This document shows, one piece after another, positions 1 to 64,000 of a stretch of DNA of 64,000 nucleotides. Each line of letters begins with the position of its first letter. Position 1 is the first letter of the stretch. The translations under genes and the position numbers were made by a program. The notes below the pieces were generated by a model. It worked only from the letters and a program-made list of their open reading frames with translations. It was not told where the DNA came from and made no database searches. The stretch is from Pseudomonas serboccidentalis (GTDB taxonomy: Bacteria; Pseudomonadota; Gammaproteobacteria; Pseudomonadales; Pseudomonadaceae). The stretch covers positions 2,114,880-2,178,879 of the forward strand of contig NZ_CP101655.1 in NCBI RefSeq assembly GCF_028830055.1, in the 5' to 3' direction.

Positions 1-466
1 TTCCGCACAATGGCGTCACTTCTTTTACGCATTGGTAGGCATGCCAGTTGGCAGAGTAAAAAACAACCGCTACAGCATCGCCCAGGATGCCAATTGCACT
101 ACCAAATATCCCAGTGCTGTTCCACGTTAGGGACAAAAATAATACAAATAATAACGCTGCCCAAGATAACGGTATCAGGCGAAAAAAGCGTCTGATGGCA
201 AATGATGTGATTATTTTTATCTTTGGCTCATTCCTGTTTATTTTTATCTGTCGCAATAGTGAAGAAGTTACAACGAATCCGGAGATTGCGAAGAATATAT
301 CAACGCCAAACCAGAAGTGTGCATGCTGAAAAACAGGCCACCAATACGCGGATAACCAGGGAAAGAACACAGGTATATGTGCAATCATAACTAGAGTTAC
401 AGATATCCCGCGCAGGATCTCTATTTCTCCGTTGATGTTGTGAGACAGGCTTTTCAATTTTGACAT
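1..466 (-). CDS. Acyltransferase 3 family membrane protein, N-terminal part (runs off the window)
   Basis: Translating leftward from an ATG at 464-466 gives about 155 residues starting MSKLKSLSHNINGEIEILRG. It has the typical start of OafA/YrhL-type acyltransferases: an EIEILRG segment leading into a membrane helix, then HFWFGVDIFFAISGFV, then a basic IRRFFRLIPLSW loop. Members transfer acetyl or similar groups to O-antigen, exopolysaccharide or lipid sugars at the inner membrane. The catalytic His is usually in the first helix and an H is present there (MIAHIPVFFPW). The AAGG-like Shine-Dalgarno touches the ATG, so the exact start is uncertain. The 3' part lies outside the window. Confidence 0.8.
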   Translation of the reverse strand, partial: MSKLKSLSHNINGEIEILRGISVTLVMIAHIPVFFPWLSAYWWPVFQHAHFWFGVDIFFAISGFVVTSSLLRQIKINRNEPKIKIITSFAIRRFFRLIPLSWAALLFVLFLSLTWNSTGIFGSAIGILGDAVAVVFYSANWHAYQCVKEVTPLCG

Positions 467-804
467 CCTTGTCGTTTCATGGGGTGCGGCATAATGCCTC
501 ATGATGGGCGTCTCCCCAAGAAAATTATCGCCTGCGAGCAGCATGCTTTCTCACTTTTCTGGCTATTCGTAAAAATGTGTCAGTGCCTTTGCCGTTTATG
601 GATTACAAGAGTTTCTGGAGGCCCCCAAACCAAACACAGCCGCCACTGAACGGCTTTTTCGCTTGGTCAGGTTGAGCGCTGAAACGCTCAATCAAATGAC
701 TCAGGCTTCGCGCAGCGGGATCGCCTACGCAATCGTCTTGCCCCGGCGGCACTGGCGACGTGGATCATGCAGCCGTTCGCGCTGCAAGCCTGTCAGGCGT
801 ACGT
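467..804. other. Stretch without a supported gene
   Basis: No reading frame here looks like a conserved protein. A small hairpin (TTGAGCG, six-base loop, CGCTCAA) lies near 670-690. Short frames on the plus strand change phase repeatedly, as expected of decayed sequence. It is probably the remnant edge of an accessory element. Confidence 0.4.
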
Positions 805-1095
805 TCAGAAGTTGTCACACTGATGAGGAAAGGAGGGCGCGAAGGGGGGGGCGCCTTTCAGCTTTTTGATTGCGGTGGAAAAGTGCGAGATCTGCCTGTC
901 CTTTGCCATCAGCTCCCAGTTGCTTTTGATTTCGATATCGGTCGCCCGCCGGCTGGCATCATCTGCTTTTGACCGCGCGTCGATGGTCTGTTCCTGAATT
1001 TCGCTCTTACATATCTGGAGCTGATGCCGGCAGCTTTCGAGCGGCGTAGGGCAACCGATCCAATTGTCGGTGTCCTCTATGTAGAGGGGATCCAC
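805..1095 (-). CDS. Hypothetical protein, possibly degraded
   Basis: A 96-residue frame with a GTG start. Residues about 25-75 are charged and helical (EIQEQTIDARSKADDASRR), suggesting a coiled coil, as in some phage lysis or structural accessory proteins. There is no convincing ribosome binding site. The frame runs into an eight-G run near 844-851, where a length change could have altered the C terminus. I do not recognise the family; it may be a relic. Confidence 0.3.
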   Translation of the reverse strand: MDPLYIEDTDNWIGCPTPLESCRHQLQICKSEIQEQTIDARSKADDASRRATDIEIKSNWELMAKDRQISHFSTAIKKLKGAPPFAPSFPHQCDNF

Positions 1096-1306
1096 GGGAT
1101 ATCTTGTTGATAGCTGGTTTTATATACAATGATCGAGGTGCGGCCGGCGGACCAGGATGAGGCGGCGATATGCACCGAGCGTTGCAAAACAGTGTTCCGC
1201 ATCCAAAACCGGTGGCCTCGGATTATGCGGGCTGTAGCCTCTTAAAAATCAGTAGCTTGGGAAACGGAAATAGTGCTAACCTATTGATCTACAGCGATTT
1301 ATAGAT

Positions 1307-1352
1307 GGATTGCAAATCCGCTACGCCGGTTCGATTCCGAGCTCGACCTCCA
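1307..1352 (+). pseudogene. 3' remnant of tRNA-Cys(GCA)
   Basis: The segment reads GGATTGCAAATCCG (anticodon arm with GCA), then the T arm GCCGGTTCGATTCCG, and ends in CCTCCA. That is the 3' half of a tRNA-Cys with a few changes in the acceptor strand. The D arm and 5' acceptor are absent: the sequence upstream is unrelated. In Pseudomonas, tRNA-Cys commonly sits just before tRNA-Leu(UAA), as here. A 3' half alone is the usual footprint of an integration event, so this is probably an attR-like scar of a neighbouring element. Confidence 0.7.
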
Positions 1353-1361
1353 CTATAAGCA

Positions 1362-1395
1362 AGCTCCGTAGATCCATGATTTACGGTGCTTTTTT
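1362..1395 (+). terminator. Rho-independent terminator after the tRNA-Cys remnant
   Basis: An AGCTCCGTA / TACGGTGCT stem (one mismatch) is followed by a run of six T. It probably ends the tRNA-Cys transcript. Confidence 0.6.
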
Positions 1396-1546
1396 GTTTT
1401 CATTGCGCTGCAAGATTTAGTCTTGAAATCAGCCGCTGTGAGCTTGCTTCACCGGGACGTGATGTATATATTTCCCGCTCTGCTTCACAAGGCTCAACAC
1501 TGTCCGGTTCGCTGGTCGACTGATTTGAGCTGTACACCGCGCTACC

Positions 1547-1633
1547 GCCCGAATGGCGAAACTGGTAGACGCATGGGACTTAAAATCCCCCGCTCGTAAG
1601 GGCGTGCCGGTTCGATTCCGGCTTCGGGCACCA
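1547..1633 (+). tRNA. tRNA-Leu (anticodon UAA)
   Basis: A full 87-nt cloverleaf including CCA. The acceptor strands GCCCGAA and TTCGGGC pair, the anticodon loop reads CTTAAAA (anticodon TAA) and the T loop is TTCGATT. A long variable arm is present, as in class II tRNAs. It reads UUA/UUG codons. The 3' part doubles as the crossover region of the adjacent integrative element, and the tRNA stays intact because the element carries an identical 3' end. Confidence 0.95.
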
Positions 1634-1634
1634 T
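1576..1634 (+). repeat. attL: 59-bp direct repeat at the left border of the island
   Basis: From the anticodon stem (GGACTTAAAATCC) through CCAT, this segment is identical to 42589-42647. Direct repeats of a tRNA 3' end, one next to an integrase, are the standard footprint of site-specific integration. The span between the copies is about 41 kb. Confidence 0.93.
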
Positions 1635-1641
1635 AAATATC

Positions 1642-1686
1642 AAGGGCTTGCATGATATACCTCATGCAAGCCCTTAGTTCTTTTTT
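1642..1686 (+). terminator. Terminator between tRNA-Leu and the integrase
   Basis: A perfect 12-bp stem (AAGGGCTTGCAT / ATGCAAGCCCTT) with a 10-base loop, followed by a T-rich tract. It serves tRNA-Leu and may also work for the convergent integrase transcript. A related hairpin follows attR, so each element end supplies its own terminator. Confidence 0.8.
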
Positions 1687-1713
1687 CCGCAATCAAAAAA
1701 TCTTTTCCGCAAT
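1683..1713 (+). other. Integrase arm-type sites, left end
   Basis: Two direct copies of TTTTCCGCAAT (1683-1693 and 1703-1713) lie between the att core and the integrase. Similar words occur at the right end (42477-42486 and, inverted, 42539-42549). Their symmetry about the att cores suggests arm sites bound by the N-terminal domain of the integrase; this is inference. Confidence 0.5.
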
Positions 1714-1726
1714 TCGTGACCGTCAT

Positions 1727-2758
1727 TCACTTCGTAGGGGTAACCTTCATCCCCTTGCGCATTCGGATGTACTGTTCTGTCATCCCAACGGTTGTATGTC
1801 CTAGCTGGTCCCTAGCTTCTCGGATGCTCCCTGTTGACTCCTCCTTATCCGTCGCCGCTTTTGCTCTTAGGTCGCGCATCTGAAATTCTGCTTTTGGAAT
1901 TCCGGCTGCTTCCCTGGCGTCATCAAACCGCTTTCTGAGCATGCTGGTCGTCATTGGCTGCCCAGAGTCGATTACTACCAGACGTGTTGATCTGATTTTG
2001 TGTCCAGCCTTTCGTGTCATGATTCGATCGATTACGACTTTGAGCTCACCAATGATCTCGATCCTTCGTTTAGCCCCTGTCTTGCCTTGCTGAACGGAGA
2101 GCTTTCCGTCTTTTATGTCTCGCTCATCCATCTTCAATGTGTCTGCGATCCTCTGGCCTGTTAGGTAGAACAGGTCCAAGGCGTCCCTCAATGGCTGATC
2201 GGCATGCCGGTAGGCTCTGGCAAGTACGTCGTCTTCAACATATATGTCGCGACCGGTTTCTTTATTGCCTTTCACGCCTGAGCAAGGATTTGCCAAGGAT
2301 GTATAGCCATTCTCGCGAGCAAAGTTCCAGATAGAGCTGAGCAATGCCTTCTCCCGATTCGCGCGAATAGGTGCTGTCTTGCCACGATGACGAAGGTACT
2401 GGCTGACATGTTTCGGTTCGATAGCTTCTAGAGGGGCGGGCGGGTCGTTGAAGAACAGAAGAAGGTTTTTGAGTTCGCGCGCGTTGTCTTTTTGGGTGGC
2501 GTGGGCTTTTGTGGGAACCACCTCATTCATATAAAGCTCGGCTACGTAAGCAAAGGTAAGTACGGTTTGTGTCAGGGCTTGAGAGACGCGGCTTTTTTCG
2601 AGCTTTGCGTACTCTAAGATGGCCAGGCCGTAATCCGTACCTAGCGGGATTTCCTTGCGTGGTTTCCCGCCAGTGTCGTAAAGGTAATAGGTTGTGTTGC
2701 CGCGTTTTCTCTCGCGCAGGCGAGGAATGCTCCCCGGCTTTGTTGGTCTTCGTCCCAT
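1727..2758 (-). CDS. int: Tyrosine-type site-specific integrase
   Basis: A 343-residue phage-type integrase with an N-terminal arm-binding region (1-60), a core-binding SAM-like domain (about 65-165) and a C-terminal catalytic domain. Visible active-site residues are R203 (TGQRIADTL), K226, R298 in MRDLRAKAATD, H321 (LGHTT) and Tyr330 (MTEQYI). The box II position that is usually His (HxxR) is Arg295 here, a variation seen in some phage integrases. The gene lies 92 bp from the tRNA-Leu 3' end and points toward it. It follows the DUF4224 gene directly, so integrase and a likely excision factor are probably co-transcribed. It should catalyse integration into and excision from tRNA-Leu. Confidence 0.95.
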   Translation of the reverse strand: MGRRPTKPGSIPRLRERKRGNTTYYLYDTGGKPRKEIPLGTDYGLAILEYAKLEKSRVSQALTQTVLTFAYVAELYMNEVVPTKAHATQKDNARELKNLLLFFNDPPAPLEAIEPKHVSQYLRHRGKTAPIRANREKALLSSIWNFARENGYTSLANPCSGVKGNKETGRDIYVEDDVLARAYRHADQPLRDALDLFYLTGQRIADTLKMDERDIKDGKLSVQQGKTGAKRRIEIIGELKVVIDRIMTRKAGHKIRSTRLVVIDSGQPMTTSMLRKRFDDAREAAGIPKAEFQMRDLRAKAATDKEESTGSIREARDQLGHTTVGMTEQYIRMRKGMKVTPTK

Positions 2759-2965
2759 TCATCCCACCAGGCGCGGCTGCCACGTTGGAGTTTCTGCCGC
2801 GTTGGTAGTTGCTCCTGTCAACGCGGACGCAATCACGCAAGGCCAGCCATTGCGCTTGATGGTATGACGAATGCCATTGCGCTTCAGCACCATAATCTGA
2901 CCGGCTTTAGTTTTGGCTCCGGTCAGTTCGCAGACTTGCTCATGGCTAAGAAATTGAATACTCAT
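2759..2965 (-). CDS. DUF4224 protein, putative excisionase/directionality factor
   Basis: A 68-residue protein beginning MSIQFLSHEQVCELTGAKTK. The pattern L-x-x-EQVCELTG, then a Q-x-x-x-L-x-x-NGI segment and a GWPCV turn, matches DUF4224 proteins, small winged-helix-like DNA binders found next to phage integrases. It abuts the integrase start with no spacer, which suggests translational coupling and a role in excision. The excisionase role comes from position and fold resemblance, not proof. Confidence 0.75.
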   Translation of the reverse strand: MSIQFLSHEQVCELTGAKTKAGQIMVLKRNGIRHTIKRNGWPCVIASALTGATTNAAETPTWQPRLVG

Positions 2966-3435
2966 GCTGGCTCCTTGCTAGGAAATGCAGAGCGCTTCGA
3001 ATGCGCTTGCAGTGCGGCCTTGCTGCCCTCGGTTCCTGGATACAGCTGCGCAGCCATTGCAAGCGCCTGTTCGCGCAGCGATCGGGCATCACGCTCAAGC
3101 TTCTTGCCGGTAAGAAAGGCGCTGAAGGTCTCGGCGGCGATCCGCAGCAGCTCGCCGATATCGACCAGCGTCTGGTGCTCGGCCGGGCCGAAGAGTGGAC
3201 CTGCTTCAAATCGTTTGCAGGTGTGTGCCAGGCGCGCGTGATCGGCCCGGATAAACTGCAGGGAGGCCTGAAGCTCGCGGATGGTTTTGGCGCTTGCGGC
3301 GCGCTGGATGTCTTCACCCTCGCGCAGGCCTGTCTCCAGGCCATCGCTGCGGCCCATGATGTAACCGCCCCAGAGCAGCAGGGCGGCCAGAACTATCAGG
3401 GTGACGAGTGCACCGATTTGTATTGGGGTCATCAT
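2962..3435 (-). CDS. Phage membrane-anchored hypothetical protein
   Basis: 157 residues. One N-terminal membrane helix (about 6-28, IGALVTLIVLAALLLWGGY) is followed by a charged helical region. Function not recognised; similar anchored proteins occur in the leftward operons of Pseudomonas prophages. It overlaps the next gene (DUF4224) by four bases, and its own start overlaps the stop of the prtN-like gene (ATGA). It is thus part of a tightly packed leftward operon. Confidence 0.65.
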   Translation of the reverse strand: MMTPIQIGALVTLIVLAALLLWGGYIMGRSDGLETGLREGEDIQRAASAKTIRELQASLQFIRADHARLAHTCKRFEAGPLFGPAEHQTLVDIGELLRIAAETFSAFLTGKKLERDARSLREQALAMAAQLYPGTEGSKAALQAHSKRSAFPSKEPA

Positions 3436-3812
3436 GTGGTGTGCTCCTGGGATTGTCGTTGGCTGGTGGTGACAGCCGTCAGTGGTGTGGGGGCAACAGG
3501 GCGTTGGCCGTCCTGCTGTCGCTGCATGTCTTCATCCGCTTTGTAGGCGCGGATATCGATCAGCGAGGCGACGTGGCGGATGTGCGCGTACTTCAGCGCC
3601 TTGCGGCTGGTGTCCAGCGTGGTGATCGGAAGCTGGATCCGGCCGCTGTTGATCTCCGTCACGAACGACTGCTCGTTGAGATTGCGAAAGTACTGCTCGC
3701 GGACTTTTTCCAGCGGGATCAGGACGTCACCGAAGATTCGATAGAGCAGTTCGACGGTGGCCGATTCGGGCGCCGGATGCAGGCGAAGCGGATTCTGTGC
3801 AGCGTTACTCAT
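3432..3812 (-). CDS. PrtN-family (pyocin activator) transcription factor
   Basis: 126 residues. The first 85 carry the features of the PrtN family: LLYRIFGDVLIPLEKVREQYF, a helix-turn-helix-like EQSFVTEINSGRIQLPITTLD, then a basic ALKYAHIRHVASLIDIRA segment. In P. aeruginosa PrtN activates pyocin genes when the SOS response removes PrtR. Phage copies probably activate late or lysis genes, or cross-talk with resident tailocins. The C-terminal 40 residues are Q/T-rich and look disordered. The start overlaps the preceding small gene. Confidence 0.8.
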   Translation of the reverse strand: MSNAAQNPLRLHPAPESATVELLYRIFGDVLIPLEKVREQYFRNLNEQSFVTEINSGRIQLPITTLDTSRKALKYAHIRHVASLIDIRAYKADEDMQRQQDGQRPVAPTPLTAVTTSQRQSQEHTT

Positions 3813-3984
3813 GGACTTGTCGAGCCTCCTTGCGTTGTTGTCGTGCCGGGTGGTTCCAGGCGTTCAGGCAGTGGCGTCTGGTCAGCTCGCGCAGATGTTC
3901 GGGCACTTCGAGGAGCGCGGCGTTGCGCTCCTCGCGTGTGCGCATGGCAACGATCTGGCGGGCGTACTCCCTAGGCCACGTCAC
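3805..3984 (-). CDS. Small phage protein (59 aa)
   Basis: Reading leftward from GTG at 3982-3984 gives VTWPREYARQIVAMRTREER through to a TAA that overlaps the next gene's start. It is charged and helical, with a WPREYA start that I recall from small proteins in Pseudomonas prophage operons. The GTG lies inside the end of the KilAC-like gene and the stop lies inside the prtN start, so both ends are coupled to neighbours. That supports a real gene. Function unknown. Confidence 0.7.
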   Translation of the reverse strand: MTWPREYARQIVAMRTREERNAALLEVPEHLRELTRRHCLNAWNHPARQQRKEARQVHE

Positions 3985-4252
3985 GGCGATCTGCCGGGAT
4001 GGCAGGAAGATCGATGTCCAACTGCTCGGCCAGCCAGCGGATACCGGGCTGCTTCACCCGAGTCGACTGGCTGTACTGCATTCCGTGTTTCTCGTCATAC
4101 CAGGGACTGTCCTTGACTCGCAGGTACGCTTTGTCGCGCTTCGGGTCCGCCGGCAGGTTTCCCTTGAGCAAACCTTTTTCTCGCATGAGAGCGATAAGTT
4201 TGGGGCGAGTGAGGCCGAGTTGAGCGGCTGCTTGGGCGAGGGTGCGTTCCAT
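3971..4252 (-). CDS. Phage antirepressor KilAC-domain protein
   Basis: 93 residues starting MERTLAQAAAQLGLTRPKLI. This is the KilAC DNA-binding fold: a helix-turn-helix (AAAQLGLTRPKLIALMREKG) followed by a GMQYSQSTRVKQPGIRWLAE segment. Larger phage antirepressors carry this as the C-terminal half; here it stands alone. A strong Shine-Dalgarno (AAGGAGG) precedes the chosen ATG, so I reject an upstream in-frame extension. It probably tunes the lysis-lysogeny decision or prtN expression. Confidence 0.75.
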   Translation of the reverse strand: MERTLAQAAAQLGLTRPKLIALMREKGLLKGNLPADPKRDKAYLRVKDSPWYDEKHGMQYSQSTRVKQPGIRWLAEQLDIDLPAIPADRRDVA

Positions 4253-4262
4253 AACGTCCTCC

Positions 4263-4853
4263 TTATGCTGCGTGCGCAGCTGGAGTGGCCGCTGCAGCAA
4301 GGTGGTTGATGGACTCAATGAGCTTTGCGTAGATCTCGGCATCGGAGCCGTACAAGGTGAAGCAGCGCGTATGCGGGTTCTTGTTGCCGATGCTCAAGAT
4401 AGCGGTGACGCCGCGGCGCGAATGGGTGCGATGCAGCGCCACATGCAGGGGAAGTTCAAAACCCATTTCGAGGCTAAGCACGCCGCCGGTGTGCACCAGT
4501 TCGAACACACGCTGCTTGTCCTGGACAATAAAATGGCCGTATTGACGATCGACATGCGGGAGATGCACCAGGTCGCTGGAGTTGCTCGCGTCGAACGGAC
4601 CGTTGGCAATCTCCTCAATAAAGTCGGCCAGTTTAAGGTGCATCTTCTTGTCGTTCTGCAGGGTCAGCGTGTGGCGTTCGCTGCCCAGCTCGACGACAAA
4701 AGTGCTTTCCACTGTGCCGCGCTCAGCCTTGAGACGGAATGCCAGGCATTCACGCTTCGGCGCTGTGCGCAGGACGTGGTTGAAGGTCTCGGTCAGGTTG
4801 ACCTGGGCGTTGAGCAACTGCAGGGTGCGGTTGTCGATCTTGTACTTGATCAT
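4263..4853 (-). CDS. Hypothetical phage protein
   Basis: 196 residues beginning MIKYKIDNRTLQLLNAQVNL, with mixed alpha/beta character and no motif I recognise. Its ATG overlaps the stop of the preceding 59-residue gene (ATGA), and the KilAC-like gene follows closely. This places it in the early leftward operon that the CI-like repressor probably controls. The length and clean coding pattern support a real gene. Confidence 0.65.
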   Translation of the reverse strand: MIKYKIDNRTLQLLNAQVNLTETFNHVLRTAPKRECLAFRLKAERGTVESTFVVELGSERHTLTLQNDKKMHLKLADFIEEIANGPFDASNSSDLVHLPHVDRQYGHFIVQDKQRVFELVHTGGVLSLEMGFELPLHVALHRTHSRRGVTAILSIGNKNPHTRCFTLYGSDAEIYAKLIESINHLAAAATPAAHAA

Positions 4854-5029
4854 GCTGCGTGCCCTCCACCGTTCGGATCGATAGGAGAGGGCTGGCAGGA
4901 CTTGGCGACAAGCTTTGGTTTGCTGTTATGAATGACGACCAGACAGCCCGTGGCGAGCTGCAGCTGTTCGATCAGTTTGCGATTGCTGACGCATGCAGGA
5001 TGGACATGTAGGGATGCGGTGGCGCGCAT
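4850..5029 (-). CDS. Small phage protein, first gene of the leftward operon (59 aa)
   Basis: Translation from ATG at 5027-5029 gives MRATASLHVHPACVSNRKLI and ends in a TGA overlapping the next ATG. A GAGG Shine-Dalgarno lies upstream. The family is unknown. It is the first gene downstream of the operator-like repeats at 5073-5107, so it is probably made early after induction. Confidence 0.65.
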   Translation of the reverse strand: MRATASLHVHPACVSNRKLIEQLQLATGCLVVIHNSKPKLVAKSCQPSPIDPNGGGHAA

Positions 5030-5072
5030 GGTGATGCCTCACTGTGGCTGGAGAGTGAGGCAAGTAAACAAT

Positions 5073-5107
5073 CTGTTTGGTTTTTGGTCAACACATTTTG
5101 TTTGGTG
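5073..5107. promoter_or_regulatory. Left operator region (putative repressor sites)
   Basis: CTGTTTGGT (5073-5081) and TTGTTTGGT (5098-5106) repeat the words found at 5935-5966 on the other side of the repressor gene. The first lies in a dyad, AAACA-ATC-TGTTT. The position upstream of the leftward operon suggests an OL-like control site. Experimental binding is not shown. Confidence 0.5.
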
Positions 5108-5890
5108 TCAGATCAGAGAGGGGCCTTTCAATGGACGTATTGATGACCACCAAAATATGCGGCCAAGAATAACCACCCGCTGAGCCATGATCTGATCGAA
5201 GTCATAGTCTTCGTCAGCGTATTCCTGTGAATTGAAGCTCCTCATCTTGATGCCGTTGGCAGTACGTTGAAGAAATTTAATCCGAAAATGCCCGTCGTGG
5301 TCGATTGCGTACATTTCGCCGTCAACGATTCGTGTCATTCCCGTATCAATGCCGACTGTCGCTCCCGAAAGAATCAGTGGGTGATTACTGTTCCCGCTGT
5401 TGGTGGCAAATACAGCGTTTGAGGGATCTACTCCGCAAGTCCTCATCGTAGCTCGTGAAAAACGAAGCTTTGGCCCAGCGATCTCCTGCACCTCTGTACG
5501 CGCAACCTTTCCAGGTCCAGAGGATAACTCCACTTCCTTGTACAACCTTAGCTCCACCTCGTCATTGTCTATTGGTGTTTCTGAATCCCAAGGAGCCATT
5601 GGCTCCAGCACGTAAAGCGGCGAATCGTTAGCAGCCGGGCGTAATGGGTTTCGCTCAGTGCTCTTGGTCCGCATTGGTACATCTTTCCCTTCTAGCCACT
5701 CGCGCTCCACGACAAGTGTCAGCGCAACTTCGCCGACCATATACGCGGGGACGCCCCTAGCTTTCCAGTTCGTGATGTTCTGGTCGTTCTCGAGATCGAG
5801 AATTCGAGCGAGCTGGGCCCCCGTCAATCCGGAGTTTTCGAGCGCTTCACGGAAGCGTTGGCCTTTGAGGTTTTGCGTTTGTTTACTCAT
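5108..5890 (-). CDS. CI-like prophage repressor, HTH plus S24 peptidase
   Basis: 260 residues from MSKQTQNLKGQRFREALENS; an upstream ATG would add 13 residues but lies in the operator. Residues about 8-60 form a lambda-repressor-type helix-turn-helix (GLTGAQLARILDLENDQNITNW). The C-terminal half is a LexA/S24 fold: a GNSN segment supplies the likely Ser nucleophile and the RIKFLQR segment the Lys. It should hold the element quiescent and cleave itself on RecA activation, linking induction to DNA damage. Divergent from the cro-like gene. Confidence 0.85.
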   Translation of the reverse strand: MSKQTQNLKGQRFREALENSGLTGAQLARILDLENDQNITNWKARGVPAYMVGEVALTLVVEREWLEGKDVPMRTKSTERNPLRPAANDSPLYVLEPMAPWDSETPIDNDEVELRLYKEVELSSGPGKVARTEVQEIAGPKLRFSRATMRTCGVDPSNAVFATNSGNSNHPLILSGATVGIDTGMTRIVDGEMYAIDHDGHFRIKFLQRTANGIKMRSFNSQEYADEDYDFDQIMAQRVVILGRIFWWSSIRPLKGPSLI

Positions 5891-5922
5891 AAACAGAATG
5901 TTACAGCGCTTGCATTCAGATG

Positions 5923-5966
5923 ATAACAAACGTATTGTTTGGTCTTGCCGCTCAAATTGTTTGGTA
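5923..5966. promoter_or_regulatory. Right operator/promoter between repressor and cro-like gene
   Basis: Two direct copies of TTGTTTGGT (5935-5943 and 5957-5965), 22 bp apart. The first lies in a dyad, AACAA-ACGTA-TTGTT. The spacing equals two helical turns. This is the likely shared switch for the divergent repressor and cro transcripts. Confidence 0.55.
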
Positions 5967-5977
5967 TGGATAACGTC

Positions 5978-6232
5978 ATGAGTACACCTGCTCAGATATT
6001 CGATTTAGTACTGCAGGTTGCTGAGGCCTCCGGCAAAAGCCCTTCCCAGCTTTCGCGAGAGTGCAAAATCAGCCCTCAGAGATTCTTCAATTGGCGTCGG
6101 CGAGGTATTCCAGTCGCACAGGTTCGACATCTATCGAAAGCACTTTCTGGAGCGCTGCTACCTCATCAGCTTAGGCCGGATTTACCCGAGATATTCCCAG
6201 CCGAATCCGACGCTGAAATACAAGCTGCATAG
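5978..6232 (+). CDS. Cro-like regulator (YdaS-type helix-turn-helix)
   Basis: 84 residues from the ATG at 5978 (MSTPAQIFDLVLQVAEASGK); an ATG at 5966 would add four. Residues about 15-45 form a helix-turn-helix (KSPSQLSRECKISPQRFFNW), then RRRGIPVAQVRHLSKAL, as in Cro/YdaS proteins. It is transcribed divergently from the repressor across shared operator repeats, so it probably represses the repressor gene and starts the lytic programme. Confidence 0.8.
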   Translation: MSTPAQIFDLVLQVAEASGKSPSQLSRECKISPQRFFNWRRRGIPVAQVRHLSKALSGALLPHQLRPDLPEIFPAESDAEIQAA

Positions 6233-6551
6233 AAAAAAGGCGACCCAAGGGTCGCCCAGTTTCTCCCGACAGCATCACCACAATGCAGTCGGGTCGCGAT
6301 GTCAGAAGGCGAGCACACCACATGCCGCCGACTTTCACCGCGTTTCCAAGGCTCGGAAGCCTTGGTGTTGCTGCCGTTCTTACCACAGAGATGGCAGCTG
6401 TTGCGCCAGGGGTGAACAACGGATTGTTCGCCCCGGCACGGTGCCGGTGTTGGTCTTACGAACCTAGCCGGCTTTGGGCCTCTCCAGACCACGCGGCAAA
6501 TGTATCACCAACTTCTGTCGCGCGGCACTGGCAACTTTTAGGATTAATGCC
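6233..6551 (+). other. Leader region between cro-like and CII genes, no coding sequence seen
   Basis: About 320 bp without a credible gene. It has three structured elements: a GGCGACCC-AA-GGGTCGCC hairpin (6239-6256) right after the cro-like stop; a perfect CCAAGGCT-CGGA-AGCCTTGG stem-loop (6346-6365); and a near-palindrome around CCGGCACGGTGCCGG (about 6435-6450). This is where lambda has nutR and tR1, so an antitermination or attenuation leader is a reasonable guess. Confidence 0.45.
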
Positions 6552-7070
6552 ATGAGCCGAATTGCTCTCAGTTCTCTGGAACGGGCGCAGCGGGAAATCC
6601 TGCCGCTCGATTTAGCGCTGTACCACGCCGCTCGCGATTACCCGGGTGGCGCTGCTGCCATCGCTGCCACGACCGGTCGCAACCCGACCACGTTGCAGCA
6701 CAAGCTGTCGCCGACCCACCCGAGTCACTCCATCAACGTTCAGGAATTCGGTGAGATCCTCGAACTGACCAAGGATCGCCGAATTCTCGATGCGGTGCAT
6801 GCGCTGGTCGGTGACACGATCTGGCAGGAGCTGGCCGACACCTACACCAACGACATGCCTGAGACGCTCACCACTGGTATCGCCGAATACTTCCGCCAGG
6901 TCGCTGATCTGGCCGAGACCTGGGCCAAGAGCATCGGCGACGGCGTGGTGACTGATCAGGAACTGGCCGCGATTCGCCTGCAGGTGTTCCGGGGCATTCA
7001 AGGGCTGCTCGGGTTGTTCAACCGCGCCACCTACGTCAACCAGACGACGCGAGGTGCTGACCGTGGCTGA
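6552..7070 (+). CDS. Phage regulatory CII-family protein
   Basis: 172 residues from MSRIALSSLERAQREILPLD. The YPGGAAAIAATTGRNPTTLQHKLSP-type stretch (about 24-48) is the helix-turn-helix hallmark of the phage regulatory protein CII family. Helical segments with EIL, TWAKSIGDG and QELAAIRLQV follow. It probably activates lysogenic promoters early after infection. The following DksA-like gene overlaps its end by a few bases. Confidence 0.8.
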   Translation: MSRIALSSLERAQREILPLDLALYHAARDYPGGAAAIAATTGRNPTTLQHKLSPTHPSHSINVQEFGEILELTKDRRILDAVHALVGDTIWQELADTYTNDMPETLTTGIAEYFRQVADLAETWAKSIGDGVVTDQELAAIRLQVFRGIQGLLGLFNRATYVNQTTRGADRG

Positions 7071-7287
7071 CATCGCCGATTTCGCCAACGATCTGGTGCA
7101 GGAACGCATCGATCAGGCCATGGCGGCGCGCAGCGCTGCCAAGGCCGAAAGCGCTGCTCATTCCTTGCTGTTCTGTGAAGCCTGTGACGACCCGATTCCG
7201 GAAGCACGCCGACTGGCCCAGCCGGGTTGCTCGCAGTGCATCAGCTGTCAGTCCCTCTCTGAGCGGGGGATTCAGCATGCTCGATGA
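7063..7287 (+). CDS. TraR/DksA-family zinc-finger protein
   Basis: 74 residues. The C-terminal half has a four-cysteine zinc finger (FCEACDDPIPEARR... GCSQCISCQ) after an acidic helix, as in TraR and short phage DksA-like proteins. Such proteins bind the secondary channel of RNA polymerase and mimic DksA with ppGpp. I choose GTG 7063 because GAGG at 7051-7054 gives good spacing. It overlaps both neighbours, so it is coupled to CII and the helicase. Confidence 0.85.
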   Translation: MADIADFANDLVQERIDQAMAARSAAKAESAAHSLLFCEACDDPIPEARRLAQPGCSQCISCQSLSERGIQHAR

Positions 7288-9496
7288 GGTATTGGGCCAA
7301 TTCGCCGATTACGGTCTGGAGCCAGCGCAACCGCTGGTGTTTGGCAAGCTGACCCGCTGCAAGACATCGCAGGACAAGGGCAAGGAAAAGAACGGCTGGT
7401 ACGTCGTCCACGAGCAGCGCACGGAGAAGGGCGACACCCTGATCTTCGGCGCCTTCGGTGACTGGCGTTCGGGCGAGACGCAGAAGATCAAGGTCAAGGC
7501 CGGCCGCATGTCCCCCGAGGAGCGCGAAGTGATGCGCGCTCGCCAGGAAGAAGCCAAGCGCCGCGCCGCCGAAATCGCGAATAACGCTGCGCGGCGGGCC
7601 GCGAAAAGAGCGCAAGGTTTGTTCGAGCGTATGCCGACCACCGGGCGCAGCGACTACCTGGATCGCAAACAAATCGTCGGCATCAACGTGCGTTACGCGC
7701 CACGCACCGGCGCCGTGTTGGTCCCAATGAAGAACGCCCGCGATCAGATCATGGGTCTGCAGGTGATCTTCCCGAACAAACAGGAAGACACCGGCCGCGA
7801 CAAATCCTACTGGCCTTACGGGATGGCGAAGGAGGGCACCTTCCACCTGCTCGGTCCGCACCCGGTACCGGGCGAACCGGTGCTGGTGTGTGAGGGTTAC
7901 GCCACCGGCGCCAGCCTGCACATGGCGACCTCGCTCGCGGTAGCCGTGGCCTTCGATGCGGGCAACCTGTTGGCCGTGTGCAAGGTCATGCGCGAACGCT
8001 TTGCCGGCTGCCCACTGATCATCTGTCGCGACGATGACTGGAAGACCACCAAGCCCAACGGCGATGCGTGGAACCCGGGTGAGGAGAAGGCCAGCAACGC
8101 CGCGTTGATCGTCGGTGCCCAAGTCGTCGCACCGATCTTCTCGATTGAGCGTCACGACAAGTGGACCGACTTCAACGATCTGCACGTCGCCGAAGGCCTC
8201 GACGCGGTTCGCCGACAAGTCCTCGCGGTGGTCCGCCCACCGGCAGCCGGTGGCTGGAAAGATCAGCTCGCTCGCAGTGAAAGTGGCGCACTGATCGCGC
8301 ACATGCAGAACGTCGAACTGATCCTGGCTCACGACGTGCGCTGGGCCGGGGTGATCAGCTACTGCGCTTTCAGCTCGAAGATCGTCAAGCTGCGTGCGGC
8401 GCCTTATGGCGGTGGCACCGGGGAGTGGGCCGACATCGATGATGTGCGCGTGATGAAGTGGCTCGCGCAGCAGTACAACCTGCGCGTGAAGTCTTCGCAG
8501 GTGATCGAGGCCGTCAGCGTCGTCGCTCACGACCACGCGTTTCACCCGGTGCGCGAGTACCTGAAAAAACTGGAATGGGATCGCGTGCCGCGCCTGGAGC
8601 GTTGGCTGACGGATGTCATGGGGGTGAAGGCAACCGACTACACCTCTAAGGTCGGCAAGCGCTGGATGATCTCGGCCGTGGCGCGGGTGATGAAGCCCGG
8701 CTGTAAAGCTGACTCGGTGATGATCCTCGAAGGCGTACAAGGCGCCGGTAAGTCGACCGCGATGAGCGTGCTCGGCGGTGAGTGGTTTATGGATACGCCG
8801 TTTGCCCTCGGTGACAAGGACGGCTTCCAGGCGATCCGCGGTAAGTGGATCGTCGAGCTGGGCGAACTGGACAGCTTCAACAAGGCCGAGAGCACCAAGG
8901 CCAAGCAGTTCTTCTCAGCGTCGACCGACACCTACCGCGAAAGCTATGGCCGCAGAACCCTGGACGTGCCACGCCAGTGTGTGTTCGTCGGTACCACCAA
9001 CCAGGACGAGTATCTCAAGGACGCCACCGGCAACCGCCGCTATTGGCCGGTGGCCTGTACCAAGGTCGACGTGGCGTTGCTGCGCGAGATCCGCGACCAA
9101 CTGTGGGCCGAAGCGATGTTCTGTTTTGAGGCCGGCGATCTCTGGTGGGTAACGCGAGAGGAAGCGCCGATGTTCAGCGAGGAACAGGACGAACGCTTTG
9201 TAGTGGACGAATGGGAAACGCCCATCCTGACCTGGCTCGAAGAGTCGCAAATCGGCGAGACCACCACCGGCAGTGAGGTAATGAGTCAGGCGCTCAAGCT
9301 CGATCCCGGTCATTGGGGCAAACCGGAGCAGATGCGCGTGGGTGCGATCCTACATCGACTGGGCTGGCGACGGTTCCGTTTGGGCGCCCTGAGCAAGAGC
9401 GGCCAGCGGCCTTGGGCGTACAAGAAACCGGAGGGTTGGGGCAGGGCGCCTGCGCTGGAACAACCTGAGTTCGAGGAGCCGTGCTTCGATGATTAA
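7277..9496 (+). CDS. Toprim primase / VapE-type superfamily 3-like helicase
   Basis: 739 residues from MLDEVLGQFADYGLEPAQPL. The first 290 residues carry a toprim domain (VCEGYATGASL near 200; acidic CRDDDW near 250) preceded by a basic region. The second half is the virulence-associated-E/phage helicase fold with Walker A EGVQGAGKST near residue 484, a Walker B-like WIVELGEL, and a TTNQDEYLKDATGNRRYWPV sensor/arginine-finger segment. Such proteins prime and unwind DNA for satellite or prophage replication. An upstream in-frame ATG lies inside the DksA-like gene and lacks a binding site, so it is rejected. Confidence 0.9.
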   Translation: MLDEVLGQFADYGLEPAQPLVFGKLTRCKTSQDKGKEKNGWYVVHEQRTEKGDTLIFGAFGDWRSGETQKIKVKAGRMSPEEREVMRARQEEAKRRAAEIANNAARRAAKRAQGLFERMPTTGRSDYLDRKQIVGINVRYAPRTGAVLVPMKNARDQIMGLQVIFPNKQEDTGRDKSYWPYGMAKEGTFHLLGPHPVPGEPVLVCEGYATGASLHMATSLAVAVAFDAGNLLAVCKVMRERFAGCPLIICRDDDWKTTKPNGDAWNPGEEKASNAALIVGAQVVAPIFSIERHDKWTDFNDLHVAEGLDAVRRQVLAVVRPPAAGGWKDQLARSESGALIAHMQNVELILAHDVRWAGVISYCAFSSKIVKLRAAPYGGGTGEWADIDDVRVMKWLAQQYNLRVKSSQVIEAVSVVAHDHAFHPVREYLKKLEWDRVPRLERWLTDVMGVKATDYTSKVGKRWMISAVARVMKPGCKADSVMILEGVQGAGKSTAMSVLGGEWFMDTPFALGDKDGFQAIRGKWIVELGELDSFNKAESTKAKQFFSASTDTYRESYGRRTLDVPRQCVFVGTTNQDEYLKDATGNRRYWPVACTKVDVALLREIRDQLWAEAMFCFEAGDLWWVTREEAPMFSEEQDERFVVDEWETPILTWLEESQIGETTTGSEVMSQALKLDPGHWGKPEQMRVGAILHRLGWRRFRLGALSKSGQRPWAYKKPEGWGRAPALEQPEFEEPCFDD

Positions 9497-9848
9497 GGCG
9501 ATCGATATGGCCCTCAAGCAATGGGCGCAGGAGCTGCATAGCGATGAGGTGGCCGCCGGTTACTCGGGCGGCAACATGGTCGCGATGATGATGGAAAGCG
9601 GTGGCCAGCTTGTGCGCGGAAGGCGCGGGAGCAGGGTGCCGCTGGAGGCCTCCCTGGACATCGAGCGCATCGTCAAGAAACGCCTTGATCCCGAGTTGAT
9701 GACGGTAGTCCAGGTGCATTACTTCCAGCCTGATGCGCCTCTGACTGCGCGTCTGGCTGAGAGTGGCTGCACACGCAACCTCTACTACCAGCGCCTGCAT
9801 GACGCTCACATCGTGGTTGAGCACTTCCTCCTGGGGGAAGCGGCTTGA
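9489..9848 (+). CDS. Phage late regulator-like protein (antitermination Q / DUF1133-like)
   Basis: 119 residues beginning MIKAIDMALKQWAQELHSDE. The pattern GGNMVAMMMESGGQLVRGRRG, then a VHYF segment and a C-terminal helix-turn-helix-like LAESGCTRNLYYQRLHDAH, resembles small phage proteins placed where antiterminator Q lies. It overlaps the helicase stop by eight bases. It probably controls late (lysis and terminase) transcription; the exact family is not certain. Confidence 0.6.
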   Translation: MIKAIDMALKQWAQELHSDEVAAGYSGGNMVAMMMESGGQLVRGRRGSRVPLEASLDIERIVKKRLDPELMTVVQVHYFQPDAPLTARLAESGCTRNLYYQRLHDAHIVVEHFLLGEAA

Positions 9849-9874
9849 TCGTGGGCATTACTCTGGCTCACGCC

Positions 9875-10151
9875 GTCCCACTGGCCTGCCTCCGTCCCAC
9901 TGCTTTTTGCGGTGGTGGGACGGGCGCAGGCCACGTCGTTGTTGGGCTGTCCCACCGTCCCACCTTTTTCATGCCTCCCGCCCGTGTATGCGTAGCGGGC
10001 ATCAATGCGCGTGTTCACGCGCACGCGTGTTTTTAAATATTCTCTCTATACACGAGAAAAGAGAGATAAAAGTAGGACGGTGGGGCAAAGCCCCAATCTG
10101 CGGGGCTTTCAGACGTCCCACCTTGTTTTGGAGAGGTGGGACGCATGGGAC
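9875..10151. repeat. Iteron-like cluster of GTCCCAC heptamers, putative replication origin
   Basis: Seven perfect heptamers: forward at 9875, 9894, 9949, 9957 and 10115, inverted (GTGGGAC) at 9915 and 10136. Near copies lie at 10080 and 10145. Between the groups is an AT-rich tract near 10033-10073 containing TCTCTC/GAGAGA. There is no gene in the 540 bp. Lying just after the primase-helicase gene, this resembles satellite phage origins, where the primase-helicase binds short iterons. The origin role is inference. Confidence 0.5.
10087..10109. terminator. Hairpin inside the heptamer cluster
   Basis: A perfect AAAGCCCC / GGGGCTTT stem with a seven-base loop. There is no clean T run beyond CTTTC, so it may be a terminator or a structural element of the putative origin. 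Confidence 0.5.
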
Positions 10152-10343
10152 GCCGCTAAAACACCAGAAGCAAAAGCCAGCCGGGTTGAGATATTCACCG
10201 ACATTCGCCAGCCGTTCACCGGGCGTCACCCACACATTCACCGGATGGCATTAAAACGGTCTTGCTGCCACCAGAATCGACCTGTAAAAAGGGGCCATCT
10301 TCGATGGGTGCGACCGCAAAGCGCGGCAGGCCACCCACTACCT

Positions 10344-10370
10344 GACCCGGCCATTGCGCCGGGTCTTTTT
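10344..10370 (+). terminator. Rho-independent terminator before the holin gene
   Basis: A GACCCGGC / GCCGGGTC stem followed by five T. It separates the early block from the lysis gene and could be a target for the Q-like protein. Confidence 0.75.
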
Positions 10371-10388
10371 GTTTAAGGGGCAGGGGCA

Positions 10389-10721
10389 GTGACGAACGAG
10401 CAACAGGCACTGGCAGAGATGCCGATCTGGTTGGTGATTGCCCTGTCCTTGGTGGGCGGCGTGTCCGGCGAGATGTGGCGCGCTGACAAGGACGGGGCGA
10501 GAGGCTGGGCATTGTTGCGCCGCCTCGCACTTCGGTCCGGTGCCTGCATCGTCTGCGGCGTGTCAGCGATGATGTTGCTGTTTGGCGCGGGCCTGTCGAT
10601 CTGGACAGCGGGTGCCTTGGGTTGCCTGACCGCGATGGCCGGCGCCGATGTCGCCATCGGCTTGTACGAACGCTGGGTGGCCAAGCGGCTGGACCTGAGC
10701 GAGGCCGAACCGAAAGCATGA
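10389..10721 (+). CDS. Phage holin
   Basis: 110 residues with a GTG start and a GGGGCAGGGGCA-type binding site. The protein begins MTNEQQALAEMPIWLVIALS and has about three hydrophobic segments (12-30, 52-72, 75-92) and a charged C terminus (WVAKRLDLSEAEPKA), typical of small holins that open the inner membrane for the endolysin. No endolysin or spanin gene follows, so the lysis cassette is incomplete here. Confidence 0.75.
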   Translation: MTNEQQALAEMPIWLVIALSLVGGVSGEMWRADKDGARGWALLRRLALRSGACIVCGVSAMMLLFGAGLSIWTAGALGCLTAMAGADVAIGLYERWVAKRLDLSEAEPKA

Positions 10722-10738
10722 GCCGGGCAGGCCGGGTA

Positions 10739-10806
10739 GGGCGCCGATTTTTACGGGTCCTCCCCAAGGGCCGCCCCCTACACGGGTTAGCGAACTCGCG
10801 GAATCT
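10739..10806. repeat. cos-like segment, first copy
   Basis: A GC-rich tract, GGCGCCG ... GGGTCCTCCCC ... CACGGGTTAGCGAACTCGCGG, of the kind found near the packaging site and small terminase gene of cos phages. The last 26 bases match 12079-12104 at about 20 positions, so it looks like a diverged copy of the segment before terS. The cos assignment is inference. Confidence 0.4.
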
Positions 10807-10853
10807 CTCTAGCTGAAACCTTCGCAGGGATGTCCGTCTTTTCAAAGGAGTGG

Positions 10854-11696
10854 CTAAAGGGCAATCATGTCTGCGATCTGGTAACCAAGATTTGTGACTT
10901 GATAGATTTCGCCTTTGTAGCCCTGACCGACGATAAGGCCTTCGTTCGAGAGTTCGAGAATCGCTTGTTCCCATTTGGCTACTTCTCGGCGGTCTCTCTT
11001 TTCGGCGACGAGATTCTTACCGTTTGTTTGGACGTCTGTACCTTCCATGTATTCGACATGAATGATTGTCCCATGAGCGTCCAGGCTAGCTTCCTTCAAC
11101 AGAATTTGAGCTTCATCAGAAAGCTTCGGGATCTGCGTTTGAGATTCGGAGATTTCGCTTGAGCTATGGCTTTCCAATTTGTTGAAGATTGGATGCTCGT
11201 TGACCTTAAGCTGGAGGTGTCGATAAAGCTTTGTTCGAAAGTCCGCGAGACTGTCGTAGCTCTGATAGAGCCCTCGACTTTGGCAATCGGTTTTGAATTT
11301 CTTAACTGCTGCGGCCTGCTCAAGCTCAACGGAGTCGAAGACCACTGGTTGAGATGAAAAATACAACATTGCTGGCTTGCCTGACTGAATGTGTTTTTCG
11401 AGCTCTTCGACGGTGCCACTCGCGTAGTCTTCGGTTGGCGTACCAATCCTCGTCCAAAACACGCCTATCAGCAGGTCACATTTCTCTAGGATTTGCTCAT
11501 TGATGATAGCTTGAGGGGAGTTGCCCATTTCTGGAGAGGAGTGAGACTCCCAGCCAATGGGAAGCAAAACGATCTTCCGTGTATTGGAATGAACTGCGTT
11601 CCACTCATAAATGACGTCGCGCACAATCGCGCGCTCGGAGGCTACATCACCTGGTGAGGCAATCATCACGTTGAACGCTTCTGCGGCATAGCTCAT
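10854..11696 (-). CDS. DUF4062 (TIR-like) domain protein with C-terminal winged-helix-like region, candidate defence gene
   Basis: 280 residues. The first 125 match DUF4062: FNVMIASPGDVASERAIVRD, then WESHSSPEMG, INEQILEKCDLLIGVFWTRIG, SGTVEELEKHIQSGKPAMLYF. DUF4062 is related to TIR and SEFIR folds, many of which degrade NAD or signal in antiphage systems; the SGTVEELE glutamate corresponds to the region holding the catalytic Glu in TIR enzymes. The last 90 residues (LSDEAQILLKEAS... LSNEGLIVGQGYKGEIYQVT) resemble a winged-helix sensor. The gene opposes its phage neighbours and is lower in GC. Its position between holin and terS is a typical cargo slot. Binding site GAGG. Confidence 0.75.
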   Translation of the reverse strand: MSYAAEAFNVMIASPGDVASERAIVRDVIYEWNAVHSNTRKIVLLPIGWESHSSPEMGNSPQAIINEQILEKCDLLIGVFWTRIGTPTEDYASGTVEELEKHIQSGKPAMLYFSSQPVVFDSVELEQAAAVKKFKTDCQSRGLYQSYDSLADFRTKLYRHLQLKVNEHPIFNKLESHSSSEISESQTQIPKLSDEAQILLKEASLDAHGTIIHVEYMEGTDVQTNGKNLVAEKRDRREVAKWEQAILELSNEGLIVGQGYKGEIYQVTNLGYQIADMIAL

Positions 11697-11771
11697 TGCA
11701 CATCCTCAGAAAGGGGGCGGGGTGTTAAAGCTGAAGGTGATCGCACCAAGGCATGGCCATCAAGGCGCGTC

Positions 11772-11972
11772 TCAGCACTGAAAGCGATCGCGTATGTGCT
11801 GGTTGTAGTAGGCGCCTTTGGACACAGCTGCCATCAAGCCATTGTGTATGGTTGATGGGACACCGCAGAAGTCGTAGGAGTGGCCTTGTTCAAAGCGGAT
11901 CCTCATTCGTCTCGTTGCAGGATCGTAGCCAACGGCGGTCATCGCACTGGAACGCACAGCAATCATTTCCAT
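11772..11972 (-). CDS. KTSC-domain protein
   Basis: 66 residues beginning MEMIAVRSSAMTAVGYDPAT, then RMRIRFEQGHSYDFCGVPS and a GAYYNQHIRDRF end. This is the KTSC domain (PF13619), a short fold named for a conserved Lys-Thr-Ser-Cys set; the conserved set is only partly present here. Similar domains occur as lone proteins or fused to RNA-related enzymes; their function is unclear. It is co-oriented with the DUF4062 gene 75 bp downstream, so the two may form one cargo unit. Confidence 0.75.
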   Translation of the reverse strand: MEMIAVRSSAMTAVGYDPATRRMRIRFEQGHSYDFCGVPSTIHNGLMAAVSKGAYYNQHIRDRFQC

Positions 11973-12047
11973 GACTTCTCACCTTCTGACTGATCGTCCA
12001 CAGAGACTAGTCGAACGAGGCGGATCTGCTGGCCAGGCCACCGAAAA

Positions 12048-12162
12048 GGCGCCGGGGACCCTGAGGACTTTCAAAGGGCACGGGGTCGGAAACCCGCGGG
12101 ATCTTGTTAGTGGCTGGGTTGGAAAGTTAGTTGACCCCAGTTGACTGGTTGACCAGTTGACC
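12048..12162. promoter_or_regulatory. cos-like segment, second copy, with GTTGAC iterons before terS
   Basis: A GC-rich block at 12048-12104 resembles 10739-10806. It is followed by four direct GTTGAC repeats at 12130, 12140, 12148 and 12156 (spacing 10, 8, 8). Small-terminase recognition sites usually lie next to the terS gene, so these repeats are candidate TerS binding sites (cosB-like). No T-rich promoter is obvious. Confidence 0.5.
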
Positions 12163-12184
12163 GGGCTTGGAAATAGGAGGCTTC

Positions 12185-12775
12185 ATGGCATTTTTAACAC
12201 GTAAGGAATACGGTGAGCTCAAGGGGTGGTCCAAGCAATACATCAGCAAATTGATACTCAATAATCGACTGGTGCTGGATGAAGCGGGCCGGATCGATGT
12301 CGATGCCAGCGAACAGTTTCTGGAGGTGACGCGGGATCCGAGTAAGGCCGGCGTCAGCGCTCGACACCAGCAGGAACGGCTCCAGCGTGACGTCTACAGC
12401 CACGTCACATTAAAATCCGAACCGACTAACACGGCTGCGCCGCCGCCCGTTGATTCGGCCCAGGGGCACTCTCCGGACTTTCAGAAAGCACGAGCGCATC
12501 GCGAGCATTACCTGGCGCGAATGGCGGAGATGGAGTTTCGCAAGGCGCAGGGTGAACTGGTCGAGATCAGCTTCGTGCAGAAGGCTGCGTATGAAACCGC
12601 GCGTTCGCTCAATCAATCGCTGATGAGCCTGTCGCCGCAATTGGCGCCGCAGCTGGCCGCGCTGTCGGATCCATGGGAGGTGGAGCGGCAACTGACCGCT
12701 GCGCTGCGCCAACGGCTTAACGAGGCGGCTCAGGTGTCTAGCGATGACTTTGGCGTCGTATTGAGCGAATGCTGA
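12185..12775 (+). CDS. terS: Phage terminase small subunit (Nu1-like)
   Basis: 196 residues from MAFLTRKEYGELKGWSKQYI, with an AGGAGG site six bases upstream. The N-terminal helix-turn-helix (KEYGELKGWSKQYISKLILNNRLVLD) binds DNA in Nu1-type small terminases. A linker and a long helical C-terminal half (ARMAEMEFRKAQGELVEISF... LRQRLNEAAQ) follow, matching the oligomerisation part. Normally terL, portal and capsid genes come next; here a T6SS cluster follows, so this is a stranded packaging gene or a satellite-type terS used to redirect helper packaging. Confidence 0.8.
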   Translation: MAFLTRKEYGELKGWSKQYISKLILNNRLVLDEAGRIDVDASEQFLEVTRDPSKAGVSARHQQERLQRDVYSHVTLKSEPTNTAAPPPVDSAQGHSPDFQKARAHREHYLARMAEMEFRKAQGELVEISFVQKAAYETARSLNQSLMSLSPQLAPQLAALSDPWEVERQLTAALRQRLNEAAQVSSDDFGVVLSEC

Positions 12776-12908
12776 GGATATCCCTTGCTTAGGATTTGTT
12801 ATGGTTTGTGGAAAGGTGTGCTTCTTATGTTTGGCCATCTTGAAATGCAGTCATGACCTGGCACCATCAAAACTTCAGCCGTTGATGTGTTGGGGGGCTT
12901 TTTTGAAA

Positions 12909-13032
12909 GTGCGCAACTTCTTGCGCACTTGTTCCGCATATTTGGCTCAATAAATCGCTACAGCCCAAGTAGATCGTGGTCTCCAGCCAAGTGCGCAACT
13001 TCTTGCACACCACTGCGCAACTTCTTGCGCAC
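12909..13032. promoter_or_regulatory. Three 20-bp palindromes upstream of hcp, putative activator-binding sites
   Basis: GTGCGCAACTTCTTGCGCAC (12909-12928) is a perfect dyad with 8-bp arms. Copies with one change lie at 12991-13010 and 13013-13032. They sit about 85-210 bp upstream of a sigma-54-like promoter, the usual distance for enhancer-binding proteins. They could also be hairpins. Nothing else was seen in 12776-13198. Confidence 0.5.
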
Positions 13033-13114
13033 TTTTCGATTATTTTCTGCGGATTTATCCCAGCCTCCGCAAGGAAAACGCTCGCAAGCCCGGTTTATAA
13101 GGCTCGAAAAAAGT

Positions 13115-13130
13115 TGGCATGTAATTTGAT
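13115..13130 (+). promoter_or_regulatory. Sigma-54-like promoter of hcp
   Basis: TGGCATG-TAAT-TTGAT matches the -24/-12 consensus (TGGCACG-N4-TTGCW) except for two positions, with the required GG-N10-G spacing. A transcript would begin near 13140, leaving a 60-base leader before hcp. The weak -12 (GA instead of GC) lowers confidence. Confidence 0.4.
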
Positions 13131-13198
13131 GGCAAGTGGCCGCCTCTTAGGTGATTTCACCTATGACTCATCCACTGATCCAGCAAGGAGCACCTCCC

Positions 13199-13714
13199 AT
13201 GGCAACACCAGCGTACATGTCGGTTACCGGCGAAAAACAAGGCCTGATCACTGCAGGCGCATTCACCGCTGACTCCGTTGGCAACACCTACCAGGAAGGT
13301 CACGAAGACCAGGTCATGGTTCAGGCGTTCAGCCACGACGTGATCATCCCGCGTGACCCGCAATCCGGTCAGCCAACCGGTCAGCGCGTTCACAAGCCAG
13401 TTGTAATCACCAAGGTCTACGACAAGGCTTCGCCTCTGCTGCAAGCCGCTCTGACCTCCGGCGAGCGCATGAGCGAAATCGTTATCCAGTGGTTCCGTAC
13501 TTCGGCTCAAGGTACTCAAGAGCACTACTACACCACCAAACTGGAAGACGCGATCATCGTCGCCATCAACAACAAAATGCACAACTGCCAGGATCCAGGC
13601 AACTCGCACTTCACCCACCTGGAAGAAGTGCAGTTCACCTACCGCAAAATCACCTGGACCCACGAAGTCTCGGGTACTTCGGGTTCCGATGACTGGCGTG
13701 CTCCAGTCGTTTAA
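13199..13714 (+). CDS. hcp: Type VI secretion Hcp tube protein
   Basis: 171 residues from MATPAYMSVTGEKQGLITAG, preceded by AAGGAG; an upstream in-frame ATG has no binding site. The sequence carries Hcp landmarks: GEKQG, QVMVQAFSHDVIIPRDP, HKPVVITKVYDKASPLLQAA, IQWFR and a HLEEVQFTYRKITWTHE end. Hcp hexamers stack as the inner tube of the T6SS and carry small effectors. No TssA-M core genes are in the window, so this is an orphan cluster that must use a secretion machine encoded elsewhere. Confidence 0.95.
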   Translation: MATPAYMSVTGEKQGLITAGAFTADSVGNTYQEGHEDQVMVQAFSHDVIIPRDPQSGQPTGQRVHKPVVITKVYDKASPLLQAALTSGERMSEIVIQWFRTSAQGTQEHYYTTKLEDAIIVAINNKMHNCQDPGNSHFTHLEEVQFTYRKITWTHEVSGTSGSDDWRAPVV

Positions 13715-13841
13715 TCGCGGCTGATGGTTGTACCGTCTCGGCCAGCGCTGCTGGCCGAGATCATGAATTTCAAAAGATTTTTTTGCCGCCAGATCCTTAG
13801 CGATCTGGCGCGTATCGCAGCACTGCGTAAGGGACAAGGGA

Positions 13842-16748
13842 ATGTTCTCACCGGCCAACCAGCCTCATTTCAATCTGACCATCGATGGCGCGGACAGCGA
13901 CTTTCAGGTGCTGTCGTTCACCGGTCGGGAAGCCCTCAACACCCCCTTCCAATTCGAGCTGGAACTGGTCAGCGAAAAGGCCTCGATCAACCTCGAAAGC
14001 CTGCTGCACAAACTGGCGTTTCTTCAGCTGTCGCCGAGCGGCACCGGGATTCACGGGCTGATCTACAGCATCGCCCAGGGCGAGGCGGGCAAGCGCCTGA
14101 CCCGCTACAAGATTTCGCTGCGCCCGCAGCTTTCGTACCTCGCGCACCGTTTCAACCAGCGCATTTTCCAGCAGATGACCGTGCAGCAAATCATCAGCCA
14201 GGTGCTGGAAGAACACGGCATCCTCGCCAGCGACTACCACTTCCAGCTGAGCGCGATCTATCCCGAGCGCGTCTACTGCACGCAGTACGACGAAAGTGAC
14301 CTGCATTTCGTCCAGCGCCTGTGCGAAGAGGAGGGGATTCACTACCACTTCCAGCACACGTCCAGCGGCCACAAGCTGACCTTCGGCGATGACCAGACGG
14401 TGTTCCCGAAACTGGCGCCCGTGGCCTACCAACAGGACTCCGGGCTGGTCGCCGATCAACCGGTGGTCAAGCGTTTCGGCCTGCGTCTGGCGACCCGCAC
14501 CAGCCGCACCACGCGCCGCGATTACGACTTCGTCAAACCGAAGATCGAGCTGGAAAGCGACGCCAAGAGCAACGCCCAGCCGGATCTGGAAGATTACGAT
14601 TACCCGGGGCGTTTCGTTGATCGCGAGCGCGGCAAACACCTGGCCAACCGTGCACTGGAACGCCATCGCACGGACTATCGACTGGCCGAGGGCAACAGCG
14701 ATCAGCCGATTCTGGTCAGCGGGCATTTTCTCGCCCTGACCGAACACGCCAACCCGACGTGGAACGACCTGTGGCTGCTCACCGAGATCTTCCACGAAGG
14801 CAAACAGCCGCAAGTGCTCGAAGAGTCGGTGACCAGCGACACCACCGACAACAAGGACGATTTCCACCAGGGCTATCGCAACCGCTTCAATGCCATCCCG
14901 TGGGACGTGCCTTACCGTCCACCGCTGAATCACCCTAAACCGAAAGTCCTCGGTACTCAAAGTGCGGTGGTTTGTGGCCCTGAAGGCGAAGAGATTTACT
15001 GCGACCAGTACGGCCGGGTGAAGGTGCAGTTTTTCTGGGATCGCGAAGGCCAGCACGACGACAAGACCACCTGCTGGATGCGCGTGGCCTCCAGTTGGGC
15101 CGCCGAAACCTTTGGTTCGATCAACATTCCTCGGGTCGGCATGGAAGTGCTGATCACCTTCCTCGAAGGCGACCCCGACCAGCCGCTGATCACTGGTTGC
15201 CTGTACCACGGCGCCAACCTGCCGCCGTACAAACTGCCGGACTTCAAGACCCTGGCCACGGTTAAGAGCAAGGAATACAAGGGCAGCCGCGCCAACGAAC
15301 TGCGCATCGACGACACCACCAGCGAAATCAGCATTGCGCTGCGCAGTGACCACGGCGCCAGTGCGATCAACCTTGGTTACCTGACCCATCCACGTCCTTC
15401 AGGTGGGCAGCCGCGCGGTGAAGGTTTTGAGTTAAGAACCGACCGTCACGGCGCCGTGCGTGCCGGTGCCGGCCTGCTGATCACCACCGAACCGCGTCCG
15501 AACGAATCCAAGCACCACAAGGATCTGCCGGAAACCGCTGAACGCCTCGCCACGGCCAGCGATCAGCAGGACGGTTTTGCCGTTCAGGCCAAAGAGCTTC
15601 AGGCCCAAGAGGCCGGCGATCAGGACGACGTCGCCAAAGCGTTGCACGCGCAGCATCAAGGCGTGCTCGGCTCGGGACCGGCGAACCTCACCGCCAACGA
15701 ATTCCCCGAATTCACCGAGCCGCACCTGGTGCTCGCCAGTCCGGCCGGCATCGCCCTGACCACACCGCGCTCCAGCCACATCGCCACCGGCGAACACCTG
15801 GCGCTGAGCAGCACCGGGCACACCAGTTTCTCCATTGGCAAACGCCTGTTGGCCAGTGCCAGCCGTGGCATGCGCCTGTTCGTGCAGAGCATGGGCTGGC
15901 GTCTGGTGGCGGCCTCCGGCGACATCGACGTCAAGGCGCTCAAGGACAGCATCAACCTGCTGGCCAAACTCAACATCACCGCCAATGCCGACCGCATCAC
16001 CATCACCGCCAAGACCGAACTGGTGATCCAGGGCGGCGGCAGCGCCACGACCTACAACGCCGGCGGCATCACCCACGCCACCAGCGGCCCGTACACCGCG
16101 CACGCGGCGAACTTCGCCTACACCGGCGCGAAAAGTCTGGCCGGCGTGTTCCCGGAACCGCCGAAACCGGGCAAGGGCAACCTGGAGTTGTTCAACCAAT
16201 ACGCCGGGCGTCAGGGCATCAAGGAAGGCGATTACGAAGTGATCGACGCCTTGGGCAAAAGCATCAAGGGCAAACTCGACGCCAAGGGTTTTGCCAGCGT
16301 CGCCGGCGCCGCCCCGGGCCCGGCGCGCGTGCTGTTCGGCAAGGATCCGGCGGACACCTGGAGCGACGGCAGCTACATCGGCAAACCGGAATGGCCGTTG
16401 AATTCGCCGGGGGCTGATGACGTACCGAGTCAGGTGCAGGCGATGGTGGCGCAGGCGCTGCCGAGCAAGAACTGGGACATGTTGGAGAAGGGCAAGGAAT
16501 TGGCACAGACAGGTATGGGTGCAATGCAGACCGCGCAAGGTGCGATGCAAACGGCGCAGCAGGTGAAAGGCGCCGTGCAGGGCGGGGTGGCCGGGCTGCC
16601 GAAACTGGCGAATGCGGCAATGCCGAGTGCGTCGGGGATCCTCGGAGCGGCGAGCAAGGCGGGCAAGTTGCCGAGTCTGCCGGCGCCGACGCTTCCTAAA
16701 ACTTCCTTGAAAACCCCGGGCCTGCTGGCGGGTGAGATGCTGTCATGA
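13842..16748 (+). CDS. vgrG: Type VI secretion spike protein VgrG (TssI)
   Basis: 968 residues from MFSPANQPHFNLTIDGADSD. Residues 1-420 are the gp27-like base, followed by the gp5-like OB domain (QYGRVKVQFFWDREG; VASSWAAETFG; PRVGMEVLITFLEGDPDQP near 400-450). A DUF2345-type beta-helix region with T/S-rich repeats spans about 590-780. The last 100 residues are Ala/Gln/Met-rich helical (MGAMQTAQGAMQTAQQ), probably an adaptor segment for the Rhs effector next door. It lies 127 bp after hcp, and its stop overlaps the rhs start (ATGA). Confidence 0.95.
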   Translation: MFSPANQPHFNLTIDGADSDFQVLSFTGREALNTPFQFELELVSEKASINLESLLHKLAFLQLSPSGTGIHGLIYSIAQGEAGKRLTRYKISLRPQLSYLAHRFNQRIFQQMTVQQIISQVLEEHGILASDYHFQLSAIYPERVYCTQYDESDLHFVQRLCEEEGIHYHFQHTSSGHKLTFGDDQTVFPKLAPVAYQQDSGLVADQPVVKRFGLRLATRTSRTTRRDYDFVKPKIELESDAKSNAQPDLEDYDYPGRFVDRERGKHLANRALERHRTDYRLAEGNSDQPILVSGHFLALTEHANPTWNDLWLLTEIFHEGKQPQVLEESVTSDTTDNKDDFHQGYRNRFNAIPWDVPYRPPLNHPKPKVLGTQSAVVCGPEGEEIYCDQYGRVKVQFFWDREGQHDDKTTCWMRVASSWAAETFGSINIPRVGMEVLITFLEGDPDQPLITGCLYHGANLPPYKLPDFKTLATVKSKEYKGSRANELRIDDTTSEISIALRSDHGASAINLGYLTHPRPSGGQPRGEGFELRTDRHGAVRAGAGLLITTEPRPNESKHHKDLPETAERLATASDQQDGFAVQAKELQAQEAGDQDDVAKALHAQHQGVLGSGPANLTANEFPEFTEPHLVLASPAGIALTTPRSSHIATGEHLALSSTGHTSFSIGKRLLASASRGMRLFVQSMGWRLVAASGDIDVKALKDSINLLAKLNITANADRITITAKTELVIQGGGSATTYNAGGITHATSGPYTAHAANFAYTGAKSLAGVFPEPPKPGKGNLELFNQYAGRQGIKEGDYEVIDALGKSIKGKLDAKGFASVAGAAPGPARVLFGKDPADTWSDGSYIGKPEWPLNSPGADDVPSQVQAMVAQALPSKNWDMLEKGKELAQTGMGAMQTAQGAMQTAQQVKGAVQGGVAGLPKLANAAMPSASGILGAASKAGKLPSLPAPTLPKTSLKTPGLLAGEMLS

Positions 16749-19700
16749 CCACTGAAACTGCTGTTGTAAAACGTGAACCTCAGGTTGCGATCGTTCCCCT
16801 GAATGCCATCGACATTCAGGACGTCGCCAGCGGTGCGGCGACCTTCGATGCCTGGCTGCAATCGGCCAGTGGCGGGGTGGTCACCCTCGACCGGATCAAG
16901 AACGTCGCCGGCGCATTACCCGTGGTGGGCAACATCATGGCGCTGGTCGATGCGCTGGGTGACATCGTCACGCTGTCGAACGCACAGAAGCGCGACCTGC
17001 TCGCGTGGGCCAGTCTGGGCATCAACCTGATCGGTGTTTTGCCGCTGCCACCGGCGATGGCGGCAGCCCGGATGACCCTGCGTCCGACGCTGTTTCTGGT
17101 GCGTCAGGAGATGAGGGCCAGCAGCAAGTTGTTGCTCAGCACCTCCGTGATCGAGGTGCTGGTAGGTCACCTGAACGCCTCGATTATCGGCACGCTGGAT
17201 GATTTTGTTGAACAGGCCAAAGGCAAGCTGCCGGGCATTCTGGCGGACGCCGGCAAGCTGGGTGAAGACGTTGTCAACGAGATTGCCAAAGGCCTCGAGA
17301 CGGTGGCCAATGGCAAGCTTGATGCCAAGGGCGACCTAAACGCGGCTGGCGCACAAGCGAGTGCGGCGGTCGATCAATTCAAGAATGATCCCCTTGCATC
17401 GTTCGGCAACATCTTCGGCGCCGCGTGCAGCGCTTATAAGGCTGCAGGCAAAGGCTTGGCCAACAGTGCGGCCGATCACCTGCTGCCCGATGAGGTGAAG
17501 AAGCGGGTTGCCACGGAAACCGCGAAACTGCGGGCGATGGGTCCGGAGCTGCGCACCCAGTTGAGCAAGCTGGACGATGAGTCCGTTCAGAACTCCATCG
17601 GTTGGTTGCTGCTGATTCTTTCCAGCGCCGTGACGTTGTGGCGCAAGCGCAATGCCCATGGCCAGAACGCCGCCGTCCATCCGGAGAAGACCGGACAGGC
17701 GAAGCGTACGGCATCTGAGGGGCAGTTGGCCGCCCACGGCCAACAGGCACCGGCGAAAGGCGCGCCCAATCCAAAGAAAGGCCCTTGTGAATGTGCCACG
17801 AACTTCAGCATCAATTTCGCCTTGGGTTCGGAAAGCTTCAGCCATACCGATTTCAGCCTGCCCGGCCCCTTCCCGATCGAGTGGACCCGAACTTACAACT
17901 CACGCCTCGACGCCTACGATCAGAGCGAACTCGGGGCCCGTTGGATCAGCGAGTTCACCACGCGTTTCGACTGCGTGGACGATGGCCTGACCTTCTACGG
18001 CGCCGACGGCCGTGACCACAGCTATTCGCTGCCCAAAGTCGGTCTGTTTCATTACGACGCCATCGAAAATATCACCCTCGTTCGTGCCAGCGAAGATCAG
18101 CTATTGCTGTGCCACGGTTTCGAACGCAAGGAAACCTACGTCCGCCGTGGCCAGCGCTATGTACTGACCAACATTTCGCTGCGCAACGGCGCCGGGATCA
18201 TGCTGCATTACGAGCATCGGCACGGCGAACAATCGGTGCTCTCGGATCTGATCACCTATCAGGAAAACGACACCAGCAAGGTGCACTTGCACCTCGGCAC
18301 AATGATCGACAATCACGGCCGGTTTATCGGTCTCTGGCAAATCGTTGACGGCGAACCGCAGCGACAGCTCTGCGCCTACCAATACGACGCCTATGGCGAT
18401 CTGACTCAGGCGCAGGACGAGAACGGCGCAGTCTGGTCGTATCAGTTCCAGCATCACCTGATCACCCGCTACACCGACCGCACCGGGCGCGGCATGAATC
18501 TGCAGTGGGACGGCCCTGGCGCCAAGGCCAGAGCCATCCGCGAATGGGCGGACGACGGCAGCTTCGACTCGCGCCTGGAGTGGGACGAAAACATCCGTTT
18601 GACCTACGTCACCGACGCCCTCGGCAACGAGACTTGGCACTACTACGACATCCTTGGCTACACCTACCGCATCCGTTACGCGGATGAGCGTTCGGAATGG
18701 TTCTTCCGCGACGAAGCCAAGAACATCGTTCGCCGCGTGAATGCCGATGGCAGCACCGATCGCTACAGCTACGATGAACGCAGCAACTTGCTCGAACACA
18801 TCCGCGCCGATCACACGGTGATACATTACGCCTACGATGATCAGGACATGCTGATCAAGATCAGCGACGCCGAGGGTGGTCAGTGGCAACGCGCCTATGA
18901 CGACCAAGGCAACCTGGTCGAAGCGCTCGATCCGCTGGGCAACAAAACCGAATACGCCTACAACAAATCCGGTCAGCCCACCGCGATCAAGGACGCCAAC
19001 GGCAACGAAAAGACGTTGGATTACAACGACGCCGGGCAACTGGTCGAGTACGTCGACTGCTCAGGCAAGACCAGCGCCTGGGAATACAACGAACTGGGGC
19101 AGATGATCTGCTTCACCGACGCTGCCGGGAACGCCACCGAATACGAATACAAGGCCGGCCAACTGGTGCTGGTCAAGCACCCGGACAAGACTGAAGAGCG
19201 CTTTGAACGCGACGCTGAAGGCCGGCTGCTGACGCATGTCGACGGTCTCGATCGCTGCACCACCTGGAGCTACAGCGCGGCCGGTTTGATCGCCGAACGT
19301 GTCGATGCCGCCGAGCAAACCCTGCGCTATCGCTGGGACCGCCTCGGACGGTTAACGGCCCTGGAAAACGAAAACGAACAACGCGCGCACTTCCACTACG
19401 ACCCGGTTGGTCGACTGCTGGAGGAGAGCGGATTTGACGGCCGTAGTACGCATTATCAGTACGACCCTCTCACCGGTCGCCTCGCCCAATCAGTCAATGG
19501 CAAACGCATCATCTCATTGAACTTCGACCCGATGGGCCGTTTGACCGAGCGTCGCGCCACCCTGGGCGACCAATCGCAAAGCGAAACCTTTGCCTACGAT
19601 GGCAACGGCAACATGGTGCTGGCCGACAACGCCGACAGCCGACTGCAATGGTTCCACGACCCAGCCGGCAATCTGCTGCGCGAACACCAACATTACCTCG

Positions 19701-21436
19701 GACTGGAAAAGCCCACCGTCGCGATCTGGCAGCACGAGTACGACGTGCTCAATCAACGTGTTGCCACCGTTCGCCCCGACGGCCACCGCGTCAGTTGGCT
19801 CACTTACGGCAGCGGCCACCTGCTGGGCATGCGCCTGGACGAGCATGAGCTGATCGGTTACGAACGCGACGACCTGCACCGCGAAATCGCCCGCCATCAA
19901 GGCAATCACCTGCTGCAAACTCAAAGCTGGGACCCGGCCGGACGCTTGCAGGAGCAACTGCTGGGGCGCAGCGATGACAAAAGCACTCTGCTCAAGCGCG
20001 AATACAAATACGACGCTGCCGGCCAACTGACTGACATCAACGACAGTCGTCGCGGCCCGCTCGCCTATCGTTACGATCCCGTCGGCCGACTGCTCAGCGC
20101 CGTGACGCGTCAAGGCGTTGAAACGTTCGCCTTCGACCCGGCCGGTAACCTGCTGGATGACAAGACTGCAGAAATCCGTCGCCCACTGGATCTGACGCCA
20201 CCGCGCAGCAAACTGGTCGACAACCTGCTGCGCGAATACGCCGGCACCCACTACGACTACGACGAACGCGGTAATCAGATCCAGCGCTGGCACAACGGTC
20301 AGCGTAGCGATATGCGTTGGGACCTGTTTGATCGACTGGTGCATTTCGAAGATCCGCGCCTGAGTGTGGATTTCGCTTACGACGCACTGGGACGCCGCCT
20401 GCACAAAAACTCCCGCGCGCACTACAAACAGCGGCCGGAAGCCGGTTCCCTCTGGAACAGAAACGAGCACGCCCGCAAACAGCGTGAACTTGGCTGCGGT
20501 TTTACGCTTTACGGATGGGACGGCGACAACCTCGCGTGGGAAAGCAGTCTGGCGCAGGGCGATGGCGAGCCGGGTCGCACGGTGCACTACGTCTTCGAAC
20601 CGGGGACTTTCATACCCGTCGCTCAAGCTGTGCGACACGCGCCGATCAACCTCATGGGCCAGCCGGATTACAGCGGTGAATACAGCTTTGATGAGGATCC
20701 ACTGTGGAATCACAAAGCCACGGCATTACCGTTTGATGCGTTGGCCTGGTACCAGTGCGATCACCTAGGAACACCGCAGGAACTGACGGACTCACAAGGC
20801 AATATGGCGTGGACCGCGCAGTACAAGGCCTGGGGGCAGGTGACGGAGCAGCGTTCAGAATGGGCGCGGCAGCATGGTGTGACGAACCCGATCAGGTTCC
20901 AGGGGCAGTATCACGATCATGAGACAGGGCTGCACTACAATCGGTATCGGTACTATGATCCGAAGATCGGTCGGTTTATTTCGCATGACCCGATCAGTTA
21001 TTTTGGAGGCATAAACCTTTATCAATATGCTTCTAACCCAGTGAGCTGGATTGACCCTCTGGGACTCAATCGCTTCAAACCTAAGACCTTGACGACGGGC
21101 AGTGTGTTTAGAGGTGGATCCGGTACGGCGAGCAGCATGACACCGCGTCCGAACAAAGATGATGTTCGTAAAGGAAGTAACGCTCCGGGTTTGTCAGCCG
21201 ATATGTCAGTGGACAACATGGGGCCTGGAAAATATGTTGAACTTGATGTTGAAGCGCTTTGCTCTTGTGGTTTTGATGTAATTAATGACAAAGAGAGCGG
21301 GCATGTGACTATTCGTCCATCTGACGATCCTGATGACTCAAAACTGAAAGCATGGGCAAATACCCGTGGAGCAGAATCCAATCACGCCCTGACTGACGGT
21401 GTGTTGAAATCAATAAGCCGCAAAGGGGTGAAGTAA
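16745..21436 (+). CDS. Rhs-repeat T6SS effector with C-terminal Tse2-like ADP-ribosyltransferase-type toxin
   Basis: 1563 residues. Residues 1-330 lack PAAR but have hydrophobic helices (about 50-110 and 288-302), as in effectors carrying a membrane-translocation segment. A PxxxGPCEC-type linker follows, then the Rhs shell (about 340-1441) with many YD repeats and the terminal PIRFQGQYHDHETGLHYNR core. The DPLGL cleavage motif ends at residue 1441 (nt 21067). The 122-residue tip that follows (SVFRGGSG, PRPN, APGLSAD, GKYVELDVEAL, GHVTIRPSDD, HALTDGVLKSI) resembles Tse2-type ADP-ribosyltransferase toxins. GC falls in the tip, as usual for exchanged toxin tips. The shell and cleavage site are certain; the toxin class is moderate. 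Confidence 0.85.
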   Translation: MTTETAVVKREPQVAIVPLNAIDIQDVASGAATFDAWLQSASGGVVTLDRIKNVAGALPVVGNIMALVDALGDIVTLSNAQKRDLLAWASLGINLIGVLPLPPAMAAARMTLRPTLFLVRQEMRASSKLLLSTSVIEVLVGHLNASIIGTLDDFVEQAKGKLPGILADAGKLGEDVVNEIAKGLETVANGKLDAKGDLNAAGAQASAAVDQFKNDPLASFGNIFGAACSAYKAAGKGLANSAADHLLPDEVKKRVATETAKLRAMGPELRTQLSKLDDESVQNSIGWLLLILSSAVTLWRKRNAHGQNAAVHPEKTGQAKRTASEGQLAAHGQQAPAKGAPNPKKGPCECATNFSINFALGSESFSHTDFSLPGPFPIEWTRTYNSRLDAYDQSELGARWISEFTTRFDCVDDGLTFYGADGRDHSYSLPKVGLFHYDAIENITLVRASEDQLLLCHGFERKETYVRRGQRYVLTNISLRNGAGIMLHYEHRHGEQSVLSDLITYQENDTSKVHLHLGTMIDNHGRFIGLWQIVDGEPQRQLCAYQYDAYGDLTQAQDENGAVWSYQFQHHLITRYTDRTGRGMNLQWDGPGAKARAIREWADDGSFDSRLEWDENIRLTYVTDALGNETWHYYDILGYTYRIRYADERSEWFFRDEAKNIVRRVNADGSTDRYSYDERSNLLEHIRADHTVIHYAYDDQDMLIKISDAEGGQWQRAYDDQGNLVEALDPLGNKTEYAYNKSGQPTAIKDANGNEKTLDYNDAGQLVEYVDCSGKTSAWEYNELGQMICFTDAAGNATEYEYKAGQLVLVKHPDKTEERFERDAEGRLLTHVDGLDRCTTWSYSAAGLIAERVDAAEQTLRYRWDRLGRLTALENENEQRAHFHYDPVGRLLEESGFDGRSTHYQYDPLTGRLAQSVNGKRIISLNFDPMGRLTERRATLGDQSQSETFAYDGNGNMVLADNADSRLQWFHDPAGNLLREHQHYLGLEKPTVAIWQHEYDVLNQRVATVRPDGHRVSWLTYGSGHLLGMRLDEHELIGYERDDLHREIARHQGNHLLQTQSWDPAGRLQEQLLGRSDDKSTLLKREYKYDAAGQLTDINDSRRGPLAYRYDPVGRLLSAVTRQGVETFAFDPAGNLLDDKTAEIRRPLDLTPPRSKLVDNLLREYAGTHYDYDERGNQIQRWHNGQRSDMRWDLFDRLVHFEDPRLSVDFAYDALGRRLHKNSRAHYKQRPEAGSLWNRNEHARKQRELGCGFTLYGWDGDNLAWESSLAQGDGEPGRTVHYVFEPGTFIPVAQAVRHAPINLMGQPDYSGEYSFDEDPLWNHKATALPFDALAWYQCDHLGTPQELTDSQGNMAWTAQYKAWGQVTEQRSEWARQHGVTNPIRFQGQYHDHETGLHYNRYRYYDPKIGRFISHDPISYFGGINLYQYASNPVSWIDPLGLNRFKPKTLTTGSVFRGGSGTASSMTPRPNKDDVRKGSNAPGLSADMSVDNMGPGKYVELDVEALCSCGFDVINDKESGHVTIRPSDDPDDSKLKAWANTRGAESNHALTDGVLKSISRKGVK

Positions 21437-21792
21437 TGACTGAAAAACTAAAATGCGTTGATCTTCTTCAGGGTTTTTTAGACAGGGTTTATGGACAGGC
21501 GTCGAGAGAACAGGGCAGTGTATTAAGTAGAAACTGTGGTCATTACGATTATGCGGGTGAAAAATTCTCTGTATATGTTACGGTTTTTCCCGAGGAAGTT
21601 GAGCTTGTTTTTGAAGGTGAGCAAGCAGAGGGCGGAAGTTTTGTTGTGAGTCTGGATATATGTACTCCTGAAGGGGAAATACTGAAGGGCAAGGTGGTGT
21701 CTGCAAAAGGCGGTTGTGACGAAATCAGGAAAGCTTTGGAGCGTTCAGAGGCCTTGGTACTTGCAGAATTTTTGAGGTTTCTCAACGGATGA
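21436..21792 (+). CDS. Putative immunity protein for the Rhs toxin tip
   Basis: 118 residues from MTEKLKCVDLLQGFLDRVYG; the ATG shares its A with the rhs stop (TAATG). Low GC compared with rhs. A two-sheet-like pattern (EKFSVYVTVFPEEVELVFEG ... SFVVSLDI) ends in a long acidic helix (EIRKALERSEALVLAEFLRFL). I do not recognise the family. A small acidic gene coupled directly to a polymorphic toxin tip is the standard place for the cognate immunity protein. Confidence 0.75.
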   Translation: MTEKLKCVDLLQGFLDRVYGQASREQGSVLSRNCGHYDYAGEKFSVYVTVFPEEVELVFEGEQAEGGSFVVSLDICTPEGEILKGKVVSAKGGCDEIRKALERSEALVLAEFLRFLNG

Positions 21793-21801
21793 AGTCAATG
21801 C

Positions 21802-21918
21802 ATGCTTGGTTCCAATAATTGGGACGGATTTATTTTTGCAATGAGTTATGAATGCAAGCTGGTGTCCGACGACACCACTTCAGCTGAAAACGTTTCATTT
21901 TATGGCGATCACTTCTGA
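21802..21918 (+). pseudogene. Orphan gene fragment between immunity and PAAR genes
   Basis: A 38-codon frame, MLGSNNWDGFIFAMSYECKL to a TGA, with no ribosome binding site. Its AT-rich codon use is like the immunity gene. In polymorphic toxin loci, leftover tips or immunity fragments from earlier toxin exchanges often remain downstream. This looks like the C-terminal remnant of such a gene; the family is unknown. Confidence 0.4.
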
Positions 21919-21933
21919 TCAAGGAAATGCAAA

Positions 21934-22197
21934 GTGAAAGACGTCATTCGCTTGGGCGACTCCACCACTCACGGTGGTAAGGTCCTTGAAGCGTTCTCCC
22001 GGACCGACCTCAACGGCAAGCCGATTGCTGGGGTCGGGCACAAGGTCAGTTGTCCGCTGTGCAAGGGGATTTTCCCGATTGCCGAGGGCAGCAGCACCTA
22101 CACCGTCGATGGCGTGCCCATCGCGCTCGACGGCATGAAAACCGCCTGTGGCGCTGCGCTGATTGCCAGCGGCCCGAAAGGCGCAGTGATCAGTTGA
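21934..22197 (+). CDS. PAAR-domain protein, T6SS spike tip
   Basis: 87 residues, GTG start with AAGGAAA upstream. The sequence has the PAAR pattern: DVIRLGDSTTHGGKVLEAF, GHKVSCPLCKGIFPIAEGS, then VDGVPIALDGMKTACGAALI with repeated beta strands and Cys/His that bind the tip metal. PAAR proteins sharpen the VgrG spike and carry effectors. Here it is a separate gene after the Rhs-immunity pair, which fits the lack of an N-terminal PAAR in the Rhs protein. Confidence 0.9.
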   Translation: MKDVIRLGDSTTHGGKVLEAFSRTDLNGKPIAGVGHKVSCPLCKGIFPIAEGSSTYTVDGVPIALDGMKTACGAALIASGPKGAVIS

Positions 22198-22310
22198 TCA
22201 TCTGATTTCATCTTTGGCCCATTGCCTCGGTATGCGACTAACTGTCTCATTCCGAGTTGAAAATGCGCCTCTCCTGCATCATTGATCGACTCTCTGAGTT
22301 TGGCTTGAGG

Positions 22311-22343
22311 GGCGGCTTTCGGCCAGAAGCGGTCATTCATACG
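22311..22343. repeat. Dispersed island repeat, copy 1
   Basis: GGCGGCTTTCGGCCAGAAGC plus GGTCATTC is an inverted-orientation copy of the degenerate repeat seen again near 28.3, 33.1, 34.05 and 40.1 kb. It separates the T6SS block from the next cargo. The rest of 22198-22393 holds no gene that I can support. Confidence 0.55.
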
Positions 22344-22393
22344 CGTCTACCAAGTTGGCATTCAGAACGGCGCGACAGGCTAGAACCCACTAT

Positions 22394-23256
22394 TCAGTGC
22401 AGTCGTCCTGTAAATCGCTCTTCAGGGAATCCGGCAGCTAAAACGGCTTCGGCTTTTATCAGCGTGCCATCGAAATCTGCCGGCTTATCCAGCCCTATAT
22501 CCGTGCGCTGGTGCAGTAAAGCGTTTCATAACCAGGTCCCGCTAACACCGGGCAAGTGGTCTGAATACACGGGGAGTCGATCACGCTGTCAACTCTGCCG
22601 TCAGTCGCGTAACGCACGACTCTGCTACCGCCCCATTCCGCATTCCAGAGAAAACCCTGCGCATCAATACAAGAACCGTCTGGAGCACCCTGACCTTTGA
22701 CTGTAGTGAATACACTCTGGTTTTCTAGCGACGGGTAATCGCAGCAGAAAATGCATCCTTGCAGGGAGTCCGCGTAATACATGGTGGAACCTCCCGGGCT
22801 AAAACAGATGCTGTTCGGGATCGCCACTTCGGGAAGGTCCAGCGTTTCAGTCTTGAGCGTCGCGGCATTGAACCGGTGAAATCGCCCTATAGTTTGCACC
22901 GGCTCACCGGCATCCATAGTGCTAAACACAAAGTTGCCCATACGGTCGCAGCGGCCATCACTGATCGGGGTTCCGGGTACTCCAGGCGTGATGGTAATTT
23001 TGGTGAAGCGACCAGTACTCAGGTTGTAATAACCCAGGCAGGAGGCCAATCCCATTAGCAATACGTCTGCATTTGTCGTAAGGGCGAACGACCCCAGCGG
23101 CTCCGGCACTCGCCAGCGCTGTACTTCACCGCTTACGGGGTCCAGAGCAAGCAGTTCGCAACCTGGGATATCGGTCCAGAACAGGCGTTCGGTTCTTTCA
23201 CACCAGATAGGGCACTCGCCAAGAAGACTGGTGGTGCCGGTTAGGGTTTTAAACAT
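22394..23256 (-). pseudogene. SMP-30/gluconolactonase-family lactonase, frameshifted near its C terminus
   Basis: The intact frame covers 253 residues (22495-23256) from MFKTLTGTTSLLGECPIWCE, with SMP-30 landmarks: GECPIW, LFWTDI, ISDGRCDRMGNFVFSTMD, PNSICFSPGGSTMYYADS, GAPDGSCIDAQGFLWNAEWG. It stops after LYCTSARI, about 33 residues short of the family. The expected tail continues in another frame (GLDKPADFDGTLIKAEAVLA ... FTGRLH) to a stop at 22394. A single indel therefore broke the gene or is a sequencing error. These are metal-dependent sugar-lactone hydrolases. Last gene of the leftward amidohydrolase operon. Confidence 0.75.
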
Positions 23257-23295
23257 GGTTGCGTCCTACGAAACAGGACGGGACAAACAAGGCTG

Positions 23296-23769
23296 TCAGT
23301 TGGAGAAAAGCGCTGACCACCTGTCACCGAACAGGGCGATGGCCAGGCCTGCGAGCATCACCATTGCCCCGGCCAACTTGACGAGAGACACCGGCCTTTC
23401 CAATGCCCCCATCAAGCCGAAGTGATCGATAACCAGTGACGAAATAATCTGCCCGGCGATAGCGAGGCCCAGCAGGGCTGACAGACCGATTTTTGGCGCA
23501 AGCACCACATAACTAAGCAAGGCACCGGCACCCAGCAGACCGCCCGGCAGGCTCCACCAGGGCTGGGCAGGTATAGCCGCCAGTGAGGCCACTATCCCGC
23601 CACGTATCAATGAAAAGATGCCCAGGCATACCGCACCGGCAGTAAAAGAGAACAGCGCCGCCGCTACGGAATCTCCACCCACACCTTTAGCGAGTTGACC
23701 ATTCAGCGTGGTCTGCAGGGTAATGCCAAGCCCCGCGGCGATGGCCAGCAGGTAGTAAGCTGCGTTCAT
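23296..23769 (-). CDS. DMT-family transporter (YdcZ/DUF606 type)
   Basis: 157 residues with five hydrophobic helices, starting MNAAYYLLAIAAGLGITLQT. The motif NGQLAKGVGGDSVAAALFSF and the half-size length match the YdcZ (DUF606) branch of the drug/metabolite transporter superfamily. It lies 11 bp after the amidohydrolase gene and before the lactonase. It is probably the exporter or importer for that pathway's substrate. Substrate unknown. Confidence 0.8.
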   Translation of the reverse strand: MNAAYYLLAIAAGLGITLQTTLNGQLAKGVGGDSVAAALFSFTAGAVCLGIFSLIRGGIVASLAAIPAQPWWSLPGGLLGAGALLSYVVLAPKIGLSALLGLAIAGQIISSLVIDHFGLMGALERPVSLVKLAGAMVMLAGLAIALFGDRWSALFSN

Positions 23770-23780
23770 TTCGCGCCTCC

Positions 23781-25178
23781 TTACTTGGCTGACTCAAGCG
23801 GTATGAATGTCTCGGCAAAAATATCCGGCTGGTAGCCTGCGGCAGCAAACAGATGCTCACGGGATTCGTCGATTGCTGCACGCAGCCTTTCGCTGTCCAC
23901 GCCCAGCACCTTGCCGCCGCGCTTGACGATGCGACCGCCAATGATGACCGTGTCGACATTGCTGCGTTCGGCCGCGTGTACAACGGTGCCGAATGCGTTG
24001 CCTGACGGGTAAAGGTTGATGTCCTGCGCGTTGATAAGGATCAGGTCGGCCTGTTTGCCGGGGGCCAGGGTGCCGACTTTGTCCTGCAATCCGGCACAGG
24101 TGGCGCCGTCGAGAGTGGCGGCTTTGAGCAGGCCATGAGCAGGCAGGGTCACCGGATGATGTTCTGCGCCGCAGCAGCGCTGCTGGTGCATGCCCATGAC
24201 GCGCTGCAGGTAGAACGCCACCCGCATCTCCATGAACATGTCACCGCTGTAGGAGGTTTCGTTATCGACACTCAGCCCCGGGCTGATGCCGTGACGCTTG
24301 GCCGACTGCATGGCGAACATTCCATCTTCAATGCCGTAGTGGGCATCTGAACGCGGGCATACGTTGACCCGTACGCCAGCCTCGCGAAGGATTTTCCAGC
24401 CGGCGTCCGGCAGCGCTGTGCAGTGGTTGAAGATGTTATCGGGGCGCAGCAGACCCTCGCGATGCAAACCCTCCAACTCAGCAGCCATCTCCCCGCCGAA
24501 AAATTCGGTAATGATCGGCAGCCCCAAACGCCGGGCTTCAGCCCACAGCTCAGGTTCCAGCTGCGCCATCACCGCCAGCGAGAGCAGTGGGTTGTCGCAG
24601 TTCTTGACGTATTTTTCCTGCAGGCGCTCCAGGTTGCCGGGCCAGTGGGCTTTGTCCCACTCACCGGAAACTGGCGCACCGGAGGCGTGTACAGACCGGA
24701 TACCAGCATCGAGCAGCGCCTCGACCGCAGCATCGGAGTGCGCGCCGGTGCGGCTGTTGTGCGAGTTGTCGACCACGGTGGTGATGCCGGCATCGATGCA
24801 GCCCAATGCAGTCAGCAGGTTGCCGATATACATGTCAGCCGGGCGATAGTATTTGGCGAACGAGAAGTGCGTGGCGTTGCAGTAGTCTTCCAGGGTTTCG
24901 GCATTCGGATTGATTCGACGCAGTTGCCCTTCCCAGGAGTGACGGTGCGTATCGACCATGCCCGGCATGGCAATCATGCCGGATGCCTCGATAACCATAG
25001 CGTCGCCGGCCTCAAAGTTTTCACCTATGGCCGTGATGGTGCTGCCTTCGATAAGGATATCGCCGCGCGCCAGATTGCCGATATCGCCATCCATGCTCAG
25101 CACAGTGGCGCCGCGGATAAGGGTGCGGGCGGCCGGAGCGGCCGGGGCTTGGACGATGCTGCGGTTATATTCAGTCAT
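23781..25178 (-). CDS. Amidohydrolase of the TRZ/ATZ/cytosine-deaminase type
   Basis: 465 residues with a GAGGTG binding site. The metal-dependent hydrolase landmarks are clear: MPGMVDTHRHSW (HxH), ITEFFGG and FNHCTAL (His), CPRSDAHYG and LSVDNETS (Asp), then ALDGAT-like TLDGATCAGL and LAPGKQADLI near the end. These enzymes deaminate or dechlorinate ring amines such as purines, pyrimidines or triazines. The substrate cannot be told from sequence. First gene of an operon with the YdcZ transporter and the lactonase; divergent from the LysR gene across 146 bp. Confidence 0.85.
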   Translation of the reverse strand: MTEYNRSIVQAPAAPAARTLIRGATVLSMDGDIGNLARGDILIEGSTITAIGENFEAGDAMVIEASGMIAMPGMVDTHRHSWEGQLRRINPNAETLEDYCNATHFSFAKYYRPADMYIGNLLTALGCIDAGITTVVDNSHNSRTGAHSDAAVEALLDAGIRSVHASGAPVSGEWDKAHWPGNLERLQEKYVKNCDNPLLSLAVMAQLEPELWAEARRLGLPIITEFFGGEMAAELEGLHREGLLRPDNIFNHCTALPDAGWKILREAGVRVNVCPRSDAHYGIEDGMFAMQSAKRHGISPGLSVDNETSYSGDMFMEMRVAFYLQRVMGMHQQRCCGAEHHPVTLPAHGLLKAATLDGATCAGLQDKVGTLAPGKQADLILINAQDINLYPSGNAFGTVVHAAERSNVDTVIIGGRIVKRGGKVLGVDSERLRAAIDESREHLFAAAGYQPDIFAETFIPLESAK

Positions 25179-25324
25179 GTTCTGTACACCTCTTCAAAGT
25201 TCGTTGGAAGCAATGTACGCAATGCGATACTACGGGAAAAAGATGGTTAAACTGTTTTTATTATTCAATATTTACGAATAATAAAGACTTCCCCCCGATC
25301 ACTGCTTTGAGGCTGCTAACAGTC

Positions 25325-26236
25325 ATGGACCGTATTCAAGCGATGCAGGTTTTCGTACGTGTGGCTGAAGCAGGAAGCTTTATCCAGGCGGCGCAGACGC
25401 TCTCTCTGCCACCCTCGACAGTTACCAGCAGCGTTAAAAATCTTGAGAAGTACTTGCAGGTGCGTCTGCTGAACAGAACAACGCGGCGGGTCAGCCTGAC
25501 GCCTGAGGGCGCTCAATATCTGGCGCAATGCAGAGAAATATTGGAGCTGATCGAACACACAGAGATCAGCCTGACGGATTCCGTAAAACGGCCACAGGGG
25601 CGTTTGCGTGTCGATATGCCGGGTGGCATTGCACACTTCATCGTCATGCCAAACCTGCAAGACTTTTACAGGCGCTACCCGGACATCTACCTGATGATAG
25701 GCGTCAACGATCGGCAGGTTGATCTGGTGCAAGAGGGTGTCGATTGCGTCATTCGTACAGGCGAGCTCGATGACTCAACGCTCGTTGCGCGCCCCCTCGG
25801 CCGGTTTCGCTGGGTGACCTGTGCATCTGCCGCCTATCTCGAAGAGAACGGTACTCCGCAAACTCCGCAAGATTTGTCTCACCACCGGGCCATACATTAC
25901 TTCTCGGGCCGCGCAAGGCAAGCAGGTGAAATGCGCTTTGCCCGTGGCACCGAAAAAATCTCAGTCCCGGTGAACGGCACAGCGGCTGTCAACGAGACTG
26001 GGCTTTACATCAAAATGTGCCTTGAAGGCTTCGGGCTGGTGCAGCTCGCCGAGAACGTGGTCAGCGAGCATCTGCGAGAAGGGCGGCTGGTCGAAGTGCT
26101 TGCTGACTGGCAGCCCGCATCGGTTCCTGTACACCTGCTATACCCGCATCAGCGCTTTCTATCGCCAGCTGTGAGCGCATTCGCTGACTGGATTGCCGGG
26201 CTTGTTCGCGACGATGATTCAGCAGGTTCAAGTTGA
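25325..26236 (+). CDS. LysR-family transcriptional regulator
   Basis: 303 residues from MDRIQAMQVFVRVAEAGSFI, the usual start of this family. The N-terminal helix-turn-helix spans about 4-62 (AAQTLSLPPSTVTSSVKNLEKYLQVRLLNRTTRRVSLTP in parts) and a periplasmic-binding-type effector domain follows (about 90-290). It is divergent from the amidohydrolase and so is the likely regulator of that operon. The 3' end overlaps the converging nimT-like gene by 88 bp, an unusually long antisense overlap. Confidence 0.9.
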   Translation: MDRIQAMQVFVRVAEAGSFIQAAQTLSLPPSTVTSSVKNLEKYLQVRLLNRTTRRVSLTPEGAQYLAQCREILELIEHTEISLTDSVKRPQGRLRVDMPGGIAHFIVMPNLQDFYRRYPDIYLMIGVNDRQVDLVQEGVDCVIRTGELDDSTLVARPLGRFRWVTCASAAYLEENGTPQTPQDLSHHRAIHYFSGRARQAGEMRFARGTEKISVPVNGTAAVNETGLYIKMCLEGFGLVQLAENVVSEHLREGRLVEVLADWQPASVPVHLLYPHQRFLSPAVSAFADWIAGLVRDDDSAGSS

Positions 26237-27396
26237 ACGTTGCGCCCGGCCAGCATGCCAGTGAATGCGCCGGCTACGGAGATTGCGGCTGTGATCAGCA
26301 GCGGTGCTGTCCAGCCACCGGTCCAGTCGTGCAGTTGGCCCAGCAGCAAGGGGCCTGCGGCTGCCATCAGGTAGCCGACGCACTGCGCCATTCCTGAAAG
26401 TGCCGCCGTGTCACCGGCATTTTTTGTGCGCAAGCCGATGAAGGTCAGGCCGAGCATCATGCTGGCACCAGAGCCGAAGCCCAGGAACGCGGCCCACAAC
26501 ATGGCGTAGTCTGGCGCGTAAATGAGCCCGATCAGGGATGAGGCGGTTAACAGGCTGACGGTAGCGGCTGCCAGTTTCTGGTCTTTGAGACGGCGAAGCG
26601 TGGCCGCCAGAATCAAGCCGGGAATGGCCGTGGTCAGTTGAAGCGTGCCGTGTACCGTGCCTGCTTGCACCGGGGATATGCCATGGTCCATCAGAATAGT
26701 CGGCAGCCAGCCGACGGCGACATAAAAAGGCATCGCGTTCAGCCCCATGAACAGTGTGACCTGCCATGCCAGCGGCGAACGCCAGACGGCCACGGTTGGC
26801 GCTTGTTTCAAACCGGACAGATTTAGGTGTTCGTGTTTTTTCAACTGCGGCAGCCACACCACCAGCGCCAACAACGGGGCTGCGACCAACAAACTCAGGG
26901 CAATCGGCCATCCCCATGATTGGGTCAGCGGAATTATTACGGCTGAACCGACAGCGCCCGCTGCGCCCATCGTGATGGAATAAGCACCGGTCATGGACGC
27001 CATTTTCGTCGAGAAGTCGCGTTTGATAAGGCCGGGCAGCAGCACGTTGCCCAGGGCGATCCCAGTGCCTATCAATATCGTACCGGCGTACAACGCCCAC
27101 GCGCTGCCTGCGGAGCGGAGCAGGATGCCCGCTGAAATGACCAACAGTGCACCGAAAAGCGTGCGCTCGATGCCGAACCTGCGGGCGACCGATGCGCTGA
27201 GCGGGGAGAAGGCTGCAAAGGCAAGTAATGGCAGTGAAGTAAGCAGGCCTAGAGCTGAGGCGCTCAAACCAAAATCATTCTGGATCAGCGGCAAAACGGG
27301 CGCGATGCTGGTAAAGGGAACGCGCAGGTTCACGGCGATAAGCAGAATGCCTGCGACGAGCGCGATGGCATGCCACTTGTTTTTTGTATCTGACAT
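26149..27396 (-). CDS. MFS transporter, CynX/NimT family
   Basis: 415 residues, twelve predicted helices, from MSDTKNKWHAIALVAGILLI; an upstream in-frame start lies in the promoter region. The motif NLRVPFTSIAPVLPLIQNDFGLS in helix 1 and the loop ARRFGIERTLFGA are typical of the CynX/NimT branch (cyanate and 2-nitroimidazole exporters). The gene is divergent from an AraC-type regulator with the same layout as E. coli nimT-nimR (yeaN-yeaM). It converges on the LysR gene. Confidence 0.85.
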   Translation of the reverse strand: MSDTKNKWHAIALVAGILLIAVNLRVPFTSIAPVLPLIQNDFGLSASALGLLTSLPLLAFAAFSPLSASVARRFGIERTLFGALLVISAGILLRSAGSAWALYAGTILIGTGIALGNVLLPGLIKRDFSTKMASMTGAYSITMGAAGAVGSAVIIPLTQSWGWPIALSLLVAAPLLALVVWLPQLKKHEHLNLSGLKQAPTVAVWRSPLAWQVTLFMGLNAMPFYVAVGWLPTILMDHGISPVQAGTVHGTLQLTTAIPGLILAATLRRLKDQKLAAATVSLLTASSLIGLIYAPDYAMLWAAFLGFGSGASMMLGLTFIGLRTKNAGDTAALSGMAQCVGYLMAAAGPLLLGQLHDWTGGWTAPLLITAAISVAGAFTGMLAGRNVQLEPAESSSRTSPAIQSANALTAGDRKR

Positions 27397-27484
27397 ATTC
27401 TTTATCTGTCCTCTTAAAAGAAGACAACTGTAGAGAACTTCAGAACTGTCTAATATAGATATCAAGACACCTGATAACTAAATT

Positions 27485-28279
27485 ATGCCAAGCTCAAAAA
27501 ATGTCGTTTCCTCGCCGGAAGATTTCGATTCAGACCTTTTCGCCCAGGCAGCGATTGCCCTCAAGGTTGCGCCTGACCTCAATGATTCGGGTGCCCGTCC
27601 GCATGATCATCGCAAAGGCCAGCTGATCCTGTCTTTGCATGGCGCAGTGAGCTGTGAGGTGCAAAATGCACTCTGGCTTGTCCCTCCCCAGCACGCCGTA
27701 TGGATCCCGGGCGGCATGCCGCACAGTTGCCGAGTGACCGAAAACGCCCGGACCTGCTTTCTGTTCGTTGAGCCCGGTGCGGCAGCCATGCCTGAAGAAT
27801 GCTGCACGGTTGCCCTTACGCCCCTTGTTCGGGAGATGATCCTGCATCTCGCTGAACAGGAACCTGCTTACGATTCCGAGGGCAAGACAGCGCGGCTGGT
27901 TGCAGTGCTGCTTGAGCAGCTTTCCGATGCTCCGCTGAAAGAGCTGCATTTGCCGATATCAGACCACCCCAAGATCAAACAAATCGCGGATACGCTTTTC
28001 TCCGATCCAGGCGACCGAACCACGTTGCGCGAGTGGGCCACTCGGCTTGCAACCAGTGAACGAACGCTGGCCAGGCTTGTAGAAAGCACGACCGGGCTGA
28101 GCTTCGGACGCTGGCGTCAACAATTGCATTTGATGATCGCACTGAGTCATTTGGCGGAGGGGGTATCCGTGCAACGTGTGGCGGGCATCCTGGGATATGA
28201 CTCTGTTAATGCATTCATCACGATGTTCAAGAAAGCACTGGGTAAACCGCCTACTCAGTATTTTTCCTCTCTGCGCTAG
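27485..28279 (+). CDS. AraC-family regulator with cupin N terminus, NimR-like
   Basis: 264 residues. The N-terminal cupin (PHDHRKGQLILSLHGAVSCE; WIPGGMPHSC) is followed by two helix-turn-helices at about 165-255 (LREWATRLATSERTLARLVE; VQRVAGILGYDSVNAFITMF). This arrangement matches NimR/RpsA-type repressors. Divergent from the CynX/NimT transporter over 88 bp, so it most likely represses that exporter until an inducer binds. Confidence 0.85.
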   Translation: MPSSKNVVSSPEDFDSDLFAQAAIALKVAPDLNDSGARPHDHRKGQLILSLHGAVSCEVQNALWLVPPQHAVWIPGGMPHSCRVTENARTCFLFVEPGAAAMPEECCTVALTPLVREMILHLAEQEPAYDSEGKTARLVAVLLEQLSDAPLKELHLPISDHPKIKQIADTLFSDPGDRTTLREWATRLATSERTLARLVESTTGLSFGRWRQQLHLMIALSHLAEGVSVQRVAGILGYDSVNAFITMFKKALGKPPTQYFSSLR

Positions 28280-28327
28280 TGCTCTGCTGGCTGATACAAA
28301 GCGCCGAGGCTGTAGAACGATCTGTCT

Positions 28328-28385
28328 GCTATTGGCCGATAGCTGTCGCTCCTGACCGTCCGCATTCGGCCAGAATCTGACATTG
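28328..28385. repeat. Dispersed island repeat, copy 2
   Basis: ATTGGCCGATAGCTGTCGCT then CATTCGGCCAGAATCTGACA: two arms with the TTGGCCGA core in opposite orientation. It lies between the nimR-like gene and the GntR operon. Nothing else was seen between 28280 and 28534. Confidence 0.55.
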
Positions 28386-28534
28386 CCGGCGAAAACCCGC
28401 ATGTCTATGAGAGGGGCAGTGGGGCAGCCATTCGTCAGCAGGACGAAAAGCCCCTCCTTGACAGGCAACTTATCTGGGCAAATACTCGGCGCAAGATTCA
28501 TATAGATGACTAGATAATAAGGTGAATAAAGTCG

Positions 28535-29266
28535 ATGAATTCTTTATCCAGTGATGCCCGACTGCCGCTGTACCAACGCCTGCGTGACCAATTGGCTGAG
28601 CAGATCGCCAATAATCGCTGGCGTCCGGGGGAGGCGATCCCTACTGAAGCGGCGCTGTCTGCGGAATACCAACTGTCCACCGGTACGGTGCGCAAAGCTA
28701 TTGATGCGTTGGTCAGTGAGGGCATTCTGGAGCGTCAGCAAGGGCGAGGGACGTTCATTCGCCGGGCGCAGTTTCAATCCTCATTGTTCCGTTTCTTCCG
28801 ATTCCAGACTGTTTCCGGTGAGCGCCAGGTCCCTGAGAGTCGCATCCTCTCGATCGAGCCCGTTGCTGCACCTTCGGCCGTAGCGCAAGCGCTGGGGTTG
28901 CCCGCTGATGCGCCGGTCATTCGTATTGTCCGTGTGCGTCTGCTCGATGTTAAGCCGGTGCTCGCCGAAGAAATCTGGTTGCCCCGCCAGCGGTTTCAGG
29001 CGCTGCTGGAGATCGACCTCAGTCGCGAAGGGCCGCTGCTGTATCCGATCTACGAAGAAGTGTGCGGACAGGTTGTTGCATCGGCCGAAGAAACGCTGAC
29101 CGCTGAATCGGTGAATGACGTGCATGCCCGATTGCTGCAGGTAGCGGTCAACAGTCCGGTGATCGTGATCGAGCGTTTGGCCCGCGATTACGCGGGTAGC
29201 CCGCTGGAATGGCGTCGCTCGCGCGGCCATGCGGAGCACTTCCGCTACAGCGTGGATATTCGCTGA
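28535..29266 (+). CDS. GntR-family regulator (HutC/UTRA type)
   Basis: 243 residues from MNSLSSDARLPLYQRLRDQL. The N-terminal winged helix (about 8-75) has the signature PLYQRLRDQLAEQI ... GTVRKAIDALVSEGILERQQ, and GRGTFI ends the wing. Residues 90-235 are a UTRA effector-binding fold. It is the first gene of a co-directional cluster with an MFS transporter, an amidohydrolase and a GntP permease, and probably controls them. Confidence 0.88.
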   Translation: MNSLSSDARLPLYQRLRDQLAEQIANNRWRPGEAIPTEAALSAEYQLSTGTVRKAIDALVSEGILERQQGRGTFIRRAQFQSSLFRFFRFQTVSGERQVPESRILSIEPVAAPSAVAQALGLPADAPVIRIVRVRLLDVKPVLAEEIWLPRQRFQALLEIDLSREGPLLYPIYEEVCGQVVASAEETLTAESVNDVHARLLQVAVNSPVIVIERLARDYAGSPLEWRRSRGHAEHFRYSVDIR

Positions 29267-29399
29267 CGCCTGCCTGCGTAGCGGAGCGTTCTGCGGCGGC
29301 TAGATCGCCGCCCGATTTCTGTTTGTTTGCCAAAGCTGACCCTGTCGCGGTGCGGTTGGCTGTCGGCTGCCTTGCGTAACACCTATAAGGATAAGAATC

Positions 29400-30689
29400 A
29401 TGTTCAGCTGGTATCGCCAAGTCACTCCTCGGGAGCGCAAAACGTTTTGGGCCTGCTTCGGCGGATGGTCGCTCGACGCGTTGGAAGTACAAATGTTCGG
29501 TCTGGCGATTCCGGCGCTGATCGCCGCGTTCGCGCTGACAAAGGGTGATGCCGGATTGATCAGCGGCGTTACCCTCGTCACCTCGGCACTCGGTGGCTGG
29601 GTGGGTGGGACGTTGTCTGACCGCTATGGCCGTGTGCGCACGTTGCAGTTGATGATTTTGTGGTTCTCGTTCTTCACCTTTCTCTCGGCCTTCGTCACGG
29701 GCTTCAATCAGCTGTTGGTGGTCAAAGCGCTGCAGGGTTTCGGGATTGGCGGGGAGTGGGCGGCCGGCGCGGTGCTGATGGCCGAGACAATCAATCCGCA
29801 CTATCGCGGCAAGGTCATGGGCACTGTGCAAAGTGCCTGGGCGGTGGGTTGGGGCCTGGCGGTCGGGGTGTTCACGCTGATCTACACCTGGGTGCCACAG
29901 GACATGGCCTGGCGTGTGATGTTCCTTGTCGGGTTGCTGCCGTCGTTCCTGATCATCTGGGTGCGTCGTAACGTTGAGGAGCCGGACAGCTTCCAGCGTC
30001 TGCAAAAAGACAACGCCATCCCGCAGAGTTTCTTCAAGTCGCTCGCCGGCATTTTTCGCCCGGAACTGATTCGCGTGACCCTGTTTGGGGGGCTACTGGG
30101 ACTGGGCGCGCACGGTGGCTATCACGCGGTAATGACCTGGTTGCCGACCTTCCTCAAAACCGAGCGCAATCTGTCTGTGCTGAACTCGGGCGGCTATCTG
30201 GCGGTGATCATCATCGCCTTCTGGTGTGGTTGTGTGGCCAGCGGCTATTTGATCGATCGCATTGGCCGTCGTAAAAACATTGTGCTGTTTGCCTTGTGCT
30301 GCGTGGTCACGGTGCAGTGCTACGTATTTTTGCCGCTGACCAATACGCAGATGCTGTTCCTGGGGTTCCCGTTGGGGTTCTTCGCCGCCGGTATTCCGGC
30401 CAGTCTGGGAGCGCTCTTCACCGAACTTTACCCTGCCGATGTACGCGGCGCCGGCGTTGGCTTTTGCTACAACTTTGGCCGGGTGCTGTCCGCTGTATTT
30501 CCATTCCTGGTCGGGCACATGAGTGACTCCATGTCGCTGGGTTCGGCGATTGGTATCGATGCAGGGATCGCCTACGGCGTGGCGGTGCTTGCCGCACTTT
30601 GCCTGCCTGAAACCCGGGGCAGGGACCTTGAAGCCAATGCCACCTCCGTTTCGGCCGGTATCAACGGCAATCAACGCGCTCGGGCGTGA
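29400..30689 (+). CDS. MFS sugar acid/aromatic acid:proton symporter
   Basis: 429 residues, twelve helices, with an AAGGATAAGAATC leader before the ATG. The motifs FGGWSLDALEVQMFGLAIPA in helix 1, GGWVGGTLSDRYGRVRTLQL in loop 2-3 and GFGIGGEWAAGAVLMAE in helix 4 are those of the metabolite:H+ symporter branch (NanT, ShiA, BenK types). It precedes the amidohydrolase by 28 bp. Substrate not determined; probably a carboxylic acid handled by the neighbouring hydrolase. Confidence 0.88.
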   Translation: MFSWYRQVTPRERKTFWACFGGWSLDALEVQMFGLAIPALIAAFALTKGDAGLISGVTLVTSALGGWVGGTLSDRYGRVRTLQLMILWFSFFTFLSAFVTGFNQLLVVKALQGFGIGGEWAAGAVLMAETINPHYRGKVMGTVQSAWAVGWGLAVGVFTLIYTWVPQDMAWRVMFLVGLLPSFLIIWVRRNVEEPDSFQRLQKDNAIPQSFFKSLAGIFRPELIRVTLFGGLLGLGAHGGYHAVMTWLPTFLKTERNLSVLNSGGYLAVIIIAFWCGCVASGYLIDRIGRRKNIVLFALCCVVTVQCYVFLPLTNTQMLFLGFPLGFFAAGIPASLGALFTELYPADVRGAGVGFCYNFGRVLSAVFPFLVGHMSDSMSLGSAIGIDAGIAYGVAVLAALCLPETRGRDLEANATSVSAGINGNQRARA

Positions 30690-30717
30690 TGATCCTAACC
30701 TTCAGTAGATAAAACCC

Positions 30718-31548
30718 ATGTCAGATACCCGCTCCAAGTCGATCACCGGCATCGACTCCCATGCCCATGTGTTCGACCGTGATCTGCATCTGATCGGTGC
30801 ACGGCGCTACACCCCTGAGTACGACGCCACGCTTGGCCAGTACCTTGAGCATTTGCAAACGCATGGTCTGAGTCACGGTGTATTGGTGCAACCCAGTTTC
30901 CTTGGCACCGACAATAGCTACCTGTTGGCGGCGTTGAAGCAAGCGCCGCAGCAGTTGCGCGGTGTGGTGGTGCTGGAGCCAAGCGTCAGACGTTCTACCT
31001 TGAATGACATGGCTCGAGTGGGCGTGGTCGGCGTGCGCTTGAACCTGATCGGCAAGGCGTTACCTGATTTTCGTGACAGTGCCTGGCAAGGGTTTTTCAG
31101 CGATATCGCTGATCTCGACTGGCATGTCGAGTTGCACCGGGAAGTCAAGGATCTGCCGGGCCTGATCCAGCAATTGACGCCGTTCGGCGTGAAGTTGGTG
31201 ATCGATCACTTTGGGCGGCCGGACGCGAATGCGGGGATCGATCAGCCCGGGTTTGGCGAGTTGCTTGAGGCCGGATCTAAAAGTCCGATCTGGATCAAGG
31301 TATCGGGAATCTATCGTTTGGGAGGTACGCCACAACAGAACATTGATTTCGCTCGAAGGGCATTACCGTTGCTGGAACAAAGCTTCGGCCTGCATCAGTT
31401 GGTATGGGGCAGTGACTGGCCGCATACGCAGCATGAGCAAAGCATCGGTTTCGCCACCGTCGTCGACCAGTTGCAAGCCTTGGAACTTTCGGCGCAAGCC
31501 AGCGACTCGCTGCTGGTGCAAGCGCCTCGAAGGTTATTCGGTTTTTAA
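30718..31548 (+). CDS. Amidohydrolase family 2 (TIM-barrel lactonase/decarboxylase type)
   Basis: 276 residues from MSDTRSKSITGIDSHAHVFD. The metal-site pattern of PF04909 is visible: DSHAHVF, HVELHREV, VIDHFGRPD and WGSDWPHTQHE. Relatives hydrolyse 2-pyrone-4,6-dicarboxylate or other sugar-acid and aromatic lactones. Placed between two organic acid permeases and under a GntR regulator, it is probably a lactonase in a dedicated catabolic route. Confidence 0.82.
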   Translation: MSDTRSKSITGIDSHAHVFDRDLHLIGARRYTPEYDATLGQYLEHLQTHGLSHGVLVQPSFLGTDNSYLLAALKQAPQQLRGVVVLEPSVRRSTLNDMARVGVVGVRLNLIGKALPDFRDSAWQGFFSDIADLDWHVELHREVKDLPGLIQQLTPFGVKLVIDHFGRPDANAGIDQPGFGELLEAGSKSPIWIKVSGIYRLGGTPQQNIDFARRALPLLEQSFGLHQLVWGSDWPHTQHEQSIGFATVVDQLQALELSAQASDSLLVQAPRRLFGF

Positions 31549-31638
31549 AAAGTCGAACGCTGAAACTCATCCGTTGCAGATGCCATTCATTTCACCCACT
31601 TACAAGAATTTGGGCACCAGCCCAACCGAGAACCTTTC

Positions 31639-33015
31639 ATGACTCCCTTAGATATAGATCTGTTACTGACCGCATTGATCAGCGTCCTGGTGCTGGTAGC
31701 GCTGATCGTCTCGCGCCTCAAAATGCACCCGCTGCTGGCTTTGCTGGTAGTTTCCGTCGGCGTAGGCTTTGCAACCGGTATGGAGCCAGATGGCATCGTC
31801 TCCCACTTGGTCACCGGCGCCGGCAAGACACTGGGGGCAGTGGGGGTGGTCATCGCGCTGGGGGCGATGCTCGGCAAAATTCTTGCTGACGCCGGCGTCA
31901 CCGAGCAGATTGCTGCGGTCATCCTCAAGCGCACATCGGATCGGATGATTCCGTGGGCGATGATGATGGTCGCGTTTGTGATTGGCATTCCGATGTTTTT
32001 CGAGGTCGGCCTGGTGATCATGCTGCCGCTGATCTTCAGCGTGGCGCGCAAACTGGAAAGTCAGGCGCGCTTCAAGGGTTCAGCGTATGTCTATGTCGGT
32101 GTTCCGGTGATTGCCGCACTGGCCGCCATGCACGGTATGGTCCCGCCGCACCCTGGCCCGTTGACTGCCATCGCCGCGCTGAAAACCTCGGTCGGGCCGA
32201 CCATGCTCTATGGTTTCCTGGCGGCTATCCCGGCCATGATTTTAGGCGGCCCACTGTATGGCGCATTCATTTCCCCGCGCATGAGCACTCGGCCAGATCA
32301 GGTGTTGCTGGATCAGTTCACCTTGGCTGAAAAAACCGACGATAAACCAAGCCCCAGCGTATACCTTGGCGTGCTGGCAGCCTTGCTGCCGGCGATCCTG
32401 ATGCTGATCCATGCCGTCGCCGAGATGGTATTGGCCAAGGACAATGCGCTGCTGAAAATGGCCGGTTTCCTCGGCAATCCGCTGATAGCGATGCTGCTGG
32501 GCGTGCTGTTCGCCGGGGCCAGTCTGGTACTCGCGCGCGGCGGCGATGCGGGGCAATTGCGAGAATCGCTGGGCAAGAGCCTCAAGCCAATCGCCTCGAT
32601 CATCATGATCATCGCCGGCGGCGGTGCCTTTCAGGAACTGCTGACCAGCGCCAAGGTGGGCGATGCGATTGTGCACCTGACTCAGCAGTCGGCGTTCCCT
32701 CCGCTGATCCTCGGTTGGTTGATCGCCATGTTGCTTTCGGTATCTACCGGTTCCGCCACGGTAGGTATCGTGGGGGCTGCCGGCTTGCTGGCGCCGCTTG
32801 CCGGTGCTGATCCCAGCCTCAACCTGCCGCTGCTGGCCTTGTCAATTGGCTGCGGCTCGCTGTTCTTTAACTACGCCAACCATGCAGGTTTCTGGATGGT
32901 GAAGGAATCCTTTGGCATGACGATGGGCGAAGCCACCAAGACTATTTCGGTGGTGCAATCGATCGTCGCCGTAGTCGGTTTGATTGTGGTGTTGCTGTTG
33001 AACGTGGTCGTGTAA
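31639..33015 (+). CDS. GntP-family gluconate-type permease
   Basis: 458 residues, about 12-14 helices. Family landmarks: DLLLTALISVLVLVALIVSR at the N terminus, GFATGMEPDGIVSHLVTGAG, IPMFFEVGLVIMLPLIF, AMHGMVPPHPGPLTAIAAL and VSTGSATVGIVGAAGLLAPL. GntP permeases import gluconate and related hydroxy acids with protons. It is the last gene of the GntR operon; a hairpin follows directly. Confidence 0.9.
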   Translation: MTPLDIDLLLTALISVLVLVALIVSRLKMHPLLALLVVSVGVGFATGMEPDGIVSHLVTGAGKTLGAVGVVIALGAMLGKILADAGVTEQIAAVILKRTSDRMIPWAMMMVAFVIGIPMFFEVGLVIMLPLIFSVARKLESQARFKGSAYVYVGVPVIAALAAMHGMVPPHPGPLTAIAALKTSVGPTMLYGFLAAIPAMILGGPLYGAFISPRMSTRPDQVLLDQFTLAEKTDDKPSPSVYLGVLAALLPAILMLIHAVAEMVLAKDNALLKMAGFLGNPLIAMLLGVLFAGASLVLARGGDAGQLRESLGKSLKPIASIIMIIAGGGAFQELLTSAKVGDAIVHLTQQSAFPPLILGWLIAMLLSVSTGSATVGIVGAAGLLAPLAGADPSLNLPLLALSIGCGSLFFNYANHAGFWMVKESFGMTMGEATKTISVVQSIVAVVGLIVVLLLNVVV

Positions 33016-33023
33016 TGACCTGA

Positions 33024-33047
33024 GGCGGCGTCAATCAGGACGCCGCC
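33024..33047 (+). terminator. Hairpin after the GntP gene
   Basis: A GGCGGCGT / ACGCCGCC stem with an eight-base loop, 9 bp after the stop codon. There is no T run, so termination may depend on other factors. Confidence 0.5.
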
Positions 33048-33123
33048 ATCTGTGAACCCCCTTATTGGCCGTCGATCAGGTGCGGCAGTTGCAGCGGATT
33101 GGACTCGCGCAGTACCTCACCTA

Positions 33124-33182
33124 CCGCTTTTGGCCGAATGAAGGCGGTCGTGAGCGGCAGCTATTGGCAGAAAGTTGCCTGT
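33124..33182. repeat. Dispersed island repeat, copy 3
   Basis: CGCTTTTGGCCGAATGAAGG with GCAGCTATTGGCAGAAAGTT nearby. It is degenerate but has the same core as the other copies. It closes the catabolic block. Confidence 0.5.
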
Positions 33183-33242
33183 TGAAGACAGCCACATCTC
33201 ACATCATGTCAAGGTCGAACAAGTGATGCCGGAAGAGTAGGG

Positions 33243-33271
33243 TTGCGGAAATGACCGAAAAGATGCGGAAA
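33243..33271. other. Integrase arm-like sites beside the tRNA-Ser remnant
   Basis: TTGCGGAAA (33243-33251) and ATGCGGAAA (33263-33271) are reverse copies of the TTTCCGCA words found at the two island ends. They lie on the 3' side of a tRNA-Ser remnant, as arm sites do at the left end of the island. Confidence 0.45.
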
Positions 33272-33313
33272 CGATCAAGAAAGGGATGGCCAAGAGATGC
33301 GAGTTTCAGAAAC

Positions 33314-33343
33314 GACAAAGCCCTGAATAATCAGGGCTTTGTC
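33314..33343 (-). terminator. tRNA-Ser type terminator
   Basis: A perfect 13-bp stem, GACAAAGCCCTGA / TCAGGGCTTTGTC, with an ATAA loop, just downstream (minus strand) of the tRNA-Ser remnant. Confidence 0.6.
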
Positions 33344-33353
33344 GTACATAAGA

Positions 33354-33411
33354 TGGCGGAGGCGATGGGATTCGAACTCATGGACCTGTTACAGTCGACG
33401 GTTTTCAAGAC
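33354..33411 (-). pseudogene. 3' remnant of tRNA-Ser(UGA)
   Basis: On the minus strand the segment reads GTCTTGAAAACCG (anticodon loop with TGA), a variable arm, the T loop GAGTTCGAATCCC, and ends GCCTCCGCCA. That is the 3' two-thirds of a serine tRNA without the acceptor 5' strand or D arm. It cannot be functional alone. Such fragments remain where an element integrated at a tRNA gene; here it lies inside the larger island, so it marks an older, nested integration. Confidence 0.7.
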
Positions 33412-33586
33412 CTTTAATAATTCGACTAATTTCAATGAGTTATGAGCCGCAGTGTTCCGCTTTGATTGCCTGCAATGTTCCTCAGAACGGCCGCAACGGG
33501 CAAAAGAGGTCGTTCACGGGAGGCAGCTATCGACGCACAGCAGTAATCTGAACCGCATTGATCTAAAGCAATGCCTCCTGCCCATC

Positions 33587-33955
33587 CTAAAATCGTGATG
33601 GCAGTTCATTTCCGGCCTGGGCATCCGAAAAGACCTCATCTGGATCTGCCTGACACCAATATCTGAAAAGTAGGCGAGGCTCGATATTTCCGAAAAATTG
33701 ATCCACGATTCTCTCGGGGCGCACGACCCATTTAGGTTCTGGCCATTGCTGGGCTAAAACACCTAATGGTTTGCCAGATGAATAAACAACCCAAGTGGCC
33801 TTGCCTCCACTGATACGAGGTAGGTAGTCCATATCTTGTATCACTTCGATCAAGGTGCGCAGTGTTGCTGATTGATCGAGTGTGACCGATATTGCATGAC
33901 TTTCCAGATCATCTCCCGCATGAACGCTATCTCGATCAATGGCAACTACCAACAT
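33587..33955 (-). CDS. Hypothetical protein (122 aa)
   Basis: Begins MLVVAIDRDSVHAGDDLESH with a good GGAGCAG site. The composition is mixed alpha/beta, with a conserved-looking PKWVVRPERIVDQF segment and a WCQADPDEVF segment near the end. I do not recognise it. It is a lone gene between a tRNA-Ser remnant and a repeat copy, so probably cargo. Confidence 0.6.
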   Translation of the reverse strand: MLVVAIDRDSVHAGDDLESHAISVTLDQSATLRTLIEVIQDMDYLPRISGGKATWVVYSSGKPLGVLAQQWPEPKWVVRPERIVDQFFGNIEPRLLFRYWCQADPDEVFSDAQAGNELPSRF

Positions 33956-34025
33956 GACTGCTCCTTTTAGTGGTGTGCTTTCACCAGATCGATCAGCGTA
34001 GAGACATCAGCGGCTAACTGTCGAG

Positions 34026-34113
34026 TGCGCTTCTAGCCGAAACCTGCCGTACCAAGCTACCGTTTTCGGCCAGAAGCGGACATCCGGGAACGACTGCTTC
34101 CGGCCAAATGCAG
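34026..34113. repeat. Dispersed island repeat, copy 4 (both arms)
   Basis: Contains GCGCTTCTAGCCGAAACCTG, CGTTTTCGGCCAGAAGCGGA and CGACTGCTTCCGGCCAAATG: direct and inverted versions of the same core. It lies immediately upstream of the radical SAM unit. Confidence 0.6.
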
Positions 34114-34350
34114 CCACACAGCCTTAACGACGCAACGGTCGCGGCTATTGAGAAAGCGGAAGTAGCGATTTCGCACCGCCCCGGGTCCGAATCGGTCGCT
34201 GCATTCGATCGCGCGGTACAGGTCGTCTCGGACGAGTTCTTGGTGATCATGAGGGCTGCGTCCTCGATTGGCAGAACACGGGCCGTAGGCGCTGACTCAC
34301 TGGTAGGCTGTCTCGAGAAAATCGACGCGCTAGAATGTCATTTAACGTAG
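34108..34350 (+). CDS. Small hypothetical protein, possibly 5'-truncated
   Basis: 80 residues, MQPHSLNDATVAAIEKAEVA onward, predicted helical. The ATG lies in the dispersed repeat and has no binding site, so the original start may have been replaced when the repeat was inserted. The frame ends 24 bp before the radical SAM gene, with the same orientation. It could be a fourth, damaged member of that unit or a relic. Confidence 0.35.
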   Translation: MQPHSLNDATVAAIEKAEVAISHRPGSESVAAFDRAVQVVSDEFLVIMRAASSIGRTRAVGADSLVGCLEKIDALECHLT

Positions 34351-34374
34351 AACCGCTTACGGTGACAAAGTCTT

Positions 34375-35292
34375 ATGAAGTCAAGAATCGGCCCAAACGG
34401 GGTGCATCTTTTCGATCGCCTTTCAGGTCTGAATGTCCTGCTAGACGAGTTGCGCCCGAAAGAGGCGATTTGGTCAACGTCCCCCCGCCAGGTATCCATT
34501 GCTCTAACAAATGTTTGCGACCTTCACTGCGCGTACTGCTACGCGCCGAAGCACAAGGCGTCGCTGCATACTGACCAGGTGCTCAGCTGGTTGAAGGAAC
34601 TGGATACTGAGGGGTGCCTCGGCATCGGATTTGGCGGCGGCGAACCCACGCTGCATCCTGACTTCGTCGACATATGCAAACGGGTTGCGGGAGAAACTCA
34701 GCTCGCGGTCACATTCACGACTCATGGTCATCGCCTGACGCCACAGCTGGTCGAGCGCCTCAAGGGCTCGATCCACTTCGCACGCATTAGCGTTGACGGG
34801 GTAGGTCGCACCTATGAAGAACAGCGCGGGAAGCAGTTTGCCAGCCTGCTCCGAGGTATGGATTCGATTGCGACCTTGTCGCCCTTTGGGATCAACGTCG
34901 TGGTCAACGAGCGAACGGTTGCAGAACTTGACGCGATAAGCGAGCTCGCGCAAAAGGTTGGAGCTAGCGAATTGCTGTTGCTACCTCAGCAAGCAACCAC
35001 CGCAGTCGCAAGCATGGATGGGTTGGTCTGCCGAGCACTTCAGGACTGGGTTTCCAGCTACGGAGGCAGGGTTCGCCTTGCGGTCAGTGAGGCGGGTGCG
35101 TCAGGACTGCCTACGTGCGACCCTCTGCCCGATGAGCGTGGCCTTCAGGCCTATGCGCACATAGACGCGTCCGGCATGCTTCGCGCTAGTTCTTACTCAC
35201 CTGCCGGTGCGAAGATTGGAGACGCCGGCGTTCTGTCGGCGCTTCAGCGACTGAGAAATACCTTCGAGATTAAACGCGAGACGCAATCATGA
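34375..35292 (+). CDS. Radical SAM enzyme (MoaA/SPASM-like core) of an unrecognised three-gene unit
   Basis: 305 residues. The radical SAM cluster motif is C48-x3-C52-x2-C55 in LTNVCDLHCAYCYA, followed by GFGGGEPTLHPD (GGE motif, SAM binding) near 86-96 and a RISVDG strand near 140. There is no full SPASM cysteine set, though an isolated Cys occurs in GLPTCDPLPDERG. The enzyme should cleave SAM to a 5'-deoxyadenosyl radical and modify a peptide, protein or small molecule. Its stop overlaps the DUF6375 start (ATGA), so the two are translationally coupled. Binding site is weak. The viperin-type sequence pattern is not present. Confidence 0.8.
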   Translation: MKSRIGPNGVHLFDRLSGLNVLLDELRPKEAIWSTSPRQVSIALTNVCDLHCAYCYAPKHKASLHTDQVLSWLKELDTEGCLGIGFGGGEPTLHPDFVDICKRVAGETQLAVTFTTHGHRLTPQLVERLKGSIHFARISVDGVGRTYEEQRGKQFASLLRGMDSIATLSPFGINVVVNERTVAELDAISELAQKVGASELLLLPQQATTAVASMDGLVCRALQDWVSSYGGRVRLAVSEAGASGLPTCDPLPDERGLQAYAHIDASGMLRASSYSPAGAKIGDAGVLSALQRLRNTFEIKRETQS

Positions 35293-35696
35293 AGATTTGG
35301 AACGGATACGGGTCTGAGCATTCGATGAACTTGGTTCTCATTGGGAGGTTCAAGCGAGTGCAAGACGCAGAGAAGGTCGAGAAGGACATTGACAGTCTCA
35401 GCGCTCAGGCCTCGAAAGATGACAGCCACTCCATCACTTTTGGTGAGCCAGAGGATCAGAGATTTTCAGATGACATGCTCTCGTTGCTGCGCAGCCTGAA
35501 CCTCAACACCTTGGGGCCAACTGATCTCGGCCAGCTGGCATCTGAGCATTATCTCACGCGAGAGGGCGATCGAATCACTGTCACGACTGACGAGGCTGAG
35601 GTGTCCGCGTTCGTGAAGATCTTTATCGAGGCTGGGGCAAAGGTCGAAGTTTTCTCGGCTCACGACTACCCGTCCGATTCCGCCGACGTTAGCTGA
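35289..35696 (+). CDS. DUF6375-family protein
   Basis: 135 residues beginning MKIWNGYGSEHSMNLVLIGR, the start I associate with the DUF6375 family. A beta-alpha-beta pattern follows (FKRVQDAEKVEKDIDSLS; DRITVTTDEAEVSAFVKIF; AKVEVFSAHDYP), suggesting a compact ferredoxin-like fold. No catalytic motif is visible. It sits between the radical SAM and nuclease-STAND genes, with 4-bp overlap and a 14-bp gap. That suits a substrate, adaptor or sensor for either partner. Role unknown. Confidence 0.7.
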   Translation: MKIWNGYGSEHSMNLVLIGRFKRVQDAEKVEKDIDSLSAQASKDDSHSITFGEPEDQRFSDDMLSLLRSLNLNTLGPTDLGQLASEHYLTREGDRITVTTDEAEVSAFVKIFIEAGAKVEVFSAHDYPSDSADVS

Positions 35697-35710
35697 CAGG
35701 GAAAATACTG

Positions 35711-38700
35711 ATGCCTGAAGCAAATTGGGATGTATTCAGCGAGCTACCCGGAGCAGCGGATGAAAACTTCGAGAAGCTTTGCCGCTCTCTGGTGCGCCGA
35801 CACTACAGTCGCTTCGGTCGCTTCAAGCAACTCGCAAACCAGCCTGGCGTGGAGTTCCACCTCCAGCTGACGGAGTCTTGTGATCTCGGAGCGCCGCCAC
35901 GGTGGATTGGTTGGCAATGCAAATGGTATCAGCTGGCGAACGGACAAGACTTGGGAGCCACGCGCCGCAACAATATCATCGAGGGCATGGAGAAGACGCG
36001 AAAGCATGTCCAAGGCGTGACCGATTGGAAGCTTTGGACATACCACACCCTGACAAAGGGAGACCAAGAGTGGTTCTTCGCGCTTGAGAAAGACCGCTTC
36101 CCCGAGTTGAAGTTGGAGCTGTTGACGGCAACCGATATTGACGAGCTCTTGGTTGGGCCGGGAGCGCTACTTCGAGAAACCTACTTCGGCGAGCTCGTTC
36201 TGACGCCTGCGCTACTTGCTGAGCAGTACAGGCTCGCTGCGGCTCCGTTCAAGCGCCGATATCAGCCAGAAGTTCATGTTGTCGTTGGAGCAGAGGAGAA
36301 GGTACTCAGGCGTCTGGGCGGCCAGAGCGCGTGGGAATCACTGAAGAAGCTCTCAAGTGCTCTCAAGAGGAATTGTACGGACATTGCTTCGCTGACAGGG
36401 CAAGTCAAAGATGAAATAAAGGCTGAAGTCGAATCGCTCTTGGCTCGAGCCACTGGACTGGCTGACCTGCTTGATAGCCTGCACGAGGCGCTTGGCAAGG
36501 GCGACTTCGACGCTTTACAACAAATGCTGGCGTCGAATCCTTCGCAGCCGGTGCGCTATGACAGGCTGCTCTCGAAGCTGCGTGGGGCGCGTTCAGACGG
36601 AGCTCCTTTAGCCGCGAATCTGGTTGCGGACATCCACGCAGTTTCGTCGGCACTGCGCAGTCTGGATCGGTCGATCGGCGCTCGAGCCGTCGCCGTGCTT
36701 GCGGCTGCCGGCGAAGGAAAGTCCGAGCTTGCCGTCAAGGTGACGCAGGCGGACGGAGAATTCCCCGGTGGTGTTTTGCTGCTGGGCAAGAATCTCCATG
36801 CAGGCCAGGGACTTGACGATCTAGTGTCTGCCTTCAAGATTTCTGGAAGGCCGGCGGAGAGCTTCGACCGACTGGTTGAGGCAGTAGATGCGGCGGGTCA
36901 GCGCGCGGGCAAGCGTATCCCTATTGTCATTGACGGTCTAAATGAAGCGGAAGACCCGAGAAGTTGGAGGGATGAACTCTGCAGGGCGGATGAGCTTCTT
37001 AGGGACTTTCCCTACGTACTGCTGGTTGTCACTCTGCGCAATGAGTTCACGCAGATGTGTCTGCCAGAGGAGTTTCCTAAAGTTGAGCACAACGGGTTCC
37101 AGGAAGATCCGCAGACGGCTATCGATAAGTACTTTAAGTACTACAAGATCGACGCCACCGACGCGGATCTGCCAATTGAGTTCTTGCAGCATCCTTTGAC
37201 GCTGAGAATCTTCTGCGAGGTGGCAAACCCTCGACGCCAGCACATTGTCGGCGTGGAGGCTTTACCCAGTTCGCTTGCAAGCCTGTTTGAAGTGCACTTC
37301 AATAAGGTCGCCGAACGAGTTGCTGAGCTTTCACCGGCGGCGCATCGCATCTATCAGGAGGAAGTGCAAGATGCGCTGCTGACGATCGCGGGTCTCCTCT
37401 GGGGGGGTAACGCGAGAAGCGTGGAGTTCCAAGCTGCACGAACGGCTGTTCGAGACGTGGGCCGTTGGGACGCCAGCGTTATTCGCGCGCTGGAGTCCGA
37501 AGGCATCCTCGTTCGAACGACTTCTGAAGACGGTGGCCAAGGAATCGCGTTCTCATACGATCTGATGGCCGGGCATATGATGGCACGGTATCTCCTCGCC
37601 AGGCCGTCCTTGGTGCAGTGGCTGCAAAGCGATGAAGGACGCACTCAATTCCAATTCCGTGAGGCTGGATCGCATACCTTCGCCTATGACGTGTTCCAGG
37701 CTCTGGTTGGCCTGTATCCGCAACGCCTTGGCAGGCGCCAGCTTTGGCAAGAATTGTCGGACGAGAACCTTGTCATGAACGCTCTGTTGTTGACAGCGCA
37801 ATCAGACCCAAGGCAAATCGGGCGGGAAACGGTGGAACGGTTCGCGCGCGCAATGCAGGAGTCGAAGCAGTTCGCACGGATGGCCTTCAAAAGACTTTGG
37901 AGCACCAGGGCAGCGCGAGCGCATCCGTTTGACATGGACTTCTTGCACGGCGTGCTCTTGGCCATGCCCAATACGCAGCGCGATCTTTTCTGGTCGGAGT
38001 GGGTTCGCGAGCGGTCTAAAGATGTTGAAGACGATTTCAAATTCCTGTCGACTAAATGGAAGTCGGGTAGCCTAGACGAACGAGAGATTCGGCGGGCGCG
38101 CTGGGTGATGTGGACGCTAACGTCGACGTCCAGAAGCCTGAGAGACGTGGCCACCAAGACCCTGTACGAATTCGCCGCCAAGCGGCCCGGGGAGTTTTTC
38201 CGGCTGGCAGTGGAGGCAATCGCCATTTCAGATCCATACGTCCCCGAGCGGATGTTCGCCGCGGCCTACGGTACGGTGCTGACCAATTGGTGGGATACTA
38301 ATGCTGTGGAGATGCGTGAGGCACTGCCGAGAGTTGCTCGTGAGATCTATCAAGCGATGTTCGCGCCTGGCGCGACGCATCCCACCTGGCATGCTCTATA
38401 TCAGCAGTACTGCCTGGGAACCATTGCCATCGCGAGGACGGTTGATCCGGCTTGCTTGTCTGAGGACGAGGCAGCTCATCTCGTTCCACCGTTTGACCAT
38501 CTACCCAGTCCGTTCGAGAACATGCCACATTATGACCCGGCGGTGATCGAACGTGCGAAGCGCGCGGCGATTAGAATGGACTTTGGCAACTACACGATGG
38601 GGAGACTGATTCCAGGTCGGTCGAACTACGACGACCGCAATCCAGAGTACCAACGGGTACTACCGGCAATCGTTTCGCGAATGCTGGTGCTTGGCTATGA

Positions 38701-39745
38701 CCCCGAGAAATTCGAAGCTGTTGATCGGCAAATGGACTCCGGTCCTCGTATGGGAAATGACAAGAACAAGGTCGACAGATACGGGAAGAAGTACGGCTGG
38801 ATTGCTTACTTCGAGATGTGGGGGGTGCGGTACGCGCGGGGCCTCCTTGCCGAAGAACGCAGCGCTCGTCCCTCAGATGTGGACATCGACCCGACGTTCC
38901 CGCTTGAGGCCGCGAGCATTGACCTGCCGCTTCCAGACTTGTTCGGCAGTCAGCCTACGGATGCTGGCGACTGGATAGTGAGAGGTCCGCAACCAGACTA
39001 CCGTGGCATCCTCGAATTAGCGGAGATTGATGGCATGACGGGGCCATGGGTCGTACTTGACGGGTTCCTCGAACAGAACGCCCCCGCTGATGACAGACAG
39101 GTCTTCACCTTTCTCCGAGGTGTACTCGTGGACAGCGGAGAAGTCGACCGCCTGTGCACGTTGTTCACTGGCCTCGAGTACCCCGGCAATGACGCCATTC
39201 CGAGCGAGCCAAGCTACTACTACACCTATGCGGGTGAGATGCCTTTCTCTTCGATTCCGGGACTGCCTGTCACTGACGAGCAAGAGGGTGACCGCGTCGA
39301 ATACATGGTGTCCGCTGATAGGTGGTCAAACAATGGCATCGCGGTCGACATCCCAGTGCAGAAGTACAACTGGGAGAGCTACCACAGCGTGGTGAACCAG
39401 AACAGCGGTGCATGCCTGCCCGCTAAACAGCTCTGTCAGGCTTTGAGTCTCAGGTACTGCGCCAACAAATGGGACCTGCACGATGCTGCAGGCGTGGCGT
39501 CCCTGTACCGAGAAGTCGGTGAGTATGGCTCGCAGGCCAGTGGCTTTTTTAGCTATCTGCGTCGCGACCTTCTTGATAGCTACTTGACGCAGTCCGGCAA
39601 GGCGCTGGTATGGCTAATGTGGGGAGAGCGTGGCTTCCATCACCGGTCAGTAGAGGCGCACAACCTGCACGAGTACTACGCGAACCACCAGCATATTCAC
39701 AAGCTTACTCACATCTATCAGCCTGCTTCGAGCACTCAATCGTAG
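35711..39745 (+). CDS. PD-(D/E)XK nuclease fused to a STAND/NACHT-like ATPase with a large helical sensor
   Basis: 1344 residues. Residues 15-130 resemble a Cap4/Mrr-type endonuclease: E21 in NFEKLCRSL, E48 in PGVEFHL and Q69-C-K71 in WIGWQCKWYQ (the ExK-type core). An RYQPEVHVVV junction follows near 183-192. The P-loop ATPase has Walker A AAGEGKS (K337, S338) and a NACHT-like Walker B IPIVIDGLNE (D408). The C-terminal 850 residues are mostly helical and look like a ligand-recognising superhelix. This layout matches Avs-type antiphage STAND proteins, which oligomerise on a phage protein and cut DNA. I do not recognise the sensor part. Last gene of the unit. Confidence 0.82.
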   Translation: MPEANWDVFSELPGAADENFEKLCRSLVRRHYSRFGRFKQLANQPGVEFHLQLTESCDLGAPPRWIGWQCKWYQLANGQDLGATRRNNIIEGMEKTRKHVQGVTDWKLWTYHTLTKGDQEWFFALEKDRFPELKLELLTATDIDELLVGPGALLRETYFGELVLTPALLAEQYRLAAAPFKRRYQPEVHVVVGAEEKVLRRLGGQSAWESLKKLSSALKRNCTDIASLTGQVKDEIKAEVESLLARATGLADLLDSLHEALGKGDFDALQQMLASNPSQPVRYDRLLSKLRGARSDGAPLAANLVADIHAVSSALRSLDRSIGARAVAVLAAAGEGKSELAVKVTQADGEFPGGVLLLGKNLHAGQGLDDLVSAFKISGRPAESFDRLVEAVDAAGQRAGKRIPIVIDGLNEAEDPRSWRDELCRADELLRDFPYVLLVVTLRNEFTQMCLPEEFPKVEHNGFQEDPQTAIDKYFKYYKIDATDADLPIEFLQHPLTLRIFCEVANPRRQHIVGVEALPSSLASLFEVHFNKVAERVAELSPAAHRIYQEEVQDALLTIAGLLWGGNARSVEFQAARTAVRDVGRWDASVIRALESEGILVRTTSEDGGQGIAFSYDLMAGHMMARYLLARPSLVQWLQSDEGRTQFQFREAGSHTFAYDVFQALVGLYPQRLGRRQLWQELSDENLVMNALLLTAQSDPRQIGRETVERFARAMQESKQFARMAFKRLWSTRAARAHPFDMDFLHGVLLAMPNTQRDLFWSEWVRERSKDVEDDFKFLSTKWKSGSLDEREIRRARWVMWTLTSTSRSLRDVATKTLYEFAAKRPGEFFRLAVEAIAISDPYVPERMFAAAYGTVLTNWWDTNAVEMREALPRVAREIYQAMFAPGATHPTWHALYQQYCLGTIAIARTVDPACLSEDEAAHLVPPFDHLPSPFENMPHYDPAVIERAKRAAIRMDFGNYTMGRLIPGRSNYDDRNPEYQRVLPAIVSRMLVLGYDPEKFEAVDRQMDSGPRMGNDKNKVDRYGKKYGWIAYFEMWGVRYARGLLAEERSARPSDVDIDPTFPLEAASIDLPLPDLFGSQPTDAGDWIVRGPQPDYRGILELAEIDGMTGPWVVLDGFLEQNAPADDRQVFTFLRGVLVDSGEVDRLCTLFTGLEYPGNDAIPSEPSYYYTYAGEMPFSSIPGLPVTDEQEGDRVEYMVSADRWSNNGIAVDIPVQKYNWESYHSVVNQNSGACLPAKQLCQALSLRYCANKWDLHDAAGVASLYREVGEYGSQASGFFSYLRRDLLDSYLTQSGKALVWLMWGERGFHHRSVEAHNLHEYYANHQHIHKLTHIYQPASSTQS

Positions 39746-40099
39746 ATCGAATCAGGCGAGTTGGACGCCGCCTTTCTTGGGCGCAGTAGATGTTTTATGT
39801 AGGGCAGGGAGCCAGCAGCGTATTCATTACTCGGTGCTGGATGCACCGTTCGACATCCTGAGAAGGTCGCGGCACCTTCAAATCAGCGCCTCGAATGTCC
39901 GCTCTCCGGAGCACCATTGCAGGCACAACCGGAGAACGCAGCAAGTGGACTCGCAGGCATTAGCTTTCGAACCGCATCGGACTTCAGTGTCTTACAAGCG
40001 GTTAGTCAACCAATTACACGCCGATGACCGCTGGTGACAATCGCGGTCTGTAGGCACACAGACATCTATGGCCGGTTAAAACTAGGTATTGGCTACCTG
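39746..40099. other. Stretch without a supported gene
   Basis: After the STAND gene I see no coding frame with a ribosome binding site and no clear terminator. The sequence leads into repeat copy 5. Confidence 0.4.
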
Positions 40100-40213
40100 T
40101 GTCTGGCCGAAAGGGGCTTCTTCGTGGCTATGCGTTTGGGACAGTGAGTGTCGCTTCTGGGTCGAAAAGGTCGCTCGGAACGACTGCTTTTGGCCGAAAG
40201 CTGCCAGTGGGAA
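40100..40213. repeat. Dispersed island repeat, copy 5 (longest)
   Basis: TGTGTCTGGCCGAAAGGGGC, GTCGCTTCTGGGTCGAAAAG and CGACTGCTTTTGGCCGAAAG: three direct arms in about 110 bp. It is the best preserved copy and defines the core (CTTTTGGCCGAAAGC). Confidence 0.6.
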
Positions 40214-40245
40214 GTTATCGTGATGAATATTTATGCTCGCAGATG

Positions 40246-40276
40246 TTCTGGAGTTCGAATCTCTCCTTCACCGCCA
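40246..40276 (+). pseudogene. 3' remnant of a second tRNA-Ser
   Basis: TTCTGGAGTTCGAATCTC then TCCTTCACCGCCA: a T arm with the loop TTCGAAT, and an acceptor 3' strand CTTCACC plus G and CCA, which would pair with GGTGAAG as in serine tRNAs. The rest of the tRNA is missing. It is in the opposite orientation to the remnant at 33.36 kb and belongs to a different serine isoacceptor. Confidence 0.55.
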
Positions 40277-40289
40277 TATTCAGTAAACG

Positions 40290-40336
40290 CAAACCCCTGA
40301 TTTTCCTAGAGAAAGTCGGTGGGTTTGTGGTTTTTT
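40290..40336 (+). terminator. Hairpin after the second tRNA-Ser remnant
   Basis: A CAAACCC / GGGTTTG stem with a long loop and a following GGTTTTTTGC tract. It resembles a tRNA terminator carried along with the remnant. Confidence 0.5.
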
Positions 40337-40481
40337 GCGTCTGAAAAAAGGCCATATGGGACTGAGATGGGACTGGGGCGCTATTTTGGTGCAAAAATGG
40401 CCACCATCGAATGGGTGGCTGACCTTCGCCAGCGATTCTATGAACTAGGCTTCTGCGAACCGAACTCCAAGGAAGGCTGCT

Positions 40482-40700
40482 ATGCCAAATAACTCCGATT
40501 CCAACATTGCCACTGCGGATGCGCTCACGTTACTACTGCACAACCAGCATGCGCTTGGGGCGGCGATAGAGGAGGTCACCAAGTGGCTTTCAGAGAATGG
40601 CGTAGGGACAGTTGCAGACAACGCGGTCGGGGCCATGGAAACCCTGGATGAAAATGCGAAAGCGATCACAGATGCGATTATGCGACTCCGGCGTTTGTAG
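40482..40700 (+). CDS. Small hypothetical protein (72 aa)
   Basis: Begins MPNNSDSNIATADALTLLLH with a good AAGGAAGG site. It is helical throughout (IEEVTKWLSENG; VGAMETLDENAKAITDAIMR), acidic, and has no membrane segment. I cannot name a family. Similar short helical proteins are common near element ends in Pseudomonas. Confidence 0.6.
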   Translation: MPNNSDSNIATADALTLLLHNQHALGAAIEEVTKWLSENGVGTVADNAVGAMETLDENAKAITDAIMRLRRL

Positions 40701-41003
40701 GAAGTAGCCTTTCGATTCTGAAGGCACGTTCAGATCGCACGTGCTTTCGGTCGAACGAGGCGCGTAAGCGCTAAGTCAAAAAAATGTGTGCTGATGTGGA
40801 GAATGTGCAGGGCGCCAGACGCTTTTGACCGGAACTCGTCCCAAAGCGGAAAGCTGTGAATGGCGGTGCGAATGCTTAGGAAAGACGCATAGGGGCCATT
40901 TGCTTGGCTGGCCGTCCATTTGAATTGAATATAGGGGGCGAATTGCGTGAGGGATAAGTCCGCAGTAGGTCGCACGTTAAGCTGACACAAACAACAGGCA
41001 GAA
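40701..41003. other. Stretch without a supported gene
   Basis: A minus-strand frame of 86 codons exists, but it lacks a binding site and looks like random coding. No other structure was noticed before the terminator at 41004. Confidence 0.4.
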
Positions 41004-41032
41004 AAAAACCGTCTATAAAAGACGGTTTTTTT
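41004..41032. terminator. Strong bidirectional terminator
   Basis: AAAAACCGTC / GACGGTTTTT with a TATAAAA loop and extra T. It can end transcripts from either side. Confidence 0.8.
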
Positions 41033-41065
41033 GTGCGAACTGAATTGGACGTTCGGTTCGCTGCT

Positions 41066-41483
41066 TCGCTGAAAGCGTCGACGAATAGATCATAAATTAC
41101 GGTCTAGATAATGCGCAATGGTTGCCGCAATACATTCATAAACAAAACTCACGCTTATTCGAAAGCTTTCTCGAGAAGTCTTAAGCGCTAGGTTCAACCG
41201 TGACGCGGACCAGAATCGTGAAAATCACCCTGATAACAGTCGTTTTGCACATCTTTTTATACTTCTTTAAGAAATTCTAGGTCGCCTGTTGTGGCTCAAG
41301 TCAAGTCCTTTCCGTCCATCCGAAAATTTATTTCAAATAATCGTTAAAGGGCCTTTTTTCTGTCGCACGTTTTGGAGTATTACGTTGGCTAAGGGGACTT
41401 ATCCCCCAGGTCCCTTCACTACGTCTGGAAAACGTGCCGGGAAGGAAGGGCTGAAAAACACCTGGCTCGCTGAAAGCGTCGAC
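41066..41483. repeat. 17-bp direct repeat pair
   Basis: TCGCTGAAAGCGTCGAC occurs at 41066-41082 and again at 41467-41483. The second copy is inside the small gene ending at 41495. The AT-rich interval between them (41083-41384) holds no other gene that I can support. Confidence 0.6.
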
Positions 41484-41495
41484 AACTTTCAGTAA
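41385..41495 (+). CDS. Possible small peptide (36 aa)
   Basis: A TTG start with GGAG nine bases upstream gives a peptide starting LAKGTYPPGPFTTSGKRAGK (initiator as Met). It is basic and rich in Gly/Pro, and is followed by a hairpin at 41497-41522. The longer in-frame ATG at 41289 lacks a binding site. This is a weak prediction; the ordered hairpins around it suggest a compact phage-type transcript. Confidence 0.35.
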   Translation: MAKGTYPPGPFTTSGKRAGKEGLKNTWLAESVDNFQ

Positions 41496-41496
41496 C

Positions 41497-41522
41497 CGTC
41501 ACCTTGCCCGGTAAGGGTGACG
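41497..41522. terminator. Hairpin after the small peptide gene
   Basis: A CGTCACC / GGTGACG stem, then a second stem GGCTTC / GAAGCC at 41530-41547 close to the next start. There is no T run. The pair could be an attenuator or protein-binding sites. Confidence 0.45.
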
Positions 41523-41551
41523 TTTGCCAGGCTTCTTTGAGGAAGCCGCCT

Positions 41552-41665
41552 ATGCGCCTTTTCAAATTTGTTCGCCGTTCGTTCCTTGGCCTTTTTGCCT
41601 TGTTACGGGTTGTGCAGGCTTATCGCGCCTTCACATGGCTACGCGATCATTACGATAACCTCTAA
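41552..41665 (+). CDS. Small phage-type membrane-associated peptide (37 aa)
   Basis: Translation from ATG 41552 gives MRLFKFVRRSFLGLFALLRV and ends LRDHYDNL. GAGGAAG precedes the start and a strong terminator follows. A basic N terminus, a short hydrophobic stretch and aromatic residues suggest an amphipathic membrane peptide. I recall similar peptides near the right end of Pseudomonas prophages, but cannot name a function. Confidence 0.55.
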   Translation: MRLFKFVRRSFLGLFALLRVVQAYRAFTWLRDHYDNL

Positions 41666-41672
41666 CAAATTG

Positions 41673-41696
41673 ACCCCGCTTCGGCGGGGTTTTTTT
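41673..41696 (+). terminator. Rho-independent terminator
   Basis: ACCCCGC / GCGGGGT with a TTCG loop and seven T. Confidence 0.85.
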
Positions 41697-41790
41697 GTGC
41701 TCAATTTTATACATGACTTCCATTATTAGAGATATCAACGCTCGTCCACCGCCTTGGGCCTTTATCCATAATTCCAGCCTATGTTCAATC

Positions 41791-41828
41791 GGCCCCCACA
41801 CCTGGCTCAGGTGTGGGGGCCTTTTTTT
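41791..41828 (+). terminator. Rho-independent terminator, 13-bp stem
   Basis: GGCCCCCACACCT / AGGTGTGGGGGCC with a five-base loop and seven T. It insulates the two-gene unit at 41909-42393 from upstream transcription. Confidence 0.85.
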
Positions 41829-41908
41829 GTGGTCGTGGAAGCCGGTCCCCCCAGGGCTGGTCTACCATTCCCTCTATATCTGGTTGATCTCTGGACGTGG
41901 GAGTCCGC

Positions 41909-42148
41909 ATGACTGATGCATTGGCGGCACTGAAACTGCCGAACGCAGTGGAGGTGCAAACCCTGAAACTGCTACACCAAATTGAACTGGCACACACGGC
42001 TGACGACCTGTTTCGCACCAGTGATCGTGCCGAAGGTTTCGTGCTGGGCCTGGAGACGGTCAAGGTGCTGAACGCGGCCAGTATCGAAGGTTTGTATAAG
42101 ACCTTCGAGGCAGCGGCCACGGCGCGGCGTCAGGAGCACGAGCAGTGA
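41909..42148 (+). CDS. Hypothetical phage protein (79 aa)
   Basis: From MTDALAALKLPNAVEVQTLK, with GGGAG upstream; a GTG 12 bases earlier is possible but lacks spacing. A helical acidic protein ending TARRQEHEQ. It overlaps the next gene by four bases (GTGA). I recall this gene pair close to attachment sites of Pseudomonas prophages, so I read it as the right end of the phage backbone. Confidence 0.65.
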   Translation: MTDALAALKLPNAVEVQTLKLLHQIELAHTADDLFRTSDRAEGFVLGLETVKVLNAASIEGLYKTFEAAATARRQEHEQ

Positions 42149-42393
42149 TCGGCGAAGGTATTCACGAAGACGTGTTGCGCGCCCTGGTCGAACAACACGC
42201 GGTGCGCGAATGCCTGGTGGCCAGGATCAACGGCGGCCCAGAATGGGGCCTGTCGATTCGCCTGGGCGGCAGCGGCGCACGCTGGGTGCCGGTGCGCTCG
42301 CGACGTGAGTCAATGCGCACCTGGGCCAGCTTGACCGCCGTGGGACGTTTTGCCGAAGGCGTGGGCCTCAGCGGATTCAGTGTAGAGCTGTAA
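42145..42393 (+). CDS. Small protein, possible ParC-type partition-associated
   Basis: 82 residues, GTG start coupled to the previous stop. The sequence, MIGEGIHEDVLRALVEQHAV ... SIRLGGSGARWVPVRSRRES, fits a short alpha/beta fold of the kind I associate with ParC family partition-associated proteins in Pseudomonas elements. The name comes from memory of similar proteins and should be treated as tentative. It is the last gene before attR. Confidence 0.5.
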   Translation: MIGEGIHEDVLRALVEQHAVRECLVARINGGPEWGLSIRLGGSGARWVPVRSRRESMRTWASLTAVGRFAEGVGLSGFSVEL

Positions 42394-42476
42394 CCGGTAC
42401 TAGCTTCAAGGCCATTTCTACAGACCTACATCCGACTGCCTTTGCTTGAAATACGGGCTTCCGGCGGCCCGAATTC

Positions 42477-42549
42477 TTTCCGCAATTTGTTTTGAGGTCC
42501 TGGTTTCACTACCCTAAAACGAACAGAGAATTTGTGTGATGCGGAAAAA
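42477..42549. other. Integrase arm-type sites, right end
   Basis: TTTCCGCAAT at 42477-42486 and the inverted ATGCGGAAAAA at 42539-42549 mirror the words at 1683-1713. They lie on the inner side of attR. Confidence 0.5.
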
Positions 42550-42588
42550 TCTTCACCATAAAGTTATGATTTAGAAGGAAAAAATAAT

Positions 42589-42647
42589 GGACTTAAAATC
42601 CCCCGCTCGTAAGGGCGTGCCGGTTCGATTCCGGCTTCGGGCACCAT
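42589..42647 (+). repeat. attR: 59-bp copy of the tRNA-Leu 3' end
   Basis: Identical to 1576-1634. It begins inside the anticodon arm, so it cannot form a complete tRNA. It marks the right border of the island; core chromosome follows. Confidence 0.93.
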
Positions 42648-42654
42648 CTAAAAT

Positions 42655-42690
42655 CAAGGGTTTGCTGGCGAAAGCTGATGCAAACCCTTG
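42655..42690 (+). terminator. Terminator after attR (probably the original tRNA-Leu terminator)
   Basis: CAAGGGTTTGC / GCAAACCCTTG with a long loop, followed by TTTGTTT. It is related to the hairpin at 1642-1675. Confidence 0.7.
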
Positions 42691-42808
42691 TTTGTTTCTG
42701 GGTCGCAATTTTTGACAGTGGTCCGCAACTCACTTCGTTTTCAGGCGCAGTTTCCGGCGATTCTTGATCCCGATTTGTCTGATCGGGACCCTGGCAGGCT
42801 GTAGCTGG

Positions 42809-43270
42809 TCAGTGCACCACTGACGGTTGGGTAGCGATCGAGACGGTGAGGGTCACGACAATCAGCACGACGAGTACCCAGAACAGCACCATGACTGTCA
42901 GCATGACGACCTTCAGGCTTTGATAAAGCCGACGCAGCCAATGACCTTCGGGTTTTGCTTGTGAGCGGGTTCTGAGTACGCCTTTCAAATAGAAACCGAT
43001 GAGGGCAAGCAGTGCGCCATCAATGAATAGCGCGGGCAGGCCGGCTTCGGGGAAAATGCTGCCCCACCGATAGAATGACGACCGGCTCAGGAACACCAGA
43101 TAACACATGAGGCTGCCGTAGGGGATGGCTCTCCACCATTTACCGGCCAGCGCTCCGACCATCAGGCACATAATCACCATGAACGGGTTGAAGAGAATAT
43201 TGATCATCCACTCCAGTACGTTGGGAAAGTAGCCCGGGGAATGGATGCTGCGCCAGATGTGTTCCAACAT
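42809..43270 (-). CDS. Hypothetical inner-membrane protein
   Basis: 153 residues with about four hydrophobic helices, including MINILFNPFMVIMCLMVGAL and a C-terminal VVMLTVMVLFWVLVVLIVVT. No known motif. First core gene after the island; its promoter side is the 386-bp gap to 43657, which holds no other feature that I can support. Confidence 0.6.
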   Translation of the reverse strand: MLEHIWRSIHSPGYFPNVLEWMINILFNPFMVIMCLMVGALAGKWWRAIPYGSLMCYLVFLSRSSFYRWGSIFPEAGLPALFIDGALLALIGFYLKGVLRTRSQAKPEGHWLRRLYQSLKVVMLTVMVLFWVLVVLIVVTLTVSIATQPSVVH

Positions 43271-43656
43271 TGTTCAGGTTCCTGCCTTCTATGGAGTAAG
43301 GGGTGCTTCCGTGCCGCTGCAAGGTATCGGCGCATTGTCGGGTTACATAAGTCCTGTGGTGTAAATCAGGGGGGCGGTTATGTTTTTCATTCGGCGTGAA
43401 GCCGAACGGAGCACTCAAAACCGTTGGTCAGTTCTCAATGCAATCCGACTGGCAAGGGACTACGTTTGTGGTCTGGTCGATAACGTCGTGGGAGATATCA
43501 AGCAGTCATTGAAGCGATAATCCGAGTTAGACCCAGCGACGCCGATTTCAGGATGGATCTTGATCAAGGCGCGGTGCATCGCCCAGGCGATGGGTATCCA
43601 GACTTCCAGTCTGTAACGCAAAACCCGCCACCTTCAGCGTGTTAAGGAGAACACAG

Positions 43657-44097
43657 ATGGCAATCAACCCAACACTCTCGACATCAGATAAAACCGCTCT
43701 CGTCAAAGCCGAGGTGTACCGTTGGTACAATCTCTTCTTTCCGTGGTCGCGCGGCGTCTCTTCCCAATCGGAAGGCGCCATCAAGCCCTTGTACGATGCG
43801 CTGTCGAGCGAGTTCCGAGTGGTGCTCACCGACGGTCAGATCATGAGTCGGGCGGACTACTGGGAGCGACTTTGGGGTCTGTATGGCAAACGTGCCGGAA
43901 GCCCTGAATCGCACATCACCAATCTCTCGATCACACCGCTTCCTGGGGATTTCTTCCTGGCGGTATTCGATCTCGTCAAAGATGGAATTACCAAAAAGAA
44001 AGTCGATTCGGCGCTGATGCGCGTCGACCAGAACTCTCCATCGGGAATTTCATGGATTTATGTCCATGAAAGCGAGCACGAGAGAGCGCTGGCATAA
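43657..44097 (+). CDS. NTF2-like hypothetical protein
   Basis: 146 residues from MAINPTLSTSDKTALVKAEV, chosen because AAGGAG lies nine bases upstream. The sequence has an N-terminal helix (VYRWYNLFFPWS) and curved-sheet strands with SHITNLSITPLPGDFFLAVF and SWIYVHESEH, reminiscent of SnoaL/NTF2-like folds. Role unknown. Two terminators follow. Confidence 0.6.
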   Translation: MAINPTLSTSDKTALVKAEVYRWYNLFFPWSRGVSSQSEGAIKPLYDALSSEFRVVLTDGQIMSRADYWERLWGLYGKRAGSPESHITNLSITPLPGDFFLAVFDLVKDGITKKKVDSALMRVDQNSPSGISWIYVHESEHERALA

Positions 44098-44160
44098 GTC
44101 GCTCACTTCCCATCCTCACGGCTACAAGGCCCGGATGTTCGTAACGTTGAAGAAAAGACC

Positions 44161-44187
44161 AAGCCCAGCCTCGCGCTGGGCTTTTTC
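44161..44187 (+). terminator. Rho-independent terminator
   Basis: AAGCCCAGC / GCTGGGCTT followed by TTT. Confidence 0.85.
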
Positions 44188-44212
44188 GCTTCTGCGGTCC
44201 AGACAGAACATG

Positions 44213-44238
44213 AAAAGCCCGGACGTATCCGGGCTTTT
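44213..44238. terminator. Bidirectional terminator
   Basis: AAAAGCCCGGA / TCCGGGCTTTT. It serves the convergent small membrane protein gene on the minus strand. Confidence 0.85.
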
Positions 44239-44250
44239 CAGGGCAAACCT

Positions 44251-44412
44251 TCAGCGCGAATCGACGTCTTCTGCAGTCCGGGCGTTTGATCTTTCCTTGC
44301 GCCTGCGAAGCCAACTGAGGAACGCGTGTACCGGGTGCAGAAATGCCGCAATCACGCACAGCAGCATGATGATGAAAATGGCAATCAGCGGGAGGCTTTC
44401 GTGCGAGAACAT
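44251..44412 (-). CDS. Small single-pass membrane protein (53 aa)
   Basis: Translation from ATG 44412 gives MFSHESLPLIAIFIIMLLCV, a single membrane helix, then a basic tail (FLSWLRRRKERSNARTAED). AGGAG lies in a good position. It has the look of the many short membrane peptides conserved in Pseudomonas. Function unknown. Confidence 0.65.
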   Translation of the reverse strand: MFSHESLPLIAIFIIMLLCVIAAFLHPVHAFLSWLRRRKERSNARTAEDVDSR

Positions 44413-44679
44413 GGTGGGGTACTCCTGTAGTCACTATGTCGTAACCCGCAGGCTAGACGCATTGAGCCATGCTTGCGATGAACGTATGTTCATCTTTTGG
44501 CGTTTGAACTGTGCTACGGCGGGCTGGCCAAAATGATCGATTCAGGATGTGCGCAAGCAGGGTCTGCGCAGTCATCCGGGGATCTTTTTGCGATACAGGA
44601 GGATGGTGTAAATGCGGTAAATCGGAGACGTTCGGCGCAGGCCTTTGATCGAGGCCAACGCCGCGCGTGGAGTGCTTTA

Positions 44680-45186
44680 TCAGCCGCGCTTCGGCAGCTT
44701 CCAGTTCGGGCGAATGAAATGGCAGGTGTAGCCATTCGGGATCCGCTCCAGGTAGTCCTGGTGCTCAGGTTCCGCTTCCCAGAATGGCCCGGCCGGTGCG
44801 ATTTCGGTGACCACACGGCCCGGCCACAGACCGGAAGCGTCGACATCGGCAGCGGTGTCTTCAGCGATGTCGCGTTGCTGCTCGTTGAGGTAATAGATTG
44901 CCGAACGATAGCTGGGGCCACGGTCATTACCTTGACGGTTGGGCGTGCTCGGGTCGTGGATCTGGAAGAAGAATTCGAGGATCTGCCGGTAGCTGATCAC
45001 GGCCGGATCAAAGACGATCTCGATGGCTTCGGCGTGGTTGCCGTGATTGCGGTAGGTGGCATTCGGTACATCACCGCCGCTGTAGCCGACTCGGGTGTGC
45101 CGCACGCCGGGATAGCGTCGCAGCAGGTCTTGCATGCCCCAGAAGCAGCCGCCGGCGAGAATGGCGGTTTCGGTTTGTCCGGTCAT
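44680..45186 (-). CDS. msrA: Peptide methionine sulfoxide reductase MsrA
   Basis: 168 residues from [20 protein letters not shown]. The catalytic motif GGCFWG contains the nucleophilic Cys; [14 protein letters not shown] and the [13 protein letters not shown] block follow. It reduces the S-epimer of methionine sulfoxide in proteins. There is no second Cys near the C terminus (NWKLPKRG), so recycling probably differs from the long E. coli form. Confidence 0.93.
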
Positions 45187-45393
45187 GATCTGTGCTTCCT
45201 CTCGGTGACAGTGGGTATAGCCAGTGTTATGAGGGCGCGTCGGCCAATTCCAAGGCTGCCCAGACGATCCAGCGTCTCCAGACATAAAAGCCCCGGCGGT
45301 TTAGACCAGGGCTTCAAGGGGGCTGACTGGGAGTCCGGCTCAGTTCAGGCTCGGGTGACTGTAAAAAACGGTGTTGAACTGTCTGTGACGACT

Positions 45394-45678
45394 CTAGACA
45401 AACGCCTGCCCGTAAAAGCCCCGTGGCAGGCGCTGCGGCCCAGCCAGTGCGGTCAATCGTTCGATCCATTCCGAGCGCCAGTTCGAGGCACCGTGATCGG
45501 CTTTGGCATGGCGAGCGACGCGGCGTGCGGCGTTGCGCTGGGTCTTGCGCGCTTCTTTATAGGCTTCGGTGTTGCGGCAGCTGCGGCATTTGACGCGGTT
45601 GAGTTCCTGGCTCGAGGCAAGGTTGCTGCCCTTGTGACCACAAGCCAGATGTCCGTCTGTTTTGAAATGGATAACCAT
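45394..45678 (-). CDS. Small Cys-containing hypothetical protein
   Basis: 94 residues from MVIHFKTDGHLACGHKGSNL, preceded by AGGAGAGGG. The pattern C-x-H ... CRSCRN near residues 13 and 31-34 suggests a zinc knuckle; the C-terminal half is very basic (KTQRNAARRVARHAK) and may bind nucleic acid. An upstream in-frame ATG lacks support. No family recognised. Confidence 0.6.
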   Translation of the reverse strand: MVIHFKTDGHLACGHKGSNLASSQELNRVKCRSCRNTEAYKEARKTQRNAARRVARHAKADHGASNWRSEWIERLTALAGPQRLPRGFYGQAFV

Positions 45679-45783
45679 GAACCCTCTCCTGGGTGACGTG
45701 TACAGGTTATGACCTCCCACGACCCGGGGCGTTCGGTGCATCGGCCAGGTGGTACGCCGGCTGACTGTCGTTTATCGCTGCAA

Positions 45784-46014
45784 TCATCTGAAACGAGGCA
45801 GTGGCCGTTCGACCGGTTGCAGCGCAGACAGGGTGCTGCGGATCAGCGGCGTGTCTTTTTCGATGTCGTTCAGGCGATCACGGATGCGCAGGGCGGTCGG
45901 GTGCCCGCCTTGGTGATCGACCCAGTCGGCGATCTCCTTGCAGGCCGCAGCAAGGCGCGCCTGACGGGAGTCGAGCAGGGTGAGGAGGGTGGTGATGGAC
46001 TCTTTTTCGGACAT
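45784..46014 (-). CDS. Small hypothetical helical protein (76 aa)
   Basis: From MSEKESITTLLTLLDSRQAR, with GGAGG upstream. Helix-rich, with an IADWVDHQGGHPTALRIRDR segment. Soluble. Function unknown. Confidence 0.6.
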   Translation of the reverse strand: MSEKESITTLLTLLDSRQARLAAACKEIADWVDHQGGHPTALRIRDRLNDIEKDTPLIRSTLSALQPVERPLPRFR

Positions 46015-46135
46015 GGAACACCTCCGTTCAGACAAACCGTTGAGAGGCAGCAAGAAGCCCGCGGGCTGCGAGCACTGCGCCGTTGGGGCGCTGGTCCGTC
46101 AGCTGAATTGAGTATAGACCCGGCCTGCCCTTGTA

Positions 46136-46366
46136 TCAGCCGCTGGACTGGCGTGCCGGCAGTGGCGTGCTGGCGGCATTGAGCCGGCGACATTCGCGTC
46201 GGGCCTCTTCCTCAAGGTCGTAGCCATCACCGATGAAGCCACCAGTGCGGGTGTCGTTGATTCGATACCAACTGCTGGCCTCGGCGGGTTCCTGCAGGCT
46301 TTCTCCGGCGCGGCGACCGTGAATGATGATCTTGTTGCAGCGCTTCACGACAAAAATGTCTTCCAT
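46136..46366 (-). CDS. Small hypothetical protein (76 aa)
   Basis: Begins MEDIFVVKRCNKIIIHGRRA. Strands are followed by a WYRINDTRTGGFIGDGYDLE loop and a basic helix. It lies between the ABC-F gene and other small genes of the same orientation. The longer frame upstream overlaps the ABC-F stop and is not favoured. Confidence 0.55.
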   Translation of the reverse strand: MEDIFVVKRCNKIIIHGRRAGESLQEPAEASSWYRINDTRTGGFIGDGYDLEEEARRECRRLNAASTPLPARQSSG

Positions 46367-46436
46367 GGCGTCACCACAGCGAATAGGTGTCAGATCAACT
46401 ATAGAAGCCTTGGCCAATCGTGCAAAAAATAGACAG

Positions 46437-48062
46437 TCAGTTCGTCGGTTGCAACCGCCAATCCCCATGATGCCAATCCAGGCGATGCGTCGGTTTCAAG
46501 GCCTGCAGAAAGTCCGGGTCGTGGGAAACCGCGACAATCGCCCCGGGAAACGTCTGCAATGCCTGTTCGAAAGCCTGTACCGAAGCCAGGTCCAGATGAT
46601 TGCTCGGCTCATCAAGCAGCAACAATTGCGCGGGCGTCTGGCGCCACAACGCCACCGCCAGCGCTGCTTTCAAGCGTTCGCCGCCGCTCAGTGATGCGCT
46701 CGGTCGGGTGACCCGTTGCGCGTCCAGTTGCAGGTGCGCCAGATGGCTGCGCAATTCGCTTTCACTCAACGGACTCTGTAGCGCAATCAGTTGGTCGATG
46801 ACGCTGAGGTGGTCGTCCAGCAATTTTAGCTGCTGGTCCAGATAGGCCACCGGAACATGGGTGGTGCATTCGCCGCTGACGGGGCGCAGTTCGCCGGCGA
46901 GCAGTTGGAGCAAGGTCGATTTGCCGCAGCCATTGGGACCATTGACCGCAACGCGCACGGGGCCGCTCAGCGTCAGATTGAACGCCTGTGTGCGCAGCCA
47001 TGGCAGGCGCACGTCAATCAAGGTGCAGACATTGCGCGACGTGGGCACTGCGCTGCCGGGCAGGTTCATCATCACTGCATCGTCCGGGAGCACCTTGGCG
47101 TAGGCGTCACGCACCCGTGCGTCGAGTTCCGACTTGCGCTGCTGATGACCATGACGCACATGCCCCATGATCTGCCGTGCGGCGCCTTTGAGGCTGGCGC
47201 GTTCGAAGCCCGAGACATTGGCGGTTTTCGCGTTGCGCAAGGAGCGGGCGGCATGGCGCTGAATGGTGTCGTGCTCGCTTTTCAGGCGCTGCTGTTCACG
47301 GCGGCGTTCGGTTCGGCTTTGATCGAGCGTCGCTTGCGCCGCCGCCTGATGGATCTGCCGCTGCTGCTGATACGTGGAAAAGTTGCCACCGAACACCGTG
47401 GCGCCCGATGGCGTCAGTTCGACGATACGCTGCATGCGCTCAAGCAATTGCCGGTCATGGCTGACGACGATCAATCCGCCGCGCCAGCGTTGCAGCTCAC
47501 TCATCAGCCAGCGCCGGCCGGCGGCGTCCAGATGATTGGTCGGCTCATCCAGCACCAGCAGGCGCGCCGGACTCAGGAAGGCGCCGATCAGCGCCAGTCG
47601 GGCTTGTTGGCCACCGCTCAGCGACTGAGTCAAATCCGAGGGGACAATGTCCGGCAGGCCGGCGTCATTCAGCCATTGGCGCAGACGTTCGGGCAGATCC
47701 CAGCGTTCGCCAAGGGTGTCGAAATCTTCCTCCGATGCCTCGCCCCGCTGCAGGCGTTGCAGTGCGCGAAGGGCGGCAGCGGTGCCGGTGGCGTCGGCCA
47801 CGGTCTGCCCCGGTTCGACGATGAAGGTTTGCGCCACATAGGCCACGGTGACCGCACAAGTGACGCTGCCGGCAGTGGGTTGCAAGCGCCCGGCAATCAG
47901 CCGGGCCAGCACACTTTTACCGACGCCATTGCGCCCGACGATCGCGGTGTGCAGGTGATCGAATTGCAGATTCAGGTCGTTGAAAATCGTCTCGCCATTG
48001 GCGAACCGAAAAGCTGTTTGATTCAGGGAGACGAGGGCAGGCGTACGCGAGACGTGAGTCAT
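46437..48062 (-). CDS. ABC-F family ATPase
   Basis: 541 residues with two ABC modules and no membrane segments. Walker A motifs are GRNGVGKS (about 45-52) and GPNGCGKS (about 375-382). Signatures are LSGGQQARLAL and LSGGERLKAAL, and the Walker B segments end in DEPTNHLD and DEPSNHLD. A charged linker (QSRTERRREQQRLKSEHD) joins them. ABC-F proteins act on ribosomes in translation control or antibiotic protection. Start at ATG 48062 after CGGAGG. Confidence 0.92.
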   Translation of the reverse strand: MTHVSRTPALVSLNQTAFRFANGETIFNDLNLQFDHLHTAIVGRNGVGKSVLARLIAGRLQPTAGSVTCAVTVAYVAQTFIVEPGQTVADATGTAAALRALQRLQRGEASEEDFDTLGERWDLPERLRQWLNDAGLPDIVPSDLTQSLSGGQQARLALIGAFLSPARLLVLDEPTNHLDAAGRRWLMSELQRWRGGLIVVSHDRQLLERMQRIVELTPSGATVFGGNFSTYQQQRQIHQAAAQATLDQSRTERRREQQRLKSEHDTIQRHAARSLRNAKTANVSGFERASLKGAARQIMGHVRHGHQQRKSELDARVRDAYAKVLPDDAVMMNLPGSAVPTSRNVCTLIDVRLPWLRTQAFNLTLSGPVRVAVNGPNGCGKSTLLQLLAGELRPVSGECTTHVPVAYLDQQLKLLDDHLSVIDQLIALQSPLSESELRSHLAHLQLDAQRVTRPSASLSGGERLKAALAVALWRQTPAQLLLLDEPSNHLDLASVQAFEQALQTFPGAIVAVSHDPDFLQALKPTHRLDWHHGDWRLQPTN

Positions 48063-48208
48063 CGGCACCTCCGAAAAATGTCGTGAGCAGTGACAGGCGC
48101 GATTCAGCGCGTGCCGCGATTACATTTTCAGAAGGCTGGATTGTTCACTGTCTGCGGTTGTCCTGAAGAGGGGAAAGGTGGCTAGCCTAGATCAGCTGTC
48201 CGCCTCGA

Positions 48209-49237
48209 TCAAGGCGTCTTCATCATTTGCTCCAGAAACATCGCCAGCGCCACCTCCTCGGAACGCAGGCCCTTGCGCACTCGCGGGCGTGGCAGTTCGG
48301 CCAGCGCACCCAGCATGAAACGCTCGACCACTGCCGGATGGATGTAGCACTTGCGGCACACCGCCGGAGTGTTGCCCAGCTGTTTGGCCACGTTCTTGAC
48401 CATGTCGACCACATGCCGTTTGGCCTCGGCTTCCGATTCCCATTGCAGCTCGCGCAACACCGCCAGGGCCAGCGCGCTGCCGGCCCAGGTGCGGTAATCC
48501 TTGGCGGTGAAGTCGGCGCCGGTGAGGGTTTGCAGGTAGGCGTTGACGTCGTGCGAGCTGATGGTGTGTCGCTCGCCTTTTTCGTCCAGGTACTGGAACA
48601 GATTCTGCCCGGGAATCTCCAGGCAACGCTTGATGATTCGCGCCAGGCGCCGGTCCTTGACGGTGATCTGATGCTCGATGCCGCTCTTGCCGCGGAACTG
48701 GAACAGGATCGCGCTGCCGTTGACCTCGACATGCCGGCTGCGCAGGGTGGTCAGGCCGTAGGAGCGGTTGTCCCGCGCGTACTGACTGTTGCCGACGCGG
48801 ATCAGCGTGGCGTCGAGCAGCGTGATGACAGTGGCCATGACCTTGTCGCGGCTGAAGCCCGGTGCGGCCAGCAGGGTTTCGAGCTGTTTGCGCAACTTTG
48901 GCAGCGCCAGGCCGAATTCCCGCAGGCGCGAGTATTTATCGGCGTCGCGCACCTCCCGCCAGCGCGGGTGATATCGATACTGCTTGCGGCCCCGGGCATC
49001 GCGGCCGGTGGCTTGCAAATGGCCGCGCGGGTCGGCGCAGATCCACACGTCGGTGTAGGCCGGTGGCACCGCCAATGAGTTGATCCGCTTGATCTCGTCG
49101 GGCTCGGTGATGCGCTGGCCGGCCGGATCGAAATAGGCGAATTTACCGCGCAGTTTTTTGCGGGTGAGGCCGGGTTGGGTGTCATCGACGTAATGCAGAT
49201 CGGGTGGGAGCACGTCGGCTGGCGCAGTGTCGGGCAT
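48209..49237 (-). CDS. DNA topoisomerase IB (poxvirus-like)
   Basis: 342 residues. N-terminal domain DLHYVDDTQPGLTRKKLRGK with YFDPAG; catalytic part with YPxxx-type RYHPRWREVRDADKYSRL, GLTTLRSRHVEV, FQFRGKSGIEHQI and the C-terminal CRKCYIHPAVVERF carrying the Tyr nucleophile. It relaxes supercoils by a 3'-phosphotyrosine link. Full length for bacterial members. Confidence 0.92.
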   Translation of the reverse strand: MPDTAPADVLPPDLHYVDDTQPGLTRKKLRGKFAYFDPAGQRITEPDEIKRINSLAVPPAYTDVWICADPRGHLQATGRDARGRKQYRYHPRWREVRDADKYSRLREFGLALPKLRKQLETLLAAPGFSRDKVMATVITLLDATLIRVGNSQYARDNRSYGLTTLRSRHVEVNGSAILFQFRGKSGIEHQITVKDRRLARIIKRCLEIPGQNLFQYLDEKGERHTISSHDVNAYLQTLTGADFTAKDYRTWAGSALALAVLRELQWESEAEAKRHVVDMVKNVAKQLGNTPAVCRKCYIHPAVVERFMLGALAELPRPRVRKGLRSEEVALAMFLEQMMKTP

Positions 49238-49310
49238 GGCGGAGGTCCTTGGCGGTCATTCGCTTTGTTACAGCGATTGACCGCGCGCCGTTGCCGTCGT
49301 GCCAACGGAT

Positions 49311-50390
49311 TCAGGCCAGGACTGCGACGGCCTTGATCTGCGCCCACAAATGCTGGCCCGGGTGGATACCGAGCTGATCCCGGGAGAAACGTGTGATCCG
49401 CGCCAACAGCGGCGTGCCACCGGCGTCCAGTCGAATCAGCACATGCGCGGTGTTGTCCGCCGGCTGCTCGCTGACCACGGTGACCGGCAACCGATTGAGG
49501 ATGCTGCTGGCCTCGCTGTTGTGCTGACTCAGGCTGATGTCCCGGGCGTGCACCTTGGCGCGCAGGGTCTGGCCGACGACCATCGGCGCGTGCGTCACGC
49601 GCAGGTTCATTTCAGTGGCCGGCAGTTGCAGGCTGAGCAACTGATAATCGGCGTCGTAGGCACTGACCTGGCCTTCGATGATCACCCCGGCGTCGTCGCC
49701 CATCGCCATTGGCAGGTCAAGGCGCGCGAGGGTTTCGCCAATCGGGCCGCTGGCCAAGGCCTTGCCGTCGCTGAGCAACACCAGATGATCGGCCAGCCGA
49801 GCGACTTCATCCTGAGCGTGGCTGACATACAGCACTGGAATGTCCAGCTCATCGTGCAGTCGCTGCAGGTACGGCAGGATTTCGTTTTTGCGCTGGCTGT
49901 CGAGGGCGGCCAATGGCTCATCCATCAGCAGCAGCCTGGGGCTGGTCAACAGTGCCCGGGCGATTCCGACTCGCTGGCGTTCGCCGCCGGACAGATGCTG
50001 CGGATGACGCTCCAGCAAATGGCCGATCCCCAGCAGTTCGGTGGCTTGCGCCATGTCGACCCGACGCTGGGCCTTGGCGATGCGTTTGAGGCCGAACTGC
50101 AGGTTGGCCAGCACCGACAGGTGCGCAAACAGGCTGGCCTCCTGGAACACATAACCCAGCGCACGTTTGTGCGGCGGGACAAAAATCCGTCGTTCGCTGT
50201 CCTGCCAGACTTCGTCGTTGACCCGGATAAAACCCTGCTGGGCGCGTTCAAGGCCGGCGATGCAACGCAAACAGGTGGTTTTGCCCGAGCCGGAATGACC
50301 ATACAGCGCGGTCACGCCACGCCCCGGCAAGTGCAAGTCGACATCCAGGCTGAACCCCGGATAAGTGATGTTCATACGTGCATCAATCAT
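49311..50390 (-). CDS. modC: Molybdate ABC transporter ATP-binding protein
   Basis: 359 residues. Walker [10 protein letters not shown] near residue 31, signature [15 protein letters not shown], Walker [13 protein letters not shown]. The C-terminal 130 residues form a TOBE/MOP-type domain ([20 protein letters not shown]) typical of ModC. It powers molybdate import with ModB and ModA, 3 bp upstream in the same operon. Confidence 0.93.
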
Positions 50391-50393
50391 TGA

Positions 50394-51074
50394 TCAGCTC
50401 CAGCCCGCGCGAGTCTTGCGGCTGGAGTACAGCACCAGCAACACCAGAAACGAAAACACCAGCATGGCCCCGGCCAGCCAGTGGGCCTGGGCGTATTCCA
50501 TGGCCTCGACATGGTCGTAGATCTGCACCGAGACCACCCGGGTCTTGTCGGGAATATTGCCGCCGATCATCAGCACCACACCGAATTCGCCGACGGTGTG
50601 CGCGAAACCGAGGATCGCCGCTGTGACAAAACCGGGGCGCGCCAGCGGCAGTATCACGCTGAAAAAAGTGTCCCACGGATTGGCGCGCAAGGTTGCGGCT
50701 ACTTCCAGCGGGCGGGTGCCGATCGCGGAGAACGCGTTTTGCAACGGTTGCACCACAAACGGCATGGAATAGATCACCGAGCCGATCACCAGCCCGGTGA
50801 AGCTGAACGTCAGGGTGCCCAGGCCCAGCCACTGGGTGAACTGCCCGAGAACGCCATTGGGCCCCATCATCAGCAGCAGATAGAAACCGATCACGGTCGG
50901 TGGCAGCACCAGGGGCAGGGCGACGATTGCCCCGATCGGCCCGCGCAGCCACGAACGGCTGCGCGACAGCCACAAGGCAATCGGCGTGCCGACGACCAGC
51001 AAGATGGCGGTGGTCAGGGACGCCAGTTTCAGGGTCAGCCAGATCGCCGCGAAGTCGGCACTTGAGAGCGACAT
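50394..51074 (-). CDS. modB: Molybdate ABC transporter permease
   Basis: 226 residues with five to six helices. [20 protein letters not shown] at the N terminus and the EAA loop [25 protein letters not shown] match ModB. The start directly follows the modA stop. Confidence 0.93.
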
Positions 51075-51854
<780 letters not shown>

Positions 51855-51914
51855 TTATTGGCGAGTGCAGAAGGCAGTTATTGCTGGAAGTGGACTGCCC
51901 GATACGAGAGTTAA

Positions 51915-51938
51915 CGCTATATAGCGAAATATATAGCG
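51915..51938. promoter_or_regulatory. ModE-type operator upstream of modA
   Basis: CGCTATAT (51915-51922) and ATATAGCG (51931-51938) form a perfect inverted repeat with an eight-base centre, 73 bp before the modA start. It resembles ModE boxes (CGTTATAT-like arms), which repress mod operons when molybdate is plentiful. No modE gene is in the window. Confidence 0.65.
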
Positions 51939-52007
51939 AAATGCCGCTAAACAGGAAGTGCTGACGAAGACAGGGTGAGGCTGTGCCATGCCTCGCCCTG
52001 TGGCAGA

Positions 52008-53072
52008 TCAGCGGCGGACCCGTTTTGCCAGGGCGCCTTCCGCCAGTTGCCGGGTCAGTTCGGCGCTGTCCAGTTCCTTGCCCAGTGGAAATGCCTGACC
52101 GGCCCAGAGGTTACTGAACTGCGCTTCGCTTTTGGCGCGCAACGGCATCAATGCGCCACCGGCCAGCGGGAACGCCGGAGCTTTGTCCGACATCGGCCCA
52201 ATTTCGCGCATCACCCGATTGAGAATGCCCCGAGCCGGGCGCCCGGTGAACAGGTTGGTCACGGCGGTTTCGCTTGCCTTGGCGCTGCGAAGCGCCTGGC
52301 GATGGGAGGCGCTGACTTTCGCTTCTGGCGTGAACAGATACGCGGTGCCGACCTGCACCGCCGATGCACCGAGCATCAATGCCGCCGCCACCCCCCGGGC
52401 ATCGGCAATCGCGCCGGCAGCAATCACCGGCACGTTGACCGCATCGGCGATCTGCGGCACCAGGGCAAAGGTGCCGACCTGACTGCTCAAGTCATCGCTG
52501 AGAAACATCCCGCGGTGCCCGCCAGCCTCGTAACCCATGGCGATAATTGCATCGCAACCATTCTGCTCAAGCCACACTGCTTCATCGACGGTGGTGGCAG
52601 ACGAGAGGATTTTCGCGCCAGTGGCCTTGACCCGATCCAGCAGGGATTTCTCCGGCAGGCCGAAGTGAAAACTCACCACTGGCGGGCGAAATTCTTCCAG
52701 CACGGCGCACGCCGCCGCATCGAATGGCGCGCGGTTGGAAACCGGTGTCGGCGCATCGAAGTCGACGCCCAGTTCGTGGTAGTACGGTTCCAGCAGATCC
52801 TTCCAGTCCCGCGCGCGTTGTTCATCGGCGGCTGGTGGCTGATGGCAGAAGAAATTGACGTTGAACGGTTTGCGGGTCTGTTCACGAATGGTCTTCAGTT
52901 CTTCGCGCAGTTGCTCGGTGCTCAGCATCGCCGCCGGCATCGAACCCAACCCGCCCGCGTTGCACACGGCGATCACCATGGCTGAGGTCGTGGCGCCGGC
53001 CATGGGGGCCTGGATGATCGGCAATTCGATGCCAAGCAGGTCAAGGATGCGGGTGTCAGGCCATTGACTCAT
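52008..53072 (-). CDS. Nitronate monooxygenase-family flavin oxidoreductase
   Basis: 354 residues. The FMN-binding TIM barrel shows PIIQAPMAGATTSAMVIAVC, NAGGLGSMPAAML, a VSFHFGLPEK segment and AGGHRGMFLSDD with the AGGHRG phosphate-binding motif. Relatives oxidise alkyl nitronates such as propionate-3-nitronate. Divergent from the acuI-like gene across 250 bp. Confidence 0.88.
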   Translation of the reverse strand: MSQWPDTRILDLLGIELPIIQAPMAGATTSAMVIAVCNAGGLGSMPAAMLSTEQLREELKTIREQTRKPFNVNFFCHQPPAADEQRARDWKDLLEPYYHELGVDFDAPTPVSNRAPFDAAACAVLEEFRPPVVSFHFGLPEKSLLDRVKATGAKILSSATTVDEAVWLEQNGCDAIIAMGYEAGGHRGMFLSDDLSSQVGTFALVPQIADAVNVPVIAAGAIADARGVAAALMLGASAVQVGTAYLFTPEAKVSASHRQALRSAKASETAVTNLFTGRPARGILNRVMREIGPMSDKAPAFPLAGGALMPLRAKSEAQFSNLWAGQAFPLGKELDSAELTRQLAEGALAKRVRR

Positions 53073-53323
53073 GGAAGCGGTTCTCCGAACGATGAAACGA
53101 GGCAGGGACGGCAGAGCCGGTTTTTTAACAGTAAAACCGGACCCAGGGCCAGCCCGATTTTTCCGCGCATGGACAGTCGCCCGCCGTCAGCGTCAGTGGG
53201 GACCGCCCCCGCTTCACAATTACCTGGCGGATGTGCGAGTTGGCGCAAAGTCGGGTGGGGCAATGTGTTGCTTTGTGTTATTTCAAGGCGCGAGGATTTG
53301 AATCCATTGAGTGAGAGGCAGCC

Positions 53324-54307
53324 ATGTTCAACGGCATTTTGATCGACAAAGACGACAACGGTTACCACGCCAGCCTGCAACCGATCAGCGAAGCGCAGTT
53401 ACCTGAAGGCAACGTGACGGTGAAGGTCGCGTACAGCACGCTGAACTTCAAGGATGGTCTGGCGATTACCGGCAGCAGTCCGGTGGTGCGCAAGTTTCCG
53501 ATGGTGCCGGGGATCGACCTGGCGGGCACGGTCGAGGTCAGCTCGCATCCCGACTACAAGGCCGGTGACCAGGTGCTGCTCAATGGCTGGGGCGTGGGCG
53601 AGAGTCACTGGGGCGGGTTGGCGCAAAAGGCGCGGCTCAATGGCGACTGGCTGATTCCTTTGCCCAAGGCCTTTACTGCCGCGCAAGCAATGGCCATCGG
53701 CACCGCCGGCTACACGGCGATGCTGTGCATTCTGGCGCTGGAGCGTAACGGCGTCACCGCCGATCAAGGCGAAGTGCTGGTGACCGGCGCCAATGGCGGG
53801 GTGGGCAGTTTCGCCATCGCGCTGCTCAGCAAGCTGGGCTATCGCGTGGTGGCGTCCACCGGCCGGGTGTCCGAGCATGAGTACCTGAAGCAACTGGGCG
53901 CCAGCGAAATCATCGATCGCGTCACCCTGTCAGAGCCGGGCAAGCCGCTGGCCAAGGAACGCTGGGCCGGCGTGATCGATTCGGTCGGCAGTCACACGCT
54001 GGCCAACGCCTGCGCCAGTACCCGTGCCGAAGGGACCGTGGCGGCCTGCGGTCTGGCCCAGGGCATGGATTTCCCGGCATCGGTGGCGCCGTTCATTCTG
54101 CGCGGCGTGACCCTGGCCGGGATCAACAGCGTGACCCAACCCAAGGCACGGCGGATAGAGGCCTGGGAGCGTCTGGCCAAGGACCTGAACTTCGCGTTGT
54201 TGCCCTTGATCAGCCACGAAATCGCCCTGAGCGAAGCTATCGACGCGGCGCCGAAACTGCTCGCCGGACAGCTGCGCGGCAGGGTTGTGGTCGACGTCAA
54301 TCGCTGA
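53324..54307 (+). CDS. acuI: Acrylyl-CoA reductase-type quinone oxidoreductase (AcuI/YhdH)
   Basis: 327 residues of the medium-chain dehydrogenase type without zinc ligands. GxxGxxG-type VLVTGANGGVGSFAIALLSK binds NADPH. Hallmarks are YSTLNFKDGLAITG, PGIDLAGTVEVS and a GITVAGINSV-like GVTLAGINSV. It probably detoxifies acrylyl-CoA or related enoyl-CoAs. Confidence 0.88.
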   Translation: MFNGILIDKDDNGYHASLQPISEAQLPEGNVTVKVAYSTLNFKDGLAITGSSPVVRKFPMVPGIDLAGTVEVSSHPDYKAGDQVLLNGWGVGESHWGGLAQKARLNGDWLIPLPKAFTAAQAMAIGTAGYTAMLCILALERNGVTADQGEVLVTGANGGVGSFAIALLSKLGYRVVASTGRVSEHEYLKQLGASEIIDRVTLSEPGKPLAKERWAGVIDSVGSHTLANACASTRAEGTVAACGLAQGMDFPASVAPFILRGVTLAGINSVTQPKARRIEAWERLAKDLNFALLPLISHEIALSEAIDAAPKLLAGQLRGRVVVDVNR

Positions 54308-54369
54308 CACAGTGAGTGCCATTGCGGCCCATCGTGGCCGCACTTCTATGACAGGGAGCGGTATTTTCG

Positions 54370-54828
54370 ATGGACTTGAAACGACAGCCAATCGACGCTT
54401 TCACCGTGGCCGGCCTGCGCGTGCGTACCACCAATGCCGCGGAGCACCAAGCCGCGACCGCGAAGATCGGTCCGATGTGGGGCCAGTTTTTCAGCGAAGA
54501 ACAAGCCGAGAGCATTCCCGGCAAGATCCCTGGCTCAGCGATTTATGGTGTGTATTCGGCGTACGAGTCCGATGCCTCGGGGGCGTTCGATGTCACCGCG
54601 GGTGTTGCGGTGAATGCGCGGGGAAAAGGTTACGAAGCGGTGCAGATCGAAGCGGGCGAGTACCTGGTGTTCGAAGCGCAGGGCACGTTGCCTGAGGCGG
54701 TCATTGCAACCTGGGGGCGGATCTGGACATTCTTTGAAGCCAACCCGCAGATTCAGCGCCGCTACGCCACCGACTTCGAGGCCTATACCGGCCCCGAATC
54801 TGTGTCGGTCCATATCGGCGTTCGCTAA
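54370..54828 (+). CDS. GyrI-like effector-binding domain protein
   Basis: 152 residues with the fold of the AraC/GyrI effector-binding domain: FTVAGLRVRTTNAAEHQAA, IYGVYSAYESDASGAFDVTA, then YLVFEAQGTLPEAVIATWGR. There is no DNA-binding part. These stand-alone proteins bind small hydrophobic ligands or gyrase. It converges on ada with a 4-bp overlap. Confidence 0.82.
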   Translation: MDLKRQPIDAFTVAGLRVRTTNAAEHQAATAKIGPMWGQFFSEEQAESIPGKIPGSAIYGVYSAYESDASGAFDVTAGVAVNARGKGYEAVQIEAGEYLVFEAQGTLPEAVIATWGRIWTFFEANPQIQRRYATDFEAYTGPESVSVHIGVR

Positions 54829-55892
54829 GGTTGGGTTTCACGTTCCAGCAACTGGCGCTTGCGCTCCACGCCCCAGCGATACCCCGAGAGATTGCCATCG
54901 CTGCGCACCACGCGATGGCACGGAATCGCCACCGCCAGACGGTTGGCGCCGCACGCCTGCGCCACGGCGCGCATGGAGGTCGGCGCACCGATGCGTTGGG
55001 CGATCTCGGCGTAGCTTGCGGTGCGGCCAGCCGGGATCTCCCGCAGCGCTTGCCACACCCGCTCCTGAAACGCGGTGCCGCGCACGTCCAGTGGCAAGTC
55101 GAGACCCAGCGCGGGCGCCTCGATGAAGCCCACCACTTTGGCGATCAACTGTTCGAACCCGGCGTCGGCGCCAATCAAGTTGGCCTGGCGAAACTGATCC
55201 TGCAGATCGCACACCAGTTGATGCGGATCGTCGCCCAACAGAATCGCGCACACGCCGCGCTCACTCTGAGCCACCAGAATCGCCCCGAGCGAGCATTGGC
55301 CGACGGCAAAATGTATGTCGTTGTTGCGCCCGGCGGCGCGATAGTCACCGGGTTTCATGCCCAATACCTTGTCGGCCGATTCGTAAAAGCGGCTGTTGGA
55401 GTTGAACCCGGCGTCGTACAGCGCAGCGGTCACCGAACCGCCGTCCGCCAGTCGTTCACGCACCCTGCGCGAGCGGTGCGCCGCCGCATAACCCTTGGGC
55501 GTCAGGCCGGTTGCAGCCTTGAACACTCGGTGAAAATGGAAAGGACTGAGGCCGGCGGCTTCGGCGAGTTCGTTGAGCGCCGGCGCGGTTTCGCAGCTTT
55601 CGATCTGCCGACAGGCCAGCGCCACGGTCGCGGCGTGTTGGGCGGCGACGTCAGTCTGATCCTTGCGGGTGCGTTTGCTCGGGCGATAACCCGCAGCCTC
55701 GGCGGCTTCGGCGCTGTCGAAAAACTCGACGTTCTGCGGCTTGGGCAACCGCGAGAGGCTGCTGGGGCGGCAATAGATGCCGGTGGTTTTCACCGCATAG
55801 ACAAACTGCCCGTCGGCCTGTGGGTCCCGTGCAACGACGGCAGCCCAGCGTGGATCGGTTTCAACGTTGATGATCGGCGAAAGCTTTTTCAT
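54825..55892 (-). CDS. ada: Ada-type regulator and O6-methylguanine-DNA methyltransferase with degenerate zinc site
   Basis: 355 residues. The three parts of Ada are present: the N-terminal domain, a central AraC helix-turn-helix (LNELAEAAGLSPFHFHRVFK), and the C-terminal methyltransferase with IPCHRVV. In the N-terminal domain E. coli Ada uses four Cys (38, 42, 69, 72). Here only the first survives (GIYCRPSS); the others are Ser, Ser (RPSKR) and Thr. Zinc binding and phosphotriester sensing are probably impaired, while base repair looks intact. It is the last gene after a 2OG oxygenase and alkB. Confidence 0.9.
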   Translation of the reverse strand: MKKLSPIINVETDPRWAAVVARDPQADGQFVYAVKTTGIYCRPSSLSRLPKPQNVEFFDSAEAAEAAGYRPSKRTRKDQTDVAAQHAATVALACRQIESCETAPALNELAEAAGLSPFHFHRVFKAATGLTPKGYAAAHRSRRVRERLADGGSVTAALYDAGFNSNSRFYESADKVLGMKPGDYRAAGRNNDIHFAVGQCSLGAILVAQSERGVCAILLGDDPHQLVCDLQDQFRQANLIGADAGFEQLIAKVVGFIEAPALGLDLPLDVRGTAFQERVWQALREIPAGRTASYAEIAQRIGAPTSMRAVAQACGANRLAVAIPCHRVVRSDGNLSGYRWGVERKRQLLERETQP

Positions 55893-55978
55893 GGCGAGTA
55901 GTCCGTTGACCTGTTTGATTCAGGTTAACCAGCGGCGATGTTGGCAACACTCCGCGCCTTGCGGTCAAATTTTTCAGC

Positions 55979-56653
55979 TTACCCGGCGACGCGAAAGGTC
56001 AGGTTGATCCGTCGTTCGCCCAGCGCTGGATGCCGGCCAGGCTTGATCGGCAGCACGCCGTGAAAACGCAAGCGATCGACGCCGCCCCAGACCACCATGT
56101 CGCCATGCAGCAGGGGAATGCGCTGGCTCTTGTCGCTGCGGGCAAAACCACCGAACAGGAACATCGCTGGCAAGCCCAGGGACAGAGAAACGATCGGTGC
56201 TGCGTAGGCATGTTCGTCTTTGTCCTGATGCAAAGACATCTTGGCCCCGGGGACATATTGGTTGATCAGGCAGGAATCTGCGTTGAAGTCGGCAAATCCT
56301 GCGCGTTGCGCCGCGGCTTGCGCCAGTTCGGACAGCACCTGCGGCATTGCCGGCCAAGGCCTGCCGCTCAGTGGGTCCACGGTGCTGTAGCGATAACCGC
56401 TGCGATCGGTGATCCAGCCCAGCGCCCCGCAACTGCTGGTGCCCACCGACATGCTGAAGCCGCCCGGGGTGACCATGTGGCGTACGGGCGCTGCGGCGAG
56501 AATGGTATCCAGCACCGGCAACACCTGATCGACAACCGGCAGGGCGAAGCCGCGCAACACCCACGACTGTTCGCCGATCTGCTCGGCACGGGGTTGTTGC
56601 GCGGGTTCGTGGTCGGCGAACAGGTCGAAGGTGGTCGGTTGCATGCTGCTCAT
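55979..56653 (-). CDS. alkB: AlkB-type DNA oxidative demethylase
   Basis: 224 residues from MSSMQPTTFDLFADHEPAQQ; the start overlaps the upstream stop (ATGA). Fe(II)/2-oxoglutarate residues are in MSLHQDKDEHA (H, D) and in the HGVLPIKPG part, with RINLTFR at the end. It repairs 1-methyladenine and 3-methylcytosine. Longer in-frame readings overlap the previous gene and are rejected. Confidence 0.9.
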   Translation of the reverse strand: MSSMQPTTFDLFADHEPAQQPRAEQIGEQSWVLRGFALPVVDQVLPVLDTILAAAPVRHMVTPGGFSMSVGTSSCGALGWITDRSGYRYSTVDPLSGRPWPAMPQVLSELAQAAAQRAGFADFNADSCLINQYVPGAKMSLHQDKDEHAYAAPIVSLSLGLPAMFLFGGFARSDKSQRIPLLHGDMVVWGGVDRLRFHGVLPIKPGRHPALGERRINLTFRVAG

Positions 56654-57360
56654 GTGGCGTCGTGGAAGATGATGCCTAGGGTATGCCGATTTCCGCTGTG
56701 CAGGCGACTGACGCCATGACGCATGGTCACCCGATAGTCGCCGCGCGTGCCTCTGACCGGGCGCTGGTTCACCGCGAAGATCAGCGCATCGCCTTGTTGC
56801 AGGTCCACCACGTGCGGGCGCGATTGCATGCGCGGGCGCTGCTCGGTCAGGACGAATTCGCCGCCGGTAAAGTCTCGCCCAGGCGCTGACAGAAGAATCG
56901 CCACTTGCAGTGGGAAAACCAGTTCTCCGTACAGATCCTGATGCAGGCAGTTGTAGTCCTGAGGGCCGTACTGCAACAACAGCGGCGTCGGCCGCAACTG
57001 ACCGGCATCGCGGCAGCGCTGAAGAAGCTCGGCATGTGTCGCCGGAAAACCTGCGGGCAAACTCATGCGTTCGTACCAACGGTTGGCCAACGGCACCAGG
57101 CGCGGATACAGCGCGTTGCGCAGGCGCTCGATTGTCGTCGGCAGGGGATAGCGAAAGTACTTGTATTCCCCTCGACCGAAACCGTGGCGGGCCATGACGA
57201 CCTGCGAGCGAAACGGTTCGGTCTGCGGATACAGGGCACTCAGGCGCTCACAGGTCTGGGGCGAGAGCAGCGCGCGGATGATGGCGTGGCCTCGCTCATC
57301 CAGTTGCTGTTCGAGGCTGGCCCAATCGAGCGCATCCAGCCGTGACGGGGACATTGACAT
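56650..57360 (-). CDS. 2-oxoglutarate/Fe(II)-dependent oxygenase
   Basis: 236 residues from MSMSPSRLDALDWASLEQQL, with AGGAGTC upstream. Motifs DYNCLHQDLYGELVFPLQVA (HxD) and VTMRHGVSRLHSG (distal His) with RHTLGIIFHDA (Arg that binds 2-oxoglutarate). It resembles the oxygenase commonly found before alkB in Pseudomonas. Target not known. First gene of the alkylation-repair operon. Confidence 0.85.
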   Translation of the reverse strand: MSMSPSRLDALDWASLEQQLDERGHAIIRALLSPQTCERLSALYPQTEPFRSQVVMARHGFGRGEYKYFRYPLPTTIERLRNALYPRLVPLANRWYERMSLPAGFPATHAELLQRCRDAGQLRPTPLLLQYGPQDYNCLHQDLYGELVFPLQVAILLSAPGRDFTGGEFVLTEQRPRMQSRPHVVDLQQGDALIFAVNQRPVRGTRGDYRVTMRHGVSRLHSGNRHTLGIIFHDAT

Positions 57361-57453
57361 GCTGACTCCTGAACGCTTGGTCGAGGCTGTCAGTCTGCGC
57401 AGGTCCTGGCGGCAGAACACTCCGCCGCTTGCGGTCGAATCCGGGGTGTTGCG

Positions 57454-57624
57454 TTACAGGGCTTTGCTGACGGCGATGTCGCTGATCACGTCGTCAGACT
57501 GGCCGTGGATGGCGTCCAGCGCCGCCTTGGCCTCTTCCACGGTGCCTTGCTCCAGTTGCGCGAACTCGAAGCGGCGCTCGCCGTTGAGTTTGTATTTGAT
57601 GACGTATTTGGTCGTTTGGGCCAC
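57454..57624 (-). CDS. Small hypothetical protein (56 aa)
   Basis: A GTG start gives MAQTTKYVIKYKLNGERRFE through to VSKAL, with AGGTAAG upstream. Strand-strand-helix pattern (VIKYKLNGERRFEFAQLEQG; EEAKAALDAIHG). Close to the DUF1883 gene and in the same orientation. Function unknown. Confidence 0.65.
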   Translation of the reverse strand: MAQTTKYVIKYKLNGERRFEFAQLEQGTVEEAKAALDAIHGQSDDVISDIAVSKAL

Positions 57625-57655
57625 GGTCGTGCTTACCTTTTGCGTTGGGGGCGAC

Positions 57656-57958
57656 TCAGCTCAGTTTGGAGCTGGAGCGGCGGATGATCTTGATCGAATG
57701 GGTCAGGGTCGGTTTGCGCGTGACGCTGATGGCGCGGCGGTTGACGGTGTCGATGGTGATGTTCCAGAAACCGGTGCTCGGCGCGGTGATGCGCGCAGGA
57801 AACGTGTCGAAAGCGCCGCCATGGTAGGTGTGGCGTCCGCCGTTTTTGAACGCGCGGAAGTTGGCGTCGTTCATCAGGCGAATGTTGCAGGTTTGCGAGC
57901 ATTGGATGACGACGATGTCGTCTTCATTGAGGTGCTCGCGCTGGTGAATGAATTTCAT
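57656..57958 (-). CDS. DUF1883-domain protein
   Basis: 100 residues from MKFIHQREHLNEDDIVVIQC. The DUF1883 pattern is clear: CSQTCNIRLMNDANFRAFKN, GGRHTYHGGAFDTFPARI, then VPSTGxW-like APSTGFWNITIDT. A small beta-rich protein; function unknown, sometimes linked to TIR proteins elsewhere. Confidence 0.8.
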   Translation of the reverse strand: MKFIHQREHLNEDDIVVIQCSQTCNIRLMNDANFRAFKNGGRHTYHGGAFDTFPARITAPSTGFWNITIDTVNRRAISVTRKPTLTHSIKIIRRSSSKLS

Positions 57959-58170
57959 GGGCGCCTCCAAAAGGGCTTTTTCTACTAAATCAAAACGATA
58001 GCATGTGCGATTGGCGCAGTTTATCAGCCCGGACGGGTTATTATCCCGCCGTCGAGCGCCGCTTCGACAATTTAAAACAGTTATTCGCGATTCGATGCGG
58101 GTTTAATGGAGTGAGCCTCGGAGAAAAATGGCATTACTGCTGTCCGACGGTCTTTATGGGAGGTGTTTGT

Positions 58171-58527
58171 ATGAAGTGGGGTGTGGTGTGTCTGCCGTTG
58201 ATATTGGCTGTGGGTGGTTGCGCGAGTGTTTCCGAAATCAATGAAACGTTGCCGACCATGAGCGTGATTTCCGGCAAGAAACCCCATGAGTATGCTCAGT
58301 GCCTGGCGGACAAGCTTGCCAACAGTCGTGGCGCGCTGCAGATGCAGCCGCACAAGGAGGGTGTTCGAGTGATTGTTCCCGGGAAATTTTCCACCGGCGC
58401 GGCCGCCGTGTTTGACATCGAAGATCGCTCCGGCGGCAGCAGCATCAAGCTGCATGAGCGCATGTCCAATGTGCCGATTCGTCCTCGTGATGTGCAAAAC
58501 GCCGCCAATGCCTGTATTTCCGGCTGA
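58171..58527 (+). CDS. Small lipoprotein
   Basis: 118 residues from MKWGVVCLPLILAVGGCASV. Signal peptide with lipobox LAVGGC (Cys 17). GGGAGG lies upstream; the longer frame begins far upstream without support. The mature part has a HEYAQCLADKLANSRGALQM helix and a beta half. Envelope lipoprotein of unknown role. Confidence 0.78.
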   Translation: MKWGVVCLPLILAVGGCASVSEINETLPTMSVISGKKPHEYAQCLADKLANSRGALQMQPHKEGVRVIVPGKFSTGAAAVFDIEDRSGGSSIKLHERMSNVPIRPRDVQNAANACISG

Positions 58528-58599
58528 TAGACTAATAGTTATCAGCACCAATGCCGTCACAGCCATGCTGTGGCGGCATTTTCATTTCTGGAGTCGCGC

Positions 58600-58830
58600 A
58601 TGAAGCGAGAGCAAGTACGGGAGCGCCACGCAGAAGGCCTGATTTCTGCCACGCATGTGATTCAGAACCCGGCCAATTCGGGGGAGTGGATCGTGTTTTT
58701 CAAGAAGAGCGCCGGGCGCAGCTATTTTCTGGTGGACGATAACGACGAAGTCGAATCCTTCACCCGACTTGACGACCTGATCGAGGTCGTACGCGCACTC
58801 GGGATCAAATTCGCCGAGATTCACATGTAG
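58600..58830 (+). CDS. Hypothetical protein (76 aa)
   Basis: From MKREQVRERHAEGLISATHV, with GGAG upstream. A KSAGRSYFLVDDNDEVESFT strand pair precedes a C-terminal helix. Soluble, common in Pseudomonas; function unknown. Converges on the next gene. Confidence 0.65.
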   Translation: MKREQVRERHAEGLISATHVIQNPANSGEWIVFFKKSAGRSYFLVDDNDEVESFTRLDDLIEVVRALGIKFAEIHM

Positions 58831-58833
58831 GGT

Positions 58834-59121
58834 CTATTTGCAGACCACCACCACGCTGCGGTTTTTGTAGTTGCCGACATCGACCCCCAGGGTCTTGTCG
58901 CTTTCCTTCGGCGCCGGCGTGCCATCGGTACCGACAATGCGATACCCGGTGCCGGCGCAAGAGGCATCGGCTTTTTCGTAGCAGGTCGCCCAGGAGTTGG
59001 CCTCGCCGGAGCAGTCGATGGTCAGGCCCTGTTCGCCGTTGTTCAGGTAGGTGGTTTGCGAGGTGGCACAGCCACCGAGGGCCAATACCGCGATCAGCGG
59101 CAGCAATCTGTTCATGTTCAT
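58834..59121 (-). CDS. Small lipoprotein
   Basis: 95 residues; MNMNRLLPLIAVLALGGCAT has a signal peptide and lipobox (LGGC). The mature part has four further Cys (IDCSGEANSWATCYEKADASC ... VVCK in parts), so disulfides are likely. Envelope role unknown. Confidence 0.78.
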   Translation of the reverse strand: MNMNRLLPLIAVLALGGCATSQTTYLNNGEQGLTIDCSGEANSWATCYEKADASCAGTGYRIVGTDGTPAPKESDKTLGVDVGNYKNRSVVVVCK

Positions 59122-59273
59122 AGGTGTGTCGTCTTCAGCGAGGGAGGGGCTAAACGCTCTGACAGCGCCGCAGTGAAAAGGTTATAGCGATTGGCCACTT
59201 GTTTGCACGGATCTTTCGCGTCGCCATTAAAAAGCCCTGCGCAGGGGCAGGGCTCGGTCCGTGTCGCAGTCGA

Positions 59274-59459
59274 TCAGTCCTGATCTTTGCCGCGGCGTTT
59301 GGACGATGCCGGGGTGTCGGTGAACACCGAGGCTACATCAGTCGCCAACTGCTCGCTGTCGAAAGGTCCGGCAATGTGTTCGCCATTGGTCGTGGTCAGA
59401 TTCCACTTGCCGTCTTTCTTGTCGATCACATACCCGTTGATGATTTTTACCGCGGCCAT
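59274..59459 (-). CDS. Small hypothetical protein (61 aa)
   Basis: Begins MAAVKIINGYVIDKKDGKWN; strands GKWNLTTTNGEHIAGPF then a helix and a basic tail (SSKRRGKDQD). No motif recognised. Upstream of galU on the opposite strand. Confidence 0.6.
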   Translation of the reverse strand: MAAVKIINGYVIDKKDGKWNLTTTNGEHIAGPFDSEQLATDVASVFTDTPASSKRRGKDQD

Positions 59460-59717
59460 CTATCTGTCTCGTTCGCTGGTTCAAAGGCGCCATGATACCG
59501 ACAAATGCTCACATTGGGGGGCGATGAGCGTATGGTGATGCAGCGCCTCTGCGCCTTTGAGCTACTCTGATTTCGCCGCTCGAAGATGGCAACGGAACTA
59601 TCGGCGAGAATATTTCTCTATGTTGGCATCGGTTAGCCAGTGCGGGGCATTGTAAGGTGCACGCCGCCTGATTAGACTGCGCCGAAACTCGTACACACAG
59701 CCCTTTCAAGGACTTAT

Positions 59718-60557
59718 ATGATCAAGAAATGCTTGTTCCCAGCAGCCGGTTACGGTACTCGCTTCCTGCCAGCGACTAAAGCCATGCCCAAAGAAATGCT
59801 GCCGGTGGTAAACAAGCCACTGATCCAGTACGGCGTTGAAGAAGCTCTGGACGCTGGCCTTACAGAAATCTCCATTGTGACCGGTCGTGGCAAGCGCGCG
59901 CTGGAAGACCACTTCGACATCAGCTACGAGCTGGAAAACCAGATCAAGGGCACCGACAAGGAAAAATACCTGGTCGGCATCCGCAAGCTGCTGGACGAGT
60001 GCTCGTTCTCCTACACCCGTCAGACCGAAATGAAAGGCCTGGGCCACGCGATCCTGACCGGTCGCCCGCTGATCGGTGACGAACCGTTCGCCGTGGTACT
60101 GGCGGACGACCTGTGCGTCAACCTCGAAGGCGACGGCGTCCTGACCCAGATGGTCAAACTGTACAAGCAGTTCCGCTGCTCGATCATCGCTATTCAAGAA
60201 GTCGACCCGCAGGAAACCAGCAAGTACGGTGTGATCGCCGGCGAGATGATCCGCGACGACATCTACCGCGTACACAGCATGGTCGAGAAGCCAAAGCCGG
60301 AAGACGCGCCGTCGAACCTGGCGATCATCGGCCGTTACATCCTGACTCCGGACATCTTCGACCTGATCGAACAGACCGAGCCGGGTAAGGGCGGTGAAAT
60401 CCAGATCACCGACGCCCTGATGAAGCAGGCCCAGAACGGCTGCGTCATGGCTTACAAGTTCAAGGGCAAGCGTTTTGACTGCGGTGGCGCTGAAGGCTAC
60501 ATCGAAGCAACCAACTTCTGCTTCGAGAACTTCTACAAGACTGGCAAGGCTTACTGA
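59718..60557 (+). CDS. galU: UTP-glucose-1-phosphate uridylyltransferase
   Basis: 279 residues. Nucleotidyltransferase signature AAGYGTRFLPATKAMPKEML, base recognition VVNKPLIQYGVEEAL, ILTGRPLIGDEPFAVVLADD and KRFDCGGAEGYIEAT. It makes UDP-glucose for LPS, exopolysaccharide and trehalose pathways. Single gene ending in a terminator. Confidence 0.96.
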   Translation: MIKKCLFPAAGYGTRFLPATKAMPKEMLPVVNKPLIQYGVEEALDAGLTEISIVTGRGKRALEDHFDISYELENQIKGTDKEKYLVGIRKLLDECSFSYTRQTEMKGLGHAILTGRPLIGDEPFAVVLADDLCVNLEGDGVLTQMVKLYKQFRCSIIAIQEVDPQETSKYGVIAGEMIRDDIYRVHSMVEKPKPEDAPSNLAIIGRYILTPDIFDLIEQTEPGKGGEIQITDALMKQAQNGCVMAYKFKGKRFDCGGAEGYIEATNFCFENFYKTGKAY

Positions 60558-60612
60558 TAACGCCGGATCTGCAACGCAAAGGGTGTGAGAACAGCCTTTG
60601 CGCAGCACCCAC

Positions 60613-60645
60613 AAACGCCCCGACCTGTTCGGGGCGTTTGCTTTT
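60613..60645 (+). terminator. galU terminator
   Basis: AAACGCCCC / GGGGCGTTT stem followed by GCTTTTG. The rest of the 343-bp gap before cptA shows only the second terminator. Confidence 0.8.
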
Positions 60646-60814
60646 GTGCAGGAAAAACCCTTGAGCCTGGCAGCGCGATTTAGTGACGCTCTCTGAGCGC
60701 GCTGGCTGCTTGTTTGAGGGGGAGGGGATGGTCGAGCAGCCGTTGCCGTCCCGATTCCTTTCAAGCGGCACAGCAGGGGCTTGCACAAGCGAGCAACCTG
60801 TCCGCCCAGAACGA

Positions 60815-60848
60815 AAAAAGCTCCATATCTTTCGATACGGAGCTTTTT
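60815..60848. terminator. Bidirectional terminator downstream of cptA
   Basis: AAAAAGCTCC(A)TAT / ATACGGAGCTTTTT stem with one mismatch. Confidence 0.75.
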
Positions 60849-60900
60849 CTTTATGCGTTACGCCGATTGCGAACGTTTGAAGCCGGCGTGTTTTACACGG

Positions 60901-62649
60901 TTATTGCTGCACGACATTCGCAGCGCCCGGGTCGACTTTCTTCGGCTTCATCAGGCTGAAGTCGATCAAGGACCGTTGTTCGCGTTCGTACGGGTTGCCG
61001 ATCAGCAGCGGGCGCGGCTTGAAGCTGTCGCTGACCAGGCTCTTGCTGCGGTCCAGTTCATCGAAACTCAAGCCGGCCATGTCTGCCCAGGTGTGAATCA
61101 GGTGCGAGCTGCTGTACGGTCGCTGCAGATCGGCGGCGAAGTTCCAGGCATGGTCCTCGCGCCATTTCGGCGAGGCCCAGGCCATGAACGGGATGGTGTA
61201 CATCGGCGCCGTCGGCTTGTTCTCGTTACGGCCCAGGGTGTTGTGGCCGACCGAGTCGAACACGTCTTCGCCGTGGTCGGAGAGATACAGCAGGAAACCG
61301 TTCGGATCGGACTTGGCGTAGTCCTTGATCAGGCTCGATACCACGAAATCGTTGTACAGCACGGCGTTGTCGTAGCTGTTGTAGGTCGGCACCTGATCGT
61401 CACGCACACCGGCCGGGACGCCATCGCGATCCTGGAACTTGTCGAACGTTGGCGGATAACGGTACTGGTAGCTCATGTGAGTACCGAGCAGGTGCACGAC
61501 GATCAGCTTGCGCGGTGCCGGGTCGGTCAACGCCTTGTTGAACGGCTCGATCACGTCGCCATCGTATTGCGCGGCGTTCTGGTTGCGGTTGTTGTTCAGG
61601 TATACCTGCTCGTCGGCTTGTTCGGAGAACGTCGTGAGCATGGTGTTGCGCTTGGTCATGGTCTGCTGGTTGGTGATCCAGAACGTCTTGTAACCGGCCT
61701 GTTTCATCATGCTGACCAGCGACGGCGTGGACAGGTACAGGTCCGGATTTTCTTCGTCGGCGAAGGTCAGGACCTGCTGCAGCGCTTCAATGGTGTAAGG
61801 GCGCGGGGTGATGACGTTGTCGAACACCGCGAGCTGATCCTTGAGCTTGTCCAGTTCCGGCGTGGTCTTGCGCGGATAGCCGTACAGGCTCATACGCTGA
61901 CGGTTGGTCGATTCACCGATCACCAGCACCAGAGTCGAAGGTTTGTCGGCGTCGGCAGCCTTGAGGTTGTGCAGCGGCGGCACTTTGCTCGTGCTGTGCA
62001 GCATGTCCTGCATGCCGGCCAGGGTGTCGAGGTAACGATGGTAAGCCACGGCCATTTGCCAAGGCACGGCAGGCTCGATGCGGTCTTCGAACTTCTCGAA
62101 GCCGCCGGCGAAACTGCCGGTGCGCTGGGTCTGTTTGATCAGCGGGTAGCCGACCACGGCGATGATGATCGCGATTGCAGCAACGAATGCGCGGCCACGG
62201 GGCATGTATACCGGGCGCAGGCGGGTCCACAGGAAGTAGGCGAACACGGTATGGGCGAGGAACGCCGGAATCATCCACCAGGCAAAGTATTGGGTCATGT
62301 ACTCGCCGGCTTCAGAGACGTTCGACTCGAACATGATGAAGATGACGCTTTGCGAGAATTCCTGCTGATAGATGAAGAAATAACCCAGGCTGGCCATCGA
62401 GCAGGCCCACAGGACTACGCCGATCAGTGCGGCCAGCAGTTTGGTACGTTTGGGAAACGCCAGCATCGGGGCGAGCCAGAGCGCACTCATCACGAAGGCC
62501 TGACGGAATCCGCTGAAACCGGAGGTGCCGGTCAGTTGGATCAGCAGTTGGGTGATACCCGAGAAATACCAGAAGAACGCGAAAAGCCAGAGAACCCCAG
62601 CCCAGTCGAAACCTGTCGCAGTCGTTTTGCTGCGTTTGAACAATGCCAT
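60901..62649 (-). CDS. cptA: Phosphoethanolamine transferase CptA-like
   Basis: 582 residues. Five N-terminal membrane helices (about 15-200) precede a periplasmic sulfatase-type domain. The catalytic Thr is in LVIGESTNRQRMSLYGY, with metal-site residues in LYLSDHGEDVFD and HNTLGRNENKP. It adds phosphoethanolamine to LPS core or lipid A. Converges on galU. Confidence 0.85.
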   Translation of the reverse strand: MALFKRSKTTATGFDWAGVLWLFAFFWYFSGITQLLIQLTGTSGFSGFRQAFVMSALWLAPMLAFPKRTKLLAALIGVVLWACSMASLGYFFIYQQEFSQSVIFIMFESNVSEAGEYMTQYFAWWMIPAFLAHTVFAYFLWTRLRPVYMPRGRAFVAAIAIIIAVVGYPLIKQTQRTGSFAGGFEKFEDRIEPAVPWQMAVAYHRYLDTLAGMQDMLHSTSKVPPLHNLKAADADKPSTLVLVIGESTNRQRMSLYGYPRKTTPELDKLKDQLAVFDNVITPRPYTIEALQQVLTFADEENPDLYLSTPSLVSMMKQAGYKTFWITNQQTMTKRNTMLTTFSEQADEQVYLNNNRNQNAAQYDGDVIEPFNKALTDPAPRKLIVVHLLGTHMSYQYRYPPTFDKFQDRDGVPAGVRDDQVPTYNSYDNAVLYNDFVVSSLIKDYAKSDPNGFLLYLSDHGEDVFDSVGHNTLGRNENKPTAPMYTIPFMAWASPKWREDHAWNFAADLQRPYSSSHLIHTWADMAGLSFDELDRSKSLVSDSFKPRPLLIGNPYEREQRSLIDFSLMKPKKVDPGAANVVQQ

Positions 62650-62847
62650 TCAGCACTCCAGCTCATCGTCACTAACCACCGCCGGAACGCTTCATGAAAC
62701 CGACGAACGGAAGCCGCGCGCAAACGCACGGCCAGAATGGGCGCGAGTATTACGAACAGAATGTGAAAACTTCGTTAGTTGCTGATTGCTGGCAGGGGAG
62801 GATCATGCCGGGAACGACAGGCGCCGTTCCCGAAACTGGCGGGCAGG

Positions 62848-63030
62848 TCAGGCGTGCGGGTTGCGCTGGACAACCGGCAAGGGTTTGGGCTGAGCGCCCT
62901 GGGTCAGCGAGCGCAGCTGCGCCAGCTCCTGCTTCAACTGGTCGCGCTCGTCTTTCAACTGACGCAATTCATCGCGACGGATCGTGACGTACAGGGTTTG
63001 TGGCGGCATTGCTGTGTGTACTGTGCCCAT
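62848..63030 (-). CDS. Small coiled-coil protein (60 aa)
   Basis: MGTVHTAMPPQTLYVTIRRD begins a short strand, followed by a coiled coil (ELRQLKDERDQLKQELAQLR). GAGGTGAGCA upstream. Function unknown; divergent from gnd. Confidence 0.65.
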   Translation of the reverse strand: MGTVHTAMPPQTLYVTIRRDELRQLKDERDQLKQELAQLRSLTQGAQPKPLPVVQRNPHA

Positions 63031-63304
63031 TGCTCACCTCGCAAATGGCGTGTCTCAACTGCAAATCGTCCCCGGTCCGGGGCTACTGACTTGCTATCGG
63101 CGCCAATTTTGATTTCTTTTGCCCGTGAATGGAACTTTTTTATTTTTCATGGTCGGTGTGTCTTCGGCACGTTTCCCGACGTTATCAGTCTGGATCGGGC
63201 ACAATGCCCGGAAACTTCGGCCCGACGCTCTGGACTAACCTCCATTAGTCGCGTTGGGCTATAACCAATGTCACCTATTTATTTGTAGTAAGGAGCATCA
63301 GCAC

Positions 63305-64000
63305 ATGCAACTCGGGATTATTGGACTGGGCCGCATGGGCGGCAATATTGCGCGGCGCCTGATGCTCAACGGGCACACCACCGTTGTTTACGACCGCAAT
63401 ACCGCCTTTGTCGATACCCTGACCGCCGAGGGCGCCACGGGCGTTGCCGACTTGCCAGCACTGGTCGCCGGCCTGGCCAAGCCACGCGCCGTATGGGTCA
63501 TGCTGCCGGCCGGCGCACCGACCGAAGACACCATTGAAACCCTGAGCAACCTGCTGGAAGCCGGCGACACCATCATCGATGGTGGCAACACCAACTATAA
63601 GGATGACATTCGCCGGGCCAGGACGCTGGCCGAGAAGGGCCTGCATTACATCGACGTCGGCACCTCCGGCGGCGTCTGGGGCCTGGAGCGCGGCTATTGC
63701 ATGATGATCGGCGGCGACGCCGAGACCGTGAACCGTCTCGACCCGCTGTTCGCCGCACTGGCGCCGGGCATGGGCGAGATTCCGCGCACCAAGGATCGCA
63801 AGTCCGAGGATCACCGCGCCGAGCACGGCTACATCCACGCCGGTCCTGCCGGTGCCGGGCACTTCGTGAAGATGATTCACAACGGCATCGAGTACGGCAT
63901 GATGGCGGCCTTCGCCGAAGGCTTCGACATCCTCAAGACCAAGTCCAGCGAGCGTCTGCCGGAAGATCAGCGTTTCGACCTGAACGTCGCTGACATCGCC
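63305..64000 (+). CDS. gnd: Decarboxylating 6-phosphogluconate dehydrogenase, N-terminal part (runs off the window)
   Basis: 232 residues are visible from [20 protein letters not shown], with AAGGAG upstream. NAD(P)-binding GLGRMG, then [30 protein letters not shown] and [20 protein letters not shown] (Lys/His/Asn catalytic block). It is the short bacterial form, likely NAD-linked. It converts 6-phosphogluconate to ribulose-5-phosphate. The end lies outside the window. Confidence 0.95.

Follow-up and report, generated by a model that had tools for sequence, protein, structure and literature searches.

The window, that is, the whole analysed stretch of 64,000 nucleotides, contains an operon of three genes encoding a radical SAM enzyme, a DUF6375 protein and a STAND receptor-nuclease. 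These genes are almost obligately linked, have been transferred together and share their ancestry. We propose, with a confidence just short of an even chance, that they constitute a mobile immune cassette in which a maturase modifies the tail of DUF6375, and the modified DUF6375 licenses or, less likely, restrains an Avs2-like receptor. A search of the literature found no description of a radical SAM/DUF6375/STAND system, in line with the sequence-only reading of this DNA, which knew of no described system joining the three.

Operon Organization

The ORF coordinates agree with the three coupled genes noticed previously: the radical SAM and DUF6375 genes overlap by 4 bp, and a gap of 14 bp separates the DUF6375 and STAND genes. 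Of the 78 loci where a radical SAM gene adjoins the DUF6375 gene, 56 show exactly this 4-bp overlap. Promoter and terminator scans gave no more sites than were obtained in shuffles. The features are as follows:

34375–35292, 35289–35696 and 35711–39745, all + strand: three-gene operon, radical SAM + DUF6375 + nuclease-STAND
34375–35292, +: radical SAM enzyme, 305 aa, with an N-terminal three-stranded sheet, a SAM core and a twitch-like C terminus
34516–34539, +: CxxxCxxC motif (C48, C52, C55) for the [4Fe-4S]-SAM cluster, from alignment conservation
35289–35696, +: DUF6375 protein, 135 aa, with a predicted ferredoxin-like core; its first 4 bp coincide with the end of the radical SAM gene
35289–35330, +: DUF6375 N-terminal tail, residues 1–14, proposed substrate segment, from conservation and the structure model
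35711–39745, +: STAND receptor-nuclease, 1344 aa, Avs2 sister clade
35852–35923, +: predicted PD-(D/E)XK-type nuclease motif E48 ... Q69-x-K71, from pattern and alignment; no Pfam match
36710–36724, +: STAND ATPase Walker A, G334-x-G-K-S338, from alignment conservation
36932–36946, +: Walker B region, D408-G-L-N-E412, from alignment conservation
38777–38800, +: RYGKKYGW motif, residues 1023–1030, in the STAND C-terminal region, matching the Avs2-like R-[IF]-[GS]-KKYQW

Linkage, Distribution and Decay of the Cassette

In GTDB genomes, where loci were found using DUF6375 as the seed, all three genes occur in order at 77 of the 80 loci kept, which is far beyond chance. Contig ends account for two of the three deviating loci; one exceptional locus, L098, has a PglZ neighbour. 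Among 72,556 plasmids, the radical SAM and DUF6375 queries hit the identical 16 records, 15 of which also encode a member of the STAND clade; in E. coli, the radical SAM/DUF6375 pair and the STAND gene are present in the same 25 of 5,426 complete genomes. One E. coli copy is that of strain MRY15-117. The sequence-only reading would have taken a STAND gene occurring mostly without the pair, or a widespread pair with unrelated neighbours, as a sign of accidental grouping; neither pattern was observed. Correlations between protein distances are 0.925 for DUF6375 and STAND, 0.923 for radical SAM and STAND, and 0.860 for radical SAM and DUF6375. Long DNA matches between genera end at the edges of the cassette, and all three genes are under purifying selection.

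According to the titles of the sequence records, the cassette is present in more than a dozen phyla. Copies are located on plasmids and within one integrase-bearing island, and defence genes are among the neighbours. Within the phage records and viral contigs searched, the cassette is not phage-borne: DUF6375 was found in none of 50,697 phage records, the STAND query gave one match there (21.9% identity), and no relatives were detected among 64 pattern matches in viral contigs.

No constant fourth gene was revealed among the 117 flanking ORFs of 67 loci (one ORF per side, 180–1300 aa), within the first 25 families, nor was any constant gene found immediately downstream in these loci. The 80-aa ORF immediately upstream of the operon (34108–34350) was rejected as a candidate; its matches are weak, partial or split, and are limited to five other loci (L020, L021, L024, L028, L032). 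A same-strand ORF of at least 150 aa starts no more than 300 bp downstream in 20 of 67 loci; these 20 ORFs give no matches to one another, save for the closely related pairs L035/L036 and L076/L077 and a weak similarity of the latter pair to L094, and a conserved downstream gene was likewise discarded.

Decayed copies were also found. The STAND gene is broken beside an apparently intact pair in L015, L046 and three E. coli genomes (CP024826, CP195049, CP127297), the E. coli cases being judged by annotation and coverage only. In L023, the radical SAM gene is broken and the STAND gene is intact; in L024 and L034, both are broken. Several further short ORFs sit at contig ends. These cases are too few for a verdict on whether the STAND gene tends to break first. 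C-terminal STAND remnants lacking the pair are present in L100 and L136, the latter (genome G256) lying between transposases.

STAND Receptor-Nuclease

The large protein has no Pfam family at E ≤ 1; it matches the PADLOC Avs2 model PDLC02164 over residues 2–965 (9.6e-116), and the solved Avs2 structure 9o4e matches residues 332–964 (5.2e-35). The nuclease and P-loop residues pointed out earlier are present and conserved: in the alignment of STAND proteins, E48 is found in 74 of 74 sequences and Q69 in 70, position 71 is K in 61 and R in 13, and G334, G336 and K337 of Walker A are invariant (each 74/74), as are D408 and E412 of Walker B. The N-terminal part is thus predicted to be a PD-(D/E)XK nuclease. 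In the C-terminal region, RYGKKYGW parallels the R-[IF]-[GS]-KKYQW of five Avs2-like proteins.

The earlier assignment to Avs-type nuclease-STAND proteins is upheld by the PADLOC match; it can be refined, since the NCBIfam Avs2 model NF041813 gives 264.6 bits against a cut-off of 1000. When each protein is scored with its own best PADLOC model, Avs2-like proteins (three of them) reach 1411.6–1875.8 bits and cassette proteins (also three) 316.7–396.2. The cassette protein shares 18–20% identity with five Avs2-like proteins, and on the phylogenetic tree the cassette STAND proteins form a clade apart from them (support 0.992). Judged by sequence, the protein is a deep, distant sister of Avs2 lying under the NCBI cut-off.

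Radical SAM Enzyme

The enzyme scores 62.1 bits with PF04055 (cut-off 29.5), and the cysteines previously assigned to the SAM cluster are retained in nearly all aligned proteins (C48 and C52 in 82 of 83, C55 in 83 of 83). The radical SAM assignment therefore stands; membership of the viperins does not, as the viperin model NF038283 gives 56.9 bits against a cut-off of 180 (44.1–61 bits for four relatives) and the likeness is confined to the SAM core. In the structure ranking of the enzyme model, the closest solved structures are the RiPP maturases SkfB and SuiB, viperin ranks behind them, and RlmN is far below the maturases; no known RNA-modifying radical SAM family is among the best family and profile matches listed. 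This greater likeness to peptide maturases favours modification of DUF6375 over synthesis of a small molecule.

In the alignments with SkfB and SuiB, the matched ranges take in three modelled strands (residues 2–23), but the model has no RRE helices after them. When compared with what we take to be the canonical SPASM/twitch auxiliary-cluster positions, the C-terminal part shows no conserved set of cluster cysteines; apart from the three SAM-cluster positions, just two cysteines recur, C101 (81/83) and C248 (64/83), and the C-terminal hairpin mostly reads SSY or SSF.

DUF6375 Protein

The second protein scores 186.1 bits with PF19902/DUF6375 (gathering cut-off 27.5), as the previous assignment implied; the HMM searches suggested at that time recovered both Pfam families above their cut-offs, along with the Avs2 match of the large protein. 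Its model points to a ferredoxin-like core preceded by a tail that lacks modelled secondary structure, of which residues 1–9 have pLDDT below 50 and residues 10–14 are irregular but not of low confidence. The tail is highly conserved: mean entropy is 0.58 for residues 1–14 versus 1.83 for residues 15–123. PDB searches with the single sequence and with a profile gave no credible match, and DUF6375 is absent from the literature searched. The idea that DUF6375 fills a gap in the Avs2 sensor was rejected because an equally shortened stretch occurs in two of the five Avs2-like proteins.

Comparison with Known Systems

The cassette receptor and Avs2 (AVAST type 2) have in common an N-terminal PD-(D/E)XK-type motif, a STAND ATPase, a related C-terminal region and a KKYxW motif. 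However, Avs2 is a stand-alone single gene, while the cassette STAND is accompanied by its two partners at nearly all loci; the five Avs2-like plasmid loci inspected have no annotated radical SAM or DUF6375 neighbour. For Avs1–3, phage proteins, be it the large terminase or another one, are reported to be the activators (PMC12724215; PMC12931631).

With the RRE-type RiPP maturases SkfB and SuiB, the enzyme shares CxxxCxxC and aligned ranges that take in its N-terminal sheet; in contrast, the strands that make up this N-terminal segment cover just some 25 residues and the auxiliary-cluster cysteines are absent. RiPP maturases act with a short leader–core precursor peptide, whereas the partner here is a 135-aa protein predicted to be folded, and the third gene encodes an immune receptor. 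Prokaryotic viperins (pVip), whose products are ddh-nucleotides, are radical SAM enzymes of antiviral systems with a similar SAM core; unlike them, the cassette has DUF6375 and STAND partners. Kaur et al. (2020, PMC7159879) describe NTP-dependent conflict systems with peptide-processing modules, in which predicted radical SAM peptide modification occurs alongside an AP-ATPase effector. Those systems have vWA/MoxR/VMAP cores and a peptidase; in the cassette, no constant gene was seen beyond the three among the flanking ORFs covered, and its STAND protein is Avs2-like.

Proposed Mechanism and Alternatives

By homology with Avs2, the C-terminal part of the receptor would sense an invader protein, the STAND ATPase would then oligomerise, and the N-terminal nuclease would cut DNA, halting the infected cell. 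The radical SAM enzyme would be a protein maturase that docks the folded DUF6375 core and modifies its conserved tail; the modified DUF6375 may be an obligatory receptor subunit with a licensing role, a restraining one being less likely. We tentatively suggest, at somewhat less than an even chance, an NLR-like receptor dependent on the modified tail, with the modified protein being the switch or co-receptor of the Avs2-like nuclease; the sensed event could then be an invader disturbing the enzyme, SAM, iron–sulphur clusters or the modified tail. Of the previous interpretation, the conserved three-gene system with an Avs-type STAND protein has held, and the enzyme proves closer to peptide maturases than to the viperin type then mentioned.

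A small-molecule product, viperin-like nucleotide or other, is retained as an unlikely alternative; here, DUF6375 would be a PII-like ligand sensor, and its complex would gate the STAND nuclease. It is quite unlikely that DUF6375 is a recognition adaptor and that the enzyme modifies the receptor itself, e.g., in its sensor region: the equally tight linkage of the three genes and the higher distance correlations with STAND speak for this, but the above-average conservation of the DUF6375 tail would be left unexplained. Very improbable is a scheme in which the pair modifies nucleic acid (DNA or tRNA) to label it as self, with the nuclease attacking once the label is lost or altered, given the low rank of RlmN and the RNA-modifying families missing from the best matches listed.

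Plasmid copies, the integrase-bearing island and the broken STAND genes beside apparently intact pairs would suit a selfish or stress module, for example one that maintains plasmids or islands, with the pair holding a toxic nuclease in check. However, the receptor is related to Avs2, defence genes are nearby, and the intact STAND gene beside a broken radical SAM gene in L023 is incompatible with a strict antitoxin role; we regard such a module as distinctly improbable. The probability that the genes are accidental neighbours without joint function is close to negligible: the PglZ neighbour in L098 fits this, but the conserved gene order, plasmid and E. coli co-occurrence, edge-bounded DNA matches and distance correlations all stand against it.

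Significance

The three-gene cassette found across phyla suggests an immune sensor under an unusual protein modification. As it is present in complete E. coli genomes, the proposal is testable in laboratory strains, and with the cassette one could ask genetically whether an Avs-type receptor depends on a subunit that licenses or restrains it. If the preferred reading is true, DUF6375 would gain a role, a radical SAM subfamily would be defined with a predicted protein substrate, and post-translational radical chemistry would become part of how NLR-like receptors are controlled, across more than a dozen phyla.

Organisation of the Cassette and Its Surroundings

The cassette lies in a 6.0-Mb single-contig genome, and copies are also present in two genomes of the same genus (G226 and G318). 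These copies align to the window with statistics equal to those of the Pseudomonas records L027 and L033, so that the host genus is probably Pseudomonas. The coordinates, spacing and residues that the sequence-only reading gave for the three genes proved correct on re-check:

34375-35292, +, radical SAM protein gene (ORF and family match)
35289-35696, +, DUF6375 protein gene (ORF and family match)
35711-39745, +, gene of the 1344-aa STAND protein (ORF)

Directly 5' of the operon, an 80-aa ORF (34108-34350) can be noted, which shows weak, partial conservation in five other loci; a family search returned none at its cut-off. Elsewhere in the window, Hcp, VgrG and a 1563-aa Rhs protein are encoded consecutively (13151-21436), with the appearance of a type VI secretion cluster. 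The region 1547-9496, which contains tRNA-Leu, an adjoining phage-type integrase (1727-2758, -) and a VapE/Toprim protein (7175-9496), may represent one end of an integrative element. A PADLOC scan of eight other window proteins gave no family match at E<=1e-8.

Linkage of the Three Genes

A scan of 84,980 species (one genome each) with the DUF6375 alignment gave 118 pattern matches, reduced to 92 relatives and 80 kept loci, in which ORFs were called and searched with the three window proteins; one near-duplicate pair from a single strain (L091, L093) is included. The radical SAM gene is adjacent to the DUF6375 gene in 78/80 loci and the STAND gene in 78/80, and all three stand together in 77/80. 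An exact 4-bp overlap between the radical SAM stop and the DUF6375 start was found in 56 of the 78 loci having the enzyme. Two loci are incomplete: in L036, 151 bp separate the DUF6375 start from the contig end, and in L043 the contig ends after this gene. The true exception is L098 from a Phycisphaerae MAG (8340-10561), in which a C-terminally truncated DUF6375 gene lies behind a PglZ gene (PF08665) with a 4-bp overlap and neither the radical SAM nor the STAND gene is found at the locus; this can be explained either by a recombination remnant or by a DUF6375 protein serving another defence system. Judging from record titles, the loci presumably belong to Pseudomonadota, Cyanobacteriota, Actinomycetota, Bacillota, Bacteroidota, Planctomycetota, Verrucomicrobiota, Gemmatimonadota, Nitrospirota, Acidobacteriota and several "deltaproteobacterial" and candidate phyla, to which plasmids add what we take, on the same basis, to be Deinococcota.

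Searches seeded by the enzyme or the STAND protein are independent of DUF6375. The radical SAM query found 16 records at E<=1e-10 among 72,556 plasmids, and the records with DUF6375 (E<=1e-5) are the identical 16; they represent few lineages (12 Vibrio with equal DUF6375 identity, two cyanobacterial and two Deinococcus). The STAND query of the same plasmids gave 62 records, of which the best 60 were examined. Among the matches listed, 15 had 30-37% identity, all on plasmids of the 16-record set, one (H58/L100) was a C-terminal STAND remnant split by IS66, and the others, Avs2-like and further proteins, were below 25%. The 16th plasmid, from D. peraridilitoris, carries an insertion sequence at the DUF6375 end and has no STAND match. 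A Bacillota STAND query (L054) showed the same division among the best 20 of 62 records. Of 5,426 E. coli genomes, 25 contain the pair and 25 the STAND gene, and the accessions are identical. In 398 genomes of the host family, the window's included, DUF6375 was present in four, and high-scoring STAND proteins were in those four; the next STAND match was a C-terminal remnant, a 532-aa open frame flanked by transposases. A phylum sample contained DUF6375 in 4/398 genomes, counting the window's.

The sequence-only reading would have called the unit accidental if the STAND gene mostly occurred without the other two or the pair were widespread with unrelated neighbours. From the plasmid, E. coli, host-family and phylum counts it therefore follows that neither is the case: the STAND gene and the pair share genomes, and the pair's loci are nearly all complete. 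The three-gene unit is almost certainly real.

The STAND Receptor

The 1344-aa protein matches no Pfam family at E<=1; PADLOC Avs2 models match it (best 9.6e-116, residues 2-965), as does the solved Avs2 chain 9o4e (5.2e-35, residues 332-964). In a tree with five Avs2-like plasmid proteins, 74 cassette STAND proteins are monophyletic (support 0.992, branch 1.48) and have 18-20% identity to these five. The best PADLOC model gave 1412-1876 bits for three Avs2-like proteins, whereas three cassette proteins reached 317-396. The cassette proteins retain the residues of the nuclease, Walker A and Walker B motifs, and their C-terminal region contains RYGKKYxW, the counterpart of R-[IF]-[GS]-KKYQW in the Avs2-like proteins. 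According to two papers, Avs1-4 nucleases sense terminase, portal or Ksap1 and then cut phage and host DNA (PMC12931631, PMC12724215). By analogy, the cassette receptor should be a nuclease with an invader protein as its trigger.

The Radical SAM Enzyme and the DUF6375 Protein

CxxxCxxC and GGGEP are essentially invariant in the enzyme alignment, which has no invariant set of auxiliary-cluster cysteines. Among the NCBIfam models listed, none reached its cut-off; the best scores were those of mycofactocin maturase (65 bits), viperin (57) and MoaA (56), and the top model differs among four relatives (viperin, NirJ1, PqqE and mycofactocin). A profile search of solved structures placed SkfB first (2.5e-17), followed by viperin-like (3.4e-12) and PqqE (9.9e-10) proteins. 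An AlphaFold2 model of good quality (pLDDT 93.9, pTM 0.90) gave a structural ranking that is also headed by SkfB (26.5, 3.2 Å, 282 residues, model range 1-300), with SuiB (24.6, 298 residues, 1-305), a viperin-like protein (22.8, 2.2 Å, 239 residues, 34-294), BlsE (21.6), PqqE (21.2) and DesII (20.0, range from 4) below it. In the model, residues 1-25 form a three-stranded sheet that the SkfB and SuiB alignments cover; both of these start at residue 1, whereas the viperin alignments listed start at residues 32-38. In RiPP maturases, the N-terminal region binds the substrate leader.

The DUF6375 model (pLDDT 83.2, pTM 0.75) has a ferredoxin-like core with strands at 15-20, 88-92, 95-100 and 118-123. 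Regular structure is absent before residue 15; residues 1-9 have pLDDT <50, and residues 10-14 are not of low confidence. This tail nevertheless ranks with the best-conserved segments: W4, E10, H11 and S12 are the same in all of 64 alignment rows, and variation is seen at positions 5 and 6. Column entropy averages 0.58 over residues 1-14 versus 1.83 over residues 15-123, a figure inflated because the scan used words from the tail; 7/122 windows of 14 residues, the tail included, are as conserved, and the lowest five begin at residues 3-9. In searches able to find tail-less proteins, 16/16 plasmid matches align from residue 1, as do all matches in two 398-genome samples (four in each, the window in both). 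PADLOC 2.0.0 has no model matching DUF6375 at E<=1.

A conserved, structureless tail beside a maturase-like enzyme has the look expected of a substrate segment, and modification of DUF6375 by the radical SAM enzyme is moderately probable; alternatively, the tail could be a peptide inserting into the STAND protein.

Transfer, Selection and Neighbouring Genes

In a BLASTN comparison of window 31-43 kb with all loci (matches >800 bp reported), long similarity to other genera is restricted to the cassette.

Long BLASTN matches in other genera (window positions, identity)
34152-39886, 89.6%, Thiocapsa (L020)
34152-39886, 88.5%, Sulfuricella (L021)
34306-39826, 89.1%, Burkholderia (L031)
34193-39779, 89.0%, Xanthomonas (L032)
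34308-39918, 85.9%, Halomonas (L023)

Across 70 loci, identity-based distance matrices, uncorrected for relatedness, correlate at 0.860 (enzyme-DUF6375), 0.923 (enzyme-STAND) and 0.925 (DUF6375-STAND), each value being reached by 0/999 permutations. Comparison with eight chosen relatives gave dN/dS values of 0.13-0.18 (enzyme), 0.10-0.23 (DUF6375) and 0.10-0.20 (STAND protein).

The neighbours are variable (117 flanking ORFs, 67 loci); among the first 25 families, subunits of type I systems (methyltransferase 4, specificity 3) are commonest, together with Mads genes (3), integrases (3) and transposases. Each of seven downstream genes, picked by eye rather than drawn at random, has a PADLOC match at E<=0.001, namely Dsr1 in L020, Upx in L018, type I subunits in L038, L076 and L077, an Mrr-nSTAND3 protein in L013 and, weakly, a PtuA/Mads-type ATPase in L087. 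In E. coli MLI107 (L013), the cassette is inside an integrase-containing island at tRNA-Thr, and the 762-aa Mrr-nSTAND3 protein (L013:17392-19680), which matches PADLOC candidate PDC-S73, overlaps the 3' end of the STAND gene by 4 bp. On a Vibrio parahaemolyticus plasmid (L015), IS3 lies within the STAND gene, and BREX genes (brxL, pglZ) are a few hundred bp off. The cassette very probably serves defence.

Proposed Mechanism

The radical SAM enzyme would modify the DUF6375 tail; the modified protein would be a required subunit of the receptor; and sensing would cause the STAND protein to oligomerise, after which the nuclease would fire. Taken jointly, these steps fall slightly short of an even chance. 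DUF6375 might license the receptor or restrain it. We prefer licensing because on one Halomonas chromosome (L023), a single case in one assembly, an in-frame stop divides the radical SAM gene into two in-frame pieces beside intact DUF6375 and STAND genes.

In the literature searched, 5.39 million papers without bioRxiv and most subscription journals, DUF6375 is nowhere mentioned, and no system pairing a radical SAM enzyme with Avs2, STAND or phage defence appeared among the papers listed. The nearest published idea found is a radical SAM module, predicted to modify peptides, of vWA/MoxR/VMAP conflict systems whose effectors are AP-ATPases (PMC7159879). The cassette would thus belong to Avs-type STAND immunity and carry a putative control module, of which these searches gave no description for systems of that type.
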